A DNA stretch of 64,000 bases from Niameybacter massiliensis. Its GTDB lineage: Bacteria > Bacillota > Clostridia > Lachnospirales > Cellulosilyticaceae. Positions 1 through 64,000 of this stretch are shown piece after piece; position 1 is the first letter of the stretch; each line of letters opens with the position of its first letter. The notes under the pieces were generated by a model, which was not told the origin of the DNA, searched no databases, and saw only the letters and a list, made by a program, of their open reading frames with translations. Position numbers and translations under genes: made by a program. The stretch is from positions 385,001-449,000 of the forward strand of contig NZ_LN875035.1 of NCBI RefSeq assembly GCF_001282685.1, read 5' to 3'.

Positions 1-464
1 TCATTCCATTTACTTCCACCATGTGAAGAAGCGGATACGCCTAGATGCTTAAATCCAAACTTTTGATAGTAATGGACTAAATGGTCTTTACAAGTTAATA
101 CGATTCCTGTCTTTCCTCTTTCTTTTGAAAGCTTTATAAGATGGCTGACAAGTTGTTCTGCAATACCTTGTTTACGGTATTGTGGCAATACGTTTAGTCC
201 GAATACGGTTTGATAAGCCCCTTCTGGCTTATGGAGTGCTGTATCATGATAGAGGGCATCAGGTAATTCTGGCTTGTCTGTTACACAGCCGTTAATAAAC
301 CCTACCACTTTTCCCTCTTCTACTGCCACTATAAAGTTTTCTTGAAACACATTAAAGCGTTTTCGCATATCTTCCTCCGTTGCGGCTTCTGCTGGCGGAA
401 AACAAATTTGCTCGATCTTAATAAGTGCTTCTAATTCTTCTTGCTTTGCTTGCCTAACTTCCAT
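1..464 (-). CDS. GNAT-family N-acetyltransferase, C-terminus cut by window edge
   Basis: The frame opens at an ATG (462-464) behind GGAGGAGAATATT and stays open to base 1, giving at least 154 residues. It reads as a GCN5-related acetyltransferase: an N-terminal beta-strand/helix (MEVRQAKQEELEALIKIEQ), a central strand IVAVEEGKVVGFINGC, and the acetyl-CoA-binding segment VLPQYRKQGIAEQLVSHLI, which carries the Q/R-x-x-G-x-A signature. The tail VHYYQKFGFKHLGVS is typical of the last strand. The N-terminal part resembles arylalkylamine acetyltransferase-like members. It would transfer acetyl from acetyl-CoA to an amine, but the substrate cannot be read from the sequence. Confidence 0.85.
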   Translation of the reverse strand, partial: MEVRQAKQEELEALIKIEQICFPPAEAATEEDMRKRFNVFQENFIVAVEEGKVVGFINGCVTDKPELPDALYHDTALHKPEGAYQTVFGLNVLPQYRKQGIAEQLVSHLIKLSKERGKTGIVLTCKDHLVHYYQKFGFKHLGVSASSHGGSKWN

Positions 465-484
465 AATATTCTCCTCCATTCTAT

Positions 485-691
485 CTATTTTTCTTCATCT
501 AATACTGCTTTTAAAATTGTGTCTATATCTTCATTGATGCTCATGCTTTTATGAGCAAGGAAACGAATAATGACAGATGTATTATACCCTACACCTCATT
601 CAATTAAAATAAGTTTTTTATCTTTAACACCATCTAAAAGCCTTTATAACTTTTCCATATGGGGTGCTTCATTTAAAGTATTTGTGTTTCT
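485..691 (-). pseudogene. Decayed sirtuin (Sir2 / SirTM-like) C-terminal remnant
   Basis: Read on the minus strand, one frame with two internal stops gives LDGVKDKKLILIE-stop-GVGYNTSVIIRF, then a helical tail ending in VLDEEK and a stop at 485-487. The segment L-E-x-G-V-G-x-N-T-x-x-I-I-[RK] is a characteristic C-terminal motif of sirtuins, especially those linked to macrodomains. No start or NAD-binding half remains. It lies just downstream of a macrodomain remnant in the order expected for the SirTM-macrodomain pair. The call rests on motif recall and position. Confidence 0.6.
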
Positions 692-773
692 TTATTACTA
701 TCATTCATATAGGGTTCTTTATCTTATCTCAATAGAAGTATCTTCTTTATAAGCGTAATAAAATCAGTCTTTT

Positions 774-811
774 AAAAAATGGCTACTTATATTTATCTTA
801 TAAGTAGCCAT
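774..811 (-). terminator. Rho-independent terminator
   Basis: Perfect 13-bp inverted repeat (779-791 and 799-811, ATGGCTACTTATA) followed on the minus strand by six Ts (774-779). It lies between the macrodomain and sirtuin remnants. Confidence 0.75.
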
Positions 812-823
812 TCTATATTCTAA

Positions 824-1021
824 TTACTTTATTAATAAGTCTTTATAAATCCTATAGCCCTCATCTTAAAAGCCATTGATTATCTTCTTATGTATTACAT
901 CTTTATGTTCTTCTAAGAATGTCTGGACTGTACTTAATGCAATTTCAGCGGCTCTATGTTTAGGAAATCTAAACTCAACTGTTGAAGTACATCAAAAGGC
1001 AATAGAGCATAATCCTTTACT
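824..1021 (-). pseudogene. Decayed macrodomain (O-acetyl-ADP-ribose deacetylase) remnant
   Basis: The minus-strand frame reads SKGLCSIAF-stop-CTSTVEFRFP, then KHRAAEIALSTVQTFLEEH, a second in-frame stop, and DEGYRIYKDLL before the final stop at 824. This matches the C-terminal third of YmdB/Af1521-type macrodomains: strand S-I-A-F-x-x-I-S-T-G, then F-P, then K-x-x-A-A-x-I-A-x-x-T-V, and the last helix. Two stops and the missing N-terminal half show it is dead. With the sirtuin remnant downstream it records the loss of an ADP-ribosylation operon. Confidence 0.8.
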
Positions 1022-1045
1022 GATTACTTGTATCAACCAGCTTCT

Positions 1046-1450
1046 TTAGCATGCATATACTTTAGGTGGGTTACCTGAAAAATCTGCAATAACAGCTTCA
1101 GCTTCTTCAAGGTAGAAGATTTCAAATACTGGATTTTCTGCTGTTTGATAAATAGATTTTACAAGTGGACTTGTTTCAATAATTGTTGCTTTAATTTCTA
1201 AATCATTAGAGAATACTGCTTTCCCACTTAGTCTCATCCAAGCAAATTCTGGGTTTGATGTAACAAGTTCTACATAAGGGTTATTTTGTAATTCTTTATA
1301 AACCTCTTTCATATTACTTGTGCAAAAATAAAGTTTACCTTCTTTTTCAAGCATAAATTGGAATGGTCTTGCTTTTGGTCTTCCATCAAGTCCTACTGTT
1401 GCAAAATATTGTACTTTATTGTCATTTAAAAATTGAACGACTTCTTTCAT
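1046..1450 (-). CDS. Pyridoxamine 5'-phosphate oxidase-family FMN-binding protein
   Basis: A 134-residue protein that fits a single FMN-binding split-barrel domain. The N-terminal pattern VQFLNDNKVQYFATVGLDGR followed by PKARPF is typical of small general-stress FMN proteins and flavin reductases of the PNPOx-like superfamily; the rest gives alternating strands. The substrate is unknown. The gene is transcribed divergently from an HxlR regulator across 131 bp, and such pairs are often redox- or electrophile-responsive, with the regulator controlling both directions. Confidence 0.8.
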   Translation of the reverse strand: MKEVVQFLNDNKVQYFATVGLDGRPKARPFQFMLEKEGKLYFCTSNMKEVYKELQNNPYVELVTSNPEFAWMRLSGKAVFSNDLEIKATIIETSPLVKSIYQTAENPVFEIFYLEEAEAVIADFSGNPPKVYAC

Positions 1451-1530
1451 TTTTCATTCCTCCACTATTATAAGTTGCAATTGATTGCTTATATGCTTAT
1501 AATAATTCCAAATGTATCTTTTGAAAAGTA

Positions 1531-1559
1531 AGCACTTTAAAGTGCTATAGGTACCTATA
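1531..1559. promoter_or_regulatory. Two overlapping perfect palindromes, candidate HxlR operator
   Basis: The divergent intergenic region carries AGCACTTTAAAGTGCT (1531-1546), a perfect 16-bp palindrome. It shares its last base with TATAGGTACCTATA (1546-1559), a perfect 14-bp palindrome. They lie just upstream of the ribosome binding site GGAGG (1570-1574) of the HxlR gene, where an autoregulated winged-helix dimer would be expected to bind. Operator function is inferred. Confidence 0.55.
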
Positions 1560-1581
1560 AGAAACTATTGGAGGCATACAT

Positions 1582-1908
1582 ATGTCAAAACTATTACCAC
1601 CATGTCCTGTGGAGACTACCCTACTTCTTATTGGTGATAAGTGGAAGGTCTTAATCCTTAGAGATTTACTTGATGGCACCAAACGTTTTGGAGCATTAAA
1701 AAATTCAGTGGGAACAATCAGTCAAAAAGTATTAACACAAAATCTACGTAAAATGGAAGAGGATGGACTTGTGATTCGTACCGTCTATCCTGAAGTTCCT
1801 CCTAGAGTAGAATACTCATTAACAGAGCTTGGCTATAGCCTACAACCTATTATGAATGCCTTAGGAGAATGGGGCGAATACTATCAGAATCTCACCAAAG
1901 AATATTAG
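1582..1908 (+). CDS. HxlR-family winged-helix transcriptional regulator
   Basis: A 108-residue HxlR/YodB/YtcD-type regulator. The family signature is clear: C-P-V-E-T-T-L-x-L-I-G-D-K-W-K-V-L-I-L-R-D-L at residues 8-29, the recognition region FGALKNSVGTISQKVLTQNL, and the wing VIRTVYPEVPPRVEYSLTE. The N-terminal Cys8 is in the place of the redox-sensing cysteine of YodB-type members, so thiol or electrophile sensing is possible. The ATG is preceded by GGAGG at good spacing. Likely targets are the divergent FMN-protein gene and itself, through the palindromes at 1531-1559. Confidence 0.9.
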   Translation: MSKLLPPCPVETTLLLIGDKWKVLILRDLLDGTKRFGALKNSVGTISQKVLTQNLRKMEEDGLVIRTVYPEVPPRVEYSLTELGYSLQPIMNALGEWGEYYQNLTKEY

Positions 1909-1933
1909 GCTCATCATTCTTTATAAGTACAAG

Positions 1934-1967
1934 AAAAGCATTAGAATTTTATCATTCTAATGCTTTT
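1934..1967. terminator. Bidirectional terminator
   Basis: Perfect 14-bp inverted repeat AAAAGCATTAGAAT / ATTCTAATGCTTTT with A and T tails on both sides. It follows the HxlR gene. Confidence 0.7.
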
Positions 1968-2030
1968 ATCTTCTTTATTTTGCATATGATTTTCAAAGAA
2001 AGTAATGACTGCTCTCTTAATTCATAAATA

Positions 2031-2333
2031 CTATCTTAATGTATTACGTCTCTGATCATAAAAAGTCGATTCAAAAATGGTATTAATCAATGCTAAAATA
2101 AATCCTAGTAAAATGACTACGATAAAAAAGTTTACAGCAAAGAAATTACACAAATAAATTGTCCCGAGTACAGCAACAGCTAAACTACTATATTGCCATA
2201 CTTTCTTACTTTCTAACTCTCTTGTTTTAGCCTGTACCTTTTCGAACGGCTCATATTTACTTTGATTAAGTTTTTCAAAAAGAAACTCAAACCCCAAGTC
2301 TGCTGCAATAATAATGATAAGATTAAGTAGCAT
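2031..2333 (-). CDS. Small integral membrane protein of unknown function
   Basis: A 100-residue protein. An N-terminal hydrophobic helix (MLLNLIIIIAADLGFEFLF) is followed by a charged stretch with many Lys and Glu (about residues 21-45). Two adjacent membrane helices follow (about 47-88), then a short basic tail. The start has GAGG eight bases upstream. It is monocistronic and faces away from the exported paralogue at 2493. I do not recognise a family. Confidence 0.55.
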   Translation of the reverse strand: MLLNLIIIIAADLGFEFLFEKLNQSKYEPFEKVQAKTRELESKKVWQYSSLAVAVLGTIYLCNFFAVNFFIVVILLGFILALINTIFESTFYDQRRNTLR

Positions 2334-2492
2334 ACTCTTCCCTCACTTTAGTATAATTTTTGAGCTTTATGTAAGTCCAATAATAGTATTATACGCCTAA
2401 CTTGTGTAGAATGCAAAAAGGACTCATAATTTATAGTATTTTTGAAAAAACTAAATATAGTCGTTATGTAATGATTTTGTAAAGGAGTTTCT

Positions 2493-2969
2493 ATGAAAAT
2501 TATAAGTTTTAAACATTACCTATGCTCTCTTATTTGTTTAATTTGTATCGGCTCTTTAAGTCTAACACTCTTTGCTAGTTCTACTTCCACTATAGATATG
2601 CAGCTCACTTCTTCTATAAGTGACCTTAAAGACATTGAAAACCAGGTCGTAAATTCAGCAAAAACTATTTATATCAATAAACTCAATAATAAAGCAAATG
2701 ATGCAAATCAATCTTCTCTAGACTTATATTCACAAAAAGTCACTCAAATTCGTTCTAATCTTGCTCAGTTAAATAATGATACTACGCTTAATAAAGCTCA
2801 GAAAACTAAAACCTCTACGCTTATTGCTACTGCCTCCTACATGCTCTTTTTAATTGGGAACTTAGGTGACTATATTCATTCAACTGACCCTATGGAACAA
2901 TTTGATCTACTCTCTACCCACTTCCAAGTACTCTCTCTCATTACACAAATCTTTAGTTATATAGAATAA
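2493..2969 (+). CDS. Exported ~158-residue helical protein, paralogue 1 of 4
   Basis: The N-terminus is a signal peptide: basic MKIISFKHY, a hydrophobic core (about residues 10-27) and the likely cleavage region LFASS. The rest is Ser/Thr/Asn-rich, without cysteine, and predicted to be all helical. The C-terminal half aligns with the protein at 31317: INKLNN / VNKLND, LDLYSQKVTQIRS / LDIYSSQLTKIKS, a following LIATASYMLF / LLTISSYLSY, STDPMEQFDLL / TADPSDQYETL and a final FSYIE / SSYITP. Strong RBS AAAGGAG. The function is unknown. The family appears to be a secreted, possibly wall-associated helical bundle. Confidence 0.7.
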   Translation: MKIISFKHYLCSLICLICIGSLSLTLFASSTSTIDMQLTSSISDLKDIENQVVNSAKTIYINKLNNKANDANQSSLDLYSQKVTQIRSNLAQLNNDTTLNKAQKTKTSTLIATASYMLFLIGNLGDYIHSTDPMEQFDLLSTHFQVLSLITQIFSYIE

Positions 2970-3006
2970 AAAAGACTAAGTAAGATTTTCCTTACTTAGT
3001 CTTTTT
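2970..3006. terminator. Bidirectional terminator between convergent genes
   Basis: AAAAGACTAAGTAAG (2970-2984) pairs with CTTACTTAGTCTTTT (2991-3005) around a 6-base loop, flanked by A and T runs. It serves the exported-protein gene and the convergent PTS gene. Confidence 0.85.
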
Positions 3007-3017
3007 ATTTATATGAA

Positions 3018-5171
3018 TTAACCTATTTGAACACGGTTACTTTCTTTTGCTTTTACAGCCCCTGCTTTAATCTTAACACTTTCTTCTGGTGTTAAGTCTG
3101 TAAAGAGAACTGGTGTGATGATAGATGGTACTTTATCACGTATTGCTTCAATATCAACAGTTAATAATAAATCTCCAGCTTTTACATGTGTTCCTGCTTC
3201 TACATGTGTTGTAAAGCCTTCACCTTTAAGTGTAACTGTATCAATACCAAAGTGAATTAATACTTCGCGTCCACTATCACTCATAATACCAATCGCATGT
3301 TTTGTTGGGAATACATTCACAACTTCACCTGATACAGGTGCATAAACTTGACCATTTGCTGGATTAATAGCAAATCCATCACCCATCATTTTTTCTGCAA
3401 ATACTGGGTCTGGAACAGTTTCTAATGCTACTAATTCACCTTCAATTGGCATAAGTACTTCTAACTTTCCATTTGAAGCTGGTTTTTCTACTGCTTTTGG
3501 TTCTTCTTTTGCAACTGTTTTTGTTGCTTCTGGAGTAGGTGTTTTCCCTTCGATGATATCCAAGATATCATTTTTGATAATATCAGAACGTCCACCAAAG
3601 ATCGCTTGAATATTATCGCCTACTTCCATAACACCACTTGCTCCAAGTGCTTTGATGCGGTCTTTATCAACTGCAGCTACACTTCTTACAGAAACACGTA
3701 AACGTGTAATACATGCATCTAAGTTTGTAATATTTTCTCTTCCGCCAAGTGCTTCTAATACATTATGTGCTAAGCTTAAGCCATTGTCACCTTCACCTGT
3801 AGCAGCATCATCATCTTCGCGTCCTGGTGTTTTTAAATTAAATTTCTTAATAAAGAAGCTAAATGTAAAGTAATAGATTGGGAATAAAATAGCCCCAACA
3901 ATAATAACGTAAATCCAGTTAGTTGGAACACCTGCGCCTGCTGGTAAAAGTCCAAATAACGTAAAGTCAATTAATCCGCCTGAGAATGTCATACCAATGA
4001 ATACGTTGAAAATATCCATAAGCATAAAGCTTAAACCTGCAAGTACAGCATGTACACCATAAAGAACTGGTGCTACGAATAAGAATGCAAATTCAAGTGG
4101 TTCTGTAATACCTGTTAATGCAGCTGTTACAGCAGCTGAAATAAGTAAACCTGCTACTTGTTTTTTACGTTCTGGTTTTGCTGTACGATACATTGCAAGT
4201 GCTGCACCACTAAGACCAAAGATCATGAATGGGAATTTACCTGCCATGAAACGTGTACTACCTTTTACAACTTCACCCATAACATCTGGTGTTGCACCAA
4301 CAAGTGCACCCATGTTTGAAAGTTGTGCAAAGTAAGCTGTATTCGCACCATCAATAAGCATTGTTCCACCACCATCTAATAATACATTAGATTGTACAAA
4401 ACCTGTAAACCAGAATGGTGTGTAGAATACGTGATGTAATCCTACTGGAATAAGAGAACGTTCAATTGTACCATATAAGAATGTCCCAATTGGACCTGAT
4501 TCATTTACAAGACCTGCAATAACAGCAATACCATTTTGAAGGACTGGCCATGCCATCGCTAAAACAACCCCGATTGCTAACATTGTTACACAAGTTACAA
4601 TTGGAACGAATCTAGAACCACCAAAGAAACCGAGTACTTGTGGTAATTGAATCTTATGATATTTATTATGTAAGAGTGCTGCTGTTACCCCGGCGACTAT
4701 CCCACCAAATACTGAAATATTTAATGTAAAGATACCAAGTGTTGTTGTTACATATGTAGCATATTGTGCTGGAATATTATCTGGTGTAATTACACCAAGT
4801 GGTGTAATACCTAATGCTAAAACAGTAGAAATAGTTTGATGCATAACAATGAAACCGATACCAGAAGCAAGAGCTGCTGTACCTTTGTCTGCCTTAGCAA
4901 GACCTACTGCAATCCCAATCGCAAAGAGTAAAGGTAAATTTGCAAATACAATATCCCCTACGTTTTTCATGATGGTTAGAAGGGCTGTAACCCATGGGAT
5001 ACTTACAAATTGGATTAAACCTTCATAGATAGCTGGTGGGTTTTGAAGTGTTGTTAAGTTTAAAAACGCTCCACCTACACCTAATAAAATACCGGCTGCT
5101 GGCAATAAAGCAATAGGAAGCATGAAGGCTTTTCCTACACGTTGTAAAACGCCAAATAATTTACTAAACAT
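3018..5171 (-). CDS. ptsG: PTS glucose-family transporter, fused EIICBA
   Basis: A 717-residue membrane permease and phosphotransferase that takes phosphate from HPr and phosphorylates sugar during uptake. Order: EIIC, about residues 1-430, with multiple membrane helices and the motif GLHHVFYTPFWFTGF; EIIB, about 460-545, with phospho-accepting Cys487 in LDACITRLRV; and EIIA, about 575-717, with active-site His640 in VLIHFGID and supporting His625. The order C-B-A and length match clostridial PtsG-type permeases. N-acetylglucosamine specificity (NagE) cannot be excluded. The gene is monocistronic, and its leader carries an antitermination element. Confidence 0.88.
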   Translation of the reverse strand: MFSKLFGVLQRVGKAFMLPIALLPAAGILLGVGGAFLNLTTLQNPPAIYEGLIQFVSIPWVTALLTIMKNVGDIVFANLPLLFAIGIAVGLAKADKGTAALASGIGFIVMHQTISTVLALGITPLGVITPDNIPAQYATYVTTTLGIFTLNISVFGGIVAGVTAALLHNKYHKIQLPQVLGFFGGSRFVPIVTCVTMLAIGVVLAMAWPVLQNGIAVIAGLVNESGPIGTFLYGTIERSLIPVGLHHVFYTPFWFTGFVQSNVLLDGGGTMLIDGANTAYFAQLSNMGALVGATPDVMGEVVKGSTRFMAGKFPFMIFGLSGAALAMYRTAKPERKKQVAGLLISAAVTAALTGITEPLEFAFLFVAPVLYGVHAVLAGLSFMLMDIFNVFIGMTFSGGLIDFTLFGLLPAGAGVPTNWIYVIIVGAILFPIYYFTFSFFIKKFNLKTPGREDDDAATGEGDNGLSLAHNVLEALGGRENITNLDACITRLRVSVRSVAAVDKDRIKALGASGVMEVGDNIQAIFGGRSDIIKNDILDIIEGKTPTPEATKTVAKEEPKAVEKPASNGKLEVLMPIEGELVALETVPDPVFAEKMMGDGFAINPANGQVYAPVSGEVVNVFPTKHAIGIMSDSGREVLIHFGIDTVTLKGEGFTTHVEAGTHVKAGDLLLTVDIEAIRDKVPSIITPVLFTDLTPEESVKIKAGAVKAKESNRVQIG

Positions 5172-5226
5172 GTTTTCTCTCCTTTATTCAATTGAAGTTA
5201 CTAAGTTATCCAGTTATTTAAACAAC

Positions 5227-5325
5227 AAAAAAAGCATAAACTTTTCCTGTTAACAGTCCCTAAAACTTAAAAGTTTTATTAACGTTATATCGAGAAAAGT
5301 TTATGCCAGCTTATCTGTAACACAC
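5227..5325 (-). promoter_or_regulatory. GlcT/BglG-type RNA antiterminator overlapping a leader terminator
   Basis: On the minus strand, GTGTTACAGATAAGCTGGCAT (about 5303-5323) resembles the ribonucleic antiterminator of ptsG-type genes. It shares GTGTTAC...GAT...GGCAT with the sequence I recall for Bacillus. It overlaps the 5' arm of a long terminator: GCATAAACTTTTC pairs with GAAAAGTTTATGC (5294-5306 with 5234-5246), followed by seven Ts (5227-5233). The ptsG start is about 55 bases downstream. This layout is that of a PRD-domain antiterminator switch. No glcT-like gene is in the window. Confidence 0.7.
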
Positions 5326-5476
5326 TTTAAACTTATTAACTTATGTTATTTTCGTTTTTAGTATACTATCTTTTTAGTCAATATGTCAACTTTTTCTTTA
5401 AAATAAGTAATAATTTTTATCATCATAGCTCTATTTTTACAATTTTATCATAATATTATTATCATTACCTACAATC

Positions 5477-6637
5477 TTAAAGTCTTGACTTAAAGTCTTC
5501 ATAACCAAAAGATTTTATTTGTACTAAACCTGTTTCTTCCTTATAAAGGAGTATATCTGGTAAGTTAATCCCATTAAAGGTATTGTTCTTTACCATTGTA
5601 TAATGACCCATATCTGTGAAAACAAGCTGGTCACCTACTTGTAATGGCTCAGGGAAAGAATAGTCTCCTATTACGTCTCCAGCAAGGCAAGTGGCACTCC
5701 CTAGTCGATAAGTATAAGGGTATTCTCCTGGAAGTCCTGCCCCTATAATCTGTGGACGATAAGGCATCTCTAATACATCTGGCATATGGCATGCTGCTGA
5801 TGTATCTAGAATTGCAAGATCCATTCCATTTTGTAAAGTTTCTAAAACAGTTGATACTAAATAGCCTGTATTTAAAGCCACTGCTTCACCTGGTTCTAGA
5901 TACACTTTAACTTTATATTTATCTTGTATGCGATCAATACATGTAATCAGTTTCTCTACATCATAGTCCGGTCTTGTAATATGATGTCCACCACCAAAAT
6001 TGATCCATTTCATTTTGCCAAGGTATGCTCCAAACTTCTCTTCTACTGCGTCTAAGATACGTTCAAGCGTATCAGAGTTTTGCTCACACATGGCATGGAA
6101 GTGAAGTCCATCTATTCCCTCTAGTGTACCTAAGGCTTCTAATCCTTGTTCAAACTGTTCCAGTGTTGTACCAAGTCTGGAATTTGTAAAACATGGATTG
6201 TAAAGATCTGTTTCAATCTCTGAATACTCTGGGTTAATACGAAGTCCACAAGAGATCTTTTTGTTATGCGCTACGCAATAGGCTTCAACTTGTGGCTTAT
6301 ATTTCTTCCATTGATTAAAAGAATTAAAAACAATATGATCAGAGTAACTCATAATCTCTTCAAATTCATTTTCTCTATAGGCTGGTGCATAAATATGGAC
6401 TTCTTTTCCCATCTCTTCGTAGCCAAGTCTGGCTTCGAAGAGTGAGCTTGAAGTAACGCCTGATAAATACTGGCCTATAAGAGGAAAGGTTGCATACATT
6501 GAAAAACCTTTTTGAGCAAGAAGGATCTCACATCCTGTACGCTTTTCAATGGATTGAAGCAATTCTAAGTTTTTGGTAAGTAAACGTTCATCTACTATAT
6601 AACACGGGGTAGATACCCCCTCATAGTACTTTTTCAT
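5477..6637 (-). CDS. nspC: Carboxynorspermidine / carboxyspermidine decarboxylase
   Basis: A 386-residue fold-III (alanine-racemase-like) PLP decarboxylase. Lys43 in LLAQKGFSMY is the expected Schiff-base lysine. The signatures HFHAMCEQ (which reads HNLCE in most relatives), INFGGGHHIT and YLEPGEAVALNTGYL build the PLP-phosphate and substrate sites, and the late DTSAACHMPDVLEMPYRP block is characteristic of NspC. It removes CO2 from carboxynorspermidine or carboxyspermidine to give the triamine. It is the last gene of the polyamine operon, 10 bp after the dehydrogenase, with RBS AGAGG overlapping that gene's end. Confidence 0.9.
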   Translation of the reverse strand: MKKYYEGVSTPCYIVDERLLTKNLELLQSIEKRTGCEILLAQKGFSMYATFPLIGQYLSGVTSSSLFEARLGYEEMGKEVHIYAPAYRENEFEEIMSYSDHIVFNSFNQWKKYKPQVEAYCVAHNKKISCGLRINPEYSEIETDLYNPCFTNSRLGTTLEQFEQGLEALGTLEGIDGLHFHAMCEQNSDTLERILDAVEEKFGAYLGKMKWINFGGGHHITRPDYDVEKLITCIDRIQDKYKVKVYLEPGEAVALNTGYLVSTVLETLQNGMDLAILDTSAACHMPDVLEMPYRPQIIGAGLPGEYPYTYRLGSATCLAGDVIGDYSFPEPLQVGDQLVFTDMGHYTMVKNNTFNGINLPDILLYKEETGLVQIKSFGYEDFKSRL

Positions 6638-6647
6638 TGTATACCTC

Positions 6648-7847
6648 TTAATCTACTAAAGTTGGATTAAATGTTTCTTGCCATGGTAAGCCCCATTTGT
6701 TAAGTGCATCCATGAATGGATCTGGATCGAACTCTTCTACGTTAAATACTCCTGGTTTTTTCCATTTACCTGTAAGTACCATCATGGCACCAATCATAGC
6801 TGGTACACCTGTTGTATAAGAAATCGCTTGTGAGCCAACTTCTTTATAACATGCTTCGTGATCACATACGTTGTATACGTAGTAGTTACGTGGTTCGCCG
6901 TCTTTTACCCCTTGCATAATACAACCAATGTTTGTTTTACCTTTTGTTCTTGGACCAAGTGATGCTGGATCTGGTAATACTGCTTTTAAGAATTGAAGGG
7001 GTTGGATTTGTTGACCATTGTATTCAATAGGTTCAATAGATGTCATCCCAACGTTTTCAAGTACGTTAAGGTGTGTAATATATTTTTGTGAGAAGGTCAT
7101 GAAGAAACGAATACGTTTAATACCATTTAAGTTAAGGGCTAATGATTCTAATTCTTCATGATGTAAAAGATACATATCTTTTTCACCGATTTCTGGGAAC
7201 GCGTATACTTTCTTAATTTCAAGAGGTTCTGTTTCTACCCAATTGCCATTTTCAATATAGCTGCCTTTTGCAGTAATTTCACGAATATTAATCTCTGGGT
7301 TAAAGTTCGTAGCAAATGGATAACCATGATCACCTGCATTGGCATCTAAAATATCTAAGTAATGAATTTCATCAAAGTAATGTTTTTGTGCATAGGCACT
7401 AAATACACCTGTTACACCAGGGTCAAATCCACAACCAAGAACAGCAGTAATCCCTGCTTGTTCAAAACGCTCTTTGTATTCCCATTGCCATTTGTATTCA
7501 AATTTAGCTGTATCTTTTGGTTCGTAGTTTGCTGTATCTAAGTAATCTACACCTGTTGCAAGACAAGCATCCATGATTGTTAAATCTTGATAAGGTAGGG
7601 CTACGTTAATGACAAGGTCTGGTTTGAAACTTTCAATTAAATCAATAACCTCTTGTGTGTTATCCGCATCAACCTGTGCTGTATGTATGATTGTTTTGCC
7701 TCCGTCTAACTTTTCTTTTAAGGCATCACATTTTGATTTTGTACGACTGGCAATACAAATTTCCTCAAATACCTCATGATTTTGGCAACATTTGTGAACC
7801 ACTACGCTAGCTACACCACCAGCTCCAATAATTAATGCTTTTCCCAT
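6648..7847 (-). CDS. Carboxynorspermidine / carboxyspermidine dehydrogenase (saccharopine dehydrogenase-like)
   Basis: A 399-residue NAD(P)-dependent enzyme. Rossmann motif GKALIIGAGGVASVVVHKC at the N-terminus, then LVINVALPYQDLTIMDACL and the CGFDPGVTGVFSAYAQKHY block typical of the CASDH branch rather than lysine saccharopine dehydrogenases. It condenses L-aspartate beta-semialdehyde with a diamine (putrescine, diaminopropane or cadaverine) and reduces the imine to the carboxy-triamine, which NspC then decarboxylates. The start has TAGGAGGAGATG upstream. It sits between speE and nspC in the operon. Confidence 0.9.
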   Translation of the reverse strand: MGKALIIGAGGVASVVVHKCCQNHEVFEEICIASRTKSKCDALKEKLDGGKTIIHTAQVDADNTQEVIDLIESFKPDLVINVALPYQDLTIMDACLATGVDYLDTANYEPKDTAKFEYKWQWEYKERFEQAGITAVLGCGFDPGVTGVFSAYAQKHYFDEIHYLDILDANAGDHGYPFATNFNPEINIREITAKGSYIENGNWVETEPLEIKKVYAFPEIGEKDMYLLHHEELESLALNLNGIKRIRFFMTFSQKYITHLNVLENVGMTSIEPIEYNGQQIQPLQFLKAVLPDPASLGPRTKGKTNIGCIMQGVKDGEPRNYYVYNVCDHEACYKEVGSQAISYTTGVPAMIGAMMVLTGKWKKPGVFNVEEFDPDPFMDALNKWGLPWQETFNPTLVD

Positions 7848-7906
7848 TTTTCATCTCCTCCTAGAGTCTACATATTTTTTGATCTATTTAAAGTAAGATA
7901 AATAGC

Positions 7907-8749
7907 TTATTTAAGTAATTTTTGAATGTAATTGGGTAGGGCAAAAGCCCCTCTATGTAAAGTTGTATTGTAATAATCTGTTTCAATCCCTAGCTGATTC
8001 CACTTTTCTTCATCTAAGTCTTCTATTGGATGATAAGCTTTAGAAGCAAATCCAAAGAGCCAGTAGCCTGTTGGATAGGTTGGAATATGCGCTTGATAAA
8101 ACTGAGTGATTGGAAAACATCCTTCTAAAGATGCATAAGCTCTCTTTAGTGATGCAGCATGTTCACTATAATAAGGACTTTCATGTTGATTAATTAAAAT
8201 CCCCTTGTCTGTTAAAGCTTTAAAGCAATTGCCATAAAAGGCTTTTGTATAAAGTCCTTCACCAGGTCCAAATGGATCTGTAGAATCTACAATAATTAAG
8301 TCATAGTGATTTTCTTTGGCACGAATAAAGCGAAGCCCATCCACATAATAAATTTGTACACGTGTATCTTCTAACTTACAAGCTGTTTGAGGAAGCCATG
8401 CTTTACAAGCTTCTACAACCATCTCATCGATTTCTACAAGGTCAATTTCATCAATGGATGGATATTTAGTAAGTTCGCGCACTACACCACCATCTCCACC
8501 ACCTATAACAAGAACACGTTTCACATTAGGGTGTATGGCCATCGCCACATGTACCATCATCTCATGGTAAATAAATTCATCCTTTTCAGTAAGCATCATA
8601 CTGCTATCTAAGGTGAGGAATCTACCAAATTCATTGGATTCCATAATATCAATCCTTTGAAACCTACTTGTATGAGAATACAAATGCTTATCTACTTTAA
8701 TAGAAAATTTCACATTTGGACTATGTTCTTCCTTGTACCATAATTCCAT
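7907..8749 (-). CDS. speE: Spermidine synthase-family aminopropyltransferase
   Basis: A 280-residue aminopropyltransferase. An N-terminal beta-hairpin domain (1-60) is followed by a Rossmann-like fold with VIGGGDGGVVRE at 81-92, which binds the S-adenosyl moiety, and VDSTDPFGPGEGLY with Asp155/Asp158 in the active site. It transfers aminopropyl from decarboxylated S-adenosylmethionine to a diamine. No S-adenosylmethionine decarboxylase gene lies nearby, so the donor must come from elsewhere. It is 25 bp downstream of the decarboxylase gene and 59 bp upstream of the dehydrogenase. Confidence 0.9.
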   Translation of the reverse strand: MELWYKEEHSPNVKFSIKVDKHLYSHTSRFQRIDIMESNEFGRFLTLDSSMMLTEKDEFIYHEMMVHVAMAIHPNVKRVLVIGGGDGGVVRELTKYPSIDEIDLVEIDEMVVEACKAWLPQTACKLEDTRVQIYYVDGLRFIRAKENHYDLIIVDSTDPFGPGEGLYTKAFYGNCFKALTDKGILINQHESPYYSEHAASLKRAYASLEGCFPITQFYQAHIPTYPTGYWLFGFASKAYHPIEDLDEEKWNQLGIETDYYNTTLHRGAFALPNYIQKLLK

Positions 8750-8774
8750 TTAGATCACCCCTTTCATCATCTAT

Positions 8775-10229
8775 TTATAAAACATCTACCACATTAATCT
8801 TTTCTATTTGAGGATCTTCAGTACCTGTCATAAAGCACCCTTTTGCTTTTGCATACTGAATATAATCTATAATCTCAGGTGTAATATACTCCCCTGGTGC
8901 TAAAATAGGTATGCCTGGTGGATAACACATGACAAATTCACTACAGATTTTTCCTGCACTTAATCGAAGTGGAACCTGTTCTTTATCTGCATAAAAAGCA
9001 TCTGCTGGTGTCATTGCTACATGAGGGTCTACATATTCATGGTTCAGCATACCTGATTTATCTTTAGCATAAAGTCTTTTGATTTCTGCTAAAGCAGCAA
9101 TTAGTCTTTCAATTGCTAAATCTTTATCACCTACTGATAAAATTGCTAAAATATTACCGATATCACCAAACTCTATTTGAATATCATATTCATCTCTAAG
9201 CATGTCATAAACTTCAATTCCCGCAAGCCCAATGTCACGGGTGTGAATAGAGAGTTTGGTTACATCAAAGTCATAGCATGCATTACCATCTATGATTTCT
9301 TTGCCAAAAGCATAGTAACCACCCATCTCATTGATTTCACTTCTAGCATATTGGGCAAGCTCTATGACACGATCAAAGATTTCTTTGCCATTTATAGCTA
9401 GATTCTTACGTGAAATATCTAAAGATGCCATCAATAGGTAAGAACCACTGGTGGTTTGGGTTAAGTTAATAATTTGTCTTACATAACCTGGATTGACATC
9501 ATTTTGAACAAGCAAGAAGGAGCTTTGTGTAAGTGACCCGCCTGTTTTATGCATACTGACAGCTGCTAAATCTGCGCCTGCTTCCATTGCTGAGACAGGT
9601 AGATCATCATGGAAATAAAAGTGTGTGCCGTGGGCTTCATCGACTAAGACTAATAGGCCATGTTGATGGGCTAAATCCACAATTTTTTTAAGAGGTGAAC
9701 AAACGCCATAGTAAGTCGGATTATTGACTAAGACTGCTTTCGCATCTGGATTTTCTATAATTGCACGTTCTACATCTTCATAGGACATCCCAAGAGGTAT
9801 TCCTAATGCTTCATTCACACCAGGATTGACATAGACAGGCACTGCACCACATACAACCAGTGCATTAATGGCACTACGGTGCACATTACGTGGCATAATA
9901 ATTTTCTCACCTTTTTTACAAGCACTCATTACCATTGCCTGCACAGCTGAAGTTGTACCACCTACCATCAAAAAGGCATGCTTTGCACCAAATGCATCTG
10001 CTGCTAATGCCTCTGCTTCTTTAATGACTGAAACAGGATGACATAAATTATCAAGTGGCTTCATAGAATTTACGTCTACACTCATACATTTTTCACCTAA
10101 AAAATCAGTGAGTTCTTTATTCCCTTGCCCCCTTTTGTGACCTGGCACATCAAAAGGGACTGTACGACTTGCTTTGTACTGTTCTAGTGCCTCAAAAATA
10201 GGCATTTTTGATTGTAAAAGTTTGTTCAT
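8775..10229 (-). CDS. speA: Orn/Lys/Arg decarboxylase (aspartate aminotransferase fold)
   Basis: A 484-residue PLP enzyme of the short Gram-positive type (SpeA/YaaO-like), lacking the N-terminal wing domain of enterobacterial inducible enzymes. Visible sites: VPGHKRG (29-34), the GGTTSAVQAM loop (90-99), LVDEAHGTH with Asp197, and Lys228 in SMHKTGGSLTQ for the internal aldimine. The C-terminal substrate domain starts near residue 380. It makes agmatine from arginine, or cadaverine or putrescine. First gene of the polyamine operon. Specificity cannot be read directly, and no agmatinase gene is adjacent. Confidence 0.85.
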   Translation of the reverse strand: MNKLLQSKMPIFEALEQYKASRTVPFDVPGHKRGQGNKELTDFLGEKCMSVDVNSMKPLDNLCHPVSVIKEAEALAADAFGAKHAFLMVGGTTSAVQAMVMSACKKGEKIIMPRNVHRSAINALVVCGAVPVYVNPGVNEALGIPLGMSYEDVERAIIENPDAKAVLVNNPTYYGVCSPLKKIVDLAHQHGLLVLVDEAHGTHFYFHDDLPVSAMEAGADLAAVSMHKTGGSLTQSSFLLVQNDVNPGYVRQIINLTQTTSGSYLLMASLDISRKNLAINGKEIFDRVIELAQYARSEINEMGGYYAFGKEIIDGNACYDFDVTKLSIHTRDIGLAGIEVYDMLRDEYDIQIEFGDIGNILAILSVGDKDLAIERLIAALAEIKRLYAKDKSGMLNHEYVDPHVAMTPADAFYADKEQVPLRLSAGKICSEFVMCYPPGIPILAPGEYITPEIIDYIQYAKAKGCFMTGTEDPQIEKINVVDVL

Positions 10230-10370
10230 TTCGCTCTTTCCTTTTCACAAATTTTACCCTTTATAAAAATAAACTTTTTGTTTACAGTTGTTAAACTTAC
10301 TTTTCGAATTATACAAACTTTACCTTTATTCGTCAATATGAACTTTGGTTTAACTTTATTATAAACTGAT

Positions 10371-10590
10371 AAAAAATTTAGTAAGAGTATCATAATATCT
10401 ATTTTTATAACACTTCATATTAACGTTGTGTTTACAGGGTTTATATCAATAAAATTTATTATTTTAAGTATAAAATTTAGTAATACTGTTATTTTATTTT
10501 TTATTTTTATATTTTTTATTTATCCAACATGACAACAATAATGTTTTTAAAATTTAGTAATACTATACTTTTATTTTTTATAATTTTTTT
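10371..10590. repeat. AT-rich intergenic region with three imperfect direct repeats
   Basis: The 454-bp gap upstream of speA has no coding capacity that I can support. It holds three copies of a unit that begins AAAATTTAGTAA (about 10373, 10472 and 10549). The last two extend to TAAAATTTAGTAATACT followed by a run of T with scattered A. Units are 77-99 bp apart. They could be operator sites or simple AT-rich drift. Confidence 0.5.
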
Positions 10591-10591
10591 C

Positions 10592-10632
10592 AAAAAAAGA
10601 GTGGCAGCCTCTATTTAATCTGTCACTCTTTT
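10592..10632 (-). terminator. Terminator of the GH31 gene
   Basis: AAAGAGTGGCAG and CTGTCACTCTTT form the arms around a 13-base loop, with seven As on the plus strand (10592-10598) giving the minus-strand U tract. Confidence 0.75.
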
Positions 10633-10683
10633 ACTCTTTTTTTACTTATTTTATCTCTCTATTCATTGATGTATAAAGCCTAC

Positions 10684-12681
10684 CTAAAATATCTGCATTT
10701 CATCTCTAATAAATACAGGAATTTGCTCAAGAGGTGCCTGAACTTGCAAAGTTTGCCCACCTAAAAACTTCTCTTTTGTCCATAGATTGGTCCATGTAGA
10801 TCCTTTTGGCAAATAGACCATCCTTTCTCTTACACCTTCATATAAAATAGGTGCAACAAGTACATCTGGGCCAAACATATATTGGTTTTCAATTTCCCAC
10901 GCCACATCATCCTTAGGAAAATCATAGAAGAGTGGTCTCATGACAGGCGTTCCCTTTTCATGAGCTGCTTGCATCAATTGTGTGATATAAGGTTTTAACT
11001 GCTCTCTCAGTTGAAGATATTGCTTACAAATTGTATAAGCCTCTTCACCAAAGCTCCATACTTCATTATCTGCGCCTGATAGGCATGCTGCACCCCCTGT
11101 TGTGCCTTGTTGAGGTTTGTGTGGTTCACGGTCTCCATGGAGCCTCATAACAGGGCAAAATGTCCCATATTCAAACCATCTTATAAGTAACTCTCTAAAA
11201 TGTGGATCTTCTATGTTTCCTCCATGAAATCCGCCTATATCCGTTGTCCACCAAGGAATGCCTGCAATACCCATATTCAATCCAGCAGCTAACTGATTGC
11301 GAAGGCTTTCAAAGCTTGAGTGAATATCTCCAGACCAAACCAATGCCCCATATCTTTGTGATCCTGCCCATGCACAACGTAATAAATTAATAATGTTTTC
11401 TTGCCTTGCTTCTTGCATCCCATCAAAAAATGTTTTGGCATACATGACTGGATAGATGTTGCCCACTTGTACATTTGCCCCTAAATGATAACGATAGTTA
11501 TCAAAATCATAGACACTATATTCAGGCTCTGCCTCATCTAACCAGAATATTTTAATCCCTTTATCATAATAATTTTGTTTGGCTTTATGCCATAGGTAGG
11601 CTCTAGCACCTGGATTCGTGGCATCATAATGAACGGTATTGCCCATATAGTCCATACTCATTCTAAAGCCCCGTTCCGTACGAATAAGATACCCTCTCTC
11701 TTTCATTTCTTGGAAGTTCTCACTTCTATAGTCTACAGTCGGCCAAATAGATACCATAAGCTCAATGCCTAGCGTTTTAAGTTCTTCGATCATACCCTCT
11801 GGATCTGGCCAATAGGTCTTATCAAATTTCCACTCTCCTTGTAAGGGCCAATGGAAAAAGTCTACGACGATCACTGAGATGGGCAAGCCTCTTTTCTTAT
11901 ATTCTCTTGCTACTTGAAGGAGTTCTTCTTGATTTTGGTAACGTAATTTACATTGCCAAAATCCCATAGCATACTCAGGCATCATGGGTACAGTACCTGC
12001 TACTTTTGCATAAGCTTCTTCGATTTCAGCAGGTGTATCCCCTGCCGTAATCCAGTAATCTAACACTTTAGTAGACGTTGCATGCCAAGATGTCACATTC
12101 TTACCAAAGGTTACACGTCCTACTGCAGGGTTGTTCCATAGCAATCCATACCCTAAAGAAGAGATCATAAAAGGCACACTGGCTTGTGAATTACGATGGG
12201 CAAGTTCTAAGTCGCTTCCTTTCAAATCAAGATAAGGTTGTTGATATTGGCCCATCCCATAGATTTTCTCTATTGGATTAGACTCAAAACGCATGGTTAA
12301 GGCATAATCCCCTCCACATAGTGGCTTAAATTCTCGTCCTTCAATTTCTAGTGCACTACAATAAGTGGCTTGAATGTCCATACGATTTCTCACATACTCA
12401 TCAAGTAAGACTTTCCCCTCTATATTGTAAAAGGTGAGTTTCCCCATAGCTGTCAGTTTAGCAATGAGCTTACCATTTTGAATACTTGCACCTTCACTGC
12501 TTATGTGAATGACTGTACAACATGGGCTAGGGTTAGACAACAATGCCCAATCCTCTTCTGGCATTTGATGCATTTTGGTTGCCCTTACACGCAATCCATT
12601 CGCTCCCCATCCCTCAATCCATAGGATTTCTGCATCATACTTAAAAATAAGACGCCCATTATTCTCACTCCATCTACTCAT
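10684..12681 (-). CDS. Glycoside hydrolase family 31 enzyme (alpha-glycosidase, YicI-like)
   Basis: A 665-residue retaining alpha-glycosidase. N-terminal beta-sandwich (about 1-225), then a (beta/alpha)8 barrel beginning at MGFWQCKLRYQNQEEL and SVIVVDFFHWP. The likely nucleophile is Asp382 in IFWLDEAEPE and the acid/base Asp452 in VWSGDIHSSF. The C-terminal sandwich starts near 580. GH31 includes alpha-glucosidases, alpha-xylosidases and some alpha-galactosidases. The WLDEAEPE form suits the xylosidase/galactosidase side but is not decisive. No signal peptide, so it acts in the cytoplasm. It follows the GH127 gene after a terminator, so it may have its own promoter. Confidence 0.85.
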   Translation of the reverse strand: MSRWSENNGRLIFKYDAEILWIEGWGANGLRVRATKMHQMPEEDWALLSNPSPCCTVIHISSEGASIQNGKLIAKLTAMGKLTFYNIEGKVLLDEYVRNRMDIQATYCSALEIEGREFKPLCGGDYALTMRFESNPIEKIYGMGQYQQPYLDLKGSDLELAHRNSQASVPFMISSLGYGLLWNNPAVGRVTFGKNVTSWHATSTKVLDYWITAGDTPAEIEEAYAKVAGTVPMMPEYAMGFWQCKLRYQNQEELLQVAREYKKRGLPISVIVVDFFHWPLQGEWKFDKTYWPDPEGMIEELKTLGIELMVSIWPTVDYRSENFQEMKERGYLIRTERGFRMSMDYMGNTVHYDATNPGARAYLWHKAKQNYYDKGIKIFWLDEAEPEYSVYDFDNYRYHLGANVQVGNIYPVMYAKTFFDGMQEARQENIINLLRCAWAGSQRYGALVWSGDIHSSFESLRNQLAAGLNMGIAGIPWWTTDIGGFHGGNIEDPHFRELLIRWFEYGTFCPVMRLHGDREPHKPQQGTTGGAACLSGADNEVWSFGEEAYTICKQYLQLREQLKPYITQLMQAAHEKGTPVMRPLFYDFPKDDVAWEIENQYMFGPDVLVAPILYEGVRERMVYLPKGSTWTNLWTKEKFLGGQTLQVQAPLEQIPVFIRDEMQIF

Positions 12682-12765
12682 ATCTATCCCTCTTTCTTAT
12701 TAATGTACCCATCCTCATTCCTTAATAACGTAAAAACGTTAGACCTTAGCAACGCTTGATCTTAT

Positions 12766-12802
12766 AAAAAGACCTCTCGAATGAATCTTAATCTCCGAGA
12801 GG
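12766..12802 (-). terminator. Terminator after the GH127 gene
   Basis: GCCTCTCGG...CGAGAGG stem (7 bp, 12773-12779 with 12796-12802) followed on the minus strand by TCTTTTT. Confidence 0.7.
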
Positions 12803-12827
12803 CTTTCTTTTTACATGGTTTCTATCT

Positions 12828-14759
12828 TCAATTGAATGTTTTCATCCATACTAGCATTTCCCCTACGCCTCTATTGTTCCAGTAAGGATAAGGTATCGCC
12901 TGGAGGGTTGTATCCACCATTTTAGGCTTATGGGTACTATAGAGTTTAGCCTTATCCCAACTCTCTGTTTCTACACGTTTTCCTGATACTTTTAGTTCTA
13001 CAATCCCCTTCCAGTTTGCTGAAGGCATTTCTTCGATTGCTTTTGTTGTATCTACATACAGACTTGATAAGTTCTCGCCGTTATCTTTTTCTTCTAAGCA
13101 ATAAACAAGTGGTCCCCTTTGTAAGGCTACTTTCCCTACATCTGCACGTACACTAGGATTTGCATAAATCCATCTTGCTGGTGCTAAGAAGGATACGTTG
13201 ATCTCACTTTCTGCATCAATCAAAATATAAGCATAGCCTTTTTCTACTGCATACGGAGCTTCCTCACCATTTACCAATACCTTATAGTCTTCAGCATAAT
13301 CTGGTACACGCAGGGCTACCTTTATAGGTGCATTAGGCTTAGCAATATGAAGTGTATAGCTATTATCTTGTGGGAAACAGGTGGTTAACTGTACCTGTAT
13401 ATTTTCATTTTCCAATGGTATGCAAGTATCATTTGAGATGAAAAGTTGTACAAATAACGTACGTTCTTCTACTGTATAAATGTATTGCCCAAGTGATGCC
13501 AATGTTCTTGCGATATTAGGTGGGCAACAAGCTACACCAAACCATTTCTGTCTAATGGGCTTAACATGCTCTTTAGAAGTACGATGGATACATGCCTCTG
13601 GCCACACTTCAAGAGGATTCACATAGAAGAAGCCCTTACCATCTAGTGCAATGCCTGCTAGAACAGTATTATAAAGGGCACGTTCTACCACATCTATGAA
13701 GCTTGCATCTTTGGTCATTTGTGCCATACGCAATCCAAAAAGGGCAAGCCCAATCGATGCACAGCTTTCTGAGTAATTGTATTCATTAGGCAGATCATAG
13801 TCTGTTGTAAAACGTTCCAAAATACCTGAAGATCCTATACCACCTGTTATATACATACGCTTTGTGACAATGTTATCCCAAAGCTTCATACACGCTTTAT
13901 AGAGAGATTCATCTTGGCAATACTTTGCAAGATCCGCCATGGCACAGTACATATAAACCGCTCGTACTGCATGCCCTTCAGCTGTTTCTTGCTCTCTAAC
14001 AGGTAAGTGAGACTGTGAGTAACGTGGATCATAGTCTTTAAATTCTGGGAAAATATATTGATAACCAGGTCGTGCCATCTCTTTTAAGAAATAGTTTTCG
14101 CCTACGCCTCTTGTATCAATGAAGTATTTCGCCATCTCTAAATAACGTTGATTTCCAGTCACTTCATAAAGCTTAATCAAACCTATTTCAACTTCTTGAT
14201 GTCCTGGGTAGCCATGGATTTTGCCTGCTTCACTTCCAAAGGTCTCACAAATTAAATCTGCAAATTTCATAACGATTTCTAAAAAGCGTTTTTTACCTGT
14301 CCCTTTGTAATAGGCTACAGCTGCCTCCATCATATGCCCTGCAGTATACAATTCATGTCCCTCACACAAGTCTGTCCATCTATCTTCTGGAGCCTTCAAT
14401 GTGAAGTAGGTATTTAAATACCCATCTTCACATTGAGCCTTTCCAATGGTTTCAATGACTTCATCTGCCATTTTTTCAAGGGCTTCATCTTTATGAGTAG
14501 CAAGTGAAAAGCCTACTGCTTCTAACCATTTTGCTACATCTGTATCTTGGAAGACAGCGCCATAAAACGCACCTTCTGCTTCTTTTGCAGCAATTTTAAA
14601 GTTTTCAATACAATGGCTAGATTCTGCATCTTCAATACGATCATTCATCGCCTCCCATTGGTAAGGGATGATGACATCTTTTACTAAATCAATATGTTTA
14701 GACCAAAAGGGGTCTTGAATGTTTATTTGTTCTAAAGGTATAGATTTTGGTTGCATCAC
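12828..14759 (-). CDS. GH127 beta-L-arabinofuranosidase
   Basis: A 643-residue cytoplasmic enzyme of the former DUF1680 family, the same size as HypBA1 of Bifidobacterium longum (658). The N-terminal two thirds form an (alpha/alpha)6 barrel (GHELYTAGHMMEAAVAYYKGTG, then ESCASIGLALFGLRM). The family-defining cysteine nucleophile motif CCPPNIAR is at 411-418 (Cys411, Cys412), preceded by HVKPIRQKWFGVA. A beta-sandwich region completes the protein. It removes terminal beta-1,2-linked L-arabinofuranose. It lies 9 bp downstream of the permease gene and is probably co-transcribed with the ABC importer. Confidence 0.9.
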   Translation of the reverse strand: MMQPKSIPLEQINIQDPFWSKHIDLVKDVIIPYQWEAMNDRIEDAESSHCIENFKIAAKEAEGAFYGAVFQDTDVAKWLEAVGFSLATHKDEALEKMADEVIETIGKAQCEDGYLNTYFTLKAPEDRWTDLCEGHELYTAGHMMEAAVAYYKGTGKKRFLEIVMKFADLICETFGSEAGKIHGYPGHQEVEIGLIKLYEVTGNQRYLEMAKYFIDTRGVGENYFLKEMARPGYQYIFPEFKDYDPRYSQSHLPVREQETAEGHAVRAVYMYCAMADLAKYCQDESLYKACMKLWDNIVTKRMYITGGIGSSGILERFTTDYDLPNEYNYSESCASIGLALFGLRMAQMTKDASFIDVVERALYNTVLAGIALDGKGFFYVNPLEVWPEACIHRTSKEHVKPIRQKWFGVACCPPNIARTLASLGQYIYTVEERTLFVQLFISNDTCIPLENENIQVQLTTCFPQDNSYTLHIAKPNAPIKVALRVPDYAEDYKVLVNGEEAPYAVEKGYAYILIDAESEINVSFLAPARWIYANPSVRADVGKVALQRGPLVYCLEEKDNGENLSSLYVDTTKAIEEMPSANWKGIVELKVSGKRVETESWDKAKLYSTHKPKMVDTTLQAIPYPYWNNRGVGEMLVWMKTFN

Positions 14760-14768
14760 GAAACTCCT

Positions 14769-15611
14769 TTATGCCTTTACGGCTCCATTTGTTAATCCAC
14801 TTACAATGTATTTTTGCATAAAGATAAAGATTAAGATGATTGGGAATATGGCAATGATCCCGAAGGCCATTGTTGAATTCCACAAGGTTTGATATTGTTG
14901 TACATAATTATAGATACTTGACGTAATGGGTCTCATTTTTGGGTTGGTCATAAAAGTAATACCATAGATTAAGTCACCCCAAGCGTATACAAAGGAGAAA
15001 ACTGCAGCTACGACAACACCTGGTTTGGCAATAGGTAGCATAACTTTTACAAAGGCTGATAGATGCCCACAACCATCAATCTTTGCGGCTTCATCTAATT
15101 CTTTTGGAATAGAGATAAAGTACGTACGTAAGATGATAACAGAGAAAGGAATACCGATCGTTGCATCTGCTAAAATAGGTGCTAAATAATTATTGAGAAG
15201 CTTCATATTTGAGAAATTGATATATAAAGAAGTTAAAACTAAAGTGGATGGTAGCATTTGTGTAATAAGGAAGAGTAAAATAATGATTTTCTTCCCCTTA
15301 AATTTAAAACGTGCCAATCCATAAGCTGCTGGAATAGAAAGGACTGTAGAAATAACAGTTGCACCTGATGCAATGATTAAACTATTTTTAAAGCCTTGTA
15401 GTGTATCACTAGAAGAGGATAATTGCTTCTGAAATGCTTCAAAAGTTAGATTTTCTGGCCATAATGGTGTAGGTATCTGGAAAATCTCCACTTGCGTTTT
15501 AAGGGCTGTTACGATCATCCAATACAATGGGAAGATTAAAACAAGGAAGATGAGTCCACCAATAAGGAAAAGCATGAGCTTTTGTTTATTTTCGTTTGTC
15601 ATTTTTTTCAT
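14769..15611 (-). CDS. ABC sugar transporter permease (MalG-type)
   Basis: A 280-residue inner-membrane protein with six predicted helices and the EAA loop ELDEAAKIDGCGHLSAFVKVMLP, which contacts the ATPase. The N-terminus LIGGLIFLVLIFPLYWMIVTALKTQVEIF is typical of CUT1 carbohydrate permeases. The start overlaps the end of the upstream permease closely, with the RBS AGGTGA lying in that gene's last codons, so translation is coupled. No ATPase gene is present, so a shared MsmX-type ATPase is likely. Confidence 0.92.
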   Translation of the reverse strand: MKKMTNENKQKLMLFLIGGLIFLVLIFPLYWMIVTALKTQVEIFQIPTPLWPENLTFEAFQKQLSSSSDTLQGFKNSLIIASGATVISTVLSIPAAYGLARFKFKGKKIIILLFLITQMLPSTLVLTSLYINFSNMKLLNNYLAPILADATIGIPFSVIILRTYFISIPKELDEAAKIDGCGHLSAFVKVMLPIAKPGVVVAAVFSFVYAWGDLIYGITFMTNPKMRPITSSIYNYVQQYQTLWNSTMAFGIIAIFPIILIFIFMQKYIVSGLTNGAVKA

Positions 15612-15612
15612 C

Positions 15613-16521
15613 TTACATCACCTCATCATCATCAATTGCTTTAATATAGAAGAACCCTACGCAAAGCAAGATTAAAAATAGTATATTAGAAGCCGCTGCA
15701 CCTTTACTGAATTGGAACTCTTCAAAAGATAAGCGGTACGCATAGGTAGAAACAAGTTCTGTTGCATTAACAGGGCCGCCTTTTGTCATAACCCACACTA
15801 AGTCAAAGACTTTAAAGGTATAAACAAAACCTAAAGTAAGTACAGACATGATCGCAGGTTTGATCATAGGAATGGTAATATGGGTCAATGTTTGCCACTT
15901 ATTTGCACCATCTAAGCTAGAGCTTTCATAGATTTCATTTGGAATCGTTGTAAGACCAGTTAAGATGAGCATCATATTGAACGGAATACCAATCCAAATA
16001 TTTGCAATAACGATAGCAACCATAGCTGGTGTGCCTTGTAAAAGCCACTCAATAGGTTGTTCTATTAAATGAAGTTGCATTAAGAATTGGTTCACAATAC
16101 CACCACTTACTGCAAACATAAATTTAAAAAGTAAACCTACAACGGTTACAGGTAAAAGCCATGAAATCATGGTTACGCCTCTAAAGAATGAACATCCTGG
16201 AAACTTCTTATTAAAGAGTAATGCAAGTCCAAACCCAATAATGAATTGGAAGAATATCGATGCAACGGTAAAGATTAATGTATTGATGATTGCTTTTAGT
16301 AATATGGAATTCGCTCCTGTAAAGAGCTCTCTATAATTTGCAAGTCCTACAAATATCTGCTCATCTGGCTTTGCAAATGTATACACATTAACATTTTTAA
16401 AACTTAAAACAATATTTTGTATCATAGGAACACCTATAAAAAAGAGCATATATAGAAGTGCTGGTAATGTAAAAGCAATACCAAGTAGTGCTCCCCTACT
16501 TAATTTTATTTTATTTTTCAC
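15613..16521 (-). CDS. ABC sugar transporter permease (MalF-type), GTG start
   Basis: A 302-residue CUT1 permease with about six membrane helices and the EAA loop YESSSLDGANKWQTLTHITIPM. The frame is open upstream to an ATG at 16602. The GTG at 16519-16521 is chosen because AGAGGGGAGGGG lies 8 bases before it and the first helix follows at the normal distance. In addition, a stable hairpin (16551-16592) occupies the would-be N-terminal extension. It pairs with the MalG-type protein and the lipoprotein encoded just upstream. Confidence 0.9.
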   Translation of the reverse strand: MKNKIKLSRGALLGIAFTLPALLYMLFFIGVPMIQNIVLSFKNVNVYTFAKPDEQIFVGLANYRELFTGANSILLKAIINTLIFTVASIFFQFIIGFGLALLFNKKFPGCSFFRGVTMISWLLPVTVVGLLFKFMFAVSGGIVNQFLMQLHLIEQPIEWLLQGTPAMVAIVIANIWIGIPFNMMLILTGLTTIPNEIYESSSLDGANKWQTLTHITIPMIKPAIMSVLTLGFVYTFKVFDLVWVMTKGGPVNATELVSTYAYRLSFEEFQFSKGAAASNILFLILLCVGFFYIKAIDDDEVM

Positions 16522-16550
16522 GAAAAGCCCCTCCCCTCTAAATTCAATAA

Positions 16551-16592
16551 GGGCATCACAAAATTTTGGTATACCCACCTTTTGTGACACCC
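16551..16592 (-). promoter_or_regulatory. Intercistronic RNA hairpin between binding-protein and permease genes
   Basis: In the minus-strand RNA, GGGUGUCACAAAA pairs fully with UUUUGUGAUGCCC using two G-U wobbles. The plus strand would have two mismatches, so the structure is selected on the minus-strand transcript. There is no U tract. Such hairpins commonly stabilise the binding-protein message and set the binding-protein to permease ratio. Confidence 0.6.
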
Positions 16593-16621
16593 TTGTAGGC
16601 ACTATAAGTTAAGAAATTTGT

Positions 16622-17932
16622 TTATTTAACCGCATCTACAGCTGCTTGTGTATCTTTAGCTGCTTGTTCTGGTGTCTTACTAAGTGTAAGCACTTCTTGG
16701 AATCCTTTTTGGATTGCTGATGAGTATGATGGCCAAACTGCTGATGGTCCACGTGGAATAGAGGTTTCAAGTTGTGTAATAAATGCTGCTTGAACAGGAT
16801 CGTTAGTCCAGTAACCATCTTTTGCTGCTTCTGTTTTTGGAGGGAATGAACCATATTGTTTCATCGCTTCTACCATCACATTGGTTTGATCATAATATTC
16901 TAAGAAGGCTACTGCTCCACCTACATCGTCTTTATTTACAACACCCATGTTTTCTCCACCTAAGATAGATGTTGCTTGACCTGATGATGCATCTTTTTTA
17001 GGTAATACGGTTACACCATAGTTTAAGTCTGGTGCATTAGCTTCAATACCTGGTATTTGCCATGGTCCATTTTGTTGCATTGCTAAGTTGCCTGCCATAA
17101 AGTTGTTATTTACATCAGATTGTGTCCAGTTTACACATTCTTTTGTCCATGATCCATCACTGATCATCTCTTGCATAAGTTTGTAAGCATCTACACCTGA
17201 TTCAATATCTGTATAGCTTCCACCTGCTGTATAAAGCCATTGTAAGCATTGGAAGGTTCCTTCATCTGTGTTAGTTCCTGCATTACCAAATCCGAAAACA
17301 CCATTTTTAGTAAGGGTTTTTGCCATGCCCTTAAACTCATCCCATGTGGTGTTTTCATCTGGATAACTAAGACCTGCTTCATCAAACATATCTTTGTTAT
17401 AGAAAAGGGCTGTACAGTTGGTTGCAAATGGAATACCATAATGTTTGCCATCCATCATTGTAGATTCTAATGGCCCTTGAATATATTCATCCCACTTAAT
17501 ATCAGAAGCCTCATCTGTAATATCTGCAAATAATCCAAGAGAAATGAAGGATGCCATACCACAACCATCTAAGATAACAATGTCAGGTAACTCACCTGAT
17601 GCAATCCCTAATGTTAATTGTTTTTCATAGTCTGCAAAAGGAACATACACATGAGAAGCTGTAAATGCCTCTTGAGAACTATTAAAACCATCAATTAATG
17701 TTTGCATCATGGCTTTTTGTGCATCTGTTTCAAAGTAGTCCCAGATCACAACTTCTTTCTTTTCCTTAGGTGTTTCTTTAGGTGTTTTGGCTGATTCTGT
17801 ATTGGTTTGTGTCGTTGTAGATGTTTGATTGTCTGAAGTGCCACTTGAAGCGGTTTGCTGTGAGCATCCTACCCCCATGCTACTTATGAGTAATGTGGTA
17901 ATCAAAAAGGCTATTGCTTTCTTCATCTTCAT
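16622..17932 (-). CDS. ABC transporter sugar-binding lipoprotein (family 1)
   Basis: A 436-residue exported protein. Signal peptide with lipobox SMGVGC and lipidated Cys23, a Thr/Lys/Glu-rich linker (24-60), then a bilobal sugar-binding fold. It contains the motif GELPDIVILDGCGMASFI, AGLSYPDENTTWDEFKGMAK and FMAGNLAMQQNGPW, all typical of CUT1 binding proteins. It delivers an oligosaccharide to the two downstream permeases, probably an arabinobiose or related product. RBS GGGGG. An inverted repeat overlaps the region just upstream of the start. Confidence 0.92.
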   Translation of the reverse strand: MKMKKAIAFLITTLLISSMGVGCSQQTASSGTSDNQTSTTTQTNTESAKTPKETPKEKKEVVIWDYFETDAQKAMMQTLIDGFNSSQEAFTASHVYVPFADYEKQLTLGIASGELPDIVILDGCGMASFISLGLFADITDEASDIKWDEYIQGPLESTMMDGKHYGIPFATNCTALFYNKDMFDEAGLSYPDENTTWDEFKGMAKTLTKNGVFGFGNAGTNTDEGTFQCLQWLYTAGGSYTDIESGVDAYKLMQEMISDGSWTKECVNWTQSDVNNNFMAGNLAMQQNGPWQIPGIEANAPDLNYGVTVLPKKDASSGQATSILGGENMGVVNKDDVGGAVAFLEYYDQTNVMVEAMKQYGSFPPKTEAAKDGYWTNDPVQAAFITQLETSIPRGPSAVWPSYSSAIQKGFQEVLTLSKTPEQAAKDTQAAVDAVK

Positions 17933-17940
17933 AAAAAGAT

Positions 17941-17993
17941 CCCCCTTGTAATAAATTTATCTCTCTTGCTTTGATAAGTTTATTATAAGGGGG
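17941..17993. promoter_or_regulatory. 15-bp inverted repeat upstream of the binding-protein gene
   Basis: CCCCCTTGTAATAAA (17941-17955) and TTTATTATAAGGGGG (17979-17993) are inverted with one mismatch and 23 bases between. On the minus strand the near arm includes the RBS (AAGGGGG) and the far arm includes a TATAAT. It could be an operator for the AraC-type regulator or an RBS-masking structure. Which it is cannot be told from sequence. Confidence 0.45.
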
Positions 17994-18050
17994 ATTATTT
18001 TTAGCTTAAACTCTAAATATTTAAGATAGGTGGAATATATTCATATGAAT

Positions 18051-19256
18051 TTATTGTAAGTGTAAAGCTGCAGCATCTACGGTCATTTCGCCAGTAAATA
18101 GACCATAAATACTTTCTGAAAGCTTGCCTGAAATCCCTTTCCAATTGCTAAAGGATGTTCTAGAAATACAGTCATCCATCTGCTCAACAAAGACTTGATA
18201 CATCTCATTCTTATCAGCGAATGCTTTTGCTTCTTCTTTACTTGGAGGCAATACACTGGCCTTTTGGGATACACGTTGCATGACTTCTGGACGTCTATAG
18301 TAGTCTAAAAAGGTCAGTGCACCTTCCACGTTTTTTTCTTTTAAAATACATAAGTTTTCTCCACCTGTCAGCATTAAGCTCACTTCTTGAATAGGTAGGC
18401 GTACAATACCATACTCTACATTGGCTTCTTCAAGCATAGGTAAGACCCAAGGTCCATTTTCCATCATAGCAGCTTGACCTTCTATAAACTTTCTTGCCAC
18501 ATCATTTTGAGACCAATTAATACAGTTAATATCCATATAGGCTTCTTCTACTAATGTGTGAATTAGTTCAAAGGCCTCTTTTGTTTTTTCCCCTCCTAAT
18601 GCTTCAATATCTTCTCCTGTAGACAAAATCCAAGGTAACATTTGAAACAGGGACTGTTCACCTGCTATAGCTGACATAGCAAATCCATAGCGGTCTTCAG
18701 TAGTTAATGCTTCTGCACATGCTATAAATTCCTCCCACGTACTTGGCGGTGTCAGCCCCTCTGCCTCAAAGTCCTCTTTGTTATAAATAAGTGCTAAGTT
18801 ATTACAACAAAAAGGTAATCCATAATATTTACCCTCATGTTCTACAGACTGCCATACATTTTCATAATACGTGCTTGTAATATCTTCTGCTTCAAAGTAA
18901 TCATTCAGTTCTTCAAAAATGCCCAGTTGAATATAAGCTGGCATATCTGGATTATCGATAATCACCAAGTCAGGCAATTCATTTTCTGTTACGCCCATGG
19001 CTAACCTTTTGCTGAAATCGGTCATAGGCACATACACCCAGCTGAGTAGGTAGTCTTCTTGTATTGTATTAAATTCTTCGATTAATAAATCTAAACTCTC
19101 TTTTTGTGCTTGTGTTTCATAATAAGACCATAATACAAGCTTCTCTCTTTGAGGCTCTGGTGTAACAACTTCAATGTCTTTGGCTGTGGTACATCCTACT
19201 AAAAATATGGATAAAAACAAACTCATTTTCATGATCTTCCTTGTCTGCTTAAACAT
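18051..19256 (-). CDS. Second sugar-binding lipoprotein, in the regulator operon
   Basis: A 401-residue lipoprotein with lipobox FLVGC (Cys22). It is clearly paralogous to the 16622 protein: shared LVLWSYYETQAQKE / VVIWDYFETDAQKA, ENELPDLVIIDNPDMPAYIQLG / SGELPDIVILDGCGMASFISLG, and CINWSQNDVARKF / CVNWTQSDVNNNF. It is the third gene of a histidine kinase-regulator-binding protein operon, 11 bp after the regulator, and has no permease pair of its own. It may present ligand to the sensor kinase or give the importer a second specificity. Confidence 0.88.
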   Translation of the reverse strand: MFKQTRKIMKMSLFLSIFLVGCTTAKDIEVVTPEPQREKLVLWSYYETQAQKESLDLLIEEFNTIQEDYLLSWVYVPMTDFSKRLAMGVTENELPDLVIIDNPDMPAYIQLGIFEELNDYFEAEDITSTYYENVWQSVEHEGKYYGLPFCCNNLALIYNKEDFEAEGLTPPSTWEEFIACAEALTTEDRYGFAMSAIAGEQSLFQMLPWILSTGEDIEALGGEKTKEAFELIHTLVEEAYMDINCINWSQNDVARKFIEGQAAMMENGPWVLPMLEEANVEYGIVRLPIQEVSLMLTGGENLCILKEKNVEGALTFLDYYRRPEVMQRVSQKASVLPPSKEEAKAFADKNEMYQVFVEQMDDCISRTSFSNWKGISGKLSESIYGLFTGEMTVDAAALHLQ

Positions 19257-19267
19257 ATTCTTCCCCC

Positions 19268-20785
19268 TTATTGCTTTTGTCGAAACTCCTTAGGTGAAAT
19301 CCCTTGTACTTCTTTGAAAACACGCATAAAGTATTTAGCATCACTGTAGCCTACAGCTTCTGCTATTTCATAGATTTTTAAATCTGTTCCTTTTAATAAA
19401 CGCTTTGCATGACTGATACGAAACTGCTTTAGAAAGTTAGAAAAATTAATATTCATTTCCCTATTAAAAAGTGTACTTAAGTACTCTGGTGTCAACTCCA
19501 TTTTCCTTGCCACTTCTTCAAGGGTAATCCCTTCATTATAATGATCACGTATGTAGTTGATGACTTTTAAAATGGTGTAGTTACGAATATCCTCCTTTTT
19601 CTCGTGTACATTTTGCATACTGTTTAATAAATCCATAAAGAGTTGTTGAAGCTCATTTCTTGTATAAACCTCTCCAACACGTTTTAACAAGCTCATACTT
19701 TGAATCTGATCATAAAGCTTTTTATCTATTTCTTGTACCATATGTATGATAAAAGTAATCATCTTAATATAATTATTTCTAATTTCCTCAGGAGACATTA
19801 AGTGCTGCTCAAAATAATCATAAAAAATTTCTGCTAAATCAGGCAGGTTCTCTAATTCACCTTTACAAATGGCCACTTTAAATTTATTTTCTATTTCTAT
19901 TGGATAGCTGTACTTCTTGAGTGTAGTGTGTGCGTGCACATTTTGCTTTAATAGATGATCATTCCCATAGGTCAAACTTAAATTTAATAGAGACTGAATA
20001 CTTTGGAAGACTTCACTTAACTTTTCAAGGGTATCAAACTGCTCTACCGCCCACGCTGGTTGATATTTTTGTTCTCTATAAGGCTTAATCATATGCTGTA
20101 TAAAATAGGATTCCCATCCCTCTAAGTCTTCTTCTCCTACGACTAAACAAACAAATTGCTGCAACGTTTCTACAAAGAAGGTATAGCATTGACATTCAGG
20201 ATAACGCCCTATAATAGAGGGCATCCATTCCTTAAAGTGATTTTTATAGGCTACAGGTGCACTTCCCGTATACCCTACATATAGTCTATAGTGCCAGTCC
20301 TCCTTTAATGCCATTAAATGTTTGAGCTTGTGGTAACTTTCTGCTTCATCTTCGCTACTTCCAAGGATAATGTCACGAATAATACTTTCACACGATCCTT
20401 GTAGCATTTTATTTTCTTTTTCAATCTCCCCTTCCATACGATTTAAAAGATTCATCACTTCTTCCGGCCCAATAGGTTTTAATAAATAATCCTTTACACC
20501 TAAACTGATAGCCTTTTTGGCATAGTCAAATTCGGAATACCCAGTTAAAATAACAGCTCGGCTCGGTACTTTTTCCTCTTTTAGTTGGGTTAACATCTCT
20601 AGTCCATCCATAACAGGCATACGTATATCTGTCATGATTAAATCTGGCTTATATCTTAAACTCAGTTCTATGCCCTCTTTTCCATTTTTTGCTTCCCCTA
20701 TAACTGTATGGTCAGTCTTGTGACTGATTAGCCTTGCTATACCTTCTCTTATTTTCACTTCATCTTCTACTATTAGTATGCGCAT
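19268..20785 (-). CDS. YesN-type response regulator, AraC output
   Basis: A 505-residue cytoplasmic regulator. Receiver domain 1-120 with acid pocket IVEDE, phospho-acceptor Asp53 in LIMTDIRMP and YLLKPIGPEE (Lys near 105). A helical middle region of about 250 residues follows. The C-terminal AraC DNA-binding domain (about 405-505) has two helix-turn-helices and ends VGYSDAKYFMRVFKEVQGIS then PKEFR. It sits 2 bp after the kinase gene. It most likely activates the arabinoside-use genes on both sides in response to extracellular sugar. Confidence 0.93.
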   Translation of the reverse strand: MRILIVEDEVKIREGIARLISHKTDHTVIGEAKNGKEGIELSLRYKPDLIMTDIRMPVMDGLEMLTQLKEEKVPSRAVILTGYSEFDYAKKAISLGVKDYLLKPIGPEEVMNLLNRMEGEIEKENKMLQGSCESIIRDIILGSSEDEAESYHKLKHLMALKEDWHYRLYVGYTGSAPVAYKNHFKEWMPSIIGRYPECQCYTFFVETLQQFVCLVVGEEDLEGWESYFIQHMIKPYREQKYQPAWAVEQFDTLEKLSEVFQSIQSLLNLSLTYGNDHLLKQNVHAHTTLKKYSYPIEIENKFKVAICKGELENLPDLAEIFYDYFEQHLMSPEEIRNNYIKMITFIIHMVQEIDKKLYDQIQSMSLLKRVGEVYTRNELQQLFMDLLNSMQNVHEKKEDIRNYTILKVINYIRDHYNEGITLEEVARKMELTPEYLSTLFNREMNINFSNFLKQFRISHAKRLLKGTDLKIYEIAEAVGYSDAKYFMRVFKEVQGISPKEFRQKQ

Positions 20786-20787
20786 CT

Positions 20788-22605
20788 CTACACCTCTTCA
20801 AAAGGAAGTTCTAATACAATGACTGTACCCATATCTGGTATACTCTTTACATTCCAACTTGCCTTATTGCCATAATACATATACATTCTTGAAAAAGCAT
20901 TTTGTACCCCTATACCTTCTTGTTTATCTTTAATCATTTCTTCAATATTGTTATATAAGTCCACTTGCTCCTTGGACATGCCATGTCCATTATCTTCTAT
21001 AATGATTTGGATGGTTTTGCGTGTCTTACTCATTAAAATATCAATATGTAGTACGCCCCCTTGTTCTATGCCTTTAAACCCATGGATAATAGTATTTTCC
21101 ACAAAAGGTTGGAGTAATAATTTATGAATCTTCACTTGTTTTGTTTCTTCTTCTATGTTGAGCACCCATTCAAAAACATTATTAAAACGCATTTTTTGTA
21201 AGCTTAAATATTTCTCTAACCAATCTACAACACCTTCAATGGTTACCATCTGATTACTTTTATTCACACTATAGCGTAAAATAACCCCTAGATTTCTGAT
21301 CATTGTACTGATTTCATATTCATCTTTTTCAATGGCCATCCAGTTAATTGAGTCTAAAGTATTATATAAAAAATGGGGATTAATTTGAGCTTCTAATGCA
21401 CGGATTTCAGCATTCTTTTGTTTATCCGTAGCTATTTTCACCTCTTCAATCAAGCCTTTTACCTTTGTGGTCATAATGTTAAAGGTTTGAGCAATATGAC
21501 CAATTTCATCCTCACTCTCTACAGGTACAACAACTTCTAAATTGCCTTCTTGAACTTGTTCCATACCCTTCACTACATTTTTAATAGACTTATCAATCTG
21601 TTTAACAGCAATTGTAATTAACCCGCCTGCAAATAATAATCCTATAAATCCCATAATTACATATATACTTTGAGATCTTTTTACATCTTTTAAAACATAA
21701 TCTTTGTCGTAGACATTATAGTAGGTCCAACCTGTTGTTTGATCTACATAAGCATTCACAACCATATCCTGTTTTTCAAAATAGCCACTAGATTGTACCA
21801 GTGCTTCAATATCCTTTTCAGCATCCATCTGATAACCATTAAAATCTAAGTTAGGATAGGAGACCACTCGCCCTGTGGGATCTACAATAAAATGAATACG
21901 ATGGCTGACTTCGCCCGCTCCCCTTTCACCTTCACTACAAATGGTATTGAGAATACTTGAATCAATACTAATAATAGCCGTCCCAATGGCACCTTTGTTT
22001 AAATCATTAAGGTCAAAGATCTGTTTAGAAAGATGAAATAAATAGACTGGTTTACCATTATCATCATACTTCTCGGTTGGGGTTAAAATAATCCCTACCT
22101 TATCTTTCGCATTTAAATAAGGGGCTTGTTCATAAATATTTAAGCCTCTCCATACATTGCTGACAGCAGAACCTGTCTGATAGTCATAAATAACAGGCCC
22201 ACCCTCATTAGAGATAATACTTATACTTCTCATTCCTAAATCTGAATGATTATACTGCTTAAGCCTATTGTTAATATAGTTATAGGCTACAGCTTTACTA
22301 TTAGGTTCATTACTGTTGTAACGACCAATATACTCAATAACTTCATCATCTGCATTAATCTGAAGGAGTATAGTATTATAAGTATCTAGAGTAAGTTTGA
22401 CACGTTCCGCCATCTGCCTTAAATTTTGTACAGCTAATTCATTAATCTGCCGTGTCATATTATTGGCGTTGATATTATACGAAATACTTATAATCCCCCA
22501 GATTGGAATCACTACTCCAATAACAAAAGCAAAAGACATCTTAGTTTGTATCTTCCAGTTATGATACGCTTTTACATAAGATTTTTTTATAGTTTTTCTC
22601 TTCAA
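20788..22605 (-). CDS. YesM-type sensor histidine kinase
   Basis: A 605-residue membrane sensor. It has an N-terminal helix (about 24-46), an extracellular Cache-like sensor (about 47-305), a second helix (about 310-330) and a HAMP domain with VVKGMEQVQEGNLEVVVP. The His_kinase region has ALEAQINPHFLYNTLDSINW (phospho-His411), and the ATPase lobe has LLLQPFVENTIIHGFK and DNGHGMS. The start is TTG with AGGGGG eight bases upstream. It forms a translationally linked pair with the YesN-type regulator and probably senses the imported arabinoside, directly or through the lipoprotein at 18051. Confidence 0.93.
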   Translation of the reverse strand: MKRKTIKKSYVKAYHNWKIQTKMSFAFVIGVVIPIWGIISISYNINANNMTRQINELAVQNLRQMAERVKLTLDTYNTILLQINADDEVIEYIGRYNSNEPNSKAVAYNYINNRLKQYNHSDLGMRSISIISNEGGPVIYDYQTGSAVSNVWRGLNIYEQAPYLNAKDKVGIILTPTEKYDDNGKPVYLFHLSKQIFDLNDLNKGAIGTAIISIDSSILNTICSEGERGAGEVSHRIHFIVDPTGRVVSYPNLDFNGYQMDAEKDIEALVQSSGYFEKQDMVVNAYVDQTTGWTYYNVYDKDYVLKDVKRSQSIYVIMGFIGLLFAGGLITIAVKQIDKSIKNVVKGMEQVQEGNLEVVVPVESEDEIGHIAQTFNIMTTKVKGLIEEVKIATDKQKNAEIRALEAQINPHFLYNTLDSINWMAIEKDEYEISTMIRNLGVILRYSVNKSNQMVTIEGVVDWLEKYLSLQKMRFNNVFEWVLNIEEETKQVKIHKLLLQPFVENTIIHGFKGIEQGGVLHIDILMSKTRKTIQIIIEDNGHGMSKEQVDLYNNIEEMIKDKQEGIGVQNAFSRMYMYYGNKASWNVKSIPDMGTVIVLELPFEEV

Positions 22606-22753
22606 GTCCGTTTCCCCCTACCTTATTTATTGTATCCTTAGATTTGTAATTTTTCAATTATTTTATAATATTTTTCACAAAATAGATATTTGATTTTTAT
22701 TTAACATTATGCAACATTACTGTCTTTCTAAGACCATCTACCCCTATACCAAA

Positions 22754-22796
22754 TAAAAACTGTTGCATCCCTATTCTTAGAGATGCAACAGTTTAA
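22754..22796 (-). terminator. Terminator of the large surface-enzyme gene
   Basis: AAACTGTTGCATC (22757-22769) and GATGCAACAGTTT (22782-22794) form a perfect 13-bp stem, followed on the minus strand by TTTATTTGG. Confidence 0.8.
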
Positions 22797-22801
22797 AGTA
22801 A

Positions 22802-25800
22802 TTATTTAAGTTGTTCTATCATCTTGTAAAGTATACTACAAGCTTCTGCCCTTGTTACGACTTGAGTAGGATTAAAGCAATCTCCTTCTAAAATACCAAG
22901 TCCTTTTAATTTCTGCACAGCTTCTTTTGCATAATCTGCAATAGCTGTTTCATCTTGATAAGCTTCTACTTGTTTTTCATCAAATAGGGTCTGATCAAAA
23001 CATACTAATGTATTATAGACCATAACAGCCATTTCTTGTTTTGTAATGGTATCACCTAAACCAAATTGTGTTTGTGACTTTCCATTGATAATCCCTTGAG
23101 CTTTAGCTGCTACAATGGCTTCATAAGCCCAATGATCTTGACTTACATCTGTAAAGTTGACTGTTTTGCCTGTTACATCAAACTGGAAGATTCTATGAAC
23201 CATAGTCAAGAACTGCTCTCTTGTTACATGATTTGCTGGTGCAAAGGTTGTTGTGGTTAAACCTGTAACAACACCTCTTGCAACTAATTCACAAATCCCA
23301 TCTTTTTCTTTCAATGTATCAATATCTGTAAAAGTATGCTCTACTTTTTCTTTAAATACTATAGGTTGAAGATCTTTAAGTACAACTTTCATTGTTTGAG
23401 TAGATGAATTATAAAGACTTAAGGCAATAGTCCTATTCTCTTGAACACACACACTATTTGCTAAATCTATATTCACATCATTTGCTTTAATTTCTACAAT
23501 AATAGGTTTTGCAAAGGAATAAACCATACGGCCATCTTTCTTAAGTTGAAGCTTAAAGCCTTCTTCCATCTCTACTAATTCTAATTGAATTAGACTACCT
23601 ATATTTTCACCTTTAAGCTGTTCAACAGACTTCTCATTAAGGGTTACAGTATAATGTCGCCCTACACTTTGAACGACTTTACTTGTAGAAGTTTGTGTTT
23701 TATTTGGCTTACTACTTGGTCTAGATATAGAAGGTTCTTCTGGTTCTGGTGTTGGATCTGGATCCGGTGTTGGGTCTGGATCCGGTGTTGGGTCTGGATC
23801 TGGTGTTGGGTCTGGATCTGGTGTTGGGTCTGGATCTGGCGTTGGGTCTGGATCTGGCGTTGGGTCTGGATCTGGCGTTGGATCTGGATCTGGGTCTGGC
23901 TCTGGTGTCTGTGCCTGAACTGTGATAACAGCTTTTGCCTTAAGTGGTGTGATCGCCTCACCTGCTATGGTAAAGTGAACAGTTCCTGCTACCTCAAATG
24001 TTCCAGATGTCATCAATTTTTCGTCATCATATGCATCCCAAACAACCTGATTACTTACATTATCTCGTGAACCGTCATTATAAAGTACTTCTACATGTTG
24101 AGGAAGCTCTAAAGTTCCACCAACTGGTACTGTAATATTTACTGTCTCAATGGTATTTGCCATCACATTATTATGTGTTCTTACATAGACTGTTGCATCC
24201 ACAAGTTTATTGCTTCCTAGTACACTACCTTTAATATTAAAGCTACCATCTTTAGATAATTTATCTTCACTTATTTCTGGCCATGTTACTTTTGCTGTAT
24301 GTTTAAGTCCATTCCCTAAGGTCATCTCAACTGTTTCTGGAAGCTTAGGTTGTTCACCTACTAAAGTTGTCACTTTAAATGAAGGCATTTTTTCAACAGG
24401 TGTTGCAAATACTCTCCATTCAGAAATTCCAGTCCAAGCTGTATCTGGTTTATAGATTACAACGCGCATTGCATTGGTTACTACAGGTTCAAAAGTTGTT
24501 GTATTGTATTTACCTCTTGAAATACTATACCCTTCTGCATGAGGTACTGGTTTCCACTCACCTGTTTCCATATCTTTGTATTCATAGACATAAGCTTTAG
24601 GAAGTAAGATTCCTCCACCATCATAGAACCAAAACATTTCTGTTTTACTTATTACTACCGGCTCTGCCCATGTATATTGTACCCATTGAGATGCACCACT
24701 TACAGCCCAGTTACCGTATTGGCCAGCCCCTGTTGAGTTAAGAGGATCTTTACCATCATTAACAGCTGATACGCTTTCCCATGGTGAACAGTAGGACGTA
24801 GATGGTGTAGCTTCTAATGCTACATTCACTTCATCAGGTGTTCCTATCGCTTCTACTTCAATACGTTTAACTGTTTCAAGATCTCCATCACTTACTACAA
24901 CTTCAAGGATATATTTACCTTCTTCAGTAAAGTCTGCAACGGTTTCAAATACATTTTTACTTTCAAATGCTATTTCACCAGGCCCTTCTACTTTGCTCCA
25001 ATTTGTTGTAAGGATACCTGATGGTAAAGCATCATCTTTTACTTCTGTTATCAGTACAGTTCTCAATGTTTTTCTATTATTAAGATCTTCATATGCAACA
25101 ACTTCTGGTGCCTTATTAACAGCTGTTGGCGCTTCAACAGGTGTATTAAATACTTGGATTTCCTTTAACCCAACTGCATAACCTGGTTTCACCTTCATCA
25201 CGACACGTAATTTTTGTGTTGAAATAGTGGGGAACTCTACATGGTTGTAATTGGCTTGTAACTGAGACTTGTATTGGTCAGGTACAACAGACCAATTCGA
25301 ACCATCCCAGTATTCTAAGTAATACATATAAGGCTCACAGTAATTATTTTCATTTTTATCACTATAGAAATAAAGTTTAACGTCATTCATTGTTTGTGTA
25401 CTACCAAAATCTAATTCAAACCATTCTTCACTATGGGTTGAGCCTTTAGTTCCCCAGATTGGTACATCTACAACAAACTTACTCTTACTGGAGTTAATAC
25501 CACTTACACTAAAACCATTAACTGCATAGTCTAGTCTTGTTTTAGGTGCAATATAAGATGCAGATGGTGTTGCCTGAAGTGCTAAATTCTTACAGCTACC
25601 TGTATCCTCTGTTACATCAACTGCTGCTTTTTGGAACATCTCTACAACTCTTTCTTCTGTTAATTCTACACTTGCAGCATCTTTCATCGTATTCATTGGC
25701 TCATTCACAATGACTTGTGGTTTTGCTTTTCTTTCTGCTTCTACTAACTCTATAAGTTCAAGTGCTTCTTCGGGGATTGTTTCATCTTCTACTTCTTCCC

Positions 25801-28591
25801 TATCTTCTTCGGGTGTTGTTTCATCTTCTACCTCTTCCCTATCTTCTTCAGGGATTGTTTCGTCTTCTACTTCTTCACTATCTTCTTCGGGTGTTGTTTC
25901 ATCTTCTACTTCTTCACTATCTTCTTCAGGGATTGTTTCGTCTTCTACTTCTTCCCTATCTTCTTCAGGGATTGTTTCGCCTTCTGCTTCTTCACTACCT
26001 TCTTCGGGTGTTGTTTCATCTTCTACTTTATCTGCATCTTCTTCTGATGTTGTTTCATCTAGGCTACTGCGTCCTTTTGCAAATAATACGGATGCCTCTC
26101 CTATGGCTGAAGCGCCTTCTTCCTCTAAGTTCTCCTCTTCTAATAATAGTTCTTCATCTAAGTCTGGGAATTCTACTTCCCCTGTTGTAGGATCCCAAAT
26201 AACATGAACAAGTTGATCTATGCGGAATACTTCATCTCCATTTAAATAAATAGAATAGCCTTCTAATCCATCATCATAATAGTCTAACCCATCATCTACT
26301 GCATCCCATACAATGGTTAAGTCTTGGTCATGATATCTTAAATTGTTAACTGTAAAATGATCCCAACCTACGTCAATAGGATGAAGTTCTATTTTTTCAT
26401 CAAGTCTTGGTGTTAGACCTGCAAAATCTTCGATTATCGCATAAGTATAGTTACCTAAAATATTGTGATGAATCCATGAACGATAATCTATCGTATCACT
26501 ATTTTCATTGTAATTTGCCCAAAACTCATTATTATCCAGGTAATCCGTATTCCCATCAATACACTGTGCCCATGCTACCCATTCTATTAACATTTCATAC
26601 ATTTCAGGGCTGATGTACTCTGAATCATAGGTTTTAATAGCTCTTGAGAAAAGTCTAAAATCACCTGAAGCATTAATGTTGGCAAAGTTATTACTTCCCG
26701 CTTGCCCAGCTTGGGTTGCAGCTTGTTTATCTACTTGATTTGCTGTAAAAAATGGAAATACAGGAAATTCATTTTTATCTGCCCAATATCTAAGTGCCTC
26801 TTCATAACCTGCCTCATCTCCAGCTGGTACCAAATCAGGTTCTGCCATTGGGTAGTAGTTGTTGGTATCTTTCCAAGGGATAAACGTATCCGTCTTTACA
26901 TCTCGTTGCAAGAACATTTGACTTTCTTCATCCCAAAGCTTTGTAAGAATAGATTGACGAATATTTTCAGCTAATGCATACATCTCATCTGCTTTTTCTG
27001 TGTTCCCTAGTAATTCGTAAGCTTGTGCTGCAGCTTTGGCATTACCATAAACATATGCACTTTCTGTACGTGTTTGTGTTACATCTCCACGGTCTGCAAA
27101 GTAGTGGAATGCCACCGCATCTGCATCATTCCCCGTTAATGAGGCCCAATCATATTCAATTAAGTAATCATCATTCACATCAAAACGGTCTAACTGCCCC
27201 TTCGCATCTTTCTCAGCGTATCTTGCTAAGTTATTTAGGATCTTGGTTTGCCCACCATGTACTTTATAAGTATCCATAGCGGCTTCACCAATATACTGAC
27301 AATAGCTATTGTTCCAGTTATCAGGATTTCCTGGATTATCTACAAATAAAGAATCACGAGAAACTTCTCCAGCTGATATCCAATCCCCATAAGCATAGTA
27401 AGGTGTCCTTAAGTATTTTAGATCTTGCATATGTAAAGGTTGTGTCAGTACAATGGCATTGTTATATCCAAGTACACCTTCAATTGATACAGGGAATTGA
27501 TAATCATTGCCCGGAATATTTGCATCTAACATATTAAAGCGATTAAGCCACCATCTATAATAAATAACCTTTTTAACATTTTCATTTGGGATATCAATGT
27601 ATGGAATATTATCCGCCCACCATTTATTATAAGCTTTCATATGTTCATATTTTGCTTCACTAGAAGTGTAGCCTTTATACGTCTCATATTCTTCAGTTGA
27701 TTCAGGATTTTCTTTACTTGTAAAACCCATCACAACTTTGATTGTTTGAGATTGGCCTGGTGCGAGTTGAAGGGTTTGTTTAAGCACACCTTCTTTTGCA
27801 TCCATATTTTCTCCACTTAATTGAGTATATAAGGTTGTAAGTTCATTTTTTACTTTTACAATGCCTGTTAGTTCATCCCCTTCTGTTGCTTTGACATAAG
27901 GAGATTCAACGGTTACTTCAACTTCTTGATCCTCTTTGCCTGTATTGGTTAAAGTTAATAAGGTAACCGCCACATTCTCGTTTGTAATAAACTTTGTTTC
28001 CTCAACACCTATTGAACCTGATGTGAAAACACCTGACCAATAACTTGGGCATTGATAACGTTTGGAGACCTGCTCTTTTACTGCTCCTGTTGATAAGCTA
28101 ATGGTATAAGCATCTTGGCCACCTTCTAACTCATGCCAATAGGCTGTTCCACCTGAAAAACCTAATACGCCTGGATTATGTCCATACATATAAAGTGAAC
28201 GTCCACGAGTCATGATATCATTTCCCTCTGGATCTTGGCCTTTTCTTTCAAGTACACGGTCCATCCAATAAGATGTACCACCATCTGCTAAGTCTTTCTC
28301 ATACATACTCTCCATCATACTTCGGCTTGCATCATAAGATACAGGTTCCTCTACTAAGCCAGAACCGGTAAAGACAGGTTTTTTAATTATATAACTGCCC
28401 GATGTAGTATACTGGGTACCAAACTCATTAATTGTAAGACTGGCGGGTGTAGTTACATTTGTTCCTACTAAATCATTAAAACTTCCTGCATTCATTTCAC
28501 TGGCAAATATAGTAGTCTGTGTGCTTGTTACTGTCATTACGCCCACCATTAGTATGGCTAATCTTTTTACAACGCCTTTAAATTTTTTCAT
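22802..28591 (-). CDS. Secreted S-layer-anchored glycoside hydrolase, probable GH121 beta-L-arabinobiosidase
   Basis: A 1,929-residue exported protein. Order: signal peptide (1-30); an (alpha/alpha)6-type catalytic region (about 60-800) with YWMDRVLERKGQDPEGNDIM, RFNMLDANIPGNDYQFPVSI and DYRSWIHHNILGNY; an acidic repeat (about 840-950); a discoidin-like F5/8C module (about 1000-1148); an Ig-like segment; a second F5/8C module (1254-1395); two Big_4-like modules (about 1400-1555); a PDPT-type linker (1560-1615); and three SLH repeats (about 1745-1929) binding the cell wall. GH121 is assigned from size close to HypBA2, catalytic architecture and the adjacent GH127 importer locus. GH142 or a debranching-like enzyme are alternatives. 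Confidence 0.65.
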   Translation of the reverse strand: MKKFKGVVKRLAILMVGVMTVTSTQTTIFASEMNAGSFNDLVGTNVTTPASLTINEFGTQYTTSGSYIIKKPVFTGSGLVEEPVSYDASRSMMESMYEKDLADGGTSYWMDRVLERKGQDPEGNDIMTRGRSLYMYGHNPGVLGFSGGTAYWHELEGGQDAYTISLSTGAVKEQVSKRYQCPSYWSGVFTSGSIGVEETKFITNENVAVTLLTLTNTGKEDQEVEVTVESPYVKATEGDELTGIVKVKNELTTLYTQLSGENMDAKEGVLKQTLQLAPGQSQTIKVVMGFTSKENPESTEEYETYKGYTSSEAKYEHMKAYNKWWADNIPYIDIPNENVKKVIYYRWWLNRFNMLDANIPGNDYQFPVSIEGVLGYNNAIVLTQPLHMQDLKYLRTPYYAYGDWISAGEVSRDSLFVDNPGNPDNWNNSYCQYIGEAAMDTYKVHGGQTKILNNLARYAEKDAKGQLDRFDVNDDYLIEYDWASLTGNDADAVAFHYFADRGDVTQTRTESAYVYGNAKAAAQAYELLGNTEKADEMYALAENIRQSILTKLWDEESQMFLQRDVKTDTFIPWKDTNNYYPMAEPDLVPAGDEAGYEEALRYWADKNEFPVFPFFTANQVDKQAATQAGQAGSNNFANINASGDFRLFSRAIKTYDSEYISPEMYEMLIEWVAWAQCIDGNTDYLDNNEFWANYNENSDTIDYRSWIHHNILGNYTYAIIEDFAGLTPRLDEKIELHPIDVGWDHFTVNNLRYHDQDLTIVWDAVDDGLDYYDDGLEGYSIYLNGDEVFRIDQLVHVIWDPTTGEVEFPDLDEELLLEEENLEEEGASAIGEASVLFAKGRSSLDETTSEEDADKVEDETTPEEGSEEAEGETIPEEDREEVEDETIPEEDSEEVEDETTPEEDSEEVEDETIPEEDREEVEDETTPEEDREEVEDETIPEEALELIELVEAERKAKPQVIVNEPMNTMKDAASVELTEERVVEMFQKAAVDVTEDTGSCKNLALQATPSASYIAPKTRLDYAVNGFSVSGINSSKSKFVVDVPIWGTKGSTHSEEWFELDFGSTQTMNDVKLYFYSDKNENNYCEPYMYYLEYWDGSNWSVVPDQYKSQLQANYNHVEFPTISTQKLRVVMKVKPGYAVGLKEIQVFNTPVEAPTAVNKAPEVVAYEDLNNRKTLRTVLITEVKDDALPSGILTTNWSKVEGPGEIAFESKNVFETVADFTEEGKYILEVVVSDGDLETVKRIEVEAIGTPDEVNVALEATPSTSYCSPWESVSAVNDGKDPLNSTGAGQYGNWAVSGASQWVQYTWAEPVVISKTEMFWFYDGGGILLPKAYVYEYKDMETGEWKPVPHAEGYSISRGKYNTTTFEPVVTNAMRVVIYKPDTAWTGISEWRVFATPVEKMPSFKVTTLVGEQPKLPETVEMTLGNGLKHTAKVTWPEISEDKLSKDGSFNIKGSVLGSNKLVDATVYVRTHNNVMANTIETVNITVPVGGTLELPQHVEVLYNDGSRDNVSNQVVWDAYDDEKLMTSGTFEVAGTVHFTIAGEAITPLKAKAVITVQAQTPEPDPDPDPTPDPDPTPDPDPTPDPDPTPDPDPTPDPDPTPDPDPTPDPDPTPEPEEPSISRPSSKPNKTQTSTSKVVQSVGRHYTVTLNEKSVEQLKGENIGSLIQLELVEMEEGFKLQLKKDGRMVYSFAKPIIVEIKANDVNIDLANSVCVQENRTIALSLYNSSTQTMKVVLKDLQPIVFKEKVEHTFTDIDTLKEKDGICELVARGVVTGLTTTTFAPANHVTREQFLTMVHRIFQFDVTGKTVNFTDVSQDHWAYEAIVAAKAQGIINGKSQTQFGLGDTITKQEMAVMVYNTLVCFDQTLFDEKQVEAYQDETAIADYAKEAVQKLKGLGILEGDCFNPTQVVTRAEACSILYKMIEQLK
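23745..23910. repeat. Tandem repeat encoding the Pro/Asp linker
   Basis: Eight or nine near-identical units of 18 bp (plus strand TCTGGATCTGGTGTTGGG) encode repeated PDPTPD in the surface enzyme, a rigid spacer before the SLH anchor. Units differ only at wobble bases, so the copy number is likely to vary between strains. Confidence 0.85.
25760..26060. repeat. Tandem repeat encoding an acidic Glu/Asp spacer
   Basis: About seven units of 42 bp encode EEVEDETIPEEDSE-type repeats (14 residues) within the surface enzyme. They separate the catalytic part from the binding modules. The middle units are nearly identical, which suggests recent expansion. Confidence 0.8.
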
Positions 28592-28772
28592 AACGTCCCC
28601 CTATTCTTAAAAATTTAAACCGTTCCTTATAGTGTCTATCTTTTTATAAGTCATTGATCTGTAATAAAATTATATCAATGGAGATATAGGGACTTAAATT
28701 CTAAATTCTTAATATAGGTGTATATTCTTAAGGTAAATTTTGTCATTTACTTTTATTTTTTATTGCTCAATA

Positions 28773-28826
28773 AAAATAAGCCCCCTTACATAAAGTTGTA
28801 CCTATCAACTTCATGTAAGGGGACTT
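28773..28826 (-). terminator. Terminator of the 28844 gene
   Basis: AAGTCCCCTTACATGAAGTTG pairs with CAACTTTATGTAAGGGGGCTT on the minus strand (about 20 bp, one wobble and one bulge), followed by ATTTTTATT. Confidence 0.75.
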
Positions 28827-28843
28827 ATGGGCACTAGATTCTA

Positions 28844-29164
28844 CTATTTAAAATAAATACTTGTCATATCTACTTTTTCTGCAACGCCTTCTTCTACTAA
28901 AATAGCTGCAATATAACTTACGATACCCGCTTTTCCTATATGAGATACAATCCATTCTCTCATACTATCCGTTTCTACTTTACCATGCCCTGCACCAATT
29001 CGAACGGTTCTTCCCTTAAAATAAGCTATAAGGTCAGCGTACTGAGTGCCTGATATGTAGAGAGAATCTTCACGATTTTCTCCATAAAAAATGGTCATAC
29101 CACTTTCAAGTGTTCCTTCATATGCAAAACTTTTTTTCTTTTTTAATGTATATAATTCTTTCAT
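28844..29164 (-). CDS. Conserved-looking hypothetical protein, 106 residues
   Basis: A small soluble protein with no signal or membrane helix. Strand-rich first half (SFAYEGTLESGMTIFYGENREDSLYIS), then a short DLIAYFKGRTVRIGAGHG region and a helical tail with WIVSHIGKAGIVSYIAAILVEEG. The mixed alpha/beta pattern and normal codon use suggest a real gene. It has its own terminator and is transcribed away from 29327. I do not recognise the family. Confidence 0.6.
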   Translation of the reverse strand: MKELYTLKKKKSFAYEGTLESGMTIFYGENREDSLYISGTQYADLIAYFKGRTVRIGAGHGKVETDSMREWIVSHIGKAGIVSYIAAILVEEGVAEKVDMTSIYFK

Positions 29165-29326
29165 ATCTGTATCCTCTGTATTATATGTCTTTAACTTTAA
29201 ATTCTATGAGCAAATAAAACTTCTACATTTATTATAGTACACTTATTATTATTTGTATATTTTACATTTACTTTGGTCATCAATAAACCGATATTAATAG
29301 TAATCCTATTTATTCAGAGGTGAACA

Positions 29327-29881
29327 ATGAAAATTGACAAATATATGCCTATTACAAATGACCGTACCCTATCTACTTCATCATCTAACAAAAAATCTGT
29401 GATCCATGAACAAAAATCTTTTCAGCACTCTATTAATAAGGTTTATGCTCACCATACCACCTATACAAAGCAAGGATTGGTTGAGACAACTACAAACAAA
29501 AAAGTATTAGCCATTACTGCTGATTATTTAGAACAGCTTCTAGCCAATGATACTTTAAATATTCAAACTGACGGGGATAAATATTGGGTCATTATTGATG
29601 ATTTATTATATGAGTTTAGCATTATCCCAAAGGATTCCCATAAAGAGGACTCAAAATCCAATACTCAAGTTCTTTTAAATACTGTTCAGGAGTGTTTAGA
29701 ACGCAACCAAGAACAATTAGATAGAAAATTTAAGGATTGGACTCTAAAAAAAGATATTCTTTATCCTAATCAAGGTAAAAATGCACTCATTACTCTAGAT
29801 GATCTTATTGAGAAAAAGCTTGAATACCTTTCTTATTCTAAAGCTCTTAAAATTTATGAAGATGATCATGAGAATCTTTAA
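29327..29881 (+). CDS. Hypothetical protein, 184 residues
   Basis: A soluble, hydrophilic protein with a strong RBS (AGAGGTGA, 6 bases before ATG). The first 40 residues are Ser/Lys/His-rich and probably disordered. A compact domain follows (about 55-105, ITADYLEQLLANDTLNIQTDG then DKYWVIIDDLLYEFSIIP), then a helical region to the end (VQECLERNQEQLDRKFKDW). No signal peptide. It stands 110 bp upstream of the exported paralogue cluster and is the same strand, but no shared motif links them. Unrecognised. Confidence 0.6.
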   Translation: MKIDKYMPITNDRTLSTSSSNKKSVIHEQKSFQHSINKVYAHHTTYTKQGLVETTTNKKVLAITADYLEQLLANDTLNIQTDGDKYWVIIDDLLYEFSIIPKDSHKEDSKSNTQVLLNTVQECLERNQEQLDRKFKDWTLKKDILYPNQGKNALITLDDLIEKKLEYLSYSKALKIYEDDHENL

Positions 29882-29990
29882 AATTAAATCCTTATCTATT
29901 TGAGTAAAACTTAAATCAATTTAATTCTTACATATTTTTTTAGTTATTGCTAATCCTTATATTAAAAGATTTTTTTATATGGGGTGTATT

Positions 29991-30455
29991 ATGAAAAAAA
30001 ATTCCTTAGCTAAGTTTATGGTAATCATAACTATTCTTTTAATTCCCTTATTTTTAATGGCTTCTACACTAGATACCACTAATGATTTTAATAATTTCTA
30101 TGAAGAAATTACTAGTCTCCAAAATCAACTTAATGGCGTCTCTCAATCTTTATACATTTCTAATCAAAAAGGAGAATCATTAACGTCATTACAAAATAGT
30201 TTGTCCATTTATAATTCAAAAATAAAAAATCTTAACACAAGGTTATTTGATTATGCAACAAATAGCAACCTTTCCTCTATTGATAAAATTCGTACAGAAG
30301 CTCTTATTGTAGCTACTAGACTACTTAATGACTTATACCTTATTCTAAGTGAACTTTTGATAACCGAAGATTATGAAATAGAATATAAGTTGCTTAAAGC
30401 CTTCTTTTCCGCTAATTCTCTTTTAACTCAAGGTCTTTCTTCTTTTCCTATTTAA
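29991..30455 (+). CDS. Exported ~154-residue helical protein, paralogue 2 of 4
   Basis: The start is placed at 29991, because GGGGTG (29981-29986) is the obvious RBS for it and would lie inside the frame if the ATG at 29979 were used. The signal peptide is MKKNSLAKFMVIITILLIPL then FLMAS. The mature part is helical and Leu/Ser/Asn-rich, with no Cys. It shares layout, length and short motifs with its neighbours (ITSLQNQLNGVSQSLYIS, LSIYNSKIKNLNTRL, FFSANSLLTQGLSS). Function unknown. It is followed by a long inverted repeat. Confidence 0.65.
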   Translation: MKKNSLAKFMVIITILLIPLFLMASTLDTTNDFNNFYEEITSLQNQLNGVSQSLYISNQKGESLTSLQNSLSIYNSKIKNLNTRLFDYATNSNLSSIDKIRTEALIVATRLLNDLYLILSELLITEDYEIEYKLLKAFFSANSLLTQGLSSFPI

Positions 30456-30476
30456 CCAGCTTAATAAGAAGCAAGC

Positions 30477-30535
30477 ATACACCCCTGCTAGTCTGACACA
30501 TATAAAAAAGATGTATCAGACTAGCAGGGGTGTAT
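30477..30535. repeat. Long perfect inverted repeat without a U tract
   Basis: Arms of 20 bp (30477-30496, starting ATACACCCCTGC, and 30516-30535) are perfectly complementary and extend by four more pairs after one mismatch, around a short A-rich loop. Although stable, it lacks the T run of an intrinsic terminator. It follows the paralogue 2 gene and may act as a 3' stabiliser, a protein site or a mobile palindromic element. Nothing else supportable is seen in 30456-30739 apart from the RBS region. Confidence 0.6.
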
Positions 30536-30739
30536 ATAAGTACTTTTTAGTATGAGCACTTATAAGTTATTCTCTACTACATATCTCTTTACTTATTTTC
30601 TTACATAAACTACTTCTGTTTTAGTTACACTAGCTATATACTATTAATTTTTCTTCAAACAATATTTATATAAAAATCTTTTTCAAGTAAATACACTAAA
30701 GTAATATCAACACCTATAATTAAAAGGAGTTTTGTTAAA

Positions 30740-31216
30740 ATGAAATTTAAACGTCTATTTTTATCTTTATTTCTATGCTTGATTATCTTCTCTGTATCTA
30801 TCCATGCCTCAACCACATCTAATGATGCACATAAACAAGTACTAGAAACCTATATTAGCAAATTAACTCAAATACAAAAAGAACTTTCTTCATTATCTGA
30901 CGCCCTTAACGCTAAAAATTCTAAAGCTAAGTGTAACATCGGATTTAATTTTATAAATAAGCAGCTAGATGATCTACTTCAGTCTATGAACACTTACTCA
31001 GATTCATTAGCTAGCAATTCACCTGACCAAAAAGAAATATTGCTACTAATCAATGCAACCAATTTCCTTAAATGTGCCTTATTAGAATTAGATGCCATTA
31101 GCTGTAATTCCTCTTCTCTTGATACGTTGCTAATTTTAAAAAACTACTTTAAATTTGTAGATTTATCTGAACAACTTATTAACACAGTTAATGAGTCATT
31201 ATCCTCTACTTCCTAA
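30740..31216 (+). CDS. Exported 158-residue helical protein, paralogue 3 of 4
   Basis: RBS AAAAGGAG before ATG. Signal peptide (about 1-24, LFLSLFLCLIIFSVSIHAS). The mature region begins with ETYISKLTQIQKELSSLSDA, aligning with the first helix of the other members. It differs in carrying three Cys residues (in KAKCNIG, FLKCALLEL and AISCNSS), which the others lack in the mature part. Helix-rich, probably secreted. Unrecognised outside this set. The gene has its own terminator. Confidence 0.65.
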   Translation: MKFKRLFLSLFLCLIIFSVSIHASTTSNDAHKQVLETYISKLTQIQKELSSLSDALNAKNSKAKCNIGFNFINKQLDDLLQSMNTYSDSLASNSPDQKEILLLINATNFLKCALLELDAISCNSSSLDTLLILKNYFKFVDLSEQLINTVNESLSSTS

Positions 31217-31246
31217 GAACCTATCATGTTATAGGTTCTTTTTTCT
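31217..31246 (+). terminator. Terminator of the 30740 gene
   Basis: AAGAACCTAT and ATAGGTTCTT (31215-31224, 31231-31240) form a 10-bp stem followed by TTTTCTTTTT. Confidence 0.85.
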
Positions 31247-31316
31247 TTTTAAAGTATAGATCCTCTAACTTCAACTCATAATACTTATAGTTATATTAAT
31301 TTGTGAGGTATATTTT

Positions 31317-31790
31317 ATGCAAAAAAACTCTTTTAAACGTTATATTATTTGTACTCTCTTAATTAGTTCCATGTACTTTTCAATTCCTGTACTTAGTAAC
31401 ACTACCTCTTCTGTAAATGATACTATAGACACTTCCTACTCTTCTTTGACTAATATACAAAAACAATTACGTGTAATCGTTAAGAATTCTTATGTAAACA
31501 AATTAAATGATGTATCTAATTCAAATAACAAGAAGCAACTTGATATATACTCCTCTCAACTTACTAAAATTAAATCTGATTTATTTACTATTTCTATCAC
31601 AAATAATCCAGAAGCGAATAAAGCAAAATTACAATCTTTACTAACTATCTCTTCATATCTTTCATATATAGTTGAAAAAACAAATGACTACTTATCAACT
31701 GCAGATCCATCTGACCAATATGAAACGCTAGATGCTATCTCTATTGCTAATTCTTTAGTACGTCAAATTTCTTCTTATATTACGCCCTAA
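31317..31790 (+). CDS. Exported 157-residue helical protein, paralogue 4 of 4
   Basis: Signal peptide (about 1-28, IICTLLISSMYFSIPVLSN) after GAGGT. It is the closest relative of the distant copy at 2493: shared YVNKLND, LDIYSSQLTKIKSDL, SSYLSYIVEKTNDYLSTADP and SSYITP at the C-terminus. About four helices are predicted. Copies at both 2.5 kb and 30-32 kb suggest dispersed duplication of an exported helical-bundle family. Independent terminators show each gene is its own transcription unit. Confidence 0.7.
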   Translation: MQKNSFKRYIICTLLISSMYFSIPVLSNTTSSVNDTIDTSYSSLTNIQKQLRVIVKNSYVNKLNDVSNSNNKKQLDIYSSQLTKIKSDLFTISITNNPEANKAKLQSLLTISSYLSYIVEKTNDYLSTADPSDQYETLDAISIANSLVRQISSYITP

Positions 31791-31887
31791 TAAACTGTGT
31801 AATGTATGCCTTATTATTAAAAGTCATATTCAAGAAGATAAAATGACGCCTAAACATATCTCTAGTATAAATAAGGTTAAAACAATA

Positions 31888-31925
31888 AAAAGCAAGTTCT
31901 ATTGATAGTTATAGAACTTGCTTTT
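31888..31925 (+). terminator. Terminator after the paralogue cluster
   Basis: AAAAGCAAGTTCTAT and ATAGAACTTGCTTTT arms with T tail. The remaining 170 bases up to dpaA hold only its probable promoter and RBS. I see no gene there. Confidence 0.85.
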
Positions 31926-32097
31926 CTTATTGGCATTAATACTCTAACGCCTAAAATGTTAAGCGTATTATTCATTACTCTAAAAGATTTGTTTCTCCAT
32001 TACAAGAAATCATTTTTTATTTCTATACAGGCACAATGCCAAGCTTAAATTCATAGGTTATATTACTGACATTAATAAATAGGCAGGAGGAGATACT

Positions 32098-32922
32098 TTG
32101 AGCATAATTTCTATAGCCATCGTTGGTGGAGATTTACGTTTTGTTAGACTTGCTAAAATACTCTGTGATAAAGGATTTGATACTTGGGTTTATGGTATCA
32201 CACATCCAGATTTGCCAAAGAATGTACATCTTGCAACTTCTCTCGAAGACATCAGCAAGTGTCAGTATATTGTTGGTCCAATTCCTTTTACAAGGGATGG
32301 GAAAAATCTTTTTACACCACTAAGTAACACAAGTATTTCTGTTGAAATGTTTATGGAAAACGTAAAAGATAGCTTTTTATGTTTATCCGTTTTGAAAAAA
32401 GATATTATTAAGCTTTTAGAAGAGCGCAACCTTAGATATAAAGACCTTCTTTCAATGGATGAAGTGGCTGTTCTTAATGCCATTCCAACAGCTGAAGGAG
32501 CTATACAATACGCTATGGAAAATAGTGAAATCACTTTAAATGATAGCAAATGCCTAGTTTTAGGATTTGGAAGATGCGGTAAGATTCTTGCACAAAAACT
32601 ACATGGTATTGGTGCACGTGTTTATGTTGAAGCCCGCAAGACCCTTGACCTAGCTTTTATTGCTTCTTATGACTACGTTCCTGTTCCACTTGATGAACTA
32701 AAAAAACATTTATGGAAATTTGATTTCATCTTTAATACCATTCCAGTACCTTTCTTAGATCCTTCTTATATTGATCTATTTAAAAAAGAAGCTGTTTACA
32801 TTGAACTTGCTTCTACTCCTGGTGGTATTGATATCCCATATTGTGAACAAACTGGCGTACACTACGTACCTGCTCCAAGCTTACCTGGAATTATAAAGGT
32901 ACATAATTTCTACAGTCACTGA
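32098..32922 (+). CDS. dpaA: Dipicolinate synthase subunit A, C-terminus lost at prophage junction
   Basis: TTG start behind AGGAGGAGATAC. A 274-residue protein (about 297 in Bacillus subtilis SpoVFA). N-terminal domain ISIAIVGGDLRFVRLAKIL, the block LNAIPTAEGAIQYAM, Rossmann fold CLVLGFGRCGKILAQKLHGI, and IFNTIPVPFLDPSYI. It works in the mother cell with DpaB to make spore dipicolinic acid. The family sequence ends at APSLPGI and is replaced by IKVHNFYSH and a stop. The conserved VAPKTAG helix (about 25-30 residues) and the dpaB gene are absent. Prophage genes follow, so the gene is probably split by the integrated element. Confidence 0.85.
   Translation: MSIISIAIVGGDLRFVRLAKILCDKGFDTWVYGITHPDLPKNVHLATSLEDISKCQYIVGPIPFTRDGKNLFTPLSNTSISVEMFMENVKDSFLCLSVLKKDIIKLLEERNLRYKDLLSMDEVAVLNAIPTAEGAIQYAMENSEITLNDSKCLVLGFGRCGKILAQKLHGIGARVYVEARKTLDLAFIASYDYVPVPLDELKKHLWKFDFIFNTIPVPFLDPSYIDLFKKEAVYIELASTPGGIDIPYCEQTGVHYVPAPSLPGIIKVHNFYSH
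32880..32912. other. Candidate left attachment site (attL) inside dpaA
   Basis: DpaA homology stops within CCTGGAATT (32885-32893). An interrupted dyad, GGAATTAT...ATAATTTC (32887-32910), surrounds the junction, as in many large serine recombinase sites. No second copy is in the window, so the exact core cannot be fixed. Confidence 0.5.
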
Positions 32923-32992
32923 ACATAAGCGTTGATTCACTCTATTGAATCTATCAGTACCTTGATTACTAGCTACCAGATATCGTAGAAAC

Positions 32993-33028
32993 AAAAAAAG
33001 ACCCTAAAAATTTTTTAAGGTCTTTTTT
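32993..33028. terminator. Terminator at the left prophage end
   Basis: AAAAAAAGACCCTAAAAA and TTTTTTAAGGTCTTTTTT form a bidirectional stem that ends the converging dpaA fragment and the 33031 gene. Confidence 0.8.
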
Positions 33029-33030
33029 AT

Positions 33031-34110
33031 TTAAGGCAGGCATACTTGGCAGGCTGTTAAGCCTTTTGCTTTGGCCTCTTTTACCGTACTTTCAATCTTA
33101 CTTTTTAATGTTTTACATGTGCCTTTATGATACTTTTTACCTGTTTTTGTAATATATACTACTGTACTATCAGCAGATGTTATTGGCTTTGTTACCACTG
33201 GTGTATTACTTATTGTAGTATTGGTAATAGTATCTATTTTAGTTACTGTAGATACTTGTGTAGCTTTCCCATCTACTTTTTGTGTTGATGTCGTAAGTGT
33301 TTTACCATCTGTAGTGATAACTATATTTCCATTCAAATCTGTTCTATATGTTTTAATAGATTTAAGCCTTTCTGATACATCTTTATGTGGATGGCCGTAT
33401 TTATTATCTTTTCCACAAGTAATTATAGCAACCTCTGGCTTAATCTTATCTAAAAATTCTTGGCTAGTAGAAGTATTACTACCATGATGACCTACTTTTA
33501 ACACATCAATATCTAGCATTTTTTCTAAGATAGATTTCTCCACATCTTTACCTGCATCACCTGTAAATAAAAACTCATGTTCACCATTTTTATAAAACAT
33601 CACTAGGCTTCTATCATTTACATCTTTTGCTTGGCTTTTTGTATTATAAAATTGGAATGTACCGTTTCCTAATGTAAATACTTTATCTTCTAATGGTACA
33701 CTTGGCTGTAGTTTTTTATCTATAGCTGCCTGAACAAAGTCTTTATAAGTCTTAGTATCTGCACTACCATTTCCAATTAATACTGTACCAATATCAAAGT
33801 TTTTAATTACGGCATCTAATGCACCACAGTGATCTGCATCTGGATGTGTAAGTACTATGTAGTCAAGTTTTTTAATTGCTTGAGCTTTTAAATACTCAAC
33901 CAAAGACTTCTCATCATCGTTCTCGGCACCATCAATAAGCATATTTTTACCATTATCTTTGATAAGAATAGCATCGCTATTACCAGTGTCAATGAAATGT
34001 ACTTCGACTGGTTTAATAGTAGTAGCTGGCTGCACACTTGCTCCAAATAACGTAGTAGTAACTAGTAATAAAGTCATAATAAATACTAAAACTCTGTTAT
34101 TGTTTTTCAT
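33031..34110 (-). CDS. Secreted metallo-beta-lactamase-fold hydrolase (ComEC C-terminal-like)
   Basis: A 359-residue exported protein. Signal peptide (1-24), then an MBL domain (about 35-265) with HFIDTGNSDAILI, the metal motif LTHPDADHCGA (His89, Asp91, Asp93, His94), LFTGDAG and VLKVGHHGSNTSTS. This pattern is that of the extracellular nuclease-like domain of ComEC/Rec2 competence proteins. A Thr/Val-rich linker leads to a C-terminal zinc-finger-like YHKGTCKTLKSKI...ACQVC module. Possibly an extracellular nuclease or phosphodiesterase. Carried at the prophage edge and probably not needed for the phage cycle. Confidence 0.8.
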   Translation of the reverse strand: MKNNNRVLVFIMTLLLVTTTLFGASVQPATTIKPVEVHFIDTGNSDAILIKDNGKNMLIDGAENDDEKSLVEYLKAQAIKKLDYIVLTHPDADHCGALDAVIKNFDIGTVLIGNGSADTKTYKDFVQAAIDKKLQPSVPLEDKVFTLGNGTFQFYNTKSQAKDVNDRSLVMFYKNGEHEFLFTGDAGKDVEKSILEKMLDIDVLKVGHHGSNTSTSQEFLDKIKPEVAIITCGKDNKYGHPHKDVSERLKSIKTYRTDLNGNIVITTDGKTLTTSTQKVDGKATQVSTVTKIDTITNTTISNTPVVTKPITSADSTVVYITKTGKKYHKGTCKTLKSKIESTVKEAKAKGLTACQVCLP

Positions 34111-34162
34111 ATCATCGCCCCTTCCTAGTTACTATAATATAGCAATTTCATTTGATGAACAA

Positions 34163-34258
34163 CTATATATTTAGGGCTATGGCTAATATAACAGTTATTA
34201 CAAGTACCGTTCCAAAGTAACTTGTTACTAAAACTCTTCTCAAATTAAATCTATCCAT
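34163..34258 (-). CDS. 31-residue hydrophobic peptide, possible toxin
   Basis: The frame encodes MDRFNLRRVLVTSYFGTVLV then ITVILAIALNI: a basic N-terminus and one membrane helix. The likely SD (AAGGAG) is unusually far from the ATG, about 13 bases, and is inside the 3' arm of a hairpin (34259-34303). Small single-helix peptides with a masked RBS are typical of type I toxins, but a phage lysis accessory or chance frame is also possible. Confidence 0.45.
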   Translation of the reverse strand: MDRFNLRRVLVTSYFGTVLVITVILAIALNI

Positions 34259-34303
34259 AAAAATAGACCACACTCCTTAGTTTTCTAGAGTATGGCCTAT
34301 TTT
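34259..34303 (-). terminator. Hairpin covering the peptide RBS
   Basis: Minus-strand RNA AUAGGCCAUACUC pairs completely with GAGUGUGGUCUAU using G-U pairs. The plus strand would have two mismatches. The stem is followed by UUUUUAUG, so it can act as a terminator and can hide the RBS of the 31-residue peptide. Confidence 0.6.
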
Positions 34304-34351
34304 TTATATATTTATACGGAAGATATTATCATTTATTATCATAACACTTTA

Positions 34352-34424
34352 TTTAAGTTTTTCTTAAACTGCACCCCTCCATATAATGACCGGAGGGGGC
34401 ATTATGATAGTAAATCATAATACC
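34352..34424 (-). ncRNA. Structured RNA segment, three stacked hairpins
   Basis: Three consecutive inverted repeats: ATTATGAT/ATCATAAT (34401-34421), CCCCTCC/GGAGGGG (34374-34398) and TTTAAG/CTTAAA (34353-34367). They directly follow the 16-codon frame at 34435-34485 on the minus strand and resemble the structured 3' part of type I toxin messages. Confidence 0.4.
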
Positions 34425-34434
34425 TTGCCTAAAA

Positions 34435-34485
34435 CTATCTTGTTAATACATAAATCATGACTAGGAGTGCTAATAAGTCTCTCAT
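34435..34485 (-). CDS. 16-residue hydrophobic peptide, candidate type I toxin
   Basis: MRDLLALLVMIYVLTR is encoded behind a strong RBS, GTGAGGTGG four bases before ATG. The layout GAGGTGG-ATG, short hydrophobic peptide, then heavily structured RNA is that of holin-like type I toxin genes in Firmicutes prophages. The peptide is shorter than the usual 30-40 residues, so it may be a decayed or minimal form. No antisense promoter could be verified. Confidence 0.45.
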   Translation of the reverse strand: MRDLLALLVMIYVLTR

Positions 34486-34579
34486 GTCGCCACCTCACTC
34501 TCACAGTAAAGTTGCTATATAGCACGTAGTAAGTATATCTATTGGTAAAACGTATGTCAACAGGTAAATTAATCCAATA

Positions 34580-34609
34580 AAAACAGGGTAAAGCCTAGGC
34601 TCTACCCTT
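34580..34609 (-). terminator. Terminator of the 34602 gene
   Basis: GGGTAGAGCC and GGCTTTACCC arms around TA on the minus strand, followed by TGTTTTTATT. The stem overlaps the gene's stop codon. Confidence 0.75.
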
Positions 34610-34778
34610 TATAATCTGTTGGTACCTCTTTGTACCCTTTTTCTAATATTTGTTTAAGGTTATGATCTAATAACTCTCTACTGTATCCACCATTGCAGCT
34701 CACATATCTACCAATCTCTAAAATTATGTTTTCTTTTATTTGATCTATATCTACTTCATATATCTTTTTCATATTCAT
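34602..34778 (-). CDS. Small hypothetical protein, 58 residues
   Basis: The frame begins at ATG 34778 after AAAAAGGGGGATGA and encodes MNMKKIYEVDIDQIKENIIL, a middle region with one Cys and GGYSRELLDHNLKQILEKGY, and ends EVPTDYKG. The composition is that of a soluble helical protein, with good codon use and its own terminator. It is too short for family assignment. The rest of the 760-bp stretch 34111-34869 holds the peptides and hairpins listed separately. Confidence 0.6.
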   Translation of the reverse strand: MNMKKIYEVDIDQIKENIILEIGRYVSCNGGYSRELLDHNLKQILEKGYKEVPTDYKG

Positions 34779-34838
34779 CCCCCTTTTTATTCATTATGCC
34801 ACTTATCAGAGATAAAATAAATCAAAAGAGTAGGCATC

Positions 34839-34860
34839 ATGCCTACCCTAAAATGATATT
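34839..34860 (-). terminator. Terminator of the HNH gene
   Basis: GGGTAGGCAT and ATGCCTACTC form a short stem on the minus strand, followed by TTTTGATTTATTTT. Confidence 0.6.
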
Positions 34861-34869
34861 TTTATTCTA

Positions 34870-35688
34870 TTAAAATGTATCTGAAACTTCTATAGTCCCT
34901 TTTTCTTCATCATAAACCACAAGTATATTTTTAGAATATTCGTCATATCTTAGGTCAAAATATGTCAAATTTATAAATCCTGTCTCCTTCTTACATTCTA
35001 TATATATTCCCTCACCAGGTTCTAAATGCATTTTCCCATTAACTACTTCGACCCACCCATCTTGTGTGTCATAGCTTTCTTCTAATAGGTCATCATCACT
35101 TTCCCATCTTATATTTAGTGCAGGTTCATTTCCTATATTTTTTATATAAATACTATACCCATCATAGTATTGCTCATTTAACATATGTACTATTTGTGGG
35201 TTTTTATTGCTATCTACAATTTTTTCTGACTCATGCTCGTGGCCTATTGACCTGTTGTTCTGAAAACTGCCTTCTATTTTCTTCACAATTATAAATGGAC
35301 CAACTGCTCTACTTTTATCATATTTTATTTGATATTTTAATGTATCTTTTTTATCATTCAAAGTATCTCTAACCCAATCTTCATGTTTTCTTTTCATTTC
35401 TTCAAGCTTTTGAATAGTATATGTATTGGGTTGATCATCTATTAATTTATGATGTATGCTGCACATTAATATTAAATTATTATATGTATTTCTTTGTTCT
35501 ACTGATAAATCTGATTCTCCTCTAGGTCCATTAGTTTCTCTTGCTACAATATGACACTCTTCGCCAATAATAGATTCATTATCTATTTTTGTCGCATCCA
35601 TTACCAGTTCATGTCGACATTCTGTGAAATTACATCTGTTCGCAGATTTACCCCATAGCATTTTTCTTGTTTTTATTGTTATAGACAT
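34870..35688 (-). CDS. HNH endonuclease-domain protein with beta-rich C-terminal domain
   Basis: A 272-residue cytoplasmic protein. The HNH domain (about 8-110) has zinc cysteines in RCNFTEC (Cys19, Cys24), GEECHIVARE with His46, and YNNLILMCSIHHKLIDD (Asn70/71, Cys76, His79/80). A beta-rich region (about 140-272) with LEPGEGIYIECKKETGF follows and looks like an Ig-like sensor or binding domain. As an accessory gene beyond the lysis module it is better explained as a defence or exclusion nuclease than as a packaging HNH. That role is inferred. Confidence 0.75.
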   Translation of the reverse strand: MSITIKTRKMLWGKSANRCNFTECRHELVMDATKIDNESIIGEECHIVARETNGPRGESDLSVEQRNTYNNLILMCSIHHKLIDDQPNTYTIQKLEEMKRKHEDWVRDTLNDKKDTLKYQIKYDKSRAVGPFIIVKKIEGSFQNNRSIGHEHESEKIVDSNKNPQIVHMLNEQYYDGYSIYIKNIGNEPALNIRWESDDDLLEESYDTQDGWVEVVNGKMHLEPGEGIYIECKKETGFINLTYFDLRYDEYSKNILVVYDEEKGTIEVSDTF

Positions 35689-35777
35689 CAGTTATCCCTC
35701 CATAATATAATAGAAAAATTATATCACAGTATATATTATTTTATTATATTTATTTTCTTTTATCATTACTTCTTGAT

Positions 35778-35825
35778 AAAATCATCATTTGAACAAAAAA
35801 ATAGAAGTAGAGCCAACGCTCTACC
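35778..35825 (-). terminator. Terminator copy 1 of a 48-bp duplication
   Basis: The stem GTAGAGC/GCTCTAC (35807-35824) is preceded on the plus strand by AAAAAAATAG and the segment AAATCATCATTTGAACAAAA. The same block with changes lies at 37181-37228. The rest of 35689-35947 shows no gene. Confidence 0.75.
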
Positions 35826-35947
35826 AATCAACTATTTGTTAATCCTGGTATATCATACAGAAGGGGCTATCTAGCCTGTTAGTATAATCGTTTTATTGCT
35901 AAGGAGTTGCATTACACCCATACACCATAACAAATTGGTTTTAGCAA

Positions 35948-37099
35948 CTACTTATCTCCACGCAGAGTAACAATTGTTGCGTCACTCAAATACATATAGT
36001 ATGTAAAGTTAGTATCTTCACATATTGCCATTGCCATTTCATATTGATAATCATGTCGCACAGTAGCATATTTTCGATATTGAAGCTCGTGCTCATCCTC
36101 TAGTTTAAACACTTCCGAATCCATAGGTTTCATTATTCCAATGATGCTCTGCGTTACTTTGTCTTTAAGCATGATTATAGGGTAGCCTGAGTTATAACAT
36201 TTAATGCGTTTGTCATCGGGGTTATCCATTCTATCATAGCAAAGCATCACATGGTATTCATCTTGGATACTTGTAGGGTCAACCTCTATGAAGTAGTAGT
36301 GGTTCTTAGGAGAACGGAATGCCCGAGCATCCTCCTTCGTTTCAAATACCATGTATGTGTTAGGATTGTAAATCCTATGAGTCACATACTTGCAGTCATT
36401 TGATAAGTAATATTCTTCAATAAACTCACGTGAATCTGAAAGCAATTGTTTACAAAAATCTAAACTTCTTTTTAAAACTTTCAAAGCATCTTCCTTTATA
36501 TGCGTACGGCTATCCTTGGTAAATGACGGTATAGAAACACTTCCCGTAGCTGAAAGAATGTCGAAGCGATTATCCACATAAATCTGATACCTATGTTTAA
36601 GTATGTTATTAAAATCTGCAATATAACCATATTGCGAATCAGATGGTAAACCTTTAAGTGTCTCTAAAAAGGTTCCTGTATATTCGGGACACGTGCCTAT
36701 CTTTTGTACTAGCTTGGATAATGTGACACCCTTAATCAACAGGGCATTTTCACCTAGTAAAGCCGAATTTAACCACTGTGCATAGGTATCAAAAAAGTTA
36801 TGCAATAACCCCAGTATCTCCATTGTTAGTTTGTCCATAAGGGAGGTAACGCGCATCTCTACACCTAAATAGTCAACAGTATTTGTATGTGCTGAATATT
36901 TCCCCACCCCAGTTTGTATAGCATCGGAGTATACCTTTGCAACCCTTTCAGCTTCATCTGTCTGGTAGTTCTCAACTATGTTTTGAAGTGCCTGTAAACT
37001 TGTCTCGGCAAAGTATAACTTGTAGTCACATGAGGTATAGAACTGGTATGAATCGGCTACCTTCTTATCTTTTAATAGTTTTAAAAGCGTATCTGACAT
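35948..37099 (-). CDS. Unknown 383-residue prophage accessory protein
   Basis: The start is the ATG at 37099, with GAGGGG seven bases before it; the longer TTG-initiated frame would contain that RBS. The first 225 residues are all helical, with VADSYQFYTSCDYKLYFAET and a later NNILKHRYQIYVDNRFDI segment. That segment recalls HEPN-type helical bundles but lacks a clear R-x4-6-H. The C-terminal half is beta-rich (YYFIEVDPTSIQDEYHVML, KYATVRHDYQYEMAM). No signal or membrane helix. It sits between duplicated terminators as a self-contained cassette. Function unknown. Confidence 0.65.
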   Translation of the reverse strand: MSDTLLKLLKDKKVADSYQFYTSCDYKLYFAETSLQALQNIVENYQTDEAERVAKVYSDAIQTGVGKYSAHTNTVDYLGVEMRVTSLMDKLTMEILGLLHNFFDTYAQWLNSALLGENALLIKGVTLSKLVQKIGTCPEYTGTFLETLKGLPSDSQYGYIADFNNILKHRYQIYVDNRFDILSATGSVSIPSFTKDSRTHIKEDALKVLKRSLDFCKQLLSDSREFIEEYYLSNDCKYVTHRIYNPNTYMVFETKEDARAFRSPKNHYYFIEVDPTSIQDEYHVMLCYDRMDNPDDKRIKCYNSGYPIIMLKDKVTQSIIGIMKPMDSEVFKLEDEHELQYRKYATVRHDYQYEMAMAICEDTNFTYYMYLSDATIVTLRGDK

Positions 37100-37180
37100 A
37101 TATTTTCCCCTCAAATTCTAATTTATCGATCTTACAAATATCTATTTTTCTTATTTTAACTTTATCATATTTTTATAATT

Positions 37181-37228
37181 AAATCAGTATTTGAACAAAA
37201 AAATAAAAGGTAGAGCCTAAGCCCTACC
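37181..37228 (-). terminator. Terminator copy 2 of a 48-bp duplication
   Basis: GGTAGGGCTTAGGCTCTACC on the minus strand folds into a stem with a U tract (TTTATTTTTTT). The flank AAATCAGTATTTGAACAAAA matches copy 1 at 35778-35825. It overlaps the last codon of the endolysin gene and terminates the late operon. Confidence 0.75.
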
Positions 37229-37919
37229 TACACCTACTCCCATATTTAATTAAGAGACTTCTTACATGACTTACATTGTATTTACCTGTGGTCCACAATG
37301 TTGCATCTGAAATAACGACCTCCTTGACAAGCTTATCTATTCCACCTAGCTTATTTAACAGTGCTGGTACATTTTTAAGATTGATTCTATCTAGCCTATT
37401 CCAACTTGCATCATTAATCTGTATTCCACTATCAATGATCTTCGTCACTGCTTTTTTCAGTTCTCCATCTTCTTTCATAACTGGCTCTTTCCAACCTTTA
37501 GGCACTTGAACATGTGGTGAGTCTCCAAAAGCTCCTCCCCATTCTAATCCTAAGTCAGATACAATCTTTCCACACTTATTAAAGAAAGCTTTATCACTAT
37601 ACTCTTGGCCTTTTACATTCTTACAGAAGTCAAAAGCCATACCATCTAAGTGATTACTATCCAAAGTCCATGTAACTTGCTTCTCTGATGGATTAGCATA
37701 TTTCTCAGCAAATGTTGCAGGTACCCCCATAGCTTTTGCCTGTGCTACTGTTCTACCTTGGCATGCTAAATAATATTGTCTTTCTTTAGTTCTTAATGTC
37801 TCTACTATGAGCACATTTAACTTTTGCCTCTCGCATTCTTCCATAAAAAGAGCACAAGCCTTTTGAGCCTGTGCTGATAATTTCTTTACATCCCTACATT
37901 GTTTTATTAAATCACTCAT
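37224..37919 (-). CDS. Endolysin, M15-family peptidase
   Basis: A 231-residue lysis enzyme that cuts peptidoglycan stem peptides. The zinc site of M15 (VanY / L-Ala-D-Glu peptidase) is visible: SNHLDGMAFDF with His90 and Asp97, and SPHVQVP with His136, plus the ETLRTKERQ strand. The C-terminal 75 residues (about 155-231) are probably a wall-binding domain. No signal peptide, so it depends on the holin encoded 2 bp upstream. Last gene of the late operon. Confidence 0.88.
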   Translation of the reverse strand: MSDLIKQCRDVKKLSAQAQKACALFMEECERQKLNVLIVETLRTKERQYYLACQGRTVAQAKAMGVPATFAEKYANPSEKQVTWTLDSNHLDGMAFDFCKNVKGQEYSDKAFFNKCGKIVSDLGLEWGGAFGDSPHVQVPKGWKEPVMKEDGELKKAVTKIIDSGIQINDASWNRLDRINLKNVPALLNKLGGIDKLVKEVVISDATLWTTGKYNVSHVRSLLIKYGSRCR

Positions 37920-37921
37920 TA

Positions 37922-38170
37922 TTACGCACCTACCTTATCTTGAATTTTATCTACTTTGCTTTCGATAGATTCTAACTTTACTGTGTATGTACCAATAATC
38001 TCTGCAAACTTCTCATTTGCTGCATTTGCCTTACCTAACTCTGTATAGAGTCTCTCTTTATCATTCAACTGGGCTTGATACATTTTCCATATAAATAAGC
38101 CACACGCTCCTACCATCGTAATAGGAAACCCCAAACTGCTTACTAATGTCTGAATTACATCTACATCCAT
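37922..38170 (-). CDS. Holin, BhlA/UviB family
   Basis: An 82-residue protein with one N-terminal membrane helix (about 8-28, LVSSLGFPITMVGACGLFIW). A charged coiled coil follows (30-82, ending IESKVDKIQDKVGA). This is the layout of BhlA/UviB holin-like proteins of Bacillus and Clostridium. It is placed just before the endolysin gene, which fits a role in membrane permeabilisation at lysis. Confidence 0.88.
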   Translation of the reverse strand: MDVDVIQTLVSSLGFPITMVGACGLFIWKMYQAQLNDKERLYTELGKANAANEKFAEIIGTYTVKLESIESKVDKIQDKVGA

Positions 38171-38189
38171 ATTTTTTCCTCCTACAGCA

Positions 38190-38228
38190 AAAAAAAGATG
38201 ATAACTATTAAGTTAATCATCTTTTTTA
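38190..38228. terminator. Terminator between the lysis genes and 38230
   Basis: AAAAAAGATGAT and ATCATCTTTTTT arms, with A and T runs at both sides. Confidence 0.75.
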
Positions 38229-38229
38229 C

Positions 38230-38688
38230 TTATTTTTGTCTCACTTCTAGAAAGCTTAAAAACTCCCTCTCTTTTATACTCTCTATCTCAATTCTATATA
38301 TAGTATCTCTTAGTATTTTGTTAATATAAATTATCATTTCACCTTCCTCTATACTCTTTCCGCACACCTGCACTTCTTCAGCATATATAGATAAATAAAT
38401 AGGTGTACGATGATTCTCCACTCTAATAATAATGTTCTCTCCATTACTCTGATATATTTTAATGCGTTCATTAGAATTGCAAGAAACATATATTTTCCTT
38501 AGAATATGCAATGAATTTTTAATATTTAATTGTTTAATCTCCAATTTATTAACTTGTTTAATCTCTATACTTCCTTCTTTAATAAAATCTCCTAAGTTAT
38601 TTATATAGTCAGAATCTCTAATTTTAAACTTCTTATAAAAATAACTCAAATATGCTATTACTTTTGTTACCATTACCTTAGTGCTCAT
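38230..38688 (-). CDS. Unknown prophage protein, 152 residues
   Basis: A soluble protein rich in Ile and Lys, with a helical N-terminus (VTKVIAYLSYFYKKFKIRDS) and a beta-rich remainder (IIIRVENHRTPIYLSIYAEE, then VQVCGKSIEEGEMIIYINK). It is followed by a terminator and preceded by a 174-bp gap, so it is a separate unit inserted between the tail-fibre genes and lysis genes. It is more AT-rich than its neighbours, which suits a late-acquired accessory gene. I do not recognise it. Confidence 0.6.
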   Translation of the reverse strand: MSTKVMVTKVIAYLSYFYKKFKIRDSDYINNLGDFIKEGSIEIKQVNKLEIKQLNIKNSLHILRKIYVSCNSNERIKIYQSNGENIIIRVENHRTPIYLSIYAEEVQVCGKSIEEGEMIIYINKILRDTIYRIEIESIKEREFLSFLEVRQK

Positions 38689-38862
38689 TAAATTTTTTTC
38701 CTTTTATCTCCTAAAATATTTTTCTAAAAATAATAGCATATTTTCTGTAGATTTATGTAGTTTTGTAGCTAATAATAACGTTTTTTGTAATGAATAACAA
38801 TTATTATAAACTACTGTCTATTCATTTTCCATTCTTATTCTCCATCCACTCAGCTCATTCTT

Positions 38863-39081
38863 TTATTCTATTAACCCAAGTTTCTTTTTGACTTCTTCTT
38901 GATACTTCTCTGGAATAACTTTTTTCCCTATTCCTTCTAACTGCCATTCATAATCAGCAATAAGGACTACACAGATTTCTGTTTGTTGTGCAGCTGGACA
39001 CTTTTCTACTTTCTTTCTTCCTGCATCTACTAATCTTGCATTTGCTCTTACTTGTACTGGATATTGTACTGTATCAATCAT
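38863..39081 (-). CDS. Small phage protein downstream of the tail fibre genes, 72 residues
   Basis: RBS AGGAGG before ATG. MIDTVQYPVQVRANARLVDA starts a short basic protein with two Cys (KKVEKCPAAQQTEICVVLIA) and an amphipathic C-terminal helix. Similar short genes sit between tail fibres and holins in clostridial phages, but no function is known to me. Confidence 0.6.
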   Translation of the reverse strand: MIDTVQYPVQVRANARLVDAGRKKVEKCPAAQQTEICVVLIADYEWQLEGIGKKVIPEKYQEEVKKKLGLIE

Positions 39082-39113
39082 TGTGATACCTCCTTTAAAT
39101 TATTTTATTTATC

Positions 39114-39521
39114 TCAGGCCTTTTGGCTTAATAATTGATTAAGTTTCTCATCTATAGAAGTTAATAGTTCCATAAGTAATAACGAATCGTTACCTGCAGT
39201 TGTTACCTTCCCATTTGTATCTAAACCCAGCTCCACGCTCATTAGGCTATCCTCTCCACTTTGTAGGCATAACCCATGAGTTCTTTCAATAATCTCTTTC
39301 TCCGTTAATGGCCTCTTACAGAGTTTCTCTAAGGTCACACCTTGTGATTCTTCGTGATATACCAATCTATACATATAGTCGTCTTGTGGGACTATAGGAA
39401 TAACTATATCATCAGGAACTCTAATACATCTTGGATCATCCATATACGCTTCAAGACTTTTTACCGAATTATCACTGTGTGACCATAATACTGTGTTCTC
39501 ATCACTTACATAAATAATCAT
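39114..39521 (-). CDS. Phage tail-fibre-associated protein, 135 residues
   Basis: The start ATGA overlaps the stop of the fibre gene at 39518, so translation is coupled. The N-terminal half has strands (MIIYVSDENTVLWSHSDNSV, IVPQDDYMYRLVYHEE). The C-terminus is a helical segment (LLLMELLTSIDEKLNQLLSQ) that could trimerise or act as a chaperone. Position suggests a fibre assembly factor or accessory distal protein. Unproven. Confidence 0.6.
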   Translation of the reverse strand: MIIYVSDENTVLWSHSDNSVKSLEAYMDDPRCIRVPDDIVIPIVPQDDYMYRLVYHEESQGVTLEKLCKRPLTEKEIIERTHGLCLQSGEDSLMSVELGLDTNGKVTTAGNDSLLLMELLTSIDEKLNQLLSQKA

Positions 39522-40390
39522 AGTACAACCTCCGTTCCTAAAATTTTAAGTGTAGCTGTTCCTACATACCATCCTGAGAAATATAAACATTGTCCCTCAT
39601 GTACATACATATCAAATATACAGTTTTTATTATTATTCACCGCTTTGTGACCAATCTCCATAACGGTTTTCATAGTCATGTACGTTGGTGAACCTATGTT
39701 ATGTATATTAGTATTTAAAAGAAGCCCTTCCCAACTTGTATAAGAGCTATTTATTCCATGACTAGATGATAGTGTAGCCTGTACATCTGGATTGGTGTAA
39801 ACAGTAATTCTTGAATTATCTGTACCATTTGTAGTTAGGAAACAAACTCTAATTACACCTGACCTTTTAGCAATAAATCTTCCCATGTAGCTCTGAGCAC
39901 CATTGCTAAAAGCATAAGCTGTACATAAGGTAGCTAACACATTGCTTGCATGTGGTTGATACACTTTTAGTCCACTTGTCTCTGCTGTAATATGATTTTT
40001 AATAACATCTCTAGCTGAATTTACTGCAGTAGTAATATTTGTCTGAGTTGTACTCATACTTTGATTAAGATTATCTAATTTAGCACCTCTAGCATCTGTC
40101 CAAACACTTTTTTGTGGCAGTCCATTAATGACATTTAAAATAGCTGTTTTAGCAGAATTAATCCATTCATTAATCAAAGTATTAAGCGGTTTAGAAGTAT
40201 CTGCATTAACTCTTTCGTTGACAACCCGTCTAACATCACCCGAAACATCTATACCCGTTATTTTCTGATCTATACTTTTAATTTTTTCTTCTGCACTCGT
40301 TCCATCATCCATAAATACAACGTCTGCAGATGTATGAGGATGAAGCACATCTCCATTATCAGCCTGAAGTTCTCCTTTTAATTTAGCCAT
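39518..40390 (-). CDS. Distal tail fibre / receptor-binding protein candidate
   Basis: A 290-residue protein. The N-terminus carries LHPHTSADVVFMDDGTSAEEKI, a short repeat shared with phage fibre proteins. A long helical region (about 40-140) suits a coiled-coil shaft. The C-terminal 140 residues are beta-rich (RVCFLTTNGTDNSRITVYTN, then GWYVGTATLKILG) and look like a globular tip. It is the last large fibre gene of the tail module and a good candidate for host recognition. Confidence 0.7.
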   Translation of the reverse strand: MAKLKGELQADNGDVLHPHTSADVVFMDDGTSAEEKIKSIDQKITGIDVSGDVRRVVNERVNADTSKPLNTLINEWINSAKTAILNVINGLPQKSVWTDARGAKLDNLNQSMSTTQTNITTAVNSARDVIKNHITAETSGLKVYQPHASNVLATLCTAYAFSNGAQSYMGRFIAKRSGVIRVCFLTTNGTDNSRITVYTNPDVQATLSSSHGINSSYTSWEGLLLNTNIHNIGSPTYMTMKTVMEIGHKAVNNNKNCIFDMYVHEGQCLYFSGWYVGTATLKILGTEVVL

Positions 40391-40400
40391 GTCATGCCTC

Positions 40401-40997
40401 CTATTCTATTACTTTAAAAAATAGTTTTCTTGGTACTGCATTGGATGTAGTTGTCCCAACTTTAATGCCATCACCTGGATCACCTTTAGGCCCCTGTGGT
40501 CCTGTTGCCCCCTTTGCACCTGCTGGCCCTTGCGGCCCCGTTGCTCCTGTTTCTCCCCTTGGACCTTGTGGCCCTGTGGCACCTGTCGCTCCTACTGGTC
40601 CCTGTGCTCCAGTTGTTCCTCTAAAGTTTCCTCTTTTAGTCCAAGTTGTAGATGCTGTTTTTTCAAATACATCTCCATTAGATGTGTTTAGTGCCCAATC
40701 TCCTACTACACCTAATGATGTATCTGGTGTCCCAGTAACATTATGCATTCTAGATCCTGCAACTCCAGCTGGACCCTGTGGGCCTGTGGCTCCTATAGGA
40801 CCTTGTGGACCAACTGCTCCCGTTGCACCTTTGGGCCCTGTTAATTTACCTCTATCTAGCTTTTGTTGAAAGGTTTCTCCATCTGAAAATGTAACAGCAT
40901 CTGCAGATGTTAATACATCCACTTCTTCGATAACTGCACTTGTATTTTCATCTAATAATTGTACTCTTACCTTTTTTAATGCTGACATATTGTTCAC
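40401..40997 (-). CDS. Collagen-like tail fibre protein
   Basis: A 198-residue protein. After a 50-residue N-terminal head ([20 protein letters not shown]), Gly-X-Y triplets rich in GPQ, GAT and GPA fill about residues 53-84. A small globular insert follows ([20 protein letters not shown]), then triplets resume (about 127-179). It should form a collagen-like triple-helical stalk. Such stalks are common in tail fibres of Firmicutes phages. The short C-terminal tail (KLFFKVIE) has no obvious adhesion domain, so it probably links to the next fibre. Confidence 0.88.
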
Positions 40998-41000
40998 TCC

Positions 41001-41681
41001 TTATTCTTTTATTTCAATCCCCATATTAGGGCTTACTTTTATAATGCCATTGCTACTTCCACCACTTTGTCTACTTGTAACTTTAAAATACATCTTCCCC
41101 TTTACTCTATCTTGAATAGGAATATCTGAACCTTCTGGTATAACATATGGACTAGATAAATTCTTGATTTGATTGATTAACTCAGGGTGTGCGACTGGAT
41201 TAATATTATGATTCTCAATGTCTTCTATAGTTGCATATACTAAACTTTGATTAATTGTGGCACTCACATTTATGGCATTTCCTATAATCGTTTCAATAGC
41301 CACAAACTTTTCTAATATTTGACTACCACCACTAGAGGGAATATATTCAGCTAATGCTCCTGCATTACCATAGCAATAGAGTATTTCTCCTAAGTCTGGA
41401 TCTGTTGCATAAAGCCCTAACTCTCTCCAATAAAACCCCGTGTCAATGTCCTGATTCGTAAAGGTACCACCTATACTTGCAATACCTCCAGTGAGTACTT
41501 TTATGTTTGATATAGGAATATCTAGTTTTTTACTTTTTAAATCTGTCAATTCTAAAATAGATTGACTCCCTAGTTCACCATCACCTATGGCAAGCTTAGT
41601 AAAGTTAAGTTTCGTACCAACTTGTGCCTTTGATTGCAGCACCTTTCCTCTTGTTGTAAAATCTACACTTCCAAAAGCCAT
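41001..41681 (-). CDS. Tail fibre protein, baseplate-proximal (gpH-like N-terminus)
   Basis: A 226-residue protein. The N-terminus MAFGSVDFTTRGKVLQSKAQ followed by LNFTKLAIGDGEL, then TGFYWRELGLYATDPDLGEI with a following LYCYGNAGALAEYIP, is the conserved attachment domain of P2-type tail fibre proteins (DUF3751-like). The C-terminal region ends in IIKVSPNMGIEIKE. It follows the gpI homologue by 1 bp, as in P2-type tails, and anchors the fibre to the baseplate. Confidence 0.85.
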   Translation of the reverse strand: MAFGSVDFTTRGKVLQSKAQVGTKLNFTKLAIGDGELGSQSILELTDLKSKKLDIPISNIKVLTGGIASIGGTFTNQDIDTGFYWRELGLYATDPDLGEILYCYGNAGALAEYIPSSGGSQILEKFVAIETIIGNAINVSATINQSLVYATIEDIENHNINPVAHPELINQIKNLSSPYVIPEGSDIPIQDRVKGKMYFKVTSRQSGGSSNGIIKVSPNMGIEIKE

Positions 41682-41682
41682 T

Positions 41683-42237
41683 TCATCCCTCCTGTCTAAT
41701 GATTATTTTGTCACCTGTATGTACTATAAACCCATAATAAAGATTTAGATTTGCACTCATCATCACTAATACTTCATGAAGTCGTGTACTTTTCCTTTTT
41801 ACTGCTTCTACTGCTTTATGAAATTGCTCTGCAAGTTCTCCTGTTACTTTCGTATTGGTTGTAAGTACTCTAAAATGATAAGGTTGTCCATCATACTCAT
41901 ACCATTCTTCTATTTGGCCATCTCCAAAATAGTCTGCTATAACTTGCTCTATAGCATAATTAGTACCAAGTGTTCTGAATACCTTATTGCAATTTCTAAT
42001 TATATTTCTCTTGATATCTGCATTCGCATTAGCATCATACCAAAATATATTTCTTTCTATTGCAATGGTATCTAATACTTCTTCTGGTAAGTCCTCTAGT
42101 TGTGTCCTTATTAAACTTCTACCGGTATCTATTTCATTTAATATCTCTGTTAGTACTAAACTCATTGCCTGTGTTGTCTTATCCTGCTTCATTGCTGATG
42201 TTTGCAATGTGAGTACATTAACATTACCTAGTTCCAT
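41683..42237 (-). CDS. Baseplate wedge protein, P2 gpI-like
   Basis: A 184-residue protein. The middle region ILNEIDTGRSLIRTQLEDLP, then DTIAIERNIFWYDANANADI and FRTLGTNYAIEQVIADYFGDG, is the phage tail protein I signature. The baseplate protein joins the J wedge to the fibres. RBS GGATGA, with the start 5 bp after the J stop. Confidence 0.85.
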   Translation of the reverse strand: MELGNVNVLTLQTSAMKQDKTTQAMSLVLTEILNEIDTGRSLIRTQLEDLPEEVLDTIAIERNIFWYDANANADIKRNIIRNCNKVFRTLGTNYAIEQVIADYFGDGQIEEWYEYDGQPYHFRVLTTNTKVTGELAEQFHKAVEAVKRKSTRLHEVLVMMSANLNLYYGFIVHTGDKIIIRQEG

Positions 42238-42241
42238 TAAA

Positions 42242-43354
42242 TCATCCTTTCAATCCTCCATAAATAATACTTTTAGTCGTCACTTTAGGAACTTGTGTCT
42301 CTTGAATTTCTGTATATATAGGTGATGTAATATCAACTTTATATGCTCCTGCATTTAAAATAAGTTGTTTTAGATAATCTGGATTAACTGATCTGCCTAT
42401 TTTAGAATCCTGCCACTTAATATATTCATTTACAGACTCAACAACCTTAGCCTTTATAATGTTTTCACTTGCTGCATTATCTAAAGCAATGTAATAAGTT
42501 AAAGAAATACTATATTCTGATACTGTAGGCGCTGCTACACTCACTTTATCAGTCATTGGTCTTGCCTTTTTGCTATTACAAGCATTCTTTATTCTTTCTA
42601 TAATAGCTTCTGATGGCAACTGGCCATTTTTCATTAGTGCTGTTATTAGTATTTCTCCTGGTCTAGGAGAAGTTACTATAACATCATCAATATCTGTATC
42701 TGCACTTTTAGCATGATAGATATAACCTAACTCATGTCCTGCTGTAGATATTTTAGCTGCTGCTAATCGAATTCTTTCTCTATAACCACTCCAAATATCT
42801 ACTCCATTATCATCCTCTTCCTCTTCTGATCCACCACTGCTAGTTGTAATATTTGATACGCTCCCAACAAAAGGAATCATATCAACCAATGTCTTTATCT
42901 GTCCTGGTGCAAACCCATTATGATTCACTCCTGCTACAGTTGCCACTACATCTACTTCTAATGATGCAGTATTCGCGCTAATAAACGTATCAGAAAGAGT
43001 TTCAAAGAATAACAACCCATCTGGTGTAACTCTAGTTCCTTTAGGAATATGAACTGTCTGCATTTGAGCACTAGATAATCTAAATTCTACTCTACACATT
43101 GCCTTTTGAGCTTGTAAGCGTTTTGTATCATATTCTATTCCTATAGCATCAAGAACTTGTCCTTTAGCATAGGTAAGTAAGTTTTGTTTAGCACTTTCAT
43201 TAATTGCATTATAGATACCAACTATAAGCTGTACTTCTTGCTCTAAAAAGATACGTCTTTCATCTCCTGGATAAAGTACTTCTCCTAATGCTTGTTGAAA
43301 CTGCACTAGTATTTCATTATATAATTGTTTTGCATCTACTTTTACAAAATTCAA
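42242..43354 (-). CDS. Baseplate J-like protein
   Basis: A 370-residue baseplate wedge subunit. TTG start within the overlap TTGA of the preceding stop. It has the family features: a helical N-terminus with YLVGIYNAINESAKQ-like region, QAKKAMCRVEFRLSSAQ-type strand (here QAQKAMCRVEFRLS), IPKGTRVTPDG, VDVVATVAGVNHNGFAPGQI, then YRERIRLAAAKISTAG. It forms the inner baseplate ring with the gp25 and I proteins. Confidence 0.92.
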   Translation of the reverse strand: MNFVKVDAKQLYNEILVQFQQALGEVLYPGDERRIFLEQEVQLIVGIYNAINESAKQNLLTYAKGQVLDAIGIEYDTKRLQAQKAMCRVEFRLSSAQMQTVHIPKGTRVTPDGLLFFETLSDTFISANTASLEVDVVATVAGVNHNGFAPGQIKTLVDMIPFVGSVSNITTSSGGSEEEEDDNGVDIWSGYRERIRLAAAKISTAGHELGYIYHAKSADTDIDDVIVTSPRPGEILITALMKNGQLPSEAIIERIKNACNSKKARPMTDKVSVAAPTVSEYSISLTYYIALDNAASENIIKAKVVESVNEYIKWQDSKIGRSVNPDYLKQLILNAGAYKVDITSPIYTEIQETQVPKVTTKSIIYGGLKG

Positions 43355-43665
43355 ATCTCAACCACCACCTTAAAAGCCATATGTCCCTCTTCATCAATAC
43401 TTATAAATTTAACACTCTTTATCACTACATCTTCTTCATATGTCTCAATCATTCGATATACTTCTGATATGTAAAGCGCAATAGCTTCATCTTTAGGTAA
43501 ATCTAATATTGATGGATCTAATCCTTTAGTCCTATCATAAGCTACCTCATATCTCCATGTATTGAGTAGTGTTCTTATATTTTGTAGTTTTCTCTCTACA
43601 CCCTTTGCATTCCAATTTAAATCATTTCTTTGTAATGTATCTATCTCATATAACAACTTTCTCAC
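43351..43665 (-). CDS. Baseplate wedge protein, gp25/W-like
   Basis: A 104-residue protein with the gp25 fold pattern: WNAKGVERKLQNIRTLLNTW, RYEVAYDRTKGLDPSILDLP and a final strand VKFISIDEEGHMAFKVVVEI. Lysozyme activity is not expected in this short family. The gene lies between U and J and overlaps the J start by 4 bp. Confidence 0.85.
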   Translation of the reverse strand: MRKLLYEIDTLQRNDLNWNAKGVERKLQNIRTLLNTWRYEVAYDRTKGLDPSILDLPKDEAIALYISEVYRMIETYEEDVVIKSVKFISIDEEGHMAFKVVVEI

Positions 43666-43668
43666 ACC

Positions 43669-44208
43669 CTATTTAATTCTATTTAAATCTGCTTTTTGAG
43701 ATGGACTAAGAACGTTATAAACAGACGTAGTATCTTTTTGCTTAGTACTCTTTGAGCTCTTTACAGCTTTTGTTTTTTTTGACCTCTTTGTACTTTCTTC
43801 TTTTTTACTACCAGCCTTAACAAATTCTTCAAATTTTAATGTTAGTGTAGCGCTAAATAAGTTACCAGCTGCATCAAAGTTTGTTTCATTTACGGAAACA
43901 TTTTTTAATATCCACTTTGTATTCATAAGTGGCTTTCCTTTTATCAAAAAGGGATATGCTTTAGCTTCATCTTTAACCTGCATCCATGATTCTATTTGTT
44001 CAAGAGGCTTAATGCCTAATTCTGCTTCTAGCCTAACCTTTATGCTAAAAGAATCAAGCCCAGCACCTTTGATATAGGTACTAGGCTTCTTATCCTTACT
44101 TTCTTGTGTTTCTGTATCTAATCCTGATTCAAGTCCAAACTCATCAAATGTAACTACCTTTTCACTACTTACTGTAAATCCCTTAGGGCCAAACATTGCT
44201 AAATACAT
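43669..44208 (-). CDS. Tail protein, P2 gpU-like, with basic C-terminal extension
   Basis: A 179-residue protein. MYLAMFGPKGFTVSSEKV at the N-terminus and AELGIKPLEQIESWMQVKDE then YPFLIKGKPL are typical of the GpU tail-tip family. After about residue 135 a Lys/Ser-rich extension (KKEESTKRSKKTKAVKSSK) follows, which is unusual. gpU is needed for tail completion and baseplate assembly. Confidence 0.82.
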   Translation of the reverse strand: MYLAMFGPKGFTVSSEKVVTFDEFGLESGLDTETQESKDKKPSTYIKGAGLDSFSIKVRLEAELGIKPLEQIESWMQVKDEAKAYPFLIKGKPLMNTKWILKNVSVNETNFDAAGNLFSATLTLKFEEFVKAGSKKEESTKRSKKTKAVKSSKSTKQKDTTSVYNVLSPSQKADLNRIK

Positions 44209-44209
44209 T

Positions 44210-44407
44210 CTAGCCCTCCTTTACCTTTGCACTTATTATTCCATCTGTAAATGTATTTCCATAAAATGATACTACTACTTTATCATTTGTTTTTAATGGG
44301 CCAACGTGCTCTGCAACATCTAATAGATTTGTTAAAAGTCCTTTTTCTCTTATAAATACTTTTGCCTTATCATCTTTGATAACCGATATTTCACCTTTTA
44401 AATTCAT
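44210..44407 (-). CDS. Short beta-strand protein, possible spike-base component
   Basis: A 65-residue protein of alternating strands (MNLKGEISVIKDDKAKVFIR, VVVSFYGNTFTDGIISAKVKE), fitting a small OB-type fold. It lies between the D and U homologues, where P2-type tails encode the gpV spike. It is far shorter than gpV, so it might supply only the OB part. No needle domain is seen in the window. Confidence 0.55.
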   Translation of the reverse strand: MNLKGEISVIKDDKAKVFIREKGLLTNLLDVAEHVGPLKTNDKVVVSFYGNTFTDGIISAKVKEG

Positions 44408-44410
44408 GAA

Positions 44411-45301
44411 TCACCATCCTGGAATCGTTCTTAACTTAAGTGAAGTCAAATTAGAACTTATGTTTTGAGTACATTGAAATACATAGTATTTATTATCTGC
44501 CAATCCAAATCCATTTAAATCCACCGTGCATCCTGCTGCAATACCAGGATTAAATTTGATATCAAACTCCATAATACTCTCGTACTTATTCACTGATCTT
44601 AGGCCATTCTTTGCAAATCTCTCTGATTCACCAATGCTATTTGTTTCAATATCTAAGTTTATTATAGGTCCTATTGTATCTTCACACAGATAAATATAAT
44701 CACCTATTCTCGCTCCACTATATGTTTTTGTTAACCCATCATAAAATCTAAATTCACCAATAACATCACTCATATGAATTTCAATAGGATGTTGAGCTTC
44801 CATAAATTTTTCATCATATACCACTAATGAGTTATTAGTAATCTTCATCACATAACCTTCAATCATGCATCTTTTACTTATGAATACAAAATCAGACTCC
44901 TCAACTTGTGTTAACCTATGGTATCTATAATTATTTATGTTATAAGTTTTAAGCTTTAGTGCATTTTTATTAGCAAATTCATTTAGTAGCTCCATTAAAG
45001 TGACGTTCTCCCATGACTTTGTGTGCTTTTCTTTAGCCTTAGTCTTAACAGGCAAACAAATCATCTTAATACATCCACTTAATTGTTGCATACCATTGAT
45101 ATACATTTGTCCAGATGAGAAACCTTCATGCTTAATTAGCACCATCTGGTTCTTTTCAGGCTTCCATGAACTCCACTGATTCTCATGATTATTAAATATT
45201 ATTTCAACTGAATCAAACTTTTCACCTGATAAGTCATGTATTTTACATGTTTGAATATCTACTTCCGATGCTATGTCTTTTCCTTCATATATAAGTTGCA
45301 T
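44411..45301 (-). CDS. Tail hub protein, P2 gpD-like
   Basis: The start is the ATG at 45301, because GAGGTGA lies six bases upstream; it overlaps the LysM gene's stop. A 296-residue hub protein: MQLIYEGKDIASEVDIQTCK, ENVTLMELLNEFANKNALKL, a SDVIGEFRFYDGLTK region and a C-terminal GIAAGCTVDLNGFGLADN. This is the gp27-like hub that forms the inner baseplate ring and binds the tape measure. Confidence 0.82.
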   Translation of the reverse strand: MQLIYEGKDIASEVDIQTCKIHDLSGEKFDSVEIIFNNHENQWSSWKPEKNQMVLIKHEGFSSGQMYINGMQQLSGCIKMICLPVKTKAKEKHTKSWENVTLMELLNEFANKNALKLKTYNINNYRYHRLTQVEESDFVFISKRCMIEGYVMKITNNSLVVYDEKFMEAQHPIEIHMSDVIGEFRFYDGLTKTYSGARIGDYIYLCEDTIGPIINLDIETNSIGESERFAKNGLRSVNKYESIMEFDIKFNPGIAAGCTVDLNGFGLADNKYYVFQCTQNISSNLTSLKLRTIPGW

Positions 45302-45305
45302 ATTT

Positions 45306-45515
45306 TCACCTCTTCCAAGGAGGGAGTGTTTCTGGAATATCCTCTTCAACAACTGGAACCTTAAGTACTACTCCCGCTTTAAAAGTGATTATCTTAGCGT
45401 ATGAAGGGTTAGCTTGAATAATTAGATGTGATTTAAATTCATCATTGTACATATCCAAAGCAATAATATCAAAAGTATCACCATCAACTGTAGTGTACTC
45501 AATATAATTATCCAA
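45306..45515 (-). CDS. LysM-type tail protein, P2 gpX-like
   Basis: A 69-residue single-domain protein. EYTTVDGDTFDIIALDMYND followed by LIIQANPSYAKIITFKAG is a LysM-like fold typical of gpX. It overlaps the tape measure gene by 8 bp and is translated in concert with it. Tail assembly role, between tape measure and hub. Confidence 0.88.
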   Translation of the reverse strand: MDNYIEYTTVDGDTFDIIALDMYNDEFKSHLIIQANPSYAKIITFKAGVVLKVPVVEEDIPETLPPWKR

Positions 45516-47367
45516 AACTTACAACCTCCTCTTCATACTCTAATTCTTGTAATGCCTGTTTCACTGCTTCTTTAATATCTAATATAGATTGCTTACTTGT
45601 ATCACCTGTAACATTAATAACGATATTTGCAACCTTCTGTGCCACTTTTTCAGTAACCGATTTATTCACACCTAAAAATTCTGCTGTTTGATTTAATAAA
45701 TGAATAGATCTTGGTGTACGTTTTAAAGGTATTGCCATTTCTGGACCTGCTTCACCAAATATAGATGCTTGTGTTGCAATCCCTCCCATTGCAAATGTAG
45801 GAATTGTAGGGATATTAAATCCTAATGTCTTTCCACCCAAGCCTGGTACCCAATCTGGTACGCTAATTTGTATTTTATTAATACCTTCTGGAATCCTATT
45901 AATTCCACCTATAATAAAGTTTACAAATCCTTTAAAGCTTTCCTTTACACCCTCCCATAATCCACCAAACCATTCACCTATTCCCCCAAATGCAGACTTC
46001 ATTCCTTCCCATAGCTCAAACGCTTTGACCTTAACTGTATCCCAGTTTTTCCATAATGCTACACCTACAGCTATCAGCGCCGCTATACCTAGAACAACCA
46101 AACCTATTGGAGATGTGACGAATGCTAATACTGCTCCAAAAGCTCCCATTATCCCTGTACCTATAGCCATAATCCCGTTAAGTGCACCTTGAGCTGCTGT
46201 CATTGCCCATGTTCCTGCTGTACTTATGCCTTTTACAACAGCATCTTTTGAATATAAAGCCATTAGATATAATGTTTCTGCTTTATCCTTTATCTTAGCA
46301 AGGGTTAGTAATTTAGTAAAAGATGTAAGTTTTCCTACCCATGCAACAGTTTCTGAAATACTCCTAACAATATTTATAGCTTTTATAGATGTCATTACAC
46401 CAGCTAAAGTTAGTCCTGTTGGTATAATCCAATCTATATTATCTTTCATCCAACCAACAGCATCTCCCGCTAATCTAAATCCATTTTCTATATTCAATAT
46501 GACCATGTCTATATCAATTTGCTCTACGAAAGCATTAGCTTTAGCTGTTAAATCTGTCAATAGTGGTATGAATTTTGCTAATACAGCACTAGCCTTATCC
46601 ATGATGTTATTCTTAAGAAGTCTTTTCTGATTCTCCCAAGATGTATCTAACGTTCTAGCAAAGTCTCCTTGAGCATCTGTAGACATTTCTAATAAATAGT
46701 TGTATCTCAATAGCGTTTGCTCTGCTTGTGTCATATCTTTATATGACTTCTTAATGCCTTCTCCTAAAGCGTATGCCTCTAGATTTGCTACGCTCATATT
46801 AATACCTAGTTGTTTGAGTGGTTCAGTCTCCCCTGACATACCAGCTCTAACCTTATTCCAAGCATCCTCATGAGATAGGTTGTAGAATGATGAAAAATCC
46901 CCAGCCAATTCAGCTAATGTTTTAGACATTATGAGCATATCATCAGCAGCTATACCACTACTCTTAAGCATTGCTCCCATACTCCCAGACCATTGTTTAG
47001 CCTGTAACTCTGTAATACCAAAAGCCTTTAATGTAGTCTTTGACCAAGCATCAATTTGAATAGCACTTGATGAGAATGTAGTATCTACAACGTTTTGCAC
47101 TTCAATAAGGCTACTTGCAGTTTCTAAAGCTTGTGTTCCTAATTGTTTAACATAGTTCGTTACGGTCCTTATACCATCATAGACCATGTTACCTATCACA
47201 GAACCCTTAATGATATCCCCAAGTCTACTCGCATGCTTTGATGATTCTTGCATACTCTCTCCAAGGTCTTTAGTTCCTTTAGTTGCTTTAGATAATGCAT
47301 TTTGCAAACTAGGATCTACTTTACCAGCTAAAGTAATTAATGCCTGTAATTCTTTTTTACTTGCCAC
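45508..47367 (-). CDS. Tail tape measure protein
   Basis: A 619-residue protein with GTG start behind AAGGAGG. Helical N-terminus (about 1-290), hydrophobic segments (about 320-345 and 400-445, with GIMAIGTGIMGAFGAVLAFV), and the tape-measure tail motif FAMGGIATQASIFGEAGPEM then AIPLKRT near 540-570. Length sets tail length. It overlaps the 3' end of the frameshifted E' frame. Confidence 0.88.
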   Translation of the reverse strand: MASKKELQALITLAGKVDPSLQNALSKATKGTKDLGESMQESSKHASRLGDIIKGSVIGNMVYDGIRTVTNYVKQLGTQALETASSLIEVQNVVDTTFSSSAIQIDAWSKTTLKAFGITELQAKQWSGSMGAMLKSSGIAADDMLIMSKTLAELAGDFSSFYNLSHEDAWNKVRAGMSGETEPLKQLGINMSVANLEAYALGEGIKKSYKDMTQAEQTLLRYNYLLEMSTDAQGDFARTLDTSWENQKRLLKNNIMDKASAVLAKFIPLLTDLTAKANAFVEQIDIDMVILNIENGFRLAGDAVGWMKDNIDWIIPTGLTLAGVMTSIKAINIVRSISETVAWVGKLTSFTKLLTLAKIKDKAETLYLMALYSKDAVVKGISTAGTWAMTAAQGALNGIMAIGTGIMGAFGAVLAFVTSPIGLVVLGIAALIAVGVALWKNWDTVKVKAFELWEGMKSAFGGIGEWFGGLWEGVKESFKGFVNFIIGGINRIPEGINKIQISVPDWVPGLGGKTLGFNIPTIPTFAMGGIATQASIFGEAGPEMAIPLKRTPRSIHLLNQTAEFLGVNKSVTEKVAQKVANIVINVTGDTSKQSILDIKEAVKQALQELEYEEEVVSFG

Positions 47368-47548
47368 TCTCTCCCTCCTTCCTCATAGCTTGTGATTCCT
47401 CTACTAGATATCTATAAAACTCAACAAAATCTATAAGAGTCATATTGTAGCAATGTTCTGCAGAAGTAGATGTATTAAGCGTTACCCTAGCTATTTGCCT
47501 ATGAAGAATCTCATCTCCAATTATTCCTCCAAATTCACGTAGAAAAAA
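47357..47548 (-). CDS. E' extension of the tail assembly chaperone, reached by -1 frameshift
   Basis: From the slippery TTTTTTC the -1 frame stays open for 64 codons, reading REFGGIIGDEILHRQIARVT and ending AMRKEGESGK. It has no start of its own and stops at 47357-47359, overlapping the tape measure GTG, as E' does in P2-like phages. The joint product E-E' spans 47856 to 47357. Confidence 0.75.
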   Translation of the reverse strand, partial: FFLREFGGIIGDEILHRQIARVTLNTSTSAEHCYNMTLIDFVEFYRYLVEESQAMRKEGESGK

Positions 47549-47856
47549 CTCCTTGCCAGCTTAGCGCCTTTTTGAATATCCTTTGCACTTAATCTAAATA
47601 CATCTGACATATCCATCTCTGGATTTGCTTTTACAACAGCACCTGCAAATAAGTACATGTGATAATCTGTATCTAGTTCTTCAACAGATATCGGGATACC
47701 ATCTGATTTAATACGTTTACCTACATTTAACTTGTCTCTAGCAGTCATACTTTCAAAGTCGTAAATTAACTCTTTTACTTCTTTCCCATCAATAAAGATT
47801 GGTTTCGTAAGTGTTAACACGTTTGTTTTTAATGCTTCTACCATTTTTTCATTCAT
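47521..47856 (-). CDS. Tail assembly chaperone E-like
   Basis: The start is the ATG at 47856, seven bases after AGGAGG; the frame itself opens further up. A 111-residue protein with VLTLTKPIFIDGKEVKELIY and FESMTARDKLNVGKRIKSDG, fitting the gpE family that coats the tape measure during tail assembly. The gene lies between the tube and tape measure genes. Confidence 0.82.
   Translation of the reverse strand: MNEKMVEALKTNVLTLTKPIFIDGKEVKELIYDFESMTARDKLNVGKRIKSDGIPISVEELDTDYHMYLFAGAVVKANPEMDMSDVFRLSAKDIQKGAKLARSFFYVNLEE
47542..47548 (-). promoter_or_regulatory. -1 ribosomal frameshift site TTTTTTC
   Basis: T-TTT-TTC in the E frame is a canonical X-XXY-YYZ heptamer, near the end of the E frame. 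Shifting back one base opens the E' frame. Confidence 0.75.
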
Positions 47857-47889
47857 CTCATTTCCTCCTAAAATAAATTGAGCCACTCA

Positions 47890-48402
47890 TTATAGAGCGG
47901 CTCTGATTTTTTCCATGTAATCTATTCCATTAATTTTGTATATGCTGTTAAGCTTATCAATAAGCAATACTTCTTTGCCATTGATTACTTGTCTGTATCT
48001 CAATACTTCAAACTCAATACTACCATCCATAGTAGCACCATTTTCTATTTTACCTGGATCATATTTTTTATTAACTCCAGAAATGAATATCTTAGTTCCC
48101 TCTGGAATCATACTACCATCTGCTTGCATAATATCTCGGATAAATCTTAATTCAAGATTTTGCACTCCTGGCTTTGCAAGTTCAGAAGCACCACTGTTAA
48201 TTGAACGTGATGAAATAGAAAATACCATACTATTTACTTGACCTGTCATTGGCATATCAATAGGTCCCATAATACCTGCACCTTTGATTTCTTGAGTTGG
48301 TTTTTCAATTGATGGCAGTTGGCATGATACTTGATCATCAATCTCTACATTATTTGATAGTAACTTATGTGCTATAATACTACCACTAATTACTTTTGAC
48401 AT
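47890..48402 (-). CDS. Tail tube protein, P2 FII-like
   Basis: A 170-residue tube subunit. VEIDDQVSCQLPSIEKPTQE, then EIKGAGIMGPIDMPMTGQVN and a strand FEVLRYRQVINGKEVLLIDK match the major tail tube family of contractile tails. It directly follows the sheath gene (overlap of one base). Confidence 0.9.
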   Translation of the reverse strand: MSKVISGSIIAHKLLSNNVEIDDQVSCQLPSIEKPTQEIKGAGIMGPIDMPMTGQVNSMVFSISSRSINSGASELAKPGVQNLELRFIRDIMQADGSMIPEGTKIFISGVNKKYDPGKIENGATMDGSIEFEVLRYRQVINGKEVLLIDKLNSIYKINGIDYMEKIRAAL

Positions 48403-49847
48403 TACTCATCACCTCCAAATAATACATCAATACCTTCTACTGTGTAACAAATCTTAGCTGTTAAGCTTTTCCCTGGTGGTGTGGTGGTTGTTGCTATATC
48501 AAATACAAAGTCACCTTCTACAACATCTGATGTAGGATTGCTTGTCTCTTCAAATACAATTTCTCCTAAAAGTATTTTCCCTTGCGCAATAAGATTATCT
48601 AACCATTCTTGCATATCATTTAAGATTGTATCTTTAAGCGCACGATTCATAGGCTTATCCACTTGAATACCATATCGACTCTGGAAAGTATTCGCTATGT
48701 ACTGTAGCATACGAACGCTACAATCAAATACATTCTTCTTATCAATATCTTTTCCATATTCGTACTCTCCAGTATGCCCACCCCAAAGTACCCATCTTCC
48801 ACCCCAGTATGAAAGTGTTCTAATACCTTTATAATTAAGGTCATTTGCTTGTACTTGATCAAATATAATAGGTTTTCCATCTGCAAGGCACATACCAACT
48901 ACATCAACTGGCTTATTTGATGGTGTTTCATATGGTACTCCACCATTCTCATAATCCACCCATTGCATAGTTACTGTCGCTAATGTAGATAGATGATATT
49001 TTTTTGTGCCTTTATAAGCCATAGGCCAGCAAGGACTTTCATTACTACTCACATAGCTTTTTTCAACTTTAGCTTGCTTAGCATGTTTAATTGTTTTTAC
49101 AGATGTACTTTCAATATCGCTATTAACAAAAGCATACCAATGGTTATTAATCTTTTGGCTTGCTGCTTTAAGTGCTGTGTCTACAGTTTCTTTCTCACTC
49201 CATCCTGGTGCACAAAATAGAGTAGGAACCATATTGTGAGTTAAATATACGTAATCAACTACGCTAATACCTGTTTTAATCCCTGTTTCTGCATCGGTTC
49301 CACCTATCAATTCTGATTCAGTAACTAATGCTAAGTCAACTTCCTTAAATGATACCTCTACAGGAGTTAAAATAGTTCCTTTGATGTCCTTAATTTCTAT
49401 CCTATTTCCATCACTAGTGTATTTTACATCATAATCTACCCCTAATTGTTTATCAGCTATACTAATGCTATCAAGAATCACTTTATTATTCTCTATATAG
49501 CCTGTCTTATTTAACAGCGATACTGTAACTGTTTTATTTTCTGTAGCATGTTTTGAAGGATCTAATACATTGATTAATACAATAGGCCCTATAGGCTTAA
49601 TATTATTTCTGAAATGTGCATCAATAGCTTCACACAGTGTAAAACTGCTCCATTCATCATTATATCCAGCTTGAACCTCTGCAGCACTAAAACTAGAGAC
49701 TAAGATAGGTGTATTAACTTTATCTGAGTACTCTCTAAATTGATGTACTGGTAGCGTACCGAAATAAACAGGTAACGTACCTAATGCCTTTGGTGGAATA
49801 TAATCCTTTGTAGCCATAATCTCAGCAAATGCTCCATGTTTGTACAT
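48402..49847 (-). CDS. Tail sheath protein, P2 FI-like
   Basis: A 481-residue contractile sheath subunit. The family features LGTLPVYFGTLPVHQFREYS, SAAEVQAGYNDEWSSFTLCE, PGWSEKETVDTALKAASQKI, then WPMAYKGTKKYHLSTLATVT and NDLNYKGIRTLSYWGGRWVL are seen in sequence. It proves a myovirus-type tail. Confidence 0.93.
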   Translation of the reverse strand: MYKHGAFAEIMATKDYIPPKALGTLPVYFGTLPVHQFREYSDKVNTPILVSSFSAAEVQAGYNDEWSSFTLCEAIDAHFRNNIKPIGPIVLINVLDPSKHATENKTVTVSLLNKTGYIENNKVILDSISIADKQLGVDYDVKYTSDGNRIEIKDIKGTILTPVEVSFKEVDLALVTESELIGGTDAETGIKTGISVVDYVYLTHNMVPTLFCAPGWSEKETVDTALKAASQKINNHWYAFVNSDIESTSVKTIKHAKQAKVEKSYVSSNESPCWPMAYKGTKKYHLSTLATVTMQWVDYENGGVPYETPSNKPVDVVGMCLADGKPIIFDQVQANDLNYKGIRTLSYWGGRWVLWGGHTGEYEYGKDIDKKNVFDCSVRMLQYIANTFQSRYGIQVDKPMNRALKDTILNDMQEWLDNLIAQGKILLGEIVFEETSNPTSDVVEGDFVFDIATTTTPPGKSLTAKICYTVEGIDVLFGGDE

Positions 49848-49861
49848 TACATCACCCTTTC

Positions 49862-50383
49862 CTAACTATTTAGTAATTTTTCTATATTGACTTTAGGATA
49901 AGCTTTACCAGAAATTCCAAACGTCATATAACCATACCAATATGGATATGGTTGGTCCTGATACATATCCCAAGATATTTCTTCTCCAATACAAAGTGTA
50001 TTATTAATAATCTTTTCTTTAACAAGTTGTGATTTTGTTAAATCTATAAGATTTAATAAGTCAACATACCCATTAAAATTAGGTGTATATTCTCCTTGTT
50101 CCTTATGCTCTCCTGGAGAATACACTGCAAACGATATTTTTATTTTAAACTCGTTTATACTTCCATCATCTGAGCCACCATCCATTCCTACTATCAAGCA
50201 TGGTACATCACCAATATTATCTGGCAACATACCATTAGGAGGTAGCCAGCCTGTGAATACGCTAGGACTAACTAGTTCGTAAGCAAATATATCATTGTCA
50301 GATGCCTTTTGAAGCTTTATCTGTTTTGATACATTTTCTTCAAGGAACGATTTAATCTCGTTTAACACATATACACTATTCAA
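49862..50383 (-). CDS. Phage neck / tail terminator-type protein
   Basis: A 173-residue protein with NEIKSFLEENVSKQIKLQKA, LPDNIGDVPCLIVGMDGGSD and FGISGKAYPKVNIEKLLN. Its place between the gpZ-like and sheath genes and its beta-rich centre suggest the tail terminator (gpU of lambda or gpS-like). The assignment is mostly by position. Confidence 0.65.
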   Translation of the reverse strand: MNSVYVLNEIKSFLEENVSKQIKLQKASDNDIFAYELVSPSVFTGWLPPNGMLPDNIGDVPCLIVGMDGGSDDGSINEFKIKISFAVYSPGEHKEQGEYTPNFNGYVDLLNLIDLTKSQLVKEKIINNTLCIGEEISWDMYQDQPYPYWYGYMTFGISGKAYPKVNIEKLLNS

Positions 50384-51052
50384 CTAATTCGCTCCCTTCA
50401 CCTTTGATTGTATTTTTTCTAATGCCCTTTGGGTTTCATGCTCTAACCTCTGCTCAAATTTTTCTAAGGCAAAGTCTTGTATTCTCTTTTCCATTCCTTC
50501 TGAGGTAATCATTTGAGGTATAGAAAGTGTTCTAATAGGAGCAATCATTTCACGCTTATATCCTTTTTCAGCATATCTACCTCTTGTAGATTTCTTAAAT
50601 ACACCTATTCTCCTAAATACATTAAATTGAACCTTATCTTCACCTTTTGCGCCAGTCGTAGCTGTAAAACCAACTTTAGAAGGTACTTTAGGGCTATTTT
50701 TTTTAATAGTAACCTTAACAACTGCACGTTTACCCTTTCTAATTGCTGTCTTAGGAGTAAAAGGAAAATGTGCAAAGCTTAAAAGCTTCCCTTTTGATGT
50801 TAGAGAAGCTTTTAAATTTGATTTAGTTGGATAATTAACTCCACCAATAAATGATTTTTTTATCTCTTTCTGCTTAATAGCATATTCTTTAGGAACTATC
50901 CTACCTATTTCAGTTTTTGTCTGATCTAGGCTTCTTTTAAGTGCATGATAAATAGCAGTTTGAGTTTGTTTAGGAAATGATTTAAGTTCTAAACTAAGTA
51001 AGTCTATTTCTTTTGTATCAATCCAAACACTCCCTTTACCCATATTAACCAC
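50384..51052 (-). CDS. Minor tail / tail completion protein, gpZ-like
   Basis: A 222-residue basic protein. LSLELKSFPKQTQTAIYHAL, KRSLDQTKTEIGRIVPKEYA then IKQKEIKKSFI, and a C-terminal helix are typical of the phage minor tail protein Z family. The gene overlaps the preceding connector by 8 bp. Confidence 0.75.
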   Translation of the reverse strand: MVNMGKGSVWIDTKEIDLLSLELKSFPKQTQTAIYHALKRSLDQTKTEIGRIVPKEYAIKQKEIKKSFIGGVNYPTKSNLKASLTSKGKLLSFAHFPFTPKTAIRKGKRAVVKVTIKKNSPKVPSKVGFTATTGAKGEDKVQFNVFRRIGVFKKSTRGRYAEKGYKREMIAPIRTLSIPQMITSEGMEKRIQDFALEKFEQRLEHETQRALEKIQSKVKGAN

Positions 51053-51365
51053 CTACTAGGTTTTGATTTAGAATCACTTCATAGACTCCGTTATCTTCTC
51101 TTAACGAAAATACATACATTTGCTTTTCATCAAAAATAACTGGTCCATCTTGCTTAAGTTTTGCACTTAACCTTGATTTTGGCACAAAAAATAACAGCTC
51201 ACCAACATATAAGCCGTCATACTCTTTTTTAGATCTCTCTTCAAGTCTATCATTATCTACTACAATACTTATTTTCTGTCCGTTAATAATGTGCTCTTCT
51301 GTAAATTCATCTATATTGAAAAATGTTTGTTCTAAATCTTTATTTATTTGTTCTTTGAATCCCAT
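51045..51365 (-). CDS. Head-tail connector / head closure protein
   Basis: A 106-residue protein with IDEFTEEHIINGQKISIVVD, YDGLYVGELLFFVPKSRL and VFSLREDNGVYEVILNQ. Position (after the capsid gene, before gpZ) and beta-barrel composition fit the FII/gp16-like stopper proteins. No family motif is decisive. Confidence 0.65.
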   Translation of the reverse strand: MGFKEQINKDLEQTFFNIDEFTEEHIINGQKISIVVDNDRLEERSKKEYDGLYVGELLFFVPKSRLSAKLKQDGPVIFDEKQMYVFSLREDNGVYEVILNQNLVGG

Positions 51366-51379
51366 TTAATTTCACCCTC

Positions 51380-52423
51380 TTAGCAAACACCTGTTGCCAC
51401 TACATATGAATCTACATCGGGCATCCATGGTAACGGTCTTGACGCCAATCTCTCTGTATCAATTTCTTTTTCATCATCAACAGAGTACTTTGGAACACGT
51501 TTTTCCATGTATTTTACCCATTTACCATTTTCCTTTTGTGTAATTGCTCCGTATGTAATATTACCAGAACCAGATTGTGCAATAATACAAGTACCTTTTG
51601 GCAGTAATTGCTCTGCTACACCATTCGCTTTTACAATATTTGAGTAAGATACTACTTCAATTCCGTATTTAGTGAATCTACCATATGAAGTTACTCCTCT
51701 GCCTTTGTATTGTGCTTCAGCAAAAGAACCTGCTTGTGCTCTTAATTGAATAATTTCCTTTACAAATGAATTATTGGCAAATGTTTTCCCAGCATCAGGG
51801 TCTAAAAGAATAATGTCAGGCGTTGCTGATGATTTTGTTAAGATATTTTTTTCAATCCATTCTTCAATTTGTTCAATAGGATTTACTCCTTCTGCTGTCC
51901 ACTTTTTAGCAGTGGCAACACTAATTTTATTGGTGAATCCAAAATCAACGTTGAATGTCCCAGCTTCTTTGCCGCTTTCATCATATTCGGTAATGTCAAA
52001 TGATGATCCTAATAATACCTTTGCGCATAACCATTCTTCTGATAAAGTAATCTCTTGATCCATTTCAATTAAGTCTTGCATTAGCATTTCTGCTGCAATT
52101 TGATCAGGTGATTTTGTTGTATATGTATTATCCCCTGGTTGTCTCTTCTCTAAGTCTTCTCCAGTCAATACACGTTTAGGTGCTACTCTTGGAGTAGTGA
52201 TTTCATTTGTTGTATAACCACGTCTAGTTTCAAGTACACCATTAACTCTTGGTGCAACAAACGGCGCTGCTGATACACCACCTTTGATAATATCAATAAG
52301 AGCCTTCTCTGTTTTCGCAAACTTTGGATTGTTAAAGAATGTATCTCTTAAGAAAGTATGTACTGGTGGTGTTTGTCTTAAAGCTTCTAGCATTGTAGCT
52401 GTTTCATAAATATTAATTCCCAT
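51380..52423 (-). CDS. Major capsid protein, lambda gpE-like
   Basis: A 347-residue capsid subunit. VHTFLRDTFFNNPKFAKTEK, ALIDIIKGGVSAAPFVAPRV, RRGYTTNEITTPRVAPKRVL and DQIAAEMLMQDLIEMDQEIT are characteristic of the Phage_cap_E family. It is encoded 16 bp after the decoration gene, as in lambda. Confidence 0.93.
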   Translation of the reverse strand: MGINIYETATMLEALRQTPPVHTFLRDTFFNNPKFAKTEKALIDIIKGGVSAAPFVAPRVNGVLETRRGYTTNEITTPRVAPKRVLTGEDLEKRQPGDNTYTTKSPDQIAAEMLMQDLIEMDQEITLSEEWLCAKVLLGSSFDITEYDESGKEAGTFNVDFGFTNKISVATAKKWTAEGVNPIEQIEEWIEKNILTKSSATPDIILLDPDAGKTFANNSFVKEIIQLRAQAGSFAEAQYKGRGVTSYGRFTKYGIEVVSYSNIVKANGVAEQLLPKGTCIIAQSGSGNITYGAITQKENGKWVKYMEKRVPKYSVDDEKEIDTERLASRPLPWMPDVDSYVVATGVC

Positions 52424-52438
52424 TAGTTATTTCCTCCC

Positions 52439-52780
52439 TTATTTTAAAAAGATTCCTAGTTTTTGCAGTTCTAATTCAAAGGATGTTACTGTAACATCAT
52501 CACCTACAGTAATTTCACTTGCTTTAAAATCACCACTAATATACATTAAAGCTGTAGTGGTACCAGATGAGTTTTGAGTTACATCATCACATAAAATCCC
52601 TACTGGAACATCCGATGTGGCTGTACACATAGTACCTGTTGCATTAATTAATGTACCCCTTACAAGTACACCTGATCCTGTTGCAATTTCTACCCCCTTT
52701 GTATCTATAGGATGCGTGTTCCCTGCAATAAGCTTATCTGGTGTGAATTCACCAACTTTTTGAAATGCTTTTCTTGACAT
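52439..52780 (-). CDS. Head decoration protein, lambda gpD-like
   Basis: A 113-residue protein: FTPDKLIAGNTHPIDTKGVE, VPVGILCDDVTQNSSGTTTA then LMYISGDFKASEI, fitting the HDPD family that caps capsid trimers. Start overlaps the scaffold/protease stop. Position D before E matches lambda. Confidence 0.85.
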   Translation of the reverse strand: MSRKAFQKVGEFTPDKLIAGNTHPIDTKGVEIATGSGVLVRGTLINATGTMCTATSDVPVGILCDDVTQNSSGTTTALMYISGDFKASEITVGDDVTVTSFELELQKLGIFLK

Positions 52781-53157
52781 TATCTTCTACCTCCCATAAT
52801 TTTTTGACCTGCCGCAACTAATATGTTTACAGATTCATTTTTATCATCTTTATCACTATTTTGTGGTGCTGGTTCATTACTAATATTGTTAATACCACTT
52901 TCATTAGCATCCTTCATAACATTTTGAAGATGATTTTCACCAATCTTCTTTTGTGCATTAATAATATTAATTGCTACTTCACCAGCACTAAGTCCTCTTT
53001 CAATGCCATCATCTATAACATCTTCTACGCCCTGCACTGATAAATTTTGAATTGCTTTAATACGTGATCTTTCATTTGTTACTGCTTCTTTTTGAGCATC
53101 TTCTACAATTTGATTATAGATAGATGGATGCTCTTGTTTTAATTTGTCCACCGTCAT
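52780..53157 (-). CDS. Nested scaffold protein, in-frame internal start (Nu3-like)
   Basis: Within the protease gene, an ATG at 53157 (codon 236) is preceded by AAGGAGGAAGAAATA, an excellent RBS that lies in the protease coding region. It would make the 125-residue scaffold alone, as the Nu3 gene does inside lambda C. Visible in sequence; expression is inferred. Confidence 0.75.
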   Translation of the reverse strand: MTVDKLKQEHPSIYNQIVEDAQKEAVTNERSRIKAIQNLSVQGVEDVIDDGIERGLSAGEVAINIINAQKKIGENHLQNVMKDANESGINNISNEPAPQNSDKDDKNESVNILVAAGQKIMGGRR

Positions 53158-53862
53158 TATTTCTTCCTCCTTAGAATTTGTATTTGTATTGTCAATGGTG
53201 TTTGTTACACCACTAATACCTAAATTTTTGTTAAGTAATGCTTTCTTCATATTCTCGACACTCCCAAGATTGATAAGCTTATCTATAACTTCTTGCTTAT
53301 TCTCTAAAGAGTTGTAGATCTTTGGTGCTGATACATCATTGTTTATAATTTCATCAATAATACCTACTTCTAATGCTTGTTCAGCTGTAAACCATGTTGT
53401 TTTATCCATCAAAGCAATCATTTCTTCATCTGTTTTTTTATTTCTCATTGTGTATGCTTTTACAATAGTATTATCAACCTGCTCTAGAAAACTTGCATTA
53501 TCACGATGTGATGGAGCATTGCCATGGTTACCATTTGCTGCTCTGTGAATCATTATCTGAGATAATGCACTTGCTTGAACTGTATTAGCAGCCATTGCAA
53601 TAAATGATGCTGCACTCGCTGCAACTCCTACAATCTTTGCCGTTGTTTTCCCTGTATATCCTTTAATAAGGTTAAATATTTCGTAGCCATCAAATACACT
53701 ACCACCACCACTATTGATTAAGAAGATTACTTCTCCACCATTAGCTTGATTAAGAGCATTTTCAATCTGTCTAGGACATGTATAATCCCACTCCATCCAG
53801 TCATAAATCCAGGCATAATCATTTGGTATAATGTCACCTTTGATATTAATATTCTTTGGCAT
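52780..53862 (-). CDS. Head maturation protease with C-terminal scaffold (lambda C-like)
   Basis: A 360-residue protein. Protease part (about 1-190) is ClpP/S49-like: IFLINSGGGSVFDGYEIFNL, IVGVAASAASFIAMAA (catalytic Ser) and IMIHRAANGNHGNAPSH (His). The C-terminal 125 residues form a coiled-coil scaffold (MTVDKLKQEHPSIYNQIVED onwards). It cleaves the scaffold during head maturation. The region from residue 236 is also a separate nested gene. Confidence 0.9.
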   Translation of the reverse strand: MPKNINIKGDIIPNDYAWIYDWMEWDYTCPRQIENALNQANGGEVIFLINSGGGSVFDGYEIFNLIKGYTGKTTAKIVGVAASAASFIAMAANTVQASALSQIMIHRAANGNHGNAPSHRDNASFLEQVDNTIVKAYTMRNKKTDEEMIALMDKTTWFTAEQALEVGIIDEIINNDVSAPKIYNSLENKQEVIDKLINLGSVENMKKALLNKNLGISGVTNTIDNTNTNSKEEEIMTVDKLKQEHPSIYNQIVEDAQKEAVTNERSRIKAIQNLSVQGVEDVIDDGIERGLSAGEVAINIINAQKKIGENHLQNVMKDANESGINNISNEPAPQNSDKDDKNESVNILVAAGQKIMGGRR

Positions 53863-55401
53863 CTATTCACTTCCTTTCTCTTTAATTACTGTTACCATAC
53901 TGAGTTCTTTTCTTGCTTTCTCTTCTCGTATTCGTTGTCTATTATTGTCAAAGAAATCTCCACCATTCATCTCAATAGTTTCTTGCTGTCTTGTAGAAAA
54001 TCCTTGTTCTACTCTTATAGTAGCTGCATTAGCTTCTTTAACTGGATCTAATTGTCCAGGAGAAGGTCCACACCAATCACATTCACAGTATACTTTTCTT
54101 ATAAGTGGGTCTGAAAAGAATCCAGGTGCATAAATGCGACCTTTTGCAACTGCTTCAGTCAGCCATTCCTCATAAATAGGCTGACAAAAATCATTTGCCA
54201 ACCATGTTCTACGCATCCTGAACATTTTCCATGCTTCAAGCAACGCACCTCTTGATGCTGAATAATTGTTAGTGAACTGCTTTAATAGTATTTCTGGTGG
54301 TATTTCTAATGCCGCCCCTATTTGTCTTGCCATTGCATTTACAAAACCCTCAAATGCTGTATTGGGCCTACCAGGATTAGCAAAACTTGCTTTTTCTCCA
54401 GGTGCTAAAGCAACTACTGCCCCACTTCCTAAAGCAATTTCACTTTCTTCCTCTTCGTATGTATTCTCTTCATTATCCTCTCCCAGTGGTTTTTGATCTG
54501 TTGTTTGAGTCTCTATAAATACCGTATACATACCACTAACTACAGCAGCCATAAGTTCTGCATCAGTGTATCTACCTAATTGTTTTAGAGTTTCTATAAC
54601 AGGTGCTAAAAGTGGAACTCCTCTACGTTGTCCAACTCTCTCACTTTCCATACAATGTATAACATTTCTTCTTCCAGTCTTTTCTCCATATGCACGAACA
54701 CGCTTTATCTCTCTTCCGTTTGGATTCATAGATGATAACGGATGATAGTTTGCTATATGGTACGCAACAATTTCACCATCTGTATCACACTCTACTCCTT
54801 GAATGATATTTGACTCATATGTGCTGAATGTTGGATTACATACTCTATCAGCTTCAATAAGTTGTATTCTTAAATCATAAGGCATTTGTGGCCTAGGCTT
54901 ATATGGTAATAATGCAAATACATCACCATTCATAATCCATGACAAAAAGGCTAATTGCTGAAGTTCATAAAAGTTATTTATACGTTCCATATCACATGCT
55001 GTAGATTCAGCCCACAAGCTAAATTCTCTCATAGTGTCACGTTCCCACTTCATTGCTTGTTCCTCTGTAAGTCCAATGAATTCACTATCTATATTTGGTC
55101 TTGGTTTTAATCCACTGCCTACAACATTAGTTCTTGTTGTTTTTAGAGCACTTGTTGCTATAGGTGCACCACCCATATAACTATCTCGCGAACGCTCTCT
55201 TAATGTTGGTAAATGATCTTCTATATCTTCCTTATGGCTTCCTCCACCATGCCTCCATCCTTTGCTTGCTTTTCTAGTGTGGCTAGCACCATAGTTACCA
55301 TATCCACTATTAAGTATTTCTAACTTCTTCCTAGCTAATGTTCTATTTAAAGCTGCTTGTGGTGAAAAAATGCCTATTGCTTTGTCAATTAATTTCAACA
55401 T
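53863..55401 (-). CDS. Portal protein, lambda gpB-like
   Basis: The start is the ATG at 55401, four bases after AAGGAGGG. A 512-residue portal: GYGNYGASHTRKASKGWRHG, KTTRTNVVGSGLKPRPNID, EERSRDSYMGG-like front (RERSRDSYMGGAPIATSAL) and PPEILLKQFTNNYSASRGAL are the lambda-portal signatures. It forms the dodecameric DNA gate where terminase docks. Confidence 0.92.
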   Translation of the reverse strand: MLKLIDKAIGIFSPQAALNRTLARKKLEILNSGYGNYGASHTRKASKGWRHGGGSHKEDIEDHLPTLRERSRDSYMGGAPIATSALKTTRTNVVGSGLKPRPNIDSEFIGLTEEQAMKWERDTMREFSLWAESTACDMERINNFYELQQLAFLSWIMNGDVFALLPYKPRPQMPYDLRIQLIEADRVCNPTFSTYESNIIQGVECDTDGEIVAYHIANYHPLSSMNPNGREIKRVRAYGEKTGRRNVIHCMESERVGQRRGVPLLAPVIETLKQLGRYTDAELMAAVVSGMYTVFIETQTTDQKPLGEDNEENTYEEEESEIALGSGAVVALAPGEKASFANPGRPNTAFEGFVNAMARQIGAALEIPPEILLKQFTNNYSASRGALLEAWKMFRMRRTWLANDFCQPIYEEWLTEAVAKGRIYAPGFFSDPLIRKVYCECDWCGPSPGQLDPVKEANAATIRVEQGFSTRQQETIEMNGGDFFDNNRQRIREEKARKELSMVTVIKEKGSE

Positions 55402-55452
55402 TAATCCCTCCTTTCTTATAAATTTAGGGCTATGTGCAAACCTCACATAGCC

Positions 55453-55686
55453 CTAATCCAATGGTACTATTCTATATATCCTATTCCTTGCTTTTTTCTT
55501 ACTTGATACTTCAATCTTTTCAACTTCATTTTTCCAAAATACTATTTGTTCTCTAATTTCTTTAAGATTTGCTCGTGTAAGCCTTCTCGAACCTATGGTG
55601 TATTCTTGTCCTGATGTTACAGTTAATTCAGCTTCTAACCATGCATTTAGATGGGTTCTTGCTTGTTCTAATGTCCACGCTGCCAT
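55453..55686 (-). CDS. Head-tail joining protein, gpW-like / DUF6148
   Basis: ATG at 55686, seven bases after AAGGTGA. A 77-residue protein MAAWTLEQARTHLNAWLEAE with TVTSGQEYTIGSRRLTRANL and KEIREQIVFWKNEVEK. This is the small gpW-type family found just before lambda-type portal genes. It seals the filled head. Confidence 0.85.
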   Translation of the reverse strand: MAAWTLEQARTHLNAWLEAELTVTSGQEYTIGSRRLTRANLKEIREQIVFWKNEVEKIEVSSKKKARNRIYRIVPLD

Positions 55687-55807
55687 GATTTTCACCTTCT
55701 CTCAATATTTTTTTATTTATTTTAATACCTAGTTTCTTTAACTCATCTATACTACCCGTACCACATCTTAATGCTTTAAAACATTCTGATATAGTTACAT
55801 TTTCCAT
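55628..55807 (-). CDS. Small phage protein, 59 residues, overlaps the gpW-like gene
   Basis: GGAGG five bases before ATG at 55807 (TATGGAGGTATTTATGG) gives a 59-residue protein, MENVTISECFKALRCGTGSI onwards, ending in the first 59 bases of the next gene in another frame. The strong RBS and position after terminase favour expression. The overlap suggests translational coupling. Unrecognised. Confidence 0.55.
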   Translation of the reverse strand: MENVTISECFKALRCGTGSIDELKKLGIKINKKILREGENHGSVDIRTSKNPSKCMVRS

Positions 55808-55831
55808 AAATACCTCCATAAAAATAAGACC

Positions 55832-57661
55832 CTATAGGCCTTTTGATAATACTCTTCTTTTCTTCTTAATTATTTTTTGCTCATACTTTGTTCCAGTAAC
55901 ACCTTGTTTTTTTAATAACTCAAAATTAGGATTAAAAATCTTAATAGCAGCTTGAGCATAGTTCCTTACATCTAGTGATTCATTTCTTATTGATGTACTC
56001 TTCTTTTCCCAGTAAATTTTCTTTCCTCTTTTTGTCATTTCTTCTACTTGTACCTCAGAAGTAAGACCTTTGAAATAATCCTCAGTATAACCTCGTATGT
56101 ATTCTCCCTCTTCCCCCATAGGAAAATGGCAATATCCATCATTAACTCCACCTATATTTTCAAGCTTTAATCTCGATTGTAACATTTCTTTACCATCATC
56201 TACACCAAGTATAAATAGTACTGCTTTATTTCTTTTAGTATATGTTTGATGATAGATAAGAGGAATGCCTACACCACCTTTACCTTTGATAGCATAAATG
56301 CGCCTATGCTCTCTAACTTTTGTGAAATCATAAACATCGGATGTATAGTGGCCTCCTGAGTCTATACATGTACATGATACTCTTATTCCTGAACCATCTT
56401 TAAATCTAAATGTAGTTTGCAAATAATCATCTAACTGATCCCATACTGCCTTTTGTCCTGGGTCACCATAGAATACTTTATATTCTATCCCCCAGCTCTC
56501 CTCACCAACACCCCATCCAACAATCTCACATTCAAGACGATTATCTTGTGTGTCTACTCCGGCGGTAAGAACTAATACATCATCTGGAACTTGTGCTTCA
56601 TAAGTTTCCCTCCTATCTTTAATCACTTCATAATCAAGTTGCTCCTCCTTGGCTTTCTCATATGGCAACCCTAACCTCGTATTAACAAATACCCTCATAA
56701 GTTCTTCTTTTTTCTTTGCCTTAACATATTCATCGGCTAACCTATCCCATGGTACCCATGGACTAGAAAAAGAAGTTAAATGAAAACCTCTTGTACGTCT
56801 TTCTGGATACTTAGCAATCCATTTGCCTTTTTCTCTTTTCCATTCATATTCAGTATGTACAGAACCACAGTAGGGGCACGTTAATGTGTAGTTGTTAGGA
56901 TTAAATAGATCTATCGTAATAGCTACATACTCACCACATGAAATACATTTGTGATGCCACTCTTCTTGTGTAGACTCTTCATACTCAAATTCTATACGAG
57001 ATTCACCTTTTACAAGCGGTGATGATACCATTACTACTTTTCTATTCCAAAAGTTTGATGTACGCCCATCTGCTAATTGTGATGGATCTCCTCCTGTTCC
57101 TGCACTAGGTGGGTAAGCATCTACCTCATCCATTAGGATTACTCTTAATGGTGCAGAACGTAAACTTGCTTCACTATTTGCACCAGCTATTTTAAGCCAT
57201 CCACCAGGAAACATCTTCATTAAAGTATTATTTTTACCATCACGCTTACTTGAATCACTTATCTTATTAGTTAAACAGGGAGTATCTCTAACCATACTCA
57301 TGACACGTGTTTTTGCAAAATCCTTACATAAATCAAGTTGTGGCATTACATACATCATAGGAGATGGTTCTATATCTATAAAATATCCAAGCATATTCAG
57401 TAAGAATTCTGTTTTTCCAAGCTGAATACCACACATGATGACTGTTTTTTCTGTCCTTACATCACTTATTGAATCCATCATTTCACGCTGATAAGGAGCT
57501 CTATCAGTATTCCACTTTCCTTTTTCTGCAGAAGCTTCATCAGAAAGCATACGATTCTCATCTGCCCATTGTGATATAGTCATTTTCTTTGGCGGTGCAA
57601 TCATTCTTACTATTTCTTCAAGTACTATCTTAGATAAGTTAACTTGCGACTTTTTACTCAT
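55832..57661 (-). CDS. Terminase large subunit, gpA-like
   Basis: The start is taken at ATG 57661, in the overlap ATGAGTAA with the small subunit. A 609-residue packaging motor. ATPase: MCGIQLGKTEFLLNMLGYF (Walker A-like) and RVILMDEVDAYP (Walker B), with the nuclease half containing VLTAGVDTQDNRLECEIVGW and CIDSGGHYTSDVYDF. The GpA family cuts at cos sites, which fits the cos-like sequence upstream of the small subunit gene. Confidence 0.93.
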   Translation of the reverse strand: MSKKSQVNLSKIVLEEIVRMIAPPKKMTISQWADENRMLSDEASAEKGKWNTDRAPYQREMMDSISDVRTEKTVIMCGIQLGKTEFLLNMLGYFIDIEPSPMMYVMPQLDLCKDFAKTRVMSMVRDTPCLTNKISDSSKRDGKNNTLMKMFPGGWLKIAGANSEASLRSAPLRVILMDEVDAYPPSAGTGGDPSQLADGRTSNFWNRKVVMVSSPLVKGESRIEFEYEESTQEEWHHKCISCGEYVAITIDLFNPNNYTLTCPYCGSVHTEYEWKREKGKWIAKYPERRTRGFHLTSFSSPWVPWDRLADEYVKAKKKEELMRVFVNTRLGLPYEKAKEEQLDYEVIKDRRETYEAQVPDDVLVLTAGVDTQDNRLECEIVGWGVGEESWGIEYKVFYGDPGQKAVWDQLDDYLQTTFRFKDGSGIRVSCTCIDSGGHYTSDVYDFTKVREHRRIYAIKGKGGVGIPLIYHQTYTKRNKAVLFILGVDDGKEMLQSRLKLENIGGVNDGYCHFPMGEEGEYIRGYTEDYFKGLTSEVQVEEMTKRGKKIYWEKKSTSIRNESLDVRNYAQAAIKIFNPNFELLKKQGVTGTKYEQKIIKKKRRVLSKGL

Positions 57662-58187
57662 CACTATCAACCTTTGGCTCAATTTCATTTATATCTGTTT
57701 TTGATAGTTCTTCTAATGCTGCATAAATTTCTTTCGTAAGTATGTCTTGCACCGTTATTAAATTATCTATTCCTACTATGCTTGGCGAAACTTTATTAGG
57801 TAGCGCTAACATCTTTGATCTAAAATTAATGATTAATCCAGCATATAGCTGTTTAAATTCCTCGACGTTAACCAAGTCACCCGTAAGCTGCATCAATTCA
57901 AGTTCTGCTTTTTTTCTTTTTATTTTTTCAAGCTTTAGTTTCTCATTTTCAGATTCCTTCTTGACCAGGTTAACATTTTTGTCTTCATTAATTTCTTCTA
58001 TGTATTCATGATATTTTTGTAATGTTTCAATAAGCTTGTAACTTCCGTTTTTGTAGCGAGGTATTTTACCCTCTTGAACCATTTGCCTTATCCTGCGAGG
58101 GTCAACTCGGAATATTTCAGCCAATACTTGTGTACCAACGATTGTATCACTATTTATTTCAGTCTTTTTTTGTTTTGGCTCAGCCAT
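57654..58187 (-). CDS. Terminase small subunit, Nu1-like
   Basis: ATG at 58187, eight bases after GGGTGAT. A 177-residue protein with a winged-helix DNA-binding region (TIVGTQVLAEIFRVDPRRIR then QMVQEGKIPRYKNGSYKLIE), then a coiled coil (about 70-110) and a C-terminal part that contacts the large subunit. It resembles gpNu1, which binds cosB and starts packaging. Confidence 0.88.
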   Translation of the reverse strand: MAEPKQKKTEINSDTIVGTQVLAEIFRVDPRRIRQMVQEGKIPRYKNGSYKLIETLQKYHEYIEEINEDKNVNLVKKESENEKLKLEKIKRKKAELELMQLTGDLVNVEEFKQLYAGLIINFRSKMLALPNKVSPSIVGIDNLITVQDILTKEIYAALEELSKTDINEIEPKVDSDE

Positions 58188-58263
58188 TATTTGTATCACC
58201 CTTTCAGTAGACATTTTAGGAAGGAAACACCTTCTAAAAAAAAATTAGTAACTAGAGGAATAT

Positions 58264-58282
58264 CGGGCCTCGCGAGACCCGC
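58264..58282. other. Candidate cohesive-end (cosN) site
   Basis: CGGGCCTCGCGAGACCCGC, a GC-rich block in AT-rich DNA, 77 bp upstream of the small terminase gene. It centres on the palindrome CTCGCGAG with GGGC/ACCC flanks. It shares CCTCGCG with lambda cosN, which lies at the same place relative to Nu1. Confidence 0.45.
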
Positions 58283-58315
58283 ACTTCACCTAACTCCCTC
58301 ACAGTACCTTTTACA

Positions 58316-58345
58316 TTAAAAGAGGGCTCTATCAAGCCCCATTAA
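58316..58345 (-). terminator. Terminator between the 58554 gene and the packaging genes
   Basis: GGGGCTTGATAGAGCCC (stem GGGCT/GAGCCC) followed by TCTTTTAAT on the minus strand. It separates accessory and packaging genes. Confidence 0.6.
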
Positions 58346-58354
58346 TTACCTTTT

Positions 58355-58475
58355 AAACGACTAATTTATTAACAAACTATTACCACTCTATTAATGTACA
58401 CATAAACCCTTGTTCCTATTGCAATAACACTAGTTAATGTCAACATTAATCCCTAAAGTAAAGTAGTAAGTTAAA
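58355..58475. repeat. Iterated repeat cluster 1
   Basis: Contains CACTAGTTAATGTCAACATT followed by AATCCCTAAAGTAAAGTAGT, the same pattern as in clusters at 59615 and 59880. Noncoding. Nothing else is visible in 58346-58553. Confidence 0.6.
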
Positions 58476-58553
58476 ATACACTGTTACTGCTTAAAAGTCA
58501 AGAACTATTTCAACACTCTTTAAAACAGAAAAAATTATTTTTAAAACAGTATT

Positions 58554-59363
58554 TTAATACATAGCTATCTTATCAATAGACTTATATAAAGTATTCAATA
58601 GTTCTTCTGTTATATTTCTAACTTCTTGGTATTGAGATATAACCTCACTCTCTATTTCATCATATCCAAATTCTCTATTTATCTGAAGATTACCACATAC
58701 ACGTTCTAACTCTTTGTGACAATCTATTGAAAACCATTGATCAGCGCTCACTGCCTCTTCACATATAAATCCATTCTTTACTTGATCCTCTAATTCATAT
58801 ATTTCTACATCTATTGTCGTCCAGTCAAACTCTTCTCCTCTATAAAAATGAATATATTTAATATCCCACAGTGAAATATTTGTCATACTTTCCATTTGCA
58901 ATAAAACTTTCCTAATCTTCTCTTTAAAATCATCTGACATGGTTACTTTAAGCTCATCATAGCCATTTTTACATAGATTAGTCTCTATATGTTGTTTGAT
59001 AGAATAATATATACTTCTAGTTCCAGTTGCTAGTATTTTGTCATATTTATTTAAAAGAACTATATATCTCTCTAATTTTGTACGCATTTTTTTATTCAAG
59101 TATATCCTTCTATCTACGCTTATATATTTTTCTATTTCCCTTATGCTATCTGTAATCTCCATAGTTTCAGATTTATATACCTTTTCTAACTCTTTTCCTA
59201 GAGGTATTAGAATATCTTGTACTATCATTTGTTTATTTGCTAACTTAAGCTCATGCCTCTTCACCCTAATGCTACTCATATAAGTTACTCCACCACCAAT
59301 AACAACTCCTACCAACGGTAATGTAGCCTTAATAAGTTCCATAGTATCTTTTGTATCACTCAT
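58554..59363 (-). CDS. Membrane-anchored helical protein, unknown
   Basis: A 269-residue protein. One membrane helix near the N-terminus (about 13-31, LPLVGVVIGGGVTYMSSI), then a long helical cytosolic region (40-130) and a charged C-terminal part (MESMTNISLWDIKYIHFYRG, TEELLNTLYKSIDKIAMY). It lies on the accessory side of the terminase genes between repeat clusters. Possible lysogenic conversion or exclusion protein. Unrecognised. Confidence 0.65.
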   Translation of the reverse strand: MSDTKDTMELIKATLPLVGVVIGGGVTYMSSIRVKRHELKLANKQMIVQDILIPLGKELEKVYKSETMEITDSIREIEKYISVDRRIYLNKKMRTKLERYIVLLNKYDKILATGTRSIYYSIKQHIETNLCKNGYDELKVTMSDDFKEKIRKVLLQMESMTNISLWDIKYIHFYRGEEFDWTTIDVEIYELEDQVKNGFICEEAVSADQWFSIDCHKELERVCGNLQINREFGYDEIESEVISQYQEVRNITEELLNTLYKSIDKIAMY

Positions 59364-59448
59364 TCCTATACCCCCTCGTTATTTTAACTAGAGTATAAAA
59401 TATGTTTTATTTAAAGTAAACTATTTTCATTTACTCCCCTACATAATA

Positions 59449-59479
59449 AAAAGAGATAAGGCGTACACTCTTATCTCTC
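59449..59479 (-). terminator. Terminator upstream of the 58554 gene
   Basis: GAGATAAG and CTTATCTC arms (59450s and 59470s) with TTTTTATT following on the minus strand. It blocks readthrough from the repeat region. Confidence 0.7.
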
Positions 59480-59614
59480 TTCCTCTTCTCCAAATAGCTC
59501 AGTATAATTTGGAAATACAATAGCTTCTTGTTATTTGTTGATAATACTATCTTAGCAGCCTCACCCCTTTCTTGATTATTTAAATGCGTACTATAAAGAA
59601 TCTATGAAAAATTA

Positions 59615-59735
59615 GTTTTTGCAACATTAACTCTAGTTATTGCAACATAATGTATGCAATAATCCCTATAGTAAAGTATATAGATAGTAAAGTAGTTAGC
59701 TAAAATACTACAACAACATTATTTAGTCAAGCTCT
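59615..59735. repeat. Iterated repeat cluster 2
   Basis: CTCTAGTTATTGCAACATAA, then TGTATGCAATAATCCCTATA, then two runs of GTAAAGTA. Close in layout to clusters 1 and 3. Noncoding. Confidence 0.65.
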
Positions 59736-59757
59736 TATTAAAATAACTTTCAGACAC

Positions 59758-59867
59758 AAAAAAGCTACTAGGTTCACCAGTTCCTAATAGCTTTTTATAC
59801 TTCAACTTAATGACGATTCGAAGGAAAATACAATGGACTTTGTAATGTTAGTACCTTTTGCTTTTAC
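59758..59867 (-). repeat. Leader/terminator duplication, copy A
   Basis: A terminator (AAAAGCTATTAGG...CCTAGTAGCTTTT on the minus strand, 59758-59796) preceded by a 67-bp segment (59801-59867) with ACTTTGTAATGTTAGTACC and CTTCAACTTAATGACGA. The same block occurs at 62101-62221 with only a few changes in the shared segment. The block probably encodes a short untranslated RNA. Confidence 0.75.
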
Positions 59868-59879
59868 ATATATTATGAA

Positions 59880-60125
59880 GAACATGTGAAGAATCAGTTT
59901 TTGCAACAAAAGCCCTAGTTAGTGTAACAAAAACCCCAATTAATGTTGCAATAACCCCTATTAATGTTGTATTAATGCAACATTATGTTGCAAAAACCCT
60001 AGTTAGTGTTACATTGAAGTATAGTTTTTACATCTTATCGTTACAAAAACCCTAGTTAATGTTACATTATGTATGCATTAATCCCTAAAGTAAAGAAAAG
60101 AAGAGTAAAGAAAAGTAAAGTAGAA
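59880..60125. repeat. Iterated repeat cluster 3
   Basis: At least five units of the type AACCCTAGTTAGTGTTACA (variants CCCCAATTAATGTTGCA, CCCCTATTAATGTTGTA, CCCTAGTTAATGTTACA), then TATGTATGCATTAATCCCTA and AAGTAAAG runs. The arrays have iteron-like spacing of about 22-30 bp, but no initiator gene is visible nearby. Function unknown. Confidence 0.7.
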
Positions 60126-60207
60126 GAAAGCAGTAGCAAAAATAGTTTCTGCACCATTTTGCTACAATAACTAAATACAGCTTGCCGCTACTTGCTATTT
60201 AAGCAAT

Positions 60208-60234
60208 AAAAAAGAGCTATAGTAGCTCTTTAGA
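60208..60234 (-). terminator. Terminator of the 60281 gene
   Basis: AAAGAGCTAC and GCTCTTT arms with a following TTTTATTG on the minus strand. Confidence 0.65.
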
Positions 60235-60280
60235 AATCACTCTCCGGTTATTACTTTAGTTCTTCCTGATATTCTTCGCT

Positions 60281-60952
60281 TTATTGCTTTTCTTTTATTA
60301 ATTCATCTACTGCAAATTCTATAGACATTAAATGTTTTATTCTACGTTTATCAAAGTAAAAGTCATGATATATGTAGACTATTGTAATAAGACTCACTAT
60401 AATAATAAATACTCTATACATCCATTGGGAATTACTGATACTTTCCAACTCAGCTGTTAACTTATTTTGTATTTCATCTTTTTCTCTATATATTTTATCA
60501 CGATTTTGAATATATGTATTAGTGTCTTTTTCTGTAACATACTTTATATCATTAATAACTTTCTTGCTACTTTCATATTCCTCATTAATTTTATCTAATC
60601 GTTGTTCAAATGTTTTGGACTCGCTTAACTTTGCATTAAACTCATTATAATCTTGATATACTTGGGCCATAACTATACCCAGTACAGCAACTAGTATAGA
60701 AAATGCACCTATAACTAGTGATGTAAGATCATTAGATTTACAGCTATCTATTTTATATGTGACAATGGAGTTTATCTTCTCTAAGTCTTTTTCGCGCCAC
60801 TCATCTCGCTCATTTGATATTAACTCCTTGACATGTTGAATCGTGTCATCATTCAACTTAGGTTTCTCAACTCTAATATTAATTTTTTTCTTTTTTTTAA
60901 ACATCAACTTATCTAGTACGTTATCTGTAATACTATAATAATCGTTATTCAT
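60281..60952 (-). CDS. Two-helix membrane protein with coiled coil, unknown
   Basis: A 223-residue protein. N-terminal soluble part (1-78), a membrane helix (about 79-98, LVIGAFSILVAVLGIVMAQV), a long charged coiled coil (about 99-175) and a second helix (about 180-199). The basic N-terminus MFKKKKKINIRVEKPKL should stay inside. The coiled coil would then lie outside. Possible superinfection exclusion or sensor protein. Unrecognised. Confidence 0.65.
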   Translation of the reverse strand: MNNDYYSITDNVLDKLMFKKKKKINIRVEKPKLNDDTIQHVKELISNERDEWREKDLEKINSIVTYKIDSCKSNDLTSLVIGAFSILVAVLGIVMAQVYQDYNEFNAKLSESKTFEQRLDKINEEYESSKKVINDIKYVTEKDTNTYIQNRDKIYREKDEIQNKLTAELESISNSQWMYRVFIIIVSLITIVYIYHDFYFDKRRIKHLMSIEFAVDELIKEKQ

Positions 60953-61107
60953 AATACCTCTCCTCTACATCTTTAATAATTTTAATATTTTTTAATAAGT
61001 AATTAATTTATAAATGCTAGATTTTATATTAATTTACTTATAATTACTTCCGCACATCTATTTACTTGAATATGCCCTTATTTATTTTAATATAATTATT
61101 TCTCTTA

Positions 61108-61827
61108 TTAAGATTTTTGGTTAACCACATTTTTATAATTATTTATAAAACGAGTTGTTTGTAATAACAAATTTTCATTTGCCTTCTCAAATTCAACAGG
61201 CCAAACATCTGAACAAGAATTACTATGAATATATTGCAGTGCTTCTATTAACTCTTTAGATTCACTCTTATCTTCTAATAATATTTTCAAAGTAAAATAT
61301 ATAGCTACCGATTTGCTTCTATTAACAATTTCCTCACCCTTTTTCAAATTACTGTTTAGTACTTTTAATTCTTCTATCTCTTCTGCGCTAAATTTATATG
61401 TACGGCCTTTTTTCTTCATTCCATGAATCTCTTGCCTTATACGTTCATTCTTCCTACATCCATAATAATATAAGTTTATATCTGAACAATACTCACCTAT
61501 TAAGCTGGCAATTCTCTCAGTAAACTTTATTCGTGTTTCTATTTCTTGACTATTTTTATTTTCTTCTTGAATTTTTAGAGTTAAATGTTTATTTTCTTCT
61601 TGAATATTTCTAGTTTGATTTGTAGTAATTTTCAATACACTTAACGTCACTAATACGCTAAACATTGATGGCATAAAACCTCCCCAAAAACCTATCCAGT
61701 CGTTACTTGTACTAATATTACTCATGCTTATATGTGTTGTTAGTAAATATACCAAAGCAGGAGTACTTAGCATTGTAATTATTATAATTACTATTAATAT
61801 CTTTATATATTTCTCATATTCTTTCAC
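61108..61827 (-). CDS. Membrane protein with cytosolic helical domain, unknown
   Basis: A 239-residue protein. Two N-terminal helices (about 8-30, ILIVIIIITMLSTPALVYLL, and 46-66, WIGFWGGFMPSMFSVLVTLS), then a coiled coil (68-100, containing IQEENKHLTLKIQEENKNSQ) and a helical C-terminal domain. It is of the same general type as its neighbours at 58554 and 60281, without clear sequence similarity. Candidate for a prophage defence or conversion gene. Confidence 0.65.
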   Translation of the reverse strand: MKEYEKYIKILIVIIIITMLSTPALVYLLTTHISMSNISTSNDWIGFWGGFMPSMFSVLVTLSVLKITTNQTRNIQEENKHLTLKIQEENKNSQEIETRIKFTERIASLIGEYCSDINLYYYGCRKNERIRQEIHGMKKKGRTYKFSAEEIEELKVLNSNLKKGEEIVNRSKSVAIYFTLKILLEDKSESKELIEALQYIHSNSCSDVWPVEFEKANENLLLQTTRFINNYKNVVNQKS

Positions 61828-62100
61828 TGTACCACTCTCCCTATTTATAATTAATAATGTGTATTATACATTTAATATTCTATTTATGCTATTATCATTT
61901 TTATTTAGATAGTTATACTCACCTTCATAAGTACTCAAATCATACCACCTCATATTTTCTAATATTTTAAGCTATAATCAATTATAGACTTCTAGGCATA
62001 TAATTAATCACCTTAAATACACAAATTAATTTAAGGTATATTTTTTTAGATTTAAGGATTTATTTAGATAGTCATTTATACTTACACTATTAGTTATATT

Positions 62101-62221
62101 AAAAAAAGCTACTAGGAGCATATACTTCCTAATAGCTTTTTTAATTTTATTTCCTTCAACTTAATGACGATACGAAGATAAATACAATGGACTTTGTAAT
62201 GTTAGTGCCTTTTGTTTTAAC
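62101..62221 (-). repeat. Leader/terminator duplication, copy B
   Basis: The same block as 59758-59867: terminator AAAAAGCTATTAGG...CCTAGTAGCTTTTTTT, preceded by a segment matching copy A at nearly all positions from CTTCAACTTAATGACGA to ATGTTAGTGCCTTTTG. It follows a promoter at 62234-62263. Confidence 0.75.
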
Positions 62222-62233
62222 TTCGATAATAGT

Positions 62234-62263
62234 ATTCTAGCACTTGTAAGTAATACACTTCAA
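62234..62263 (-). promoter_or_regulatory. Candidate late promoter
   Basis: Minus strand: TTGAAG (62258-62263), 18 bases, TAGAAT (62234-62239). It lies directly downstream of the ArpU/RinA-like gene. Repeated CATACA / ATATGTATG motifs (about 62264-62310) upstream could be the regulator's site. The transcript would pass through copy B and its terminator, suggesting antitermination or a short RNA. Confidence 0.5.
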
Positions 62264-62312
62264 CATACATATTGCATACTTTTCATATATGTTTTGTATG
62301 ATTATTGTATGT

Positions 62313-62762
62313 TTATAGTATATTTATTAGTTCTAATATAACTGGCTTTCTTCGTTTTGCCATACCATCTTTAGTTATATCAAACACTTCTCCTGCTTTT
62401 TCAAGAGTGTATCTCTTGAAGTATATTAACTCAACTAACTTTCTTTCGTCCTCTTTAAGTAAGCTTAGTGCATTATCAACCTTTCTTATGTATCTCTCTT
62501 TATTTCTAAGTAGTCTATTCATATCATTAATCCTATCAGGAAGATTCTCTTCACGATCTATTACTTCATTCTCTACATTTGAATTAAAGGCATTGGTTGC
62601 ACTTGAAGGTTTAATCTTATTATTACCTGCCCCCTTTATGCCTACTACATCATTTAGTTCCTCTATATCTATTTTAATGTTTTCTATTTCAACTTTGACT
62701 TTTGGATAGTTATAGAGTATACCCTCAACTCTTGCATAATTATTGTCTTTTGCACCTTTCAT
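62313..62762 (-). CDS. ArpU/RinA-like late transcription regulator
   Basis: A 149-residue protein. A helical middle (INDMNRLLRNKERYIRKVDN) is followed by a sigma-70 region 4-like HTH (ALSLLKEDERKLVELIYFKR then YTLEKAGEVFDITKDGMAKR). This layout is that of the ArpU/RinA family, which activates late operons in phages of Firmicutes. RBS GGAGG before ATG. It lies just upstream of the candidate late promoter. Confidence 0.82.
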   Translation of the reverse strand: MKGAKDNNYARVEGILYNYPKVKVEIENIKIDIEELNDVVGIKGAGNNKIKPSSATNAFNSNVENEVIDREENLPDRINDMNRLLRNKERYIRKVDNALSLLKEDERKLVELIYFKRYTLEKAGEVFDITKDGMAKRRKPVILELINIL

Positions 62763-62897
62763 TTAAAACCTCCTAAAATCGTTTCTAAGATGTTTTTCAT
62801 ATGCACCCATATAATTTATCATTCAACAATTTAAAATTAAATTCTAGTATAAAATCTTAGCCATACGCCCTATGTCTAGATATATGAGTTACTGTAA

Positions 62898-63071
62898 TCA
62901 CTTTTTAAATGCTCCCCCTATTAATCCAATTAATGCAAAACCTATGTAATAAAAACTTGTTGTTAGTTGTACTTCTGTAAAAGTCTGACATACTTCAAGT
63001 ACCATATGATCTACACCAAATAAGCTTAAAAGCCAAGCTACTATTAAACCGCCTATAAATCCTTCTAACAT
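62898..63071 (-). CDS. Small membrane protein, 57 residues
   Basis: The ATG at 63071 is used because GAGGTGA lies five bases before it. Two short membrane helices (GFIGGLIVAWLLSLFGV and SFYYIGFALIGLIGGAF) with a soluble loop containing one Cys. Glycine-rich helices resemble small phage membrane peptides near early genes. Unrecognised. Confidence 0.55.
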   Translation of the reverse strand: MLEGFIGGLIVAWLLSLFGVDHMVLEVCQTFTEVQLTTSFYYIGFALIGLIGGAFKK

Positions 63072-63151
63072 AACTCTCACCTCTATTAATCATACTTGTT
63101 CACAATATATGCTGACTCACGCTATTTACATACAAAATAAGATATCAATTT

Positions 63152-63307
63152 CTATTGTTTTAGCATGACAACAACAGTTAATACAACAAGTGATGCATTG
63201 AACCATCTCCACTTCTTATCTCCATTAAATAAGTAATACATCCCAATAAATAATGTTCCCACTTGAATTAATGATCTTATAATTATTTCAATCATGGTTA
63301 CTAACAT
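63152..63307 (-). CDS. Small membrane protein, 51 residues
   Basis: ATG at 63307 chosen for GAGGTGAGT; the frame extends 16 codons further up without an RBS. MLVTMIEIIIRSLIQVGTLF, then a GDKKWRWFNASL turn and a second helix VVLTVVVMLKQ. Two-helix hairpin peptide. Unrecognised. Confidence 0.5.
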   Translation of the reverse strand: MLVTMIEIIIRSLIQVGTLFIGMYYLFNGDKKWRWFNASLVVLTVVVMLKQ

Positions 63308-63344
63308 ACTCACCTCTTCAAAACTAATTTTATTAAATAGCTTC

Positions 63345-63404
63345 TTACATTCCATAACATTGCTCTTGCATATTAGCAGCTACTATAGCTTTTGCTAGTG
63401 TCAA
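63345..63404 (-). CDS. Possible 19-residue leader peptide
   Basis: TTG start seven to eight bases after AAGGAGAG, reading MTLAKAIVAANMQEQCYGM. It overlaps the upper end of the frame leading into 63152. It may couple translation to the next gene or be a chance frame. Confidence 0.3.
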   Translation of the reverse strand: MTLAKAIVAANMQEQCYGM

Positions 63405-63479
63405 AACTCTCTCTCCTTCTTTTCTTTAAAATTTAGTACTAGTAGTAATTTTATTAAACTCAAGTTCATATATTTTATT

Positions 63480-63639
63480 AAAGACGTGTACGGGTTCCTT
63501 TTGAGGGGGATTTAGCATTGTATCTCACAGCGCTTAGAAAGGATGTGGTATAATGCTAGAAACAATATTAGCCATTCTAGTTGTTACTCTTGTAATAAAG
63601 CTATTAGGTTAAAATATTGCCTGGGGGATACACGTCTTT
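63480..63639 (+). ncRNA. Type I toxin-like message with end-to-end pairing
   Basis: AAAGACGTGTA (63480-63490) and TACACGTCTTT (63629-63639) are perfect complements at the two ends of a segment that encloses a 19-codon hydrophobic peptide gene. Such long-range pairing of message ends is a hallmark of type I toxin mRNAs. The region 63308-63552 otherwise shows only the TTG frame listed. Confidence 0.5.
63553..63612 (+). CDS. 19-residue hydrophobic peptide, candidate type I toxin
   Basis: MLETILAILVVTLVIKLLG follows AAAGGATG (eight to nine bases before ATG). One membrane helix with charges at both ends, as in small Firmicutes toxins. It is the only plus-strand gene here and is bracketed by an 11-bp inverted repeat. 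A perfect antisense partner could not be identified. Confidence 0.5.
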   Translation: MLETILAILVVTLVIKLLG

Positions 63640-63756
63640 CTCTATGTTAAAAACATTTTTTATTGAATACTTCTATTGAATACTAAAAAGTTATACTTTA
63701 TAATAATTATCAGATAGGTTTTACACTCCTAAATGTCTACCTATCTTAATTAAGTA

Positions 63757-63829
63757 CCCCTGGCGATTATAAAATTAAGATCCACCTCCCGTGGCATGTT
63801 ATTATATCTATCTGCCAAGGGGTATTTTT
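63757..63829 (+). terminator. Terminator downstream of the toxin-like unit
   Basis: TACCCCTGGC and GCCAAGGGGTA arms with one bulge, around a 50-base loop, followed by seven Ts. A smaller stem GATAGGT/ACCTATC lies at 63712-63749. Confidence 0.5.
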
Positions 63830-63925
63830 TTGCTCAAAAACTAATTTTATTGTCATACATACTATATTCTTTTATAATAGAACCTAAATATATAAAAAAT
63901 AAAAAGGGTGGTTGCTCTGCTAAAA

Positions 63926-64000
63926 ATGAATCTATTTAAACATTTTTTAACATGCTTATTTACTAAACCAAAAGATAAAAGACTTAGCAAAATTTTCTTC
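63926..64000 (+). CDS. Start of a plus-strand gene, cut by window end
   Basis: The frame opens with MNLFKHFLTCLFTKPKDKRL and runs to the last base. A basic N-terminus with one short hydrophobic stretch. RBS-like AAGGGTGG is about 14 bases upstream, which is long. Too short to classify. Confidence 0.35.
   Translation, partial: MNLFKHFLTCLFTKPKDKRLSKIFF

Follow-up and report, generated by a model that had tools for sequence, protein, structure and literature searches.

Dipicolinic acid (DPA) is the compound that hardens spores, and dpaA and dpaB encode the two subunits of the synthase that makes it. In the genome of Niameybacter massiliensis (G000), the 64,000-nucleotide stretch analyzed here (the window, positions 385001-449000 of contig C11) contains a dpaA gene that breaks off at the border of phage-type DNA, which raises the question of whether the gene is lost or merely interrupted by an element whose excision could restore it. 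A sequence-only reading had proposed the latter, namely that a prophage splits dpaA and that its excision would rebuild the gene and its operon.

The product of the dpaA 5' part matches the NCBIfam models DpsA (2.4e-75) and spore_dpaA (1.5e-55), in both cases under the curated cut-offs, and its likeness to the family holds up to the residues PSLPGI, after which, as had been described from the sequence, it continues with IKVHNFYSH and stops. The missing C-terminal region lies outside the window, where the tail KVAPMTAAAILYQGLTLIMREQGEQI is encoded at C11:465480-465575, behind the large serine recombinase (LSR) gene of a prophage that we call element 1. The ends of this element share an 18-bp core, CTCCAAG[C/G]TTACCTGGAA, identical at 17 of 18 positions, and joining the flanks at the cores yields an in-frame DpaA of 290 aa, as in intact relatives (n = 11, 285-290 aa, with 290 aa in eight; in three of the 11 the start codon was set a few codons upstream of the match). 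The proposal would have been refuted by a full-length dpaA elsewhere in the genome, or by homologues without an insert ending at the same place: no such gene was found in G000 with either the truncated or the joined protein as query, and none of the 11 intact relatives stops at the G000 break point. Extension to the right, suggested as a check, recovered the dpaA 3' end and dpaB beside a serine recombinase gene, and the proposed split of dpaA, with restoration of gene and operon by excision, is thereby supported. The statement that no dpaB follows is correct within the window only; dpaB begins at the end of dpaA, its start overlapping the dpaA stop (ATGA), and is itself split. The features of the locus are collected in Table 1; the terminator-like inverted repeat just inside element 1 could end transcription of the interrupted dpaA.

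Table 1. Features of the interrupted dpaA locus and its two prophages (window coordinates unless a contig or locus is named)
Feature	Position	Strand	Remarks
SigK-like promoter of dpaA	32033..32060	+	AC-N17-CATAGGTTA
dpaA 5' part	32098..32922	+	about 263-264 native codons, then 10 element codons and stop
attL core of element 1	32873..32890		CTCCAAGCTTACCTGGAA; partner CTCCAAGGTTACCTGGAA at G000:C11:465481
Left 31.1 kb of element 1	32891..64000		whole element 47,608 bp core to core
Terminator-like inverted repeat	32990..33030		just inside element 1; read from sequence, no scan
Metallo-beta-lactamase-fold protein gene	33031..34110	-	PF00753, 5.5e-20; left end of element 1
Endolysin	37224..37919	-	PHROG
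Baseplate wedge subunit	42242..43354	-	PHROG
Tail tape measure protein	45508..47367	-	PHROG
Tail sheath	48402..49847	-	PHROG
Major head protein	51380..52423	-	PHROG
Portal protein	53863..55446	-	PHROG
Terminase large subunit	55832..57688	-	PHROG
Candidate directionality ORF, element 1	start C11:461789	-	54 aa; motif site upstream
LSR1 gene (element 1)	L005 14985-16445		outside window
LSR2 gene (element 2)	L009 1174-2796		

At about codon 115, dpaB is cut by a second prophage with its own LSR (element 2). The dpaB model matches in two places, C11:465596-466006 for the front of the gene and 511816-512067 for its back, and the core GCAAA occurs at 465917 and 511831, 45,914 bp apart; its join gives an in-frame DpaB of 195 aa that reads VVLAAKSLMRNG like intact relatives. 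A first core, CATG (201-aa join), was rejected because it leaves extra residues absent from intact relatives, and the GCAAA join scores better by 10.5-11.4 bits against each of the eight canonical intact copies from the family that both searches list. Between the two prophages remain some 430 bp of host DNA. One further dpaB-model match in G000 is weak (26 bits, within a 409-aa frame) and probably represents another flavoprotein. On the sequence evidence, both genes are demonstrably split, and joining at the cores would restore both.

The G000 genome is a draft of 11 contigs, and two prophages might in principle have been misjoined into the dpa operon during assembly. This is hardly credible, given that all dpa pieces lie in the expected order on a single 3.39-Mb contig, that the same two LSRs occur together in one 91,927-bp IMG/VR record (2775506840_000002), probably derived from the same genome, and that the same design is found in other genomes (see below). 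In this record (L108, L116) the two neighbouring prophages apparently figure as a single virus that includes the host dpa pieces.

A PHROG scan of ten proteins per element, with the portal protein scanned in element 1 only, identified in both a terminase, major head protein, tail sheath, tape measure, baseplate, endolysin, a replication-type gene and a repressor, the structural genes of element 1 lying at 37-58 kb of the window. Both elements look like complete contractile-tail prophages (element 1 is myovirus-like), from which the production of infectious particles can at most be inferred. LSR1 and LSR2 each contain the resolvase, recombinase and zinc-ribbon domains (PF00239, PF07508 and PF13408), all over the Pfam cut-offs, and in both elements the LSR gene stands directly before attR. 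The attP dyad matches at 16 of 22 half-pairs in element 1, a value reached by 17 of 3000 random windows, and at 20 of 22 in element 2 (3 of 3000); among four elements of relatives, one reaches 18 of 22 (6 of 3000) and the other three, at 12 of 22, are ordinary. The exact attP sequences were not found in IMG/VR, and the flanks of seven other LSR1 relatives in that database gave no credible dpaA or dpaB match (best E 0.003; one of these contigs stops right behind the LSR). A Terrisporobacter phage with a 38.9% identical LSR was also noted. A metallo-beta-lactamase-fold gene is present near the left end of both prophages (window 33031-34110; L005 17580-18621), the copy of element 2 being broken into two frames. 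A third G000 LSR (L102 9911-11827, C11 about 2166000) belongs to another prophage region and, with no tie to sporulation established, was set aside.

The arrangement is not confined to G000. Across the 24 genomes of the family, with a DpaA match in 18 (records named Epulopiscium and Cellulosilyticum included) and a DpaB match in 22, dpaA and/or dpaB are cut, or end as a stub entering foreign DNA, in eight, of which five are seen directly (G000, G016, G018, G020 and G022) and three are inferred from stubs (G003, G007 and G017). What looked like splits in G010 and G006 proved to be overlaps between contigs and is not counted. Three insertion sites are occupied in the two genes, either by phages or by 4.7-kb elements combining agr genes and an LSR. 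In place of the G000 site at about codon 263, an insert of 46.9 kb in G018 and one of 23.6 kb in G022 cut dpaA near codon 130, with 5' stubs entering foreign DNA near the same codon in G007 and G017; dpaB is cut near codon 115 in G000, in G018 and G020 (4.7 kb each) and in G016 (pieces on two contigs), and 3' stubs of dpaB remain in G003, behind an LSR, and in G007. Both genes are interrupted in G000 and G018, and possibly in G007. sigK is split as well, in G018 by about 67 kb (C6:859532-927508, ends L104 and L105) and in G015 by about 30 kb (C70:3650-33901, L106 and L107), in both cases with an LSR just before the 3' piece, so that G018 has sigK, dpaA and dpaB all interrupted; in G006 and G019 the sigK pieces lie on separate contigs. 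An order-wide DpaB search matched 187 of 393 genomes, with only the strongest among the matches listed, and splits outside the family may therefore have been missed.

The 4.7-kb dpaB elements (L089 8867-13467 in G020; about 810310-815050 of C6 in G018) contain genes for a GHKL kinase, an AgrD-like peptide, AgrB, a small protein and an LSR, and no phage genes were seen in them, so that a quorum-sensing cassette lies within a DPA synthase gene; Pfam was run on the G020 element, and the AgrD-like peptide was named by eye.

Among the relatives the recombinases group by target site. Those of the dpaB site are 40-55% identical to each other and those of the dpaA codon-130 site 42-57%, compared with 34-42% between the groups; in a FastTree phylogeny the dpaA-130 LSRs form one clade (0.994) and, once the two other G000 LSRs serve as outgroup, so do the dpaB LSRs (0.842). 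Identity between the LSRs of the two sigK elements and the dpa-site LSRs is 34-45%. LSR1, from the prophage in the window, is distant (24-27% identity) and the others are related, so that the same operon has been targeted by one LSR lineage and by at least one LSR distant from it.

Insertions of this kind could also be tolerated in dead genes, if DPA or spores were no longer needed. Such decay might be suspected from the six of 24 genomes without a DpaA match, from Epulopiscium type B, which, in the part of the report available, has spoVFB without spoVFA (PMC3416734), and from the dpaA stub of G017, broken by a frame-breaking duplication that is either an argument against function there or an assembly error. 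In G000, however, the split genes bear no other damage and joining restores their exact lengths, SigK and SpoVAD score over the cut-offs with sigK intact, and the SigK-like promoter of dpaA is kept. The branches of the joined genes, moreover, are not longer than those of intact sisters: the two parts of the joined G018 DpaA share 93 and 92% identity with the intact DpaA of G019, with branch lengths of 0.045 and 0.035 (DpaB, 0.058 and 0.059), and the G000 branches (0.20 and 0.21) fall inside the range of intact genes. These lengths fit genes in use, but a recent insertion as well. We regard decay as very improbable. In G009, G011 and G012 a full-length DpaB-like protein (51-53% identical) is found without a DpaA match, as in the account of Epulopiscium type B.

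The SigK-like pattern AC-N15..17-CATANNNT[AG] occurs within 200 nt upstream of dpaA in all 16 genomes scanned (of the 18 with a DpaA match, G010 and G021 were left out), compared with 2.85% of 4000 random 200-bp windows. No SigK- or SigE-like site was found within 300 nt upstream of eight LSR genes. Just upstream of dpaA (window 29979-31790), three consecutive genes encode small secreted-type proteins of 157-158 aa that look like a tandem family.

Candidates can also be named for a recombination directionality factor (RDF), a small protein by which an LSR is brought to recombine attL and attR and which is hard to find by homology. The dpaB-site elements of G000, G018, G020 and G007 share a conserved protein of about 65 aa (no copy was found in G003, where the contig offers no more than 4.5 kb upstream), and a second small protein is conserved in the dpaA-130 elements of G018, G007 and G022, the G017 element offering too little sequence for comparison. 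Merging the two families was rejected, the profile comparison being weak (28.6% probability), and none of the candidates belongs to a Pfam or PHROG family at E 0.001 or better. In phage-type elements with readable neighbours, the small genes adjoin a repressor-like gene.

Upstream of the small genes a composite motif, [AT][AT][AG]GGACA[AG]-N10-15-CATA, was defined after inspection and then counted. It has eight sites in 480,872 bases, where 20 Markov sequences averaged 2.2 and never exceeded 6, and overall is only moderately enriched. Five of the eight sites are followed, at a distance of 45-56 nt, by an ORF of 54-68 aa with a ribosome-binding-like site, and these ORFs are four of the homology-defined candidates and one new ORF in element 1; after the sixth site comes a broken 19-codon copy in G007, and the two in G016 have no ORF of at least 20 aa after them. 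The strict motif stands before four of the seven homology-defined candidates; by eye, two more come close to it, and the last has no match. Sequence that played no part in the motif definition (82,000 bases) contains a single site, which precedes a 60-aa ORF running divergently from the LSR of the G018 sigK element; the motif was absent from the G015 sigK element and from the third G000 prophage region. Taken by itself, the 8-mer TAGGACAA shows no enrichment (18 occurrences, 18.4 expected), and a stricter composite pattern gives two sites where 0.6 are expected. The first part of the motif resembles the SpoIIID box of Bacillus subtilis, whose consensus is WWRRRACAR; it tells against a SpoIIID reading that the composite arrangement was not seen in the sigK upstream regions inspected in the family. 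The small genes are thus candidate excision factors, for which function and mother-cell control are inferred from conservation, position and motif only.

The same observations leave room for ordinary temperate phages that use conserved attB sites in dpaA and dpaB and leave at random or on induction, with few DPA-containing spores and no developmental role. Complete-looking prophages with repressor genes are what such phages would be, a small gene beside a repressor-like gene is the expected position of a phage excision gene, no sporulation-type promoter was seen before the LSRs, and part of the composite motif could be a phage repressor operator. Against this explanation, integration falls time and again in SigK-type mother-cell genes (two sites in dpaA, one in dpaB, and sigK), the 4.7-kb G020 element has kept the small gene and the motif with no phage repressor gene seen, and the known elements of this type are excised in sporulation, to the extent that the accessible parts of the literature describe them. 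We consider this explanation unlikely, if still to be reckoned with.

We hold it probable instead that dpaA and dpaB, each split by an LSR-integrated prophage, are rejoined by regulated excision in the mother cell, for which neither an observed excision nor expression data are available. Each prophage would have entered the coding sequence through its own LSR, and recombination at the cores would take out 47.6 kb with element 1 and 45.9 kb with element 2, restoring both frames and placing the rejoined, overlapping dpaAB operon behind the SigK-like promoter. Most likely, a small directionality factor made in the mother cell would switch the recombinases to excision during sporulation, as has been described for skin, vfbin and SPbeta. 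The mother cell, which dies in any case, would then make DPA only once both independent excisions had occurred, and both prophages would presumably be retained in the spore. This developmental reading is favoured because of the LSRs before attR, the shared cores, the attP dyads, the SigK-like promoter and the presence of sigK and spoVAD, as well as the same design in relatives, the conserved small genes with their motif and the model systems; promoter and candidate RDFs lend it indirect support only. It is weakened by the lack of a SigK- or SigE-like site before the LSRs, the post hoc motif, the ordinary attP dyads in three relatives, the broken frame of the G017 stub, branch lengths that a recent insertion would also explain, and the lack of an exact attP in IMG/VR.

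Interrupted sporulation genes have been described for sigK, spsM, spoVFB, spoVR, gerE and yabG (PMC5595907; PMC10747680; PMC5025042; PMC4191935), and the following comparisons extend only to those portions of the papers that were accessible. A close case is vfbin, which interrupts spoVFB in Bacillus weihenstephanensis KBAB4 and is described as excised in sporulation (PMC4191935); like element 2 it lies inside the gene for the second DPA synthase subunit, whereas in G000 dpaA is also cut, by a separate prophage, and the phage gene sets are complete-looking. The skin elements of Clostridioides difficile and B. subtilis likewise split a mother-cell gene in an LSR-mediated manner, the target being sigK rather than dpaA or dpaB, and the C. 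difficile RDF, CD1234, has 72 aa, similar in size to our candidates, and is controlled by SigE and SpoIIID (PMC5025042). In B. subtilis the complete prophage SPbeta lies in spsM, which is rebuilt on its excision (PMC4191935); G000 differs in having two complete-looking prophages in two neighbouring genes of one enzyme. The gin element in gerE of Bacillus cereus ATCC10987 (PMC5595907) is, like the 4.7-kb dpaB elements, an intervening element without phage genes, but measures 28.6 kb and has three recombinases, in contrast to the single LSR that the 4.7-kb elements combine with AgrB, an AgrD-like peptide, a GHKL kinase and a small gene. Finally, yin, a prophage-like insert in yabG of Clostridium botulinum, is reported to be excised in a fraction of the population whatever the time point tested (PMC10747680); it shares with the G000 elements a SigK-controlled target gene, an LSR and a predicted small RDF, and differs in its target.

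Because spoVFB is dpaB, the principle and one of the targets were already known. The remark that no dpaA case had been described still stands, none having been found in the open-licence PMC literature, where we likewise found no case of both subunits of one sporulation enzyme being cut at once. As far as these searches show, the new elements are dpaA (spoVFA) as a target, the joint interruption of both subunits and the recurrence within a family. Should DPA production require both excisions, it depends on the departure of two different phages from the chromosome of one and the same cell, and the eight interrupted genomes of 24 make the family a natural experiment on why mother-cell genes attract mobile elements. 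At 4.7 kb, the agr element would be very small for an intervening element and could connect quorum sensing with spore maturation.

More tentatively, and as a possibility that we would not yet assert, DPA synthesis may stand behind two independent excisions as behind a DNA AND gate, with sigK, dpaA and dpaB as the standing home of one serine recombinase lineage whose partners are under a shared SpoIIID-type promoter; repeated insertion of phages and 4.7-kb agr elements would then tie spore hardening to the state of the phage and, in some species, perhaps to cell density. A double helix-turn-helix gene (L005 16934-17380) starts right where the dpaB 5' piece ends and has the same orientation; loss of element 1 could bring it under the dpaA promoter, in which case the two excisions would be ordered.
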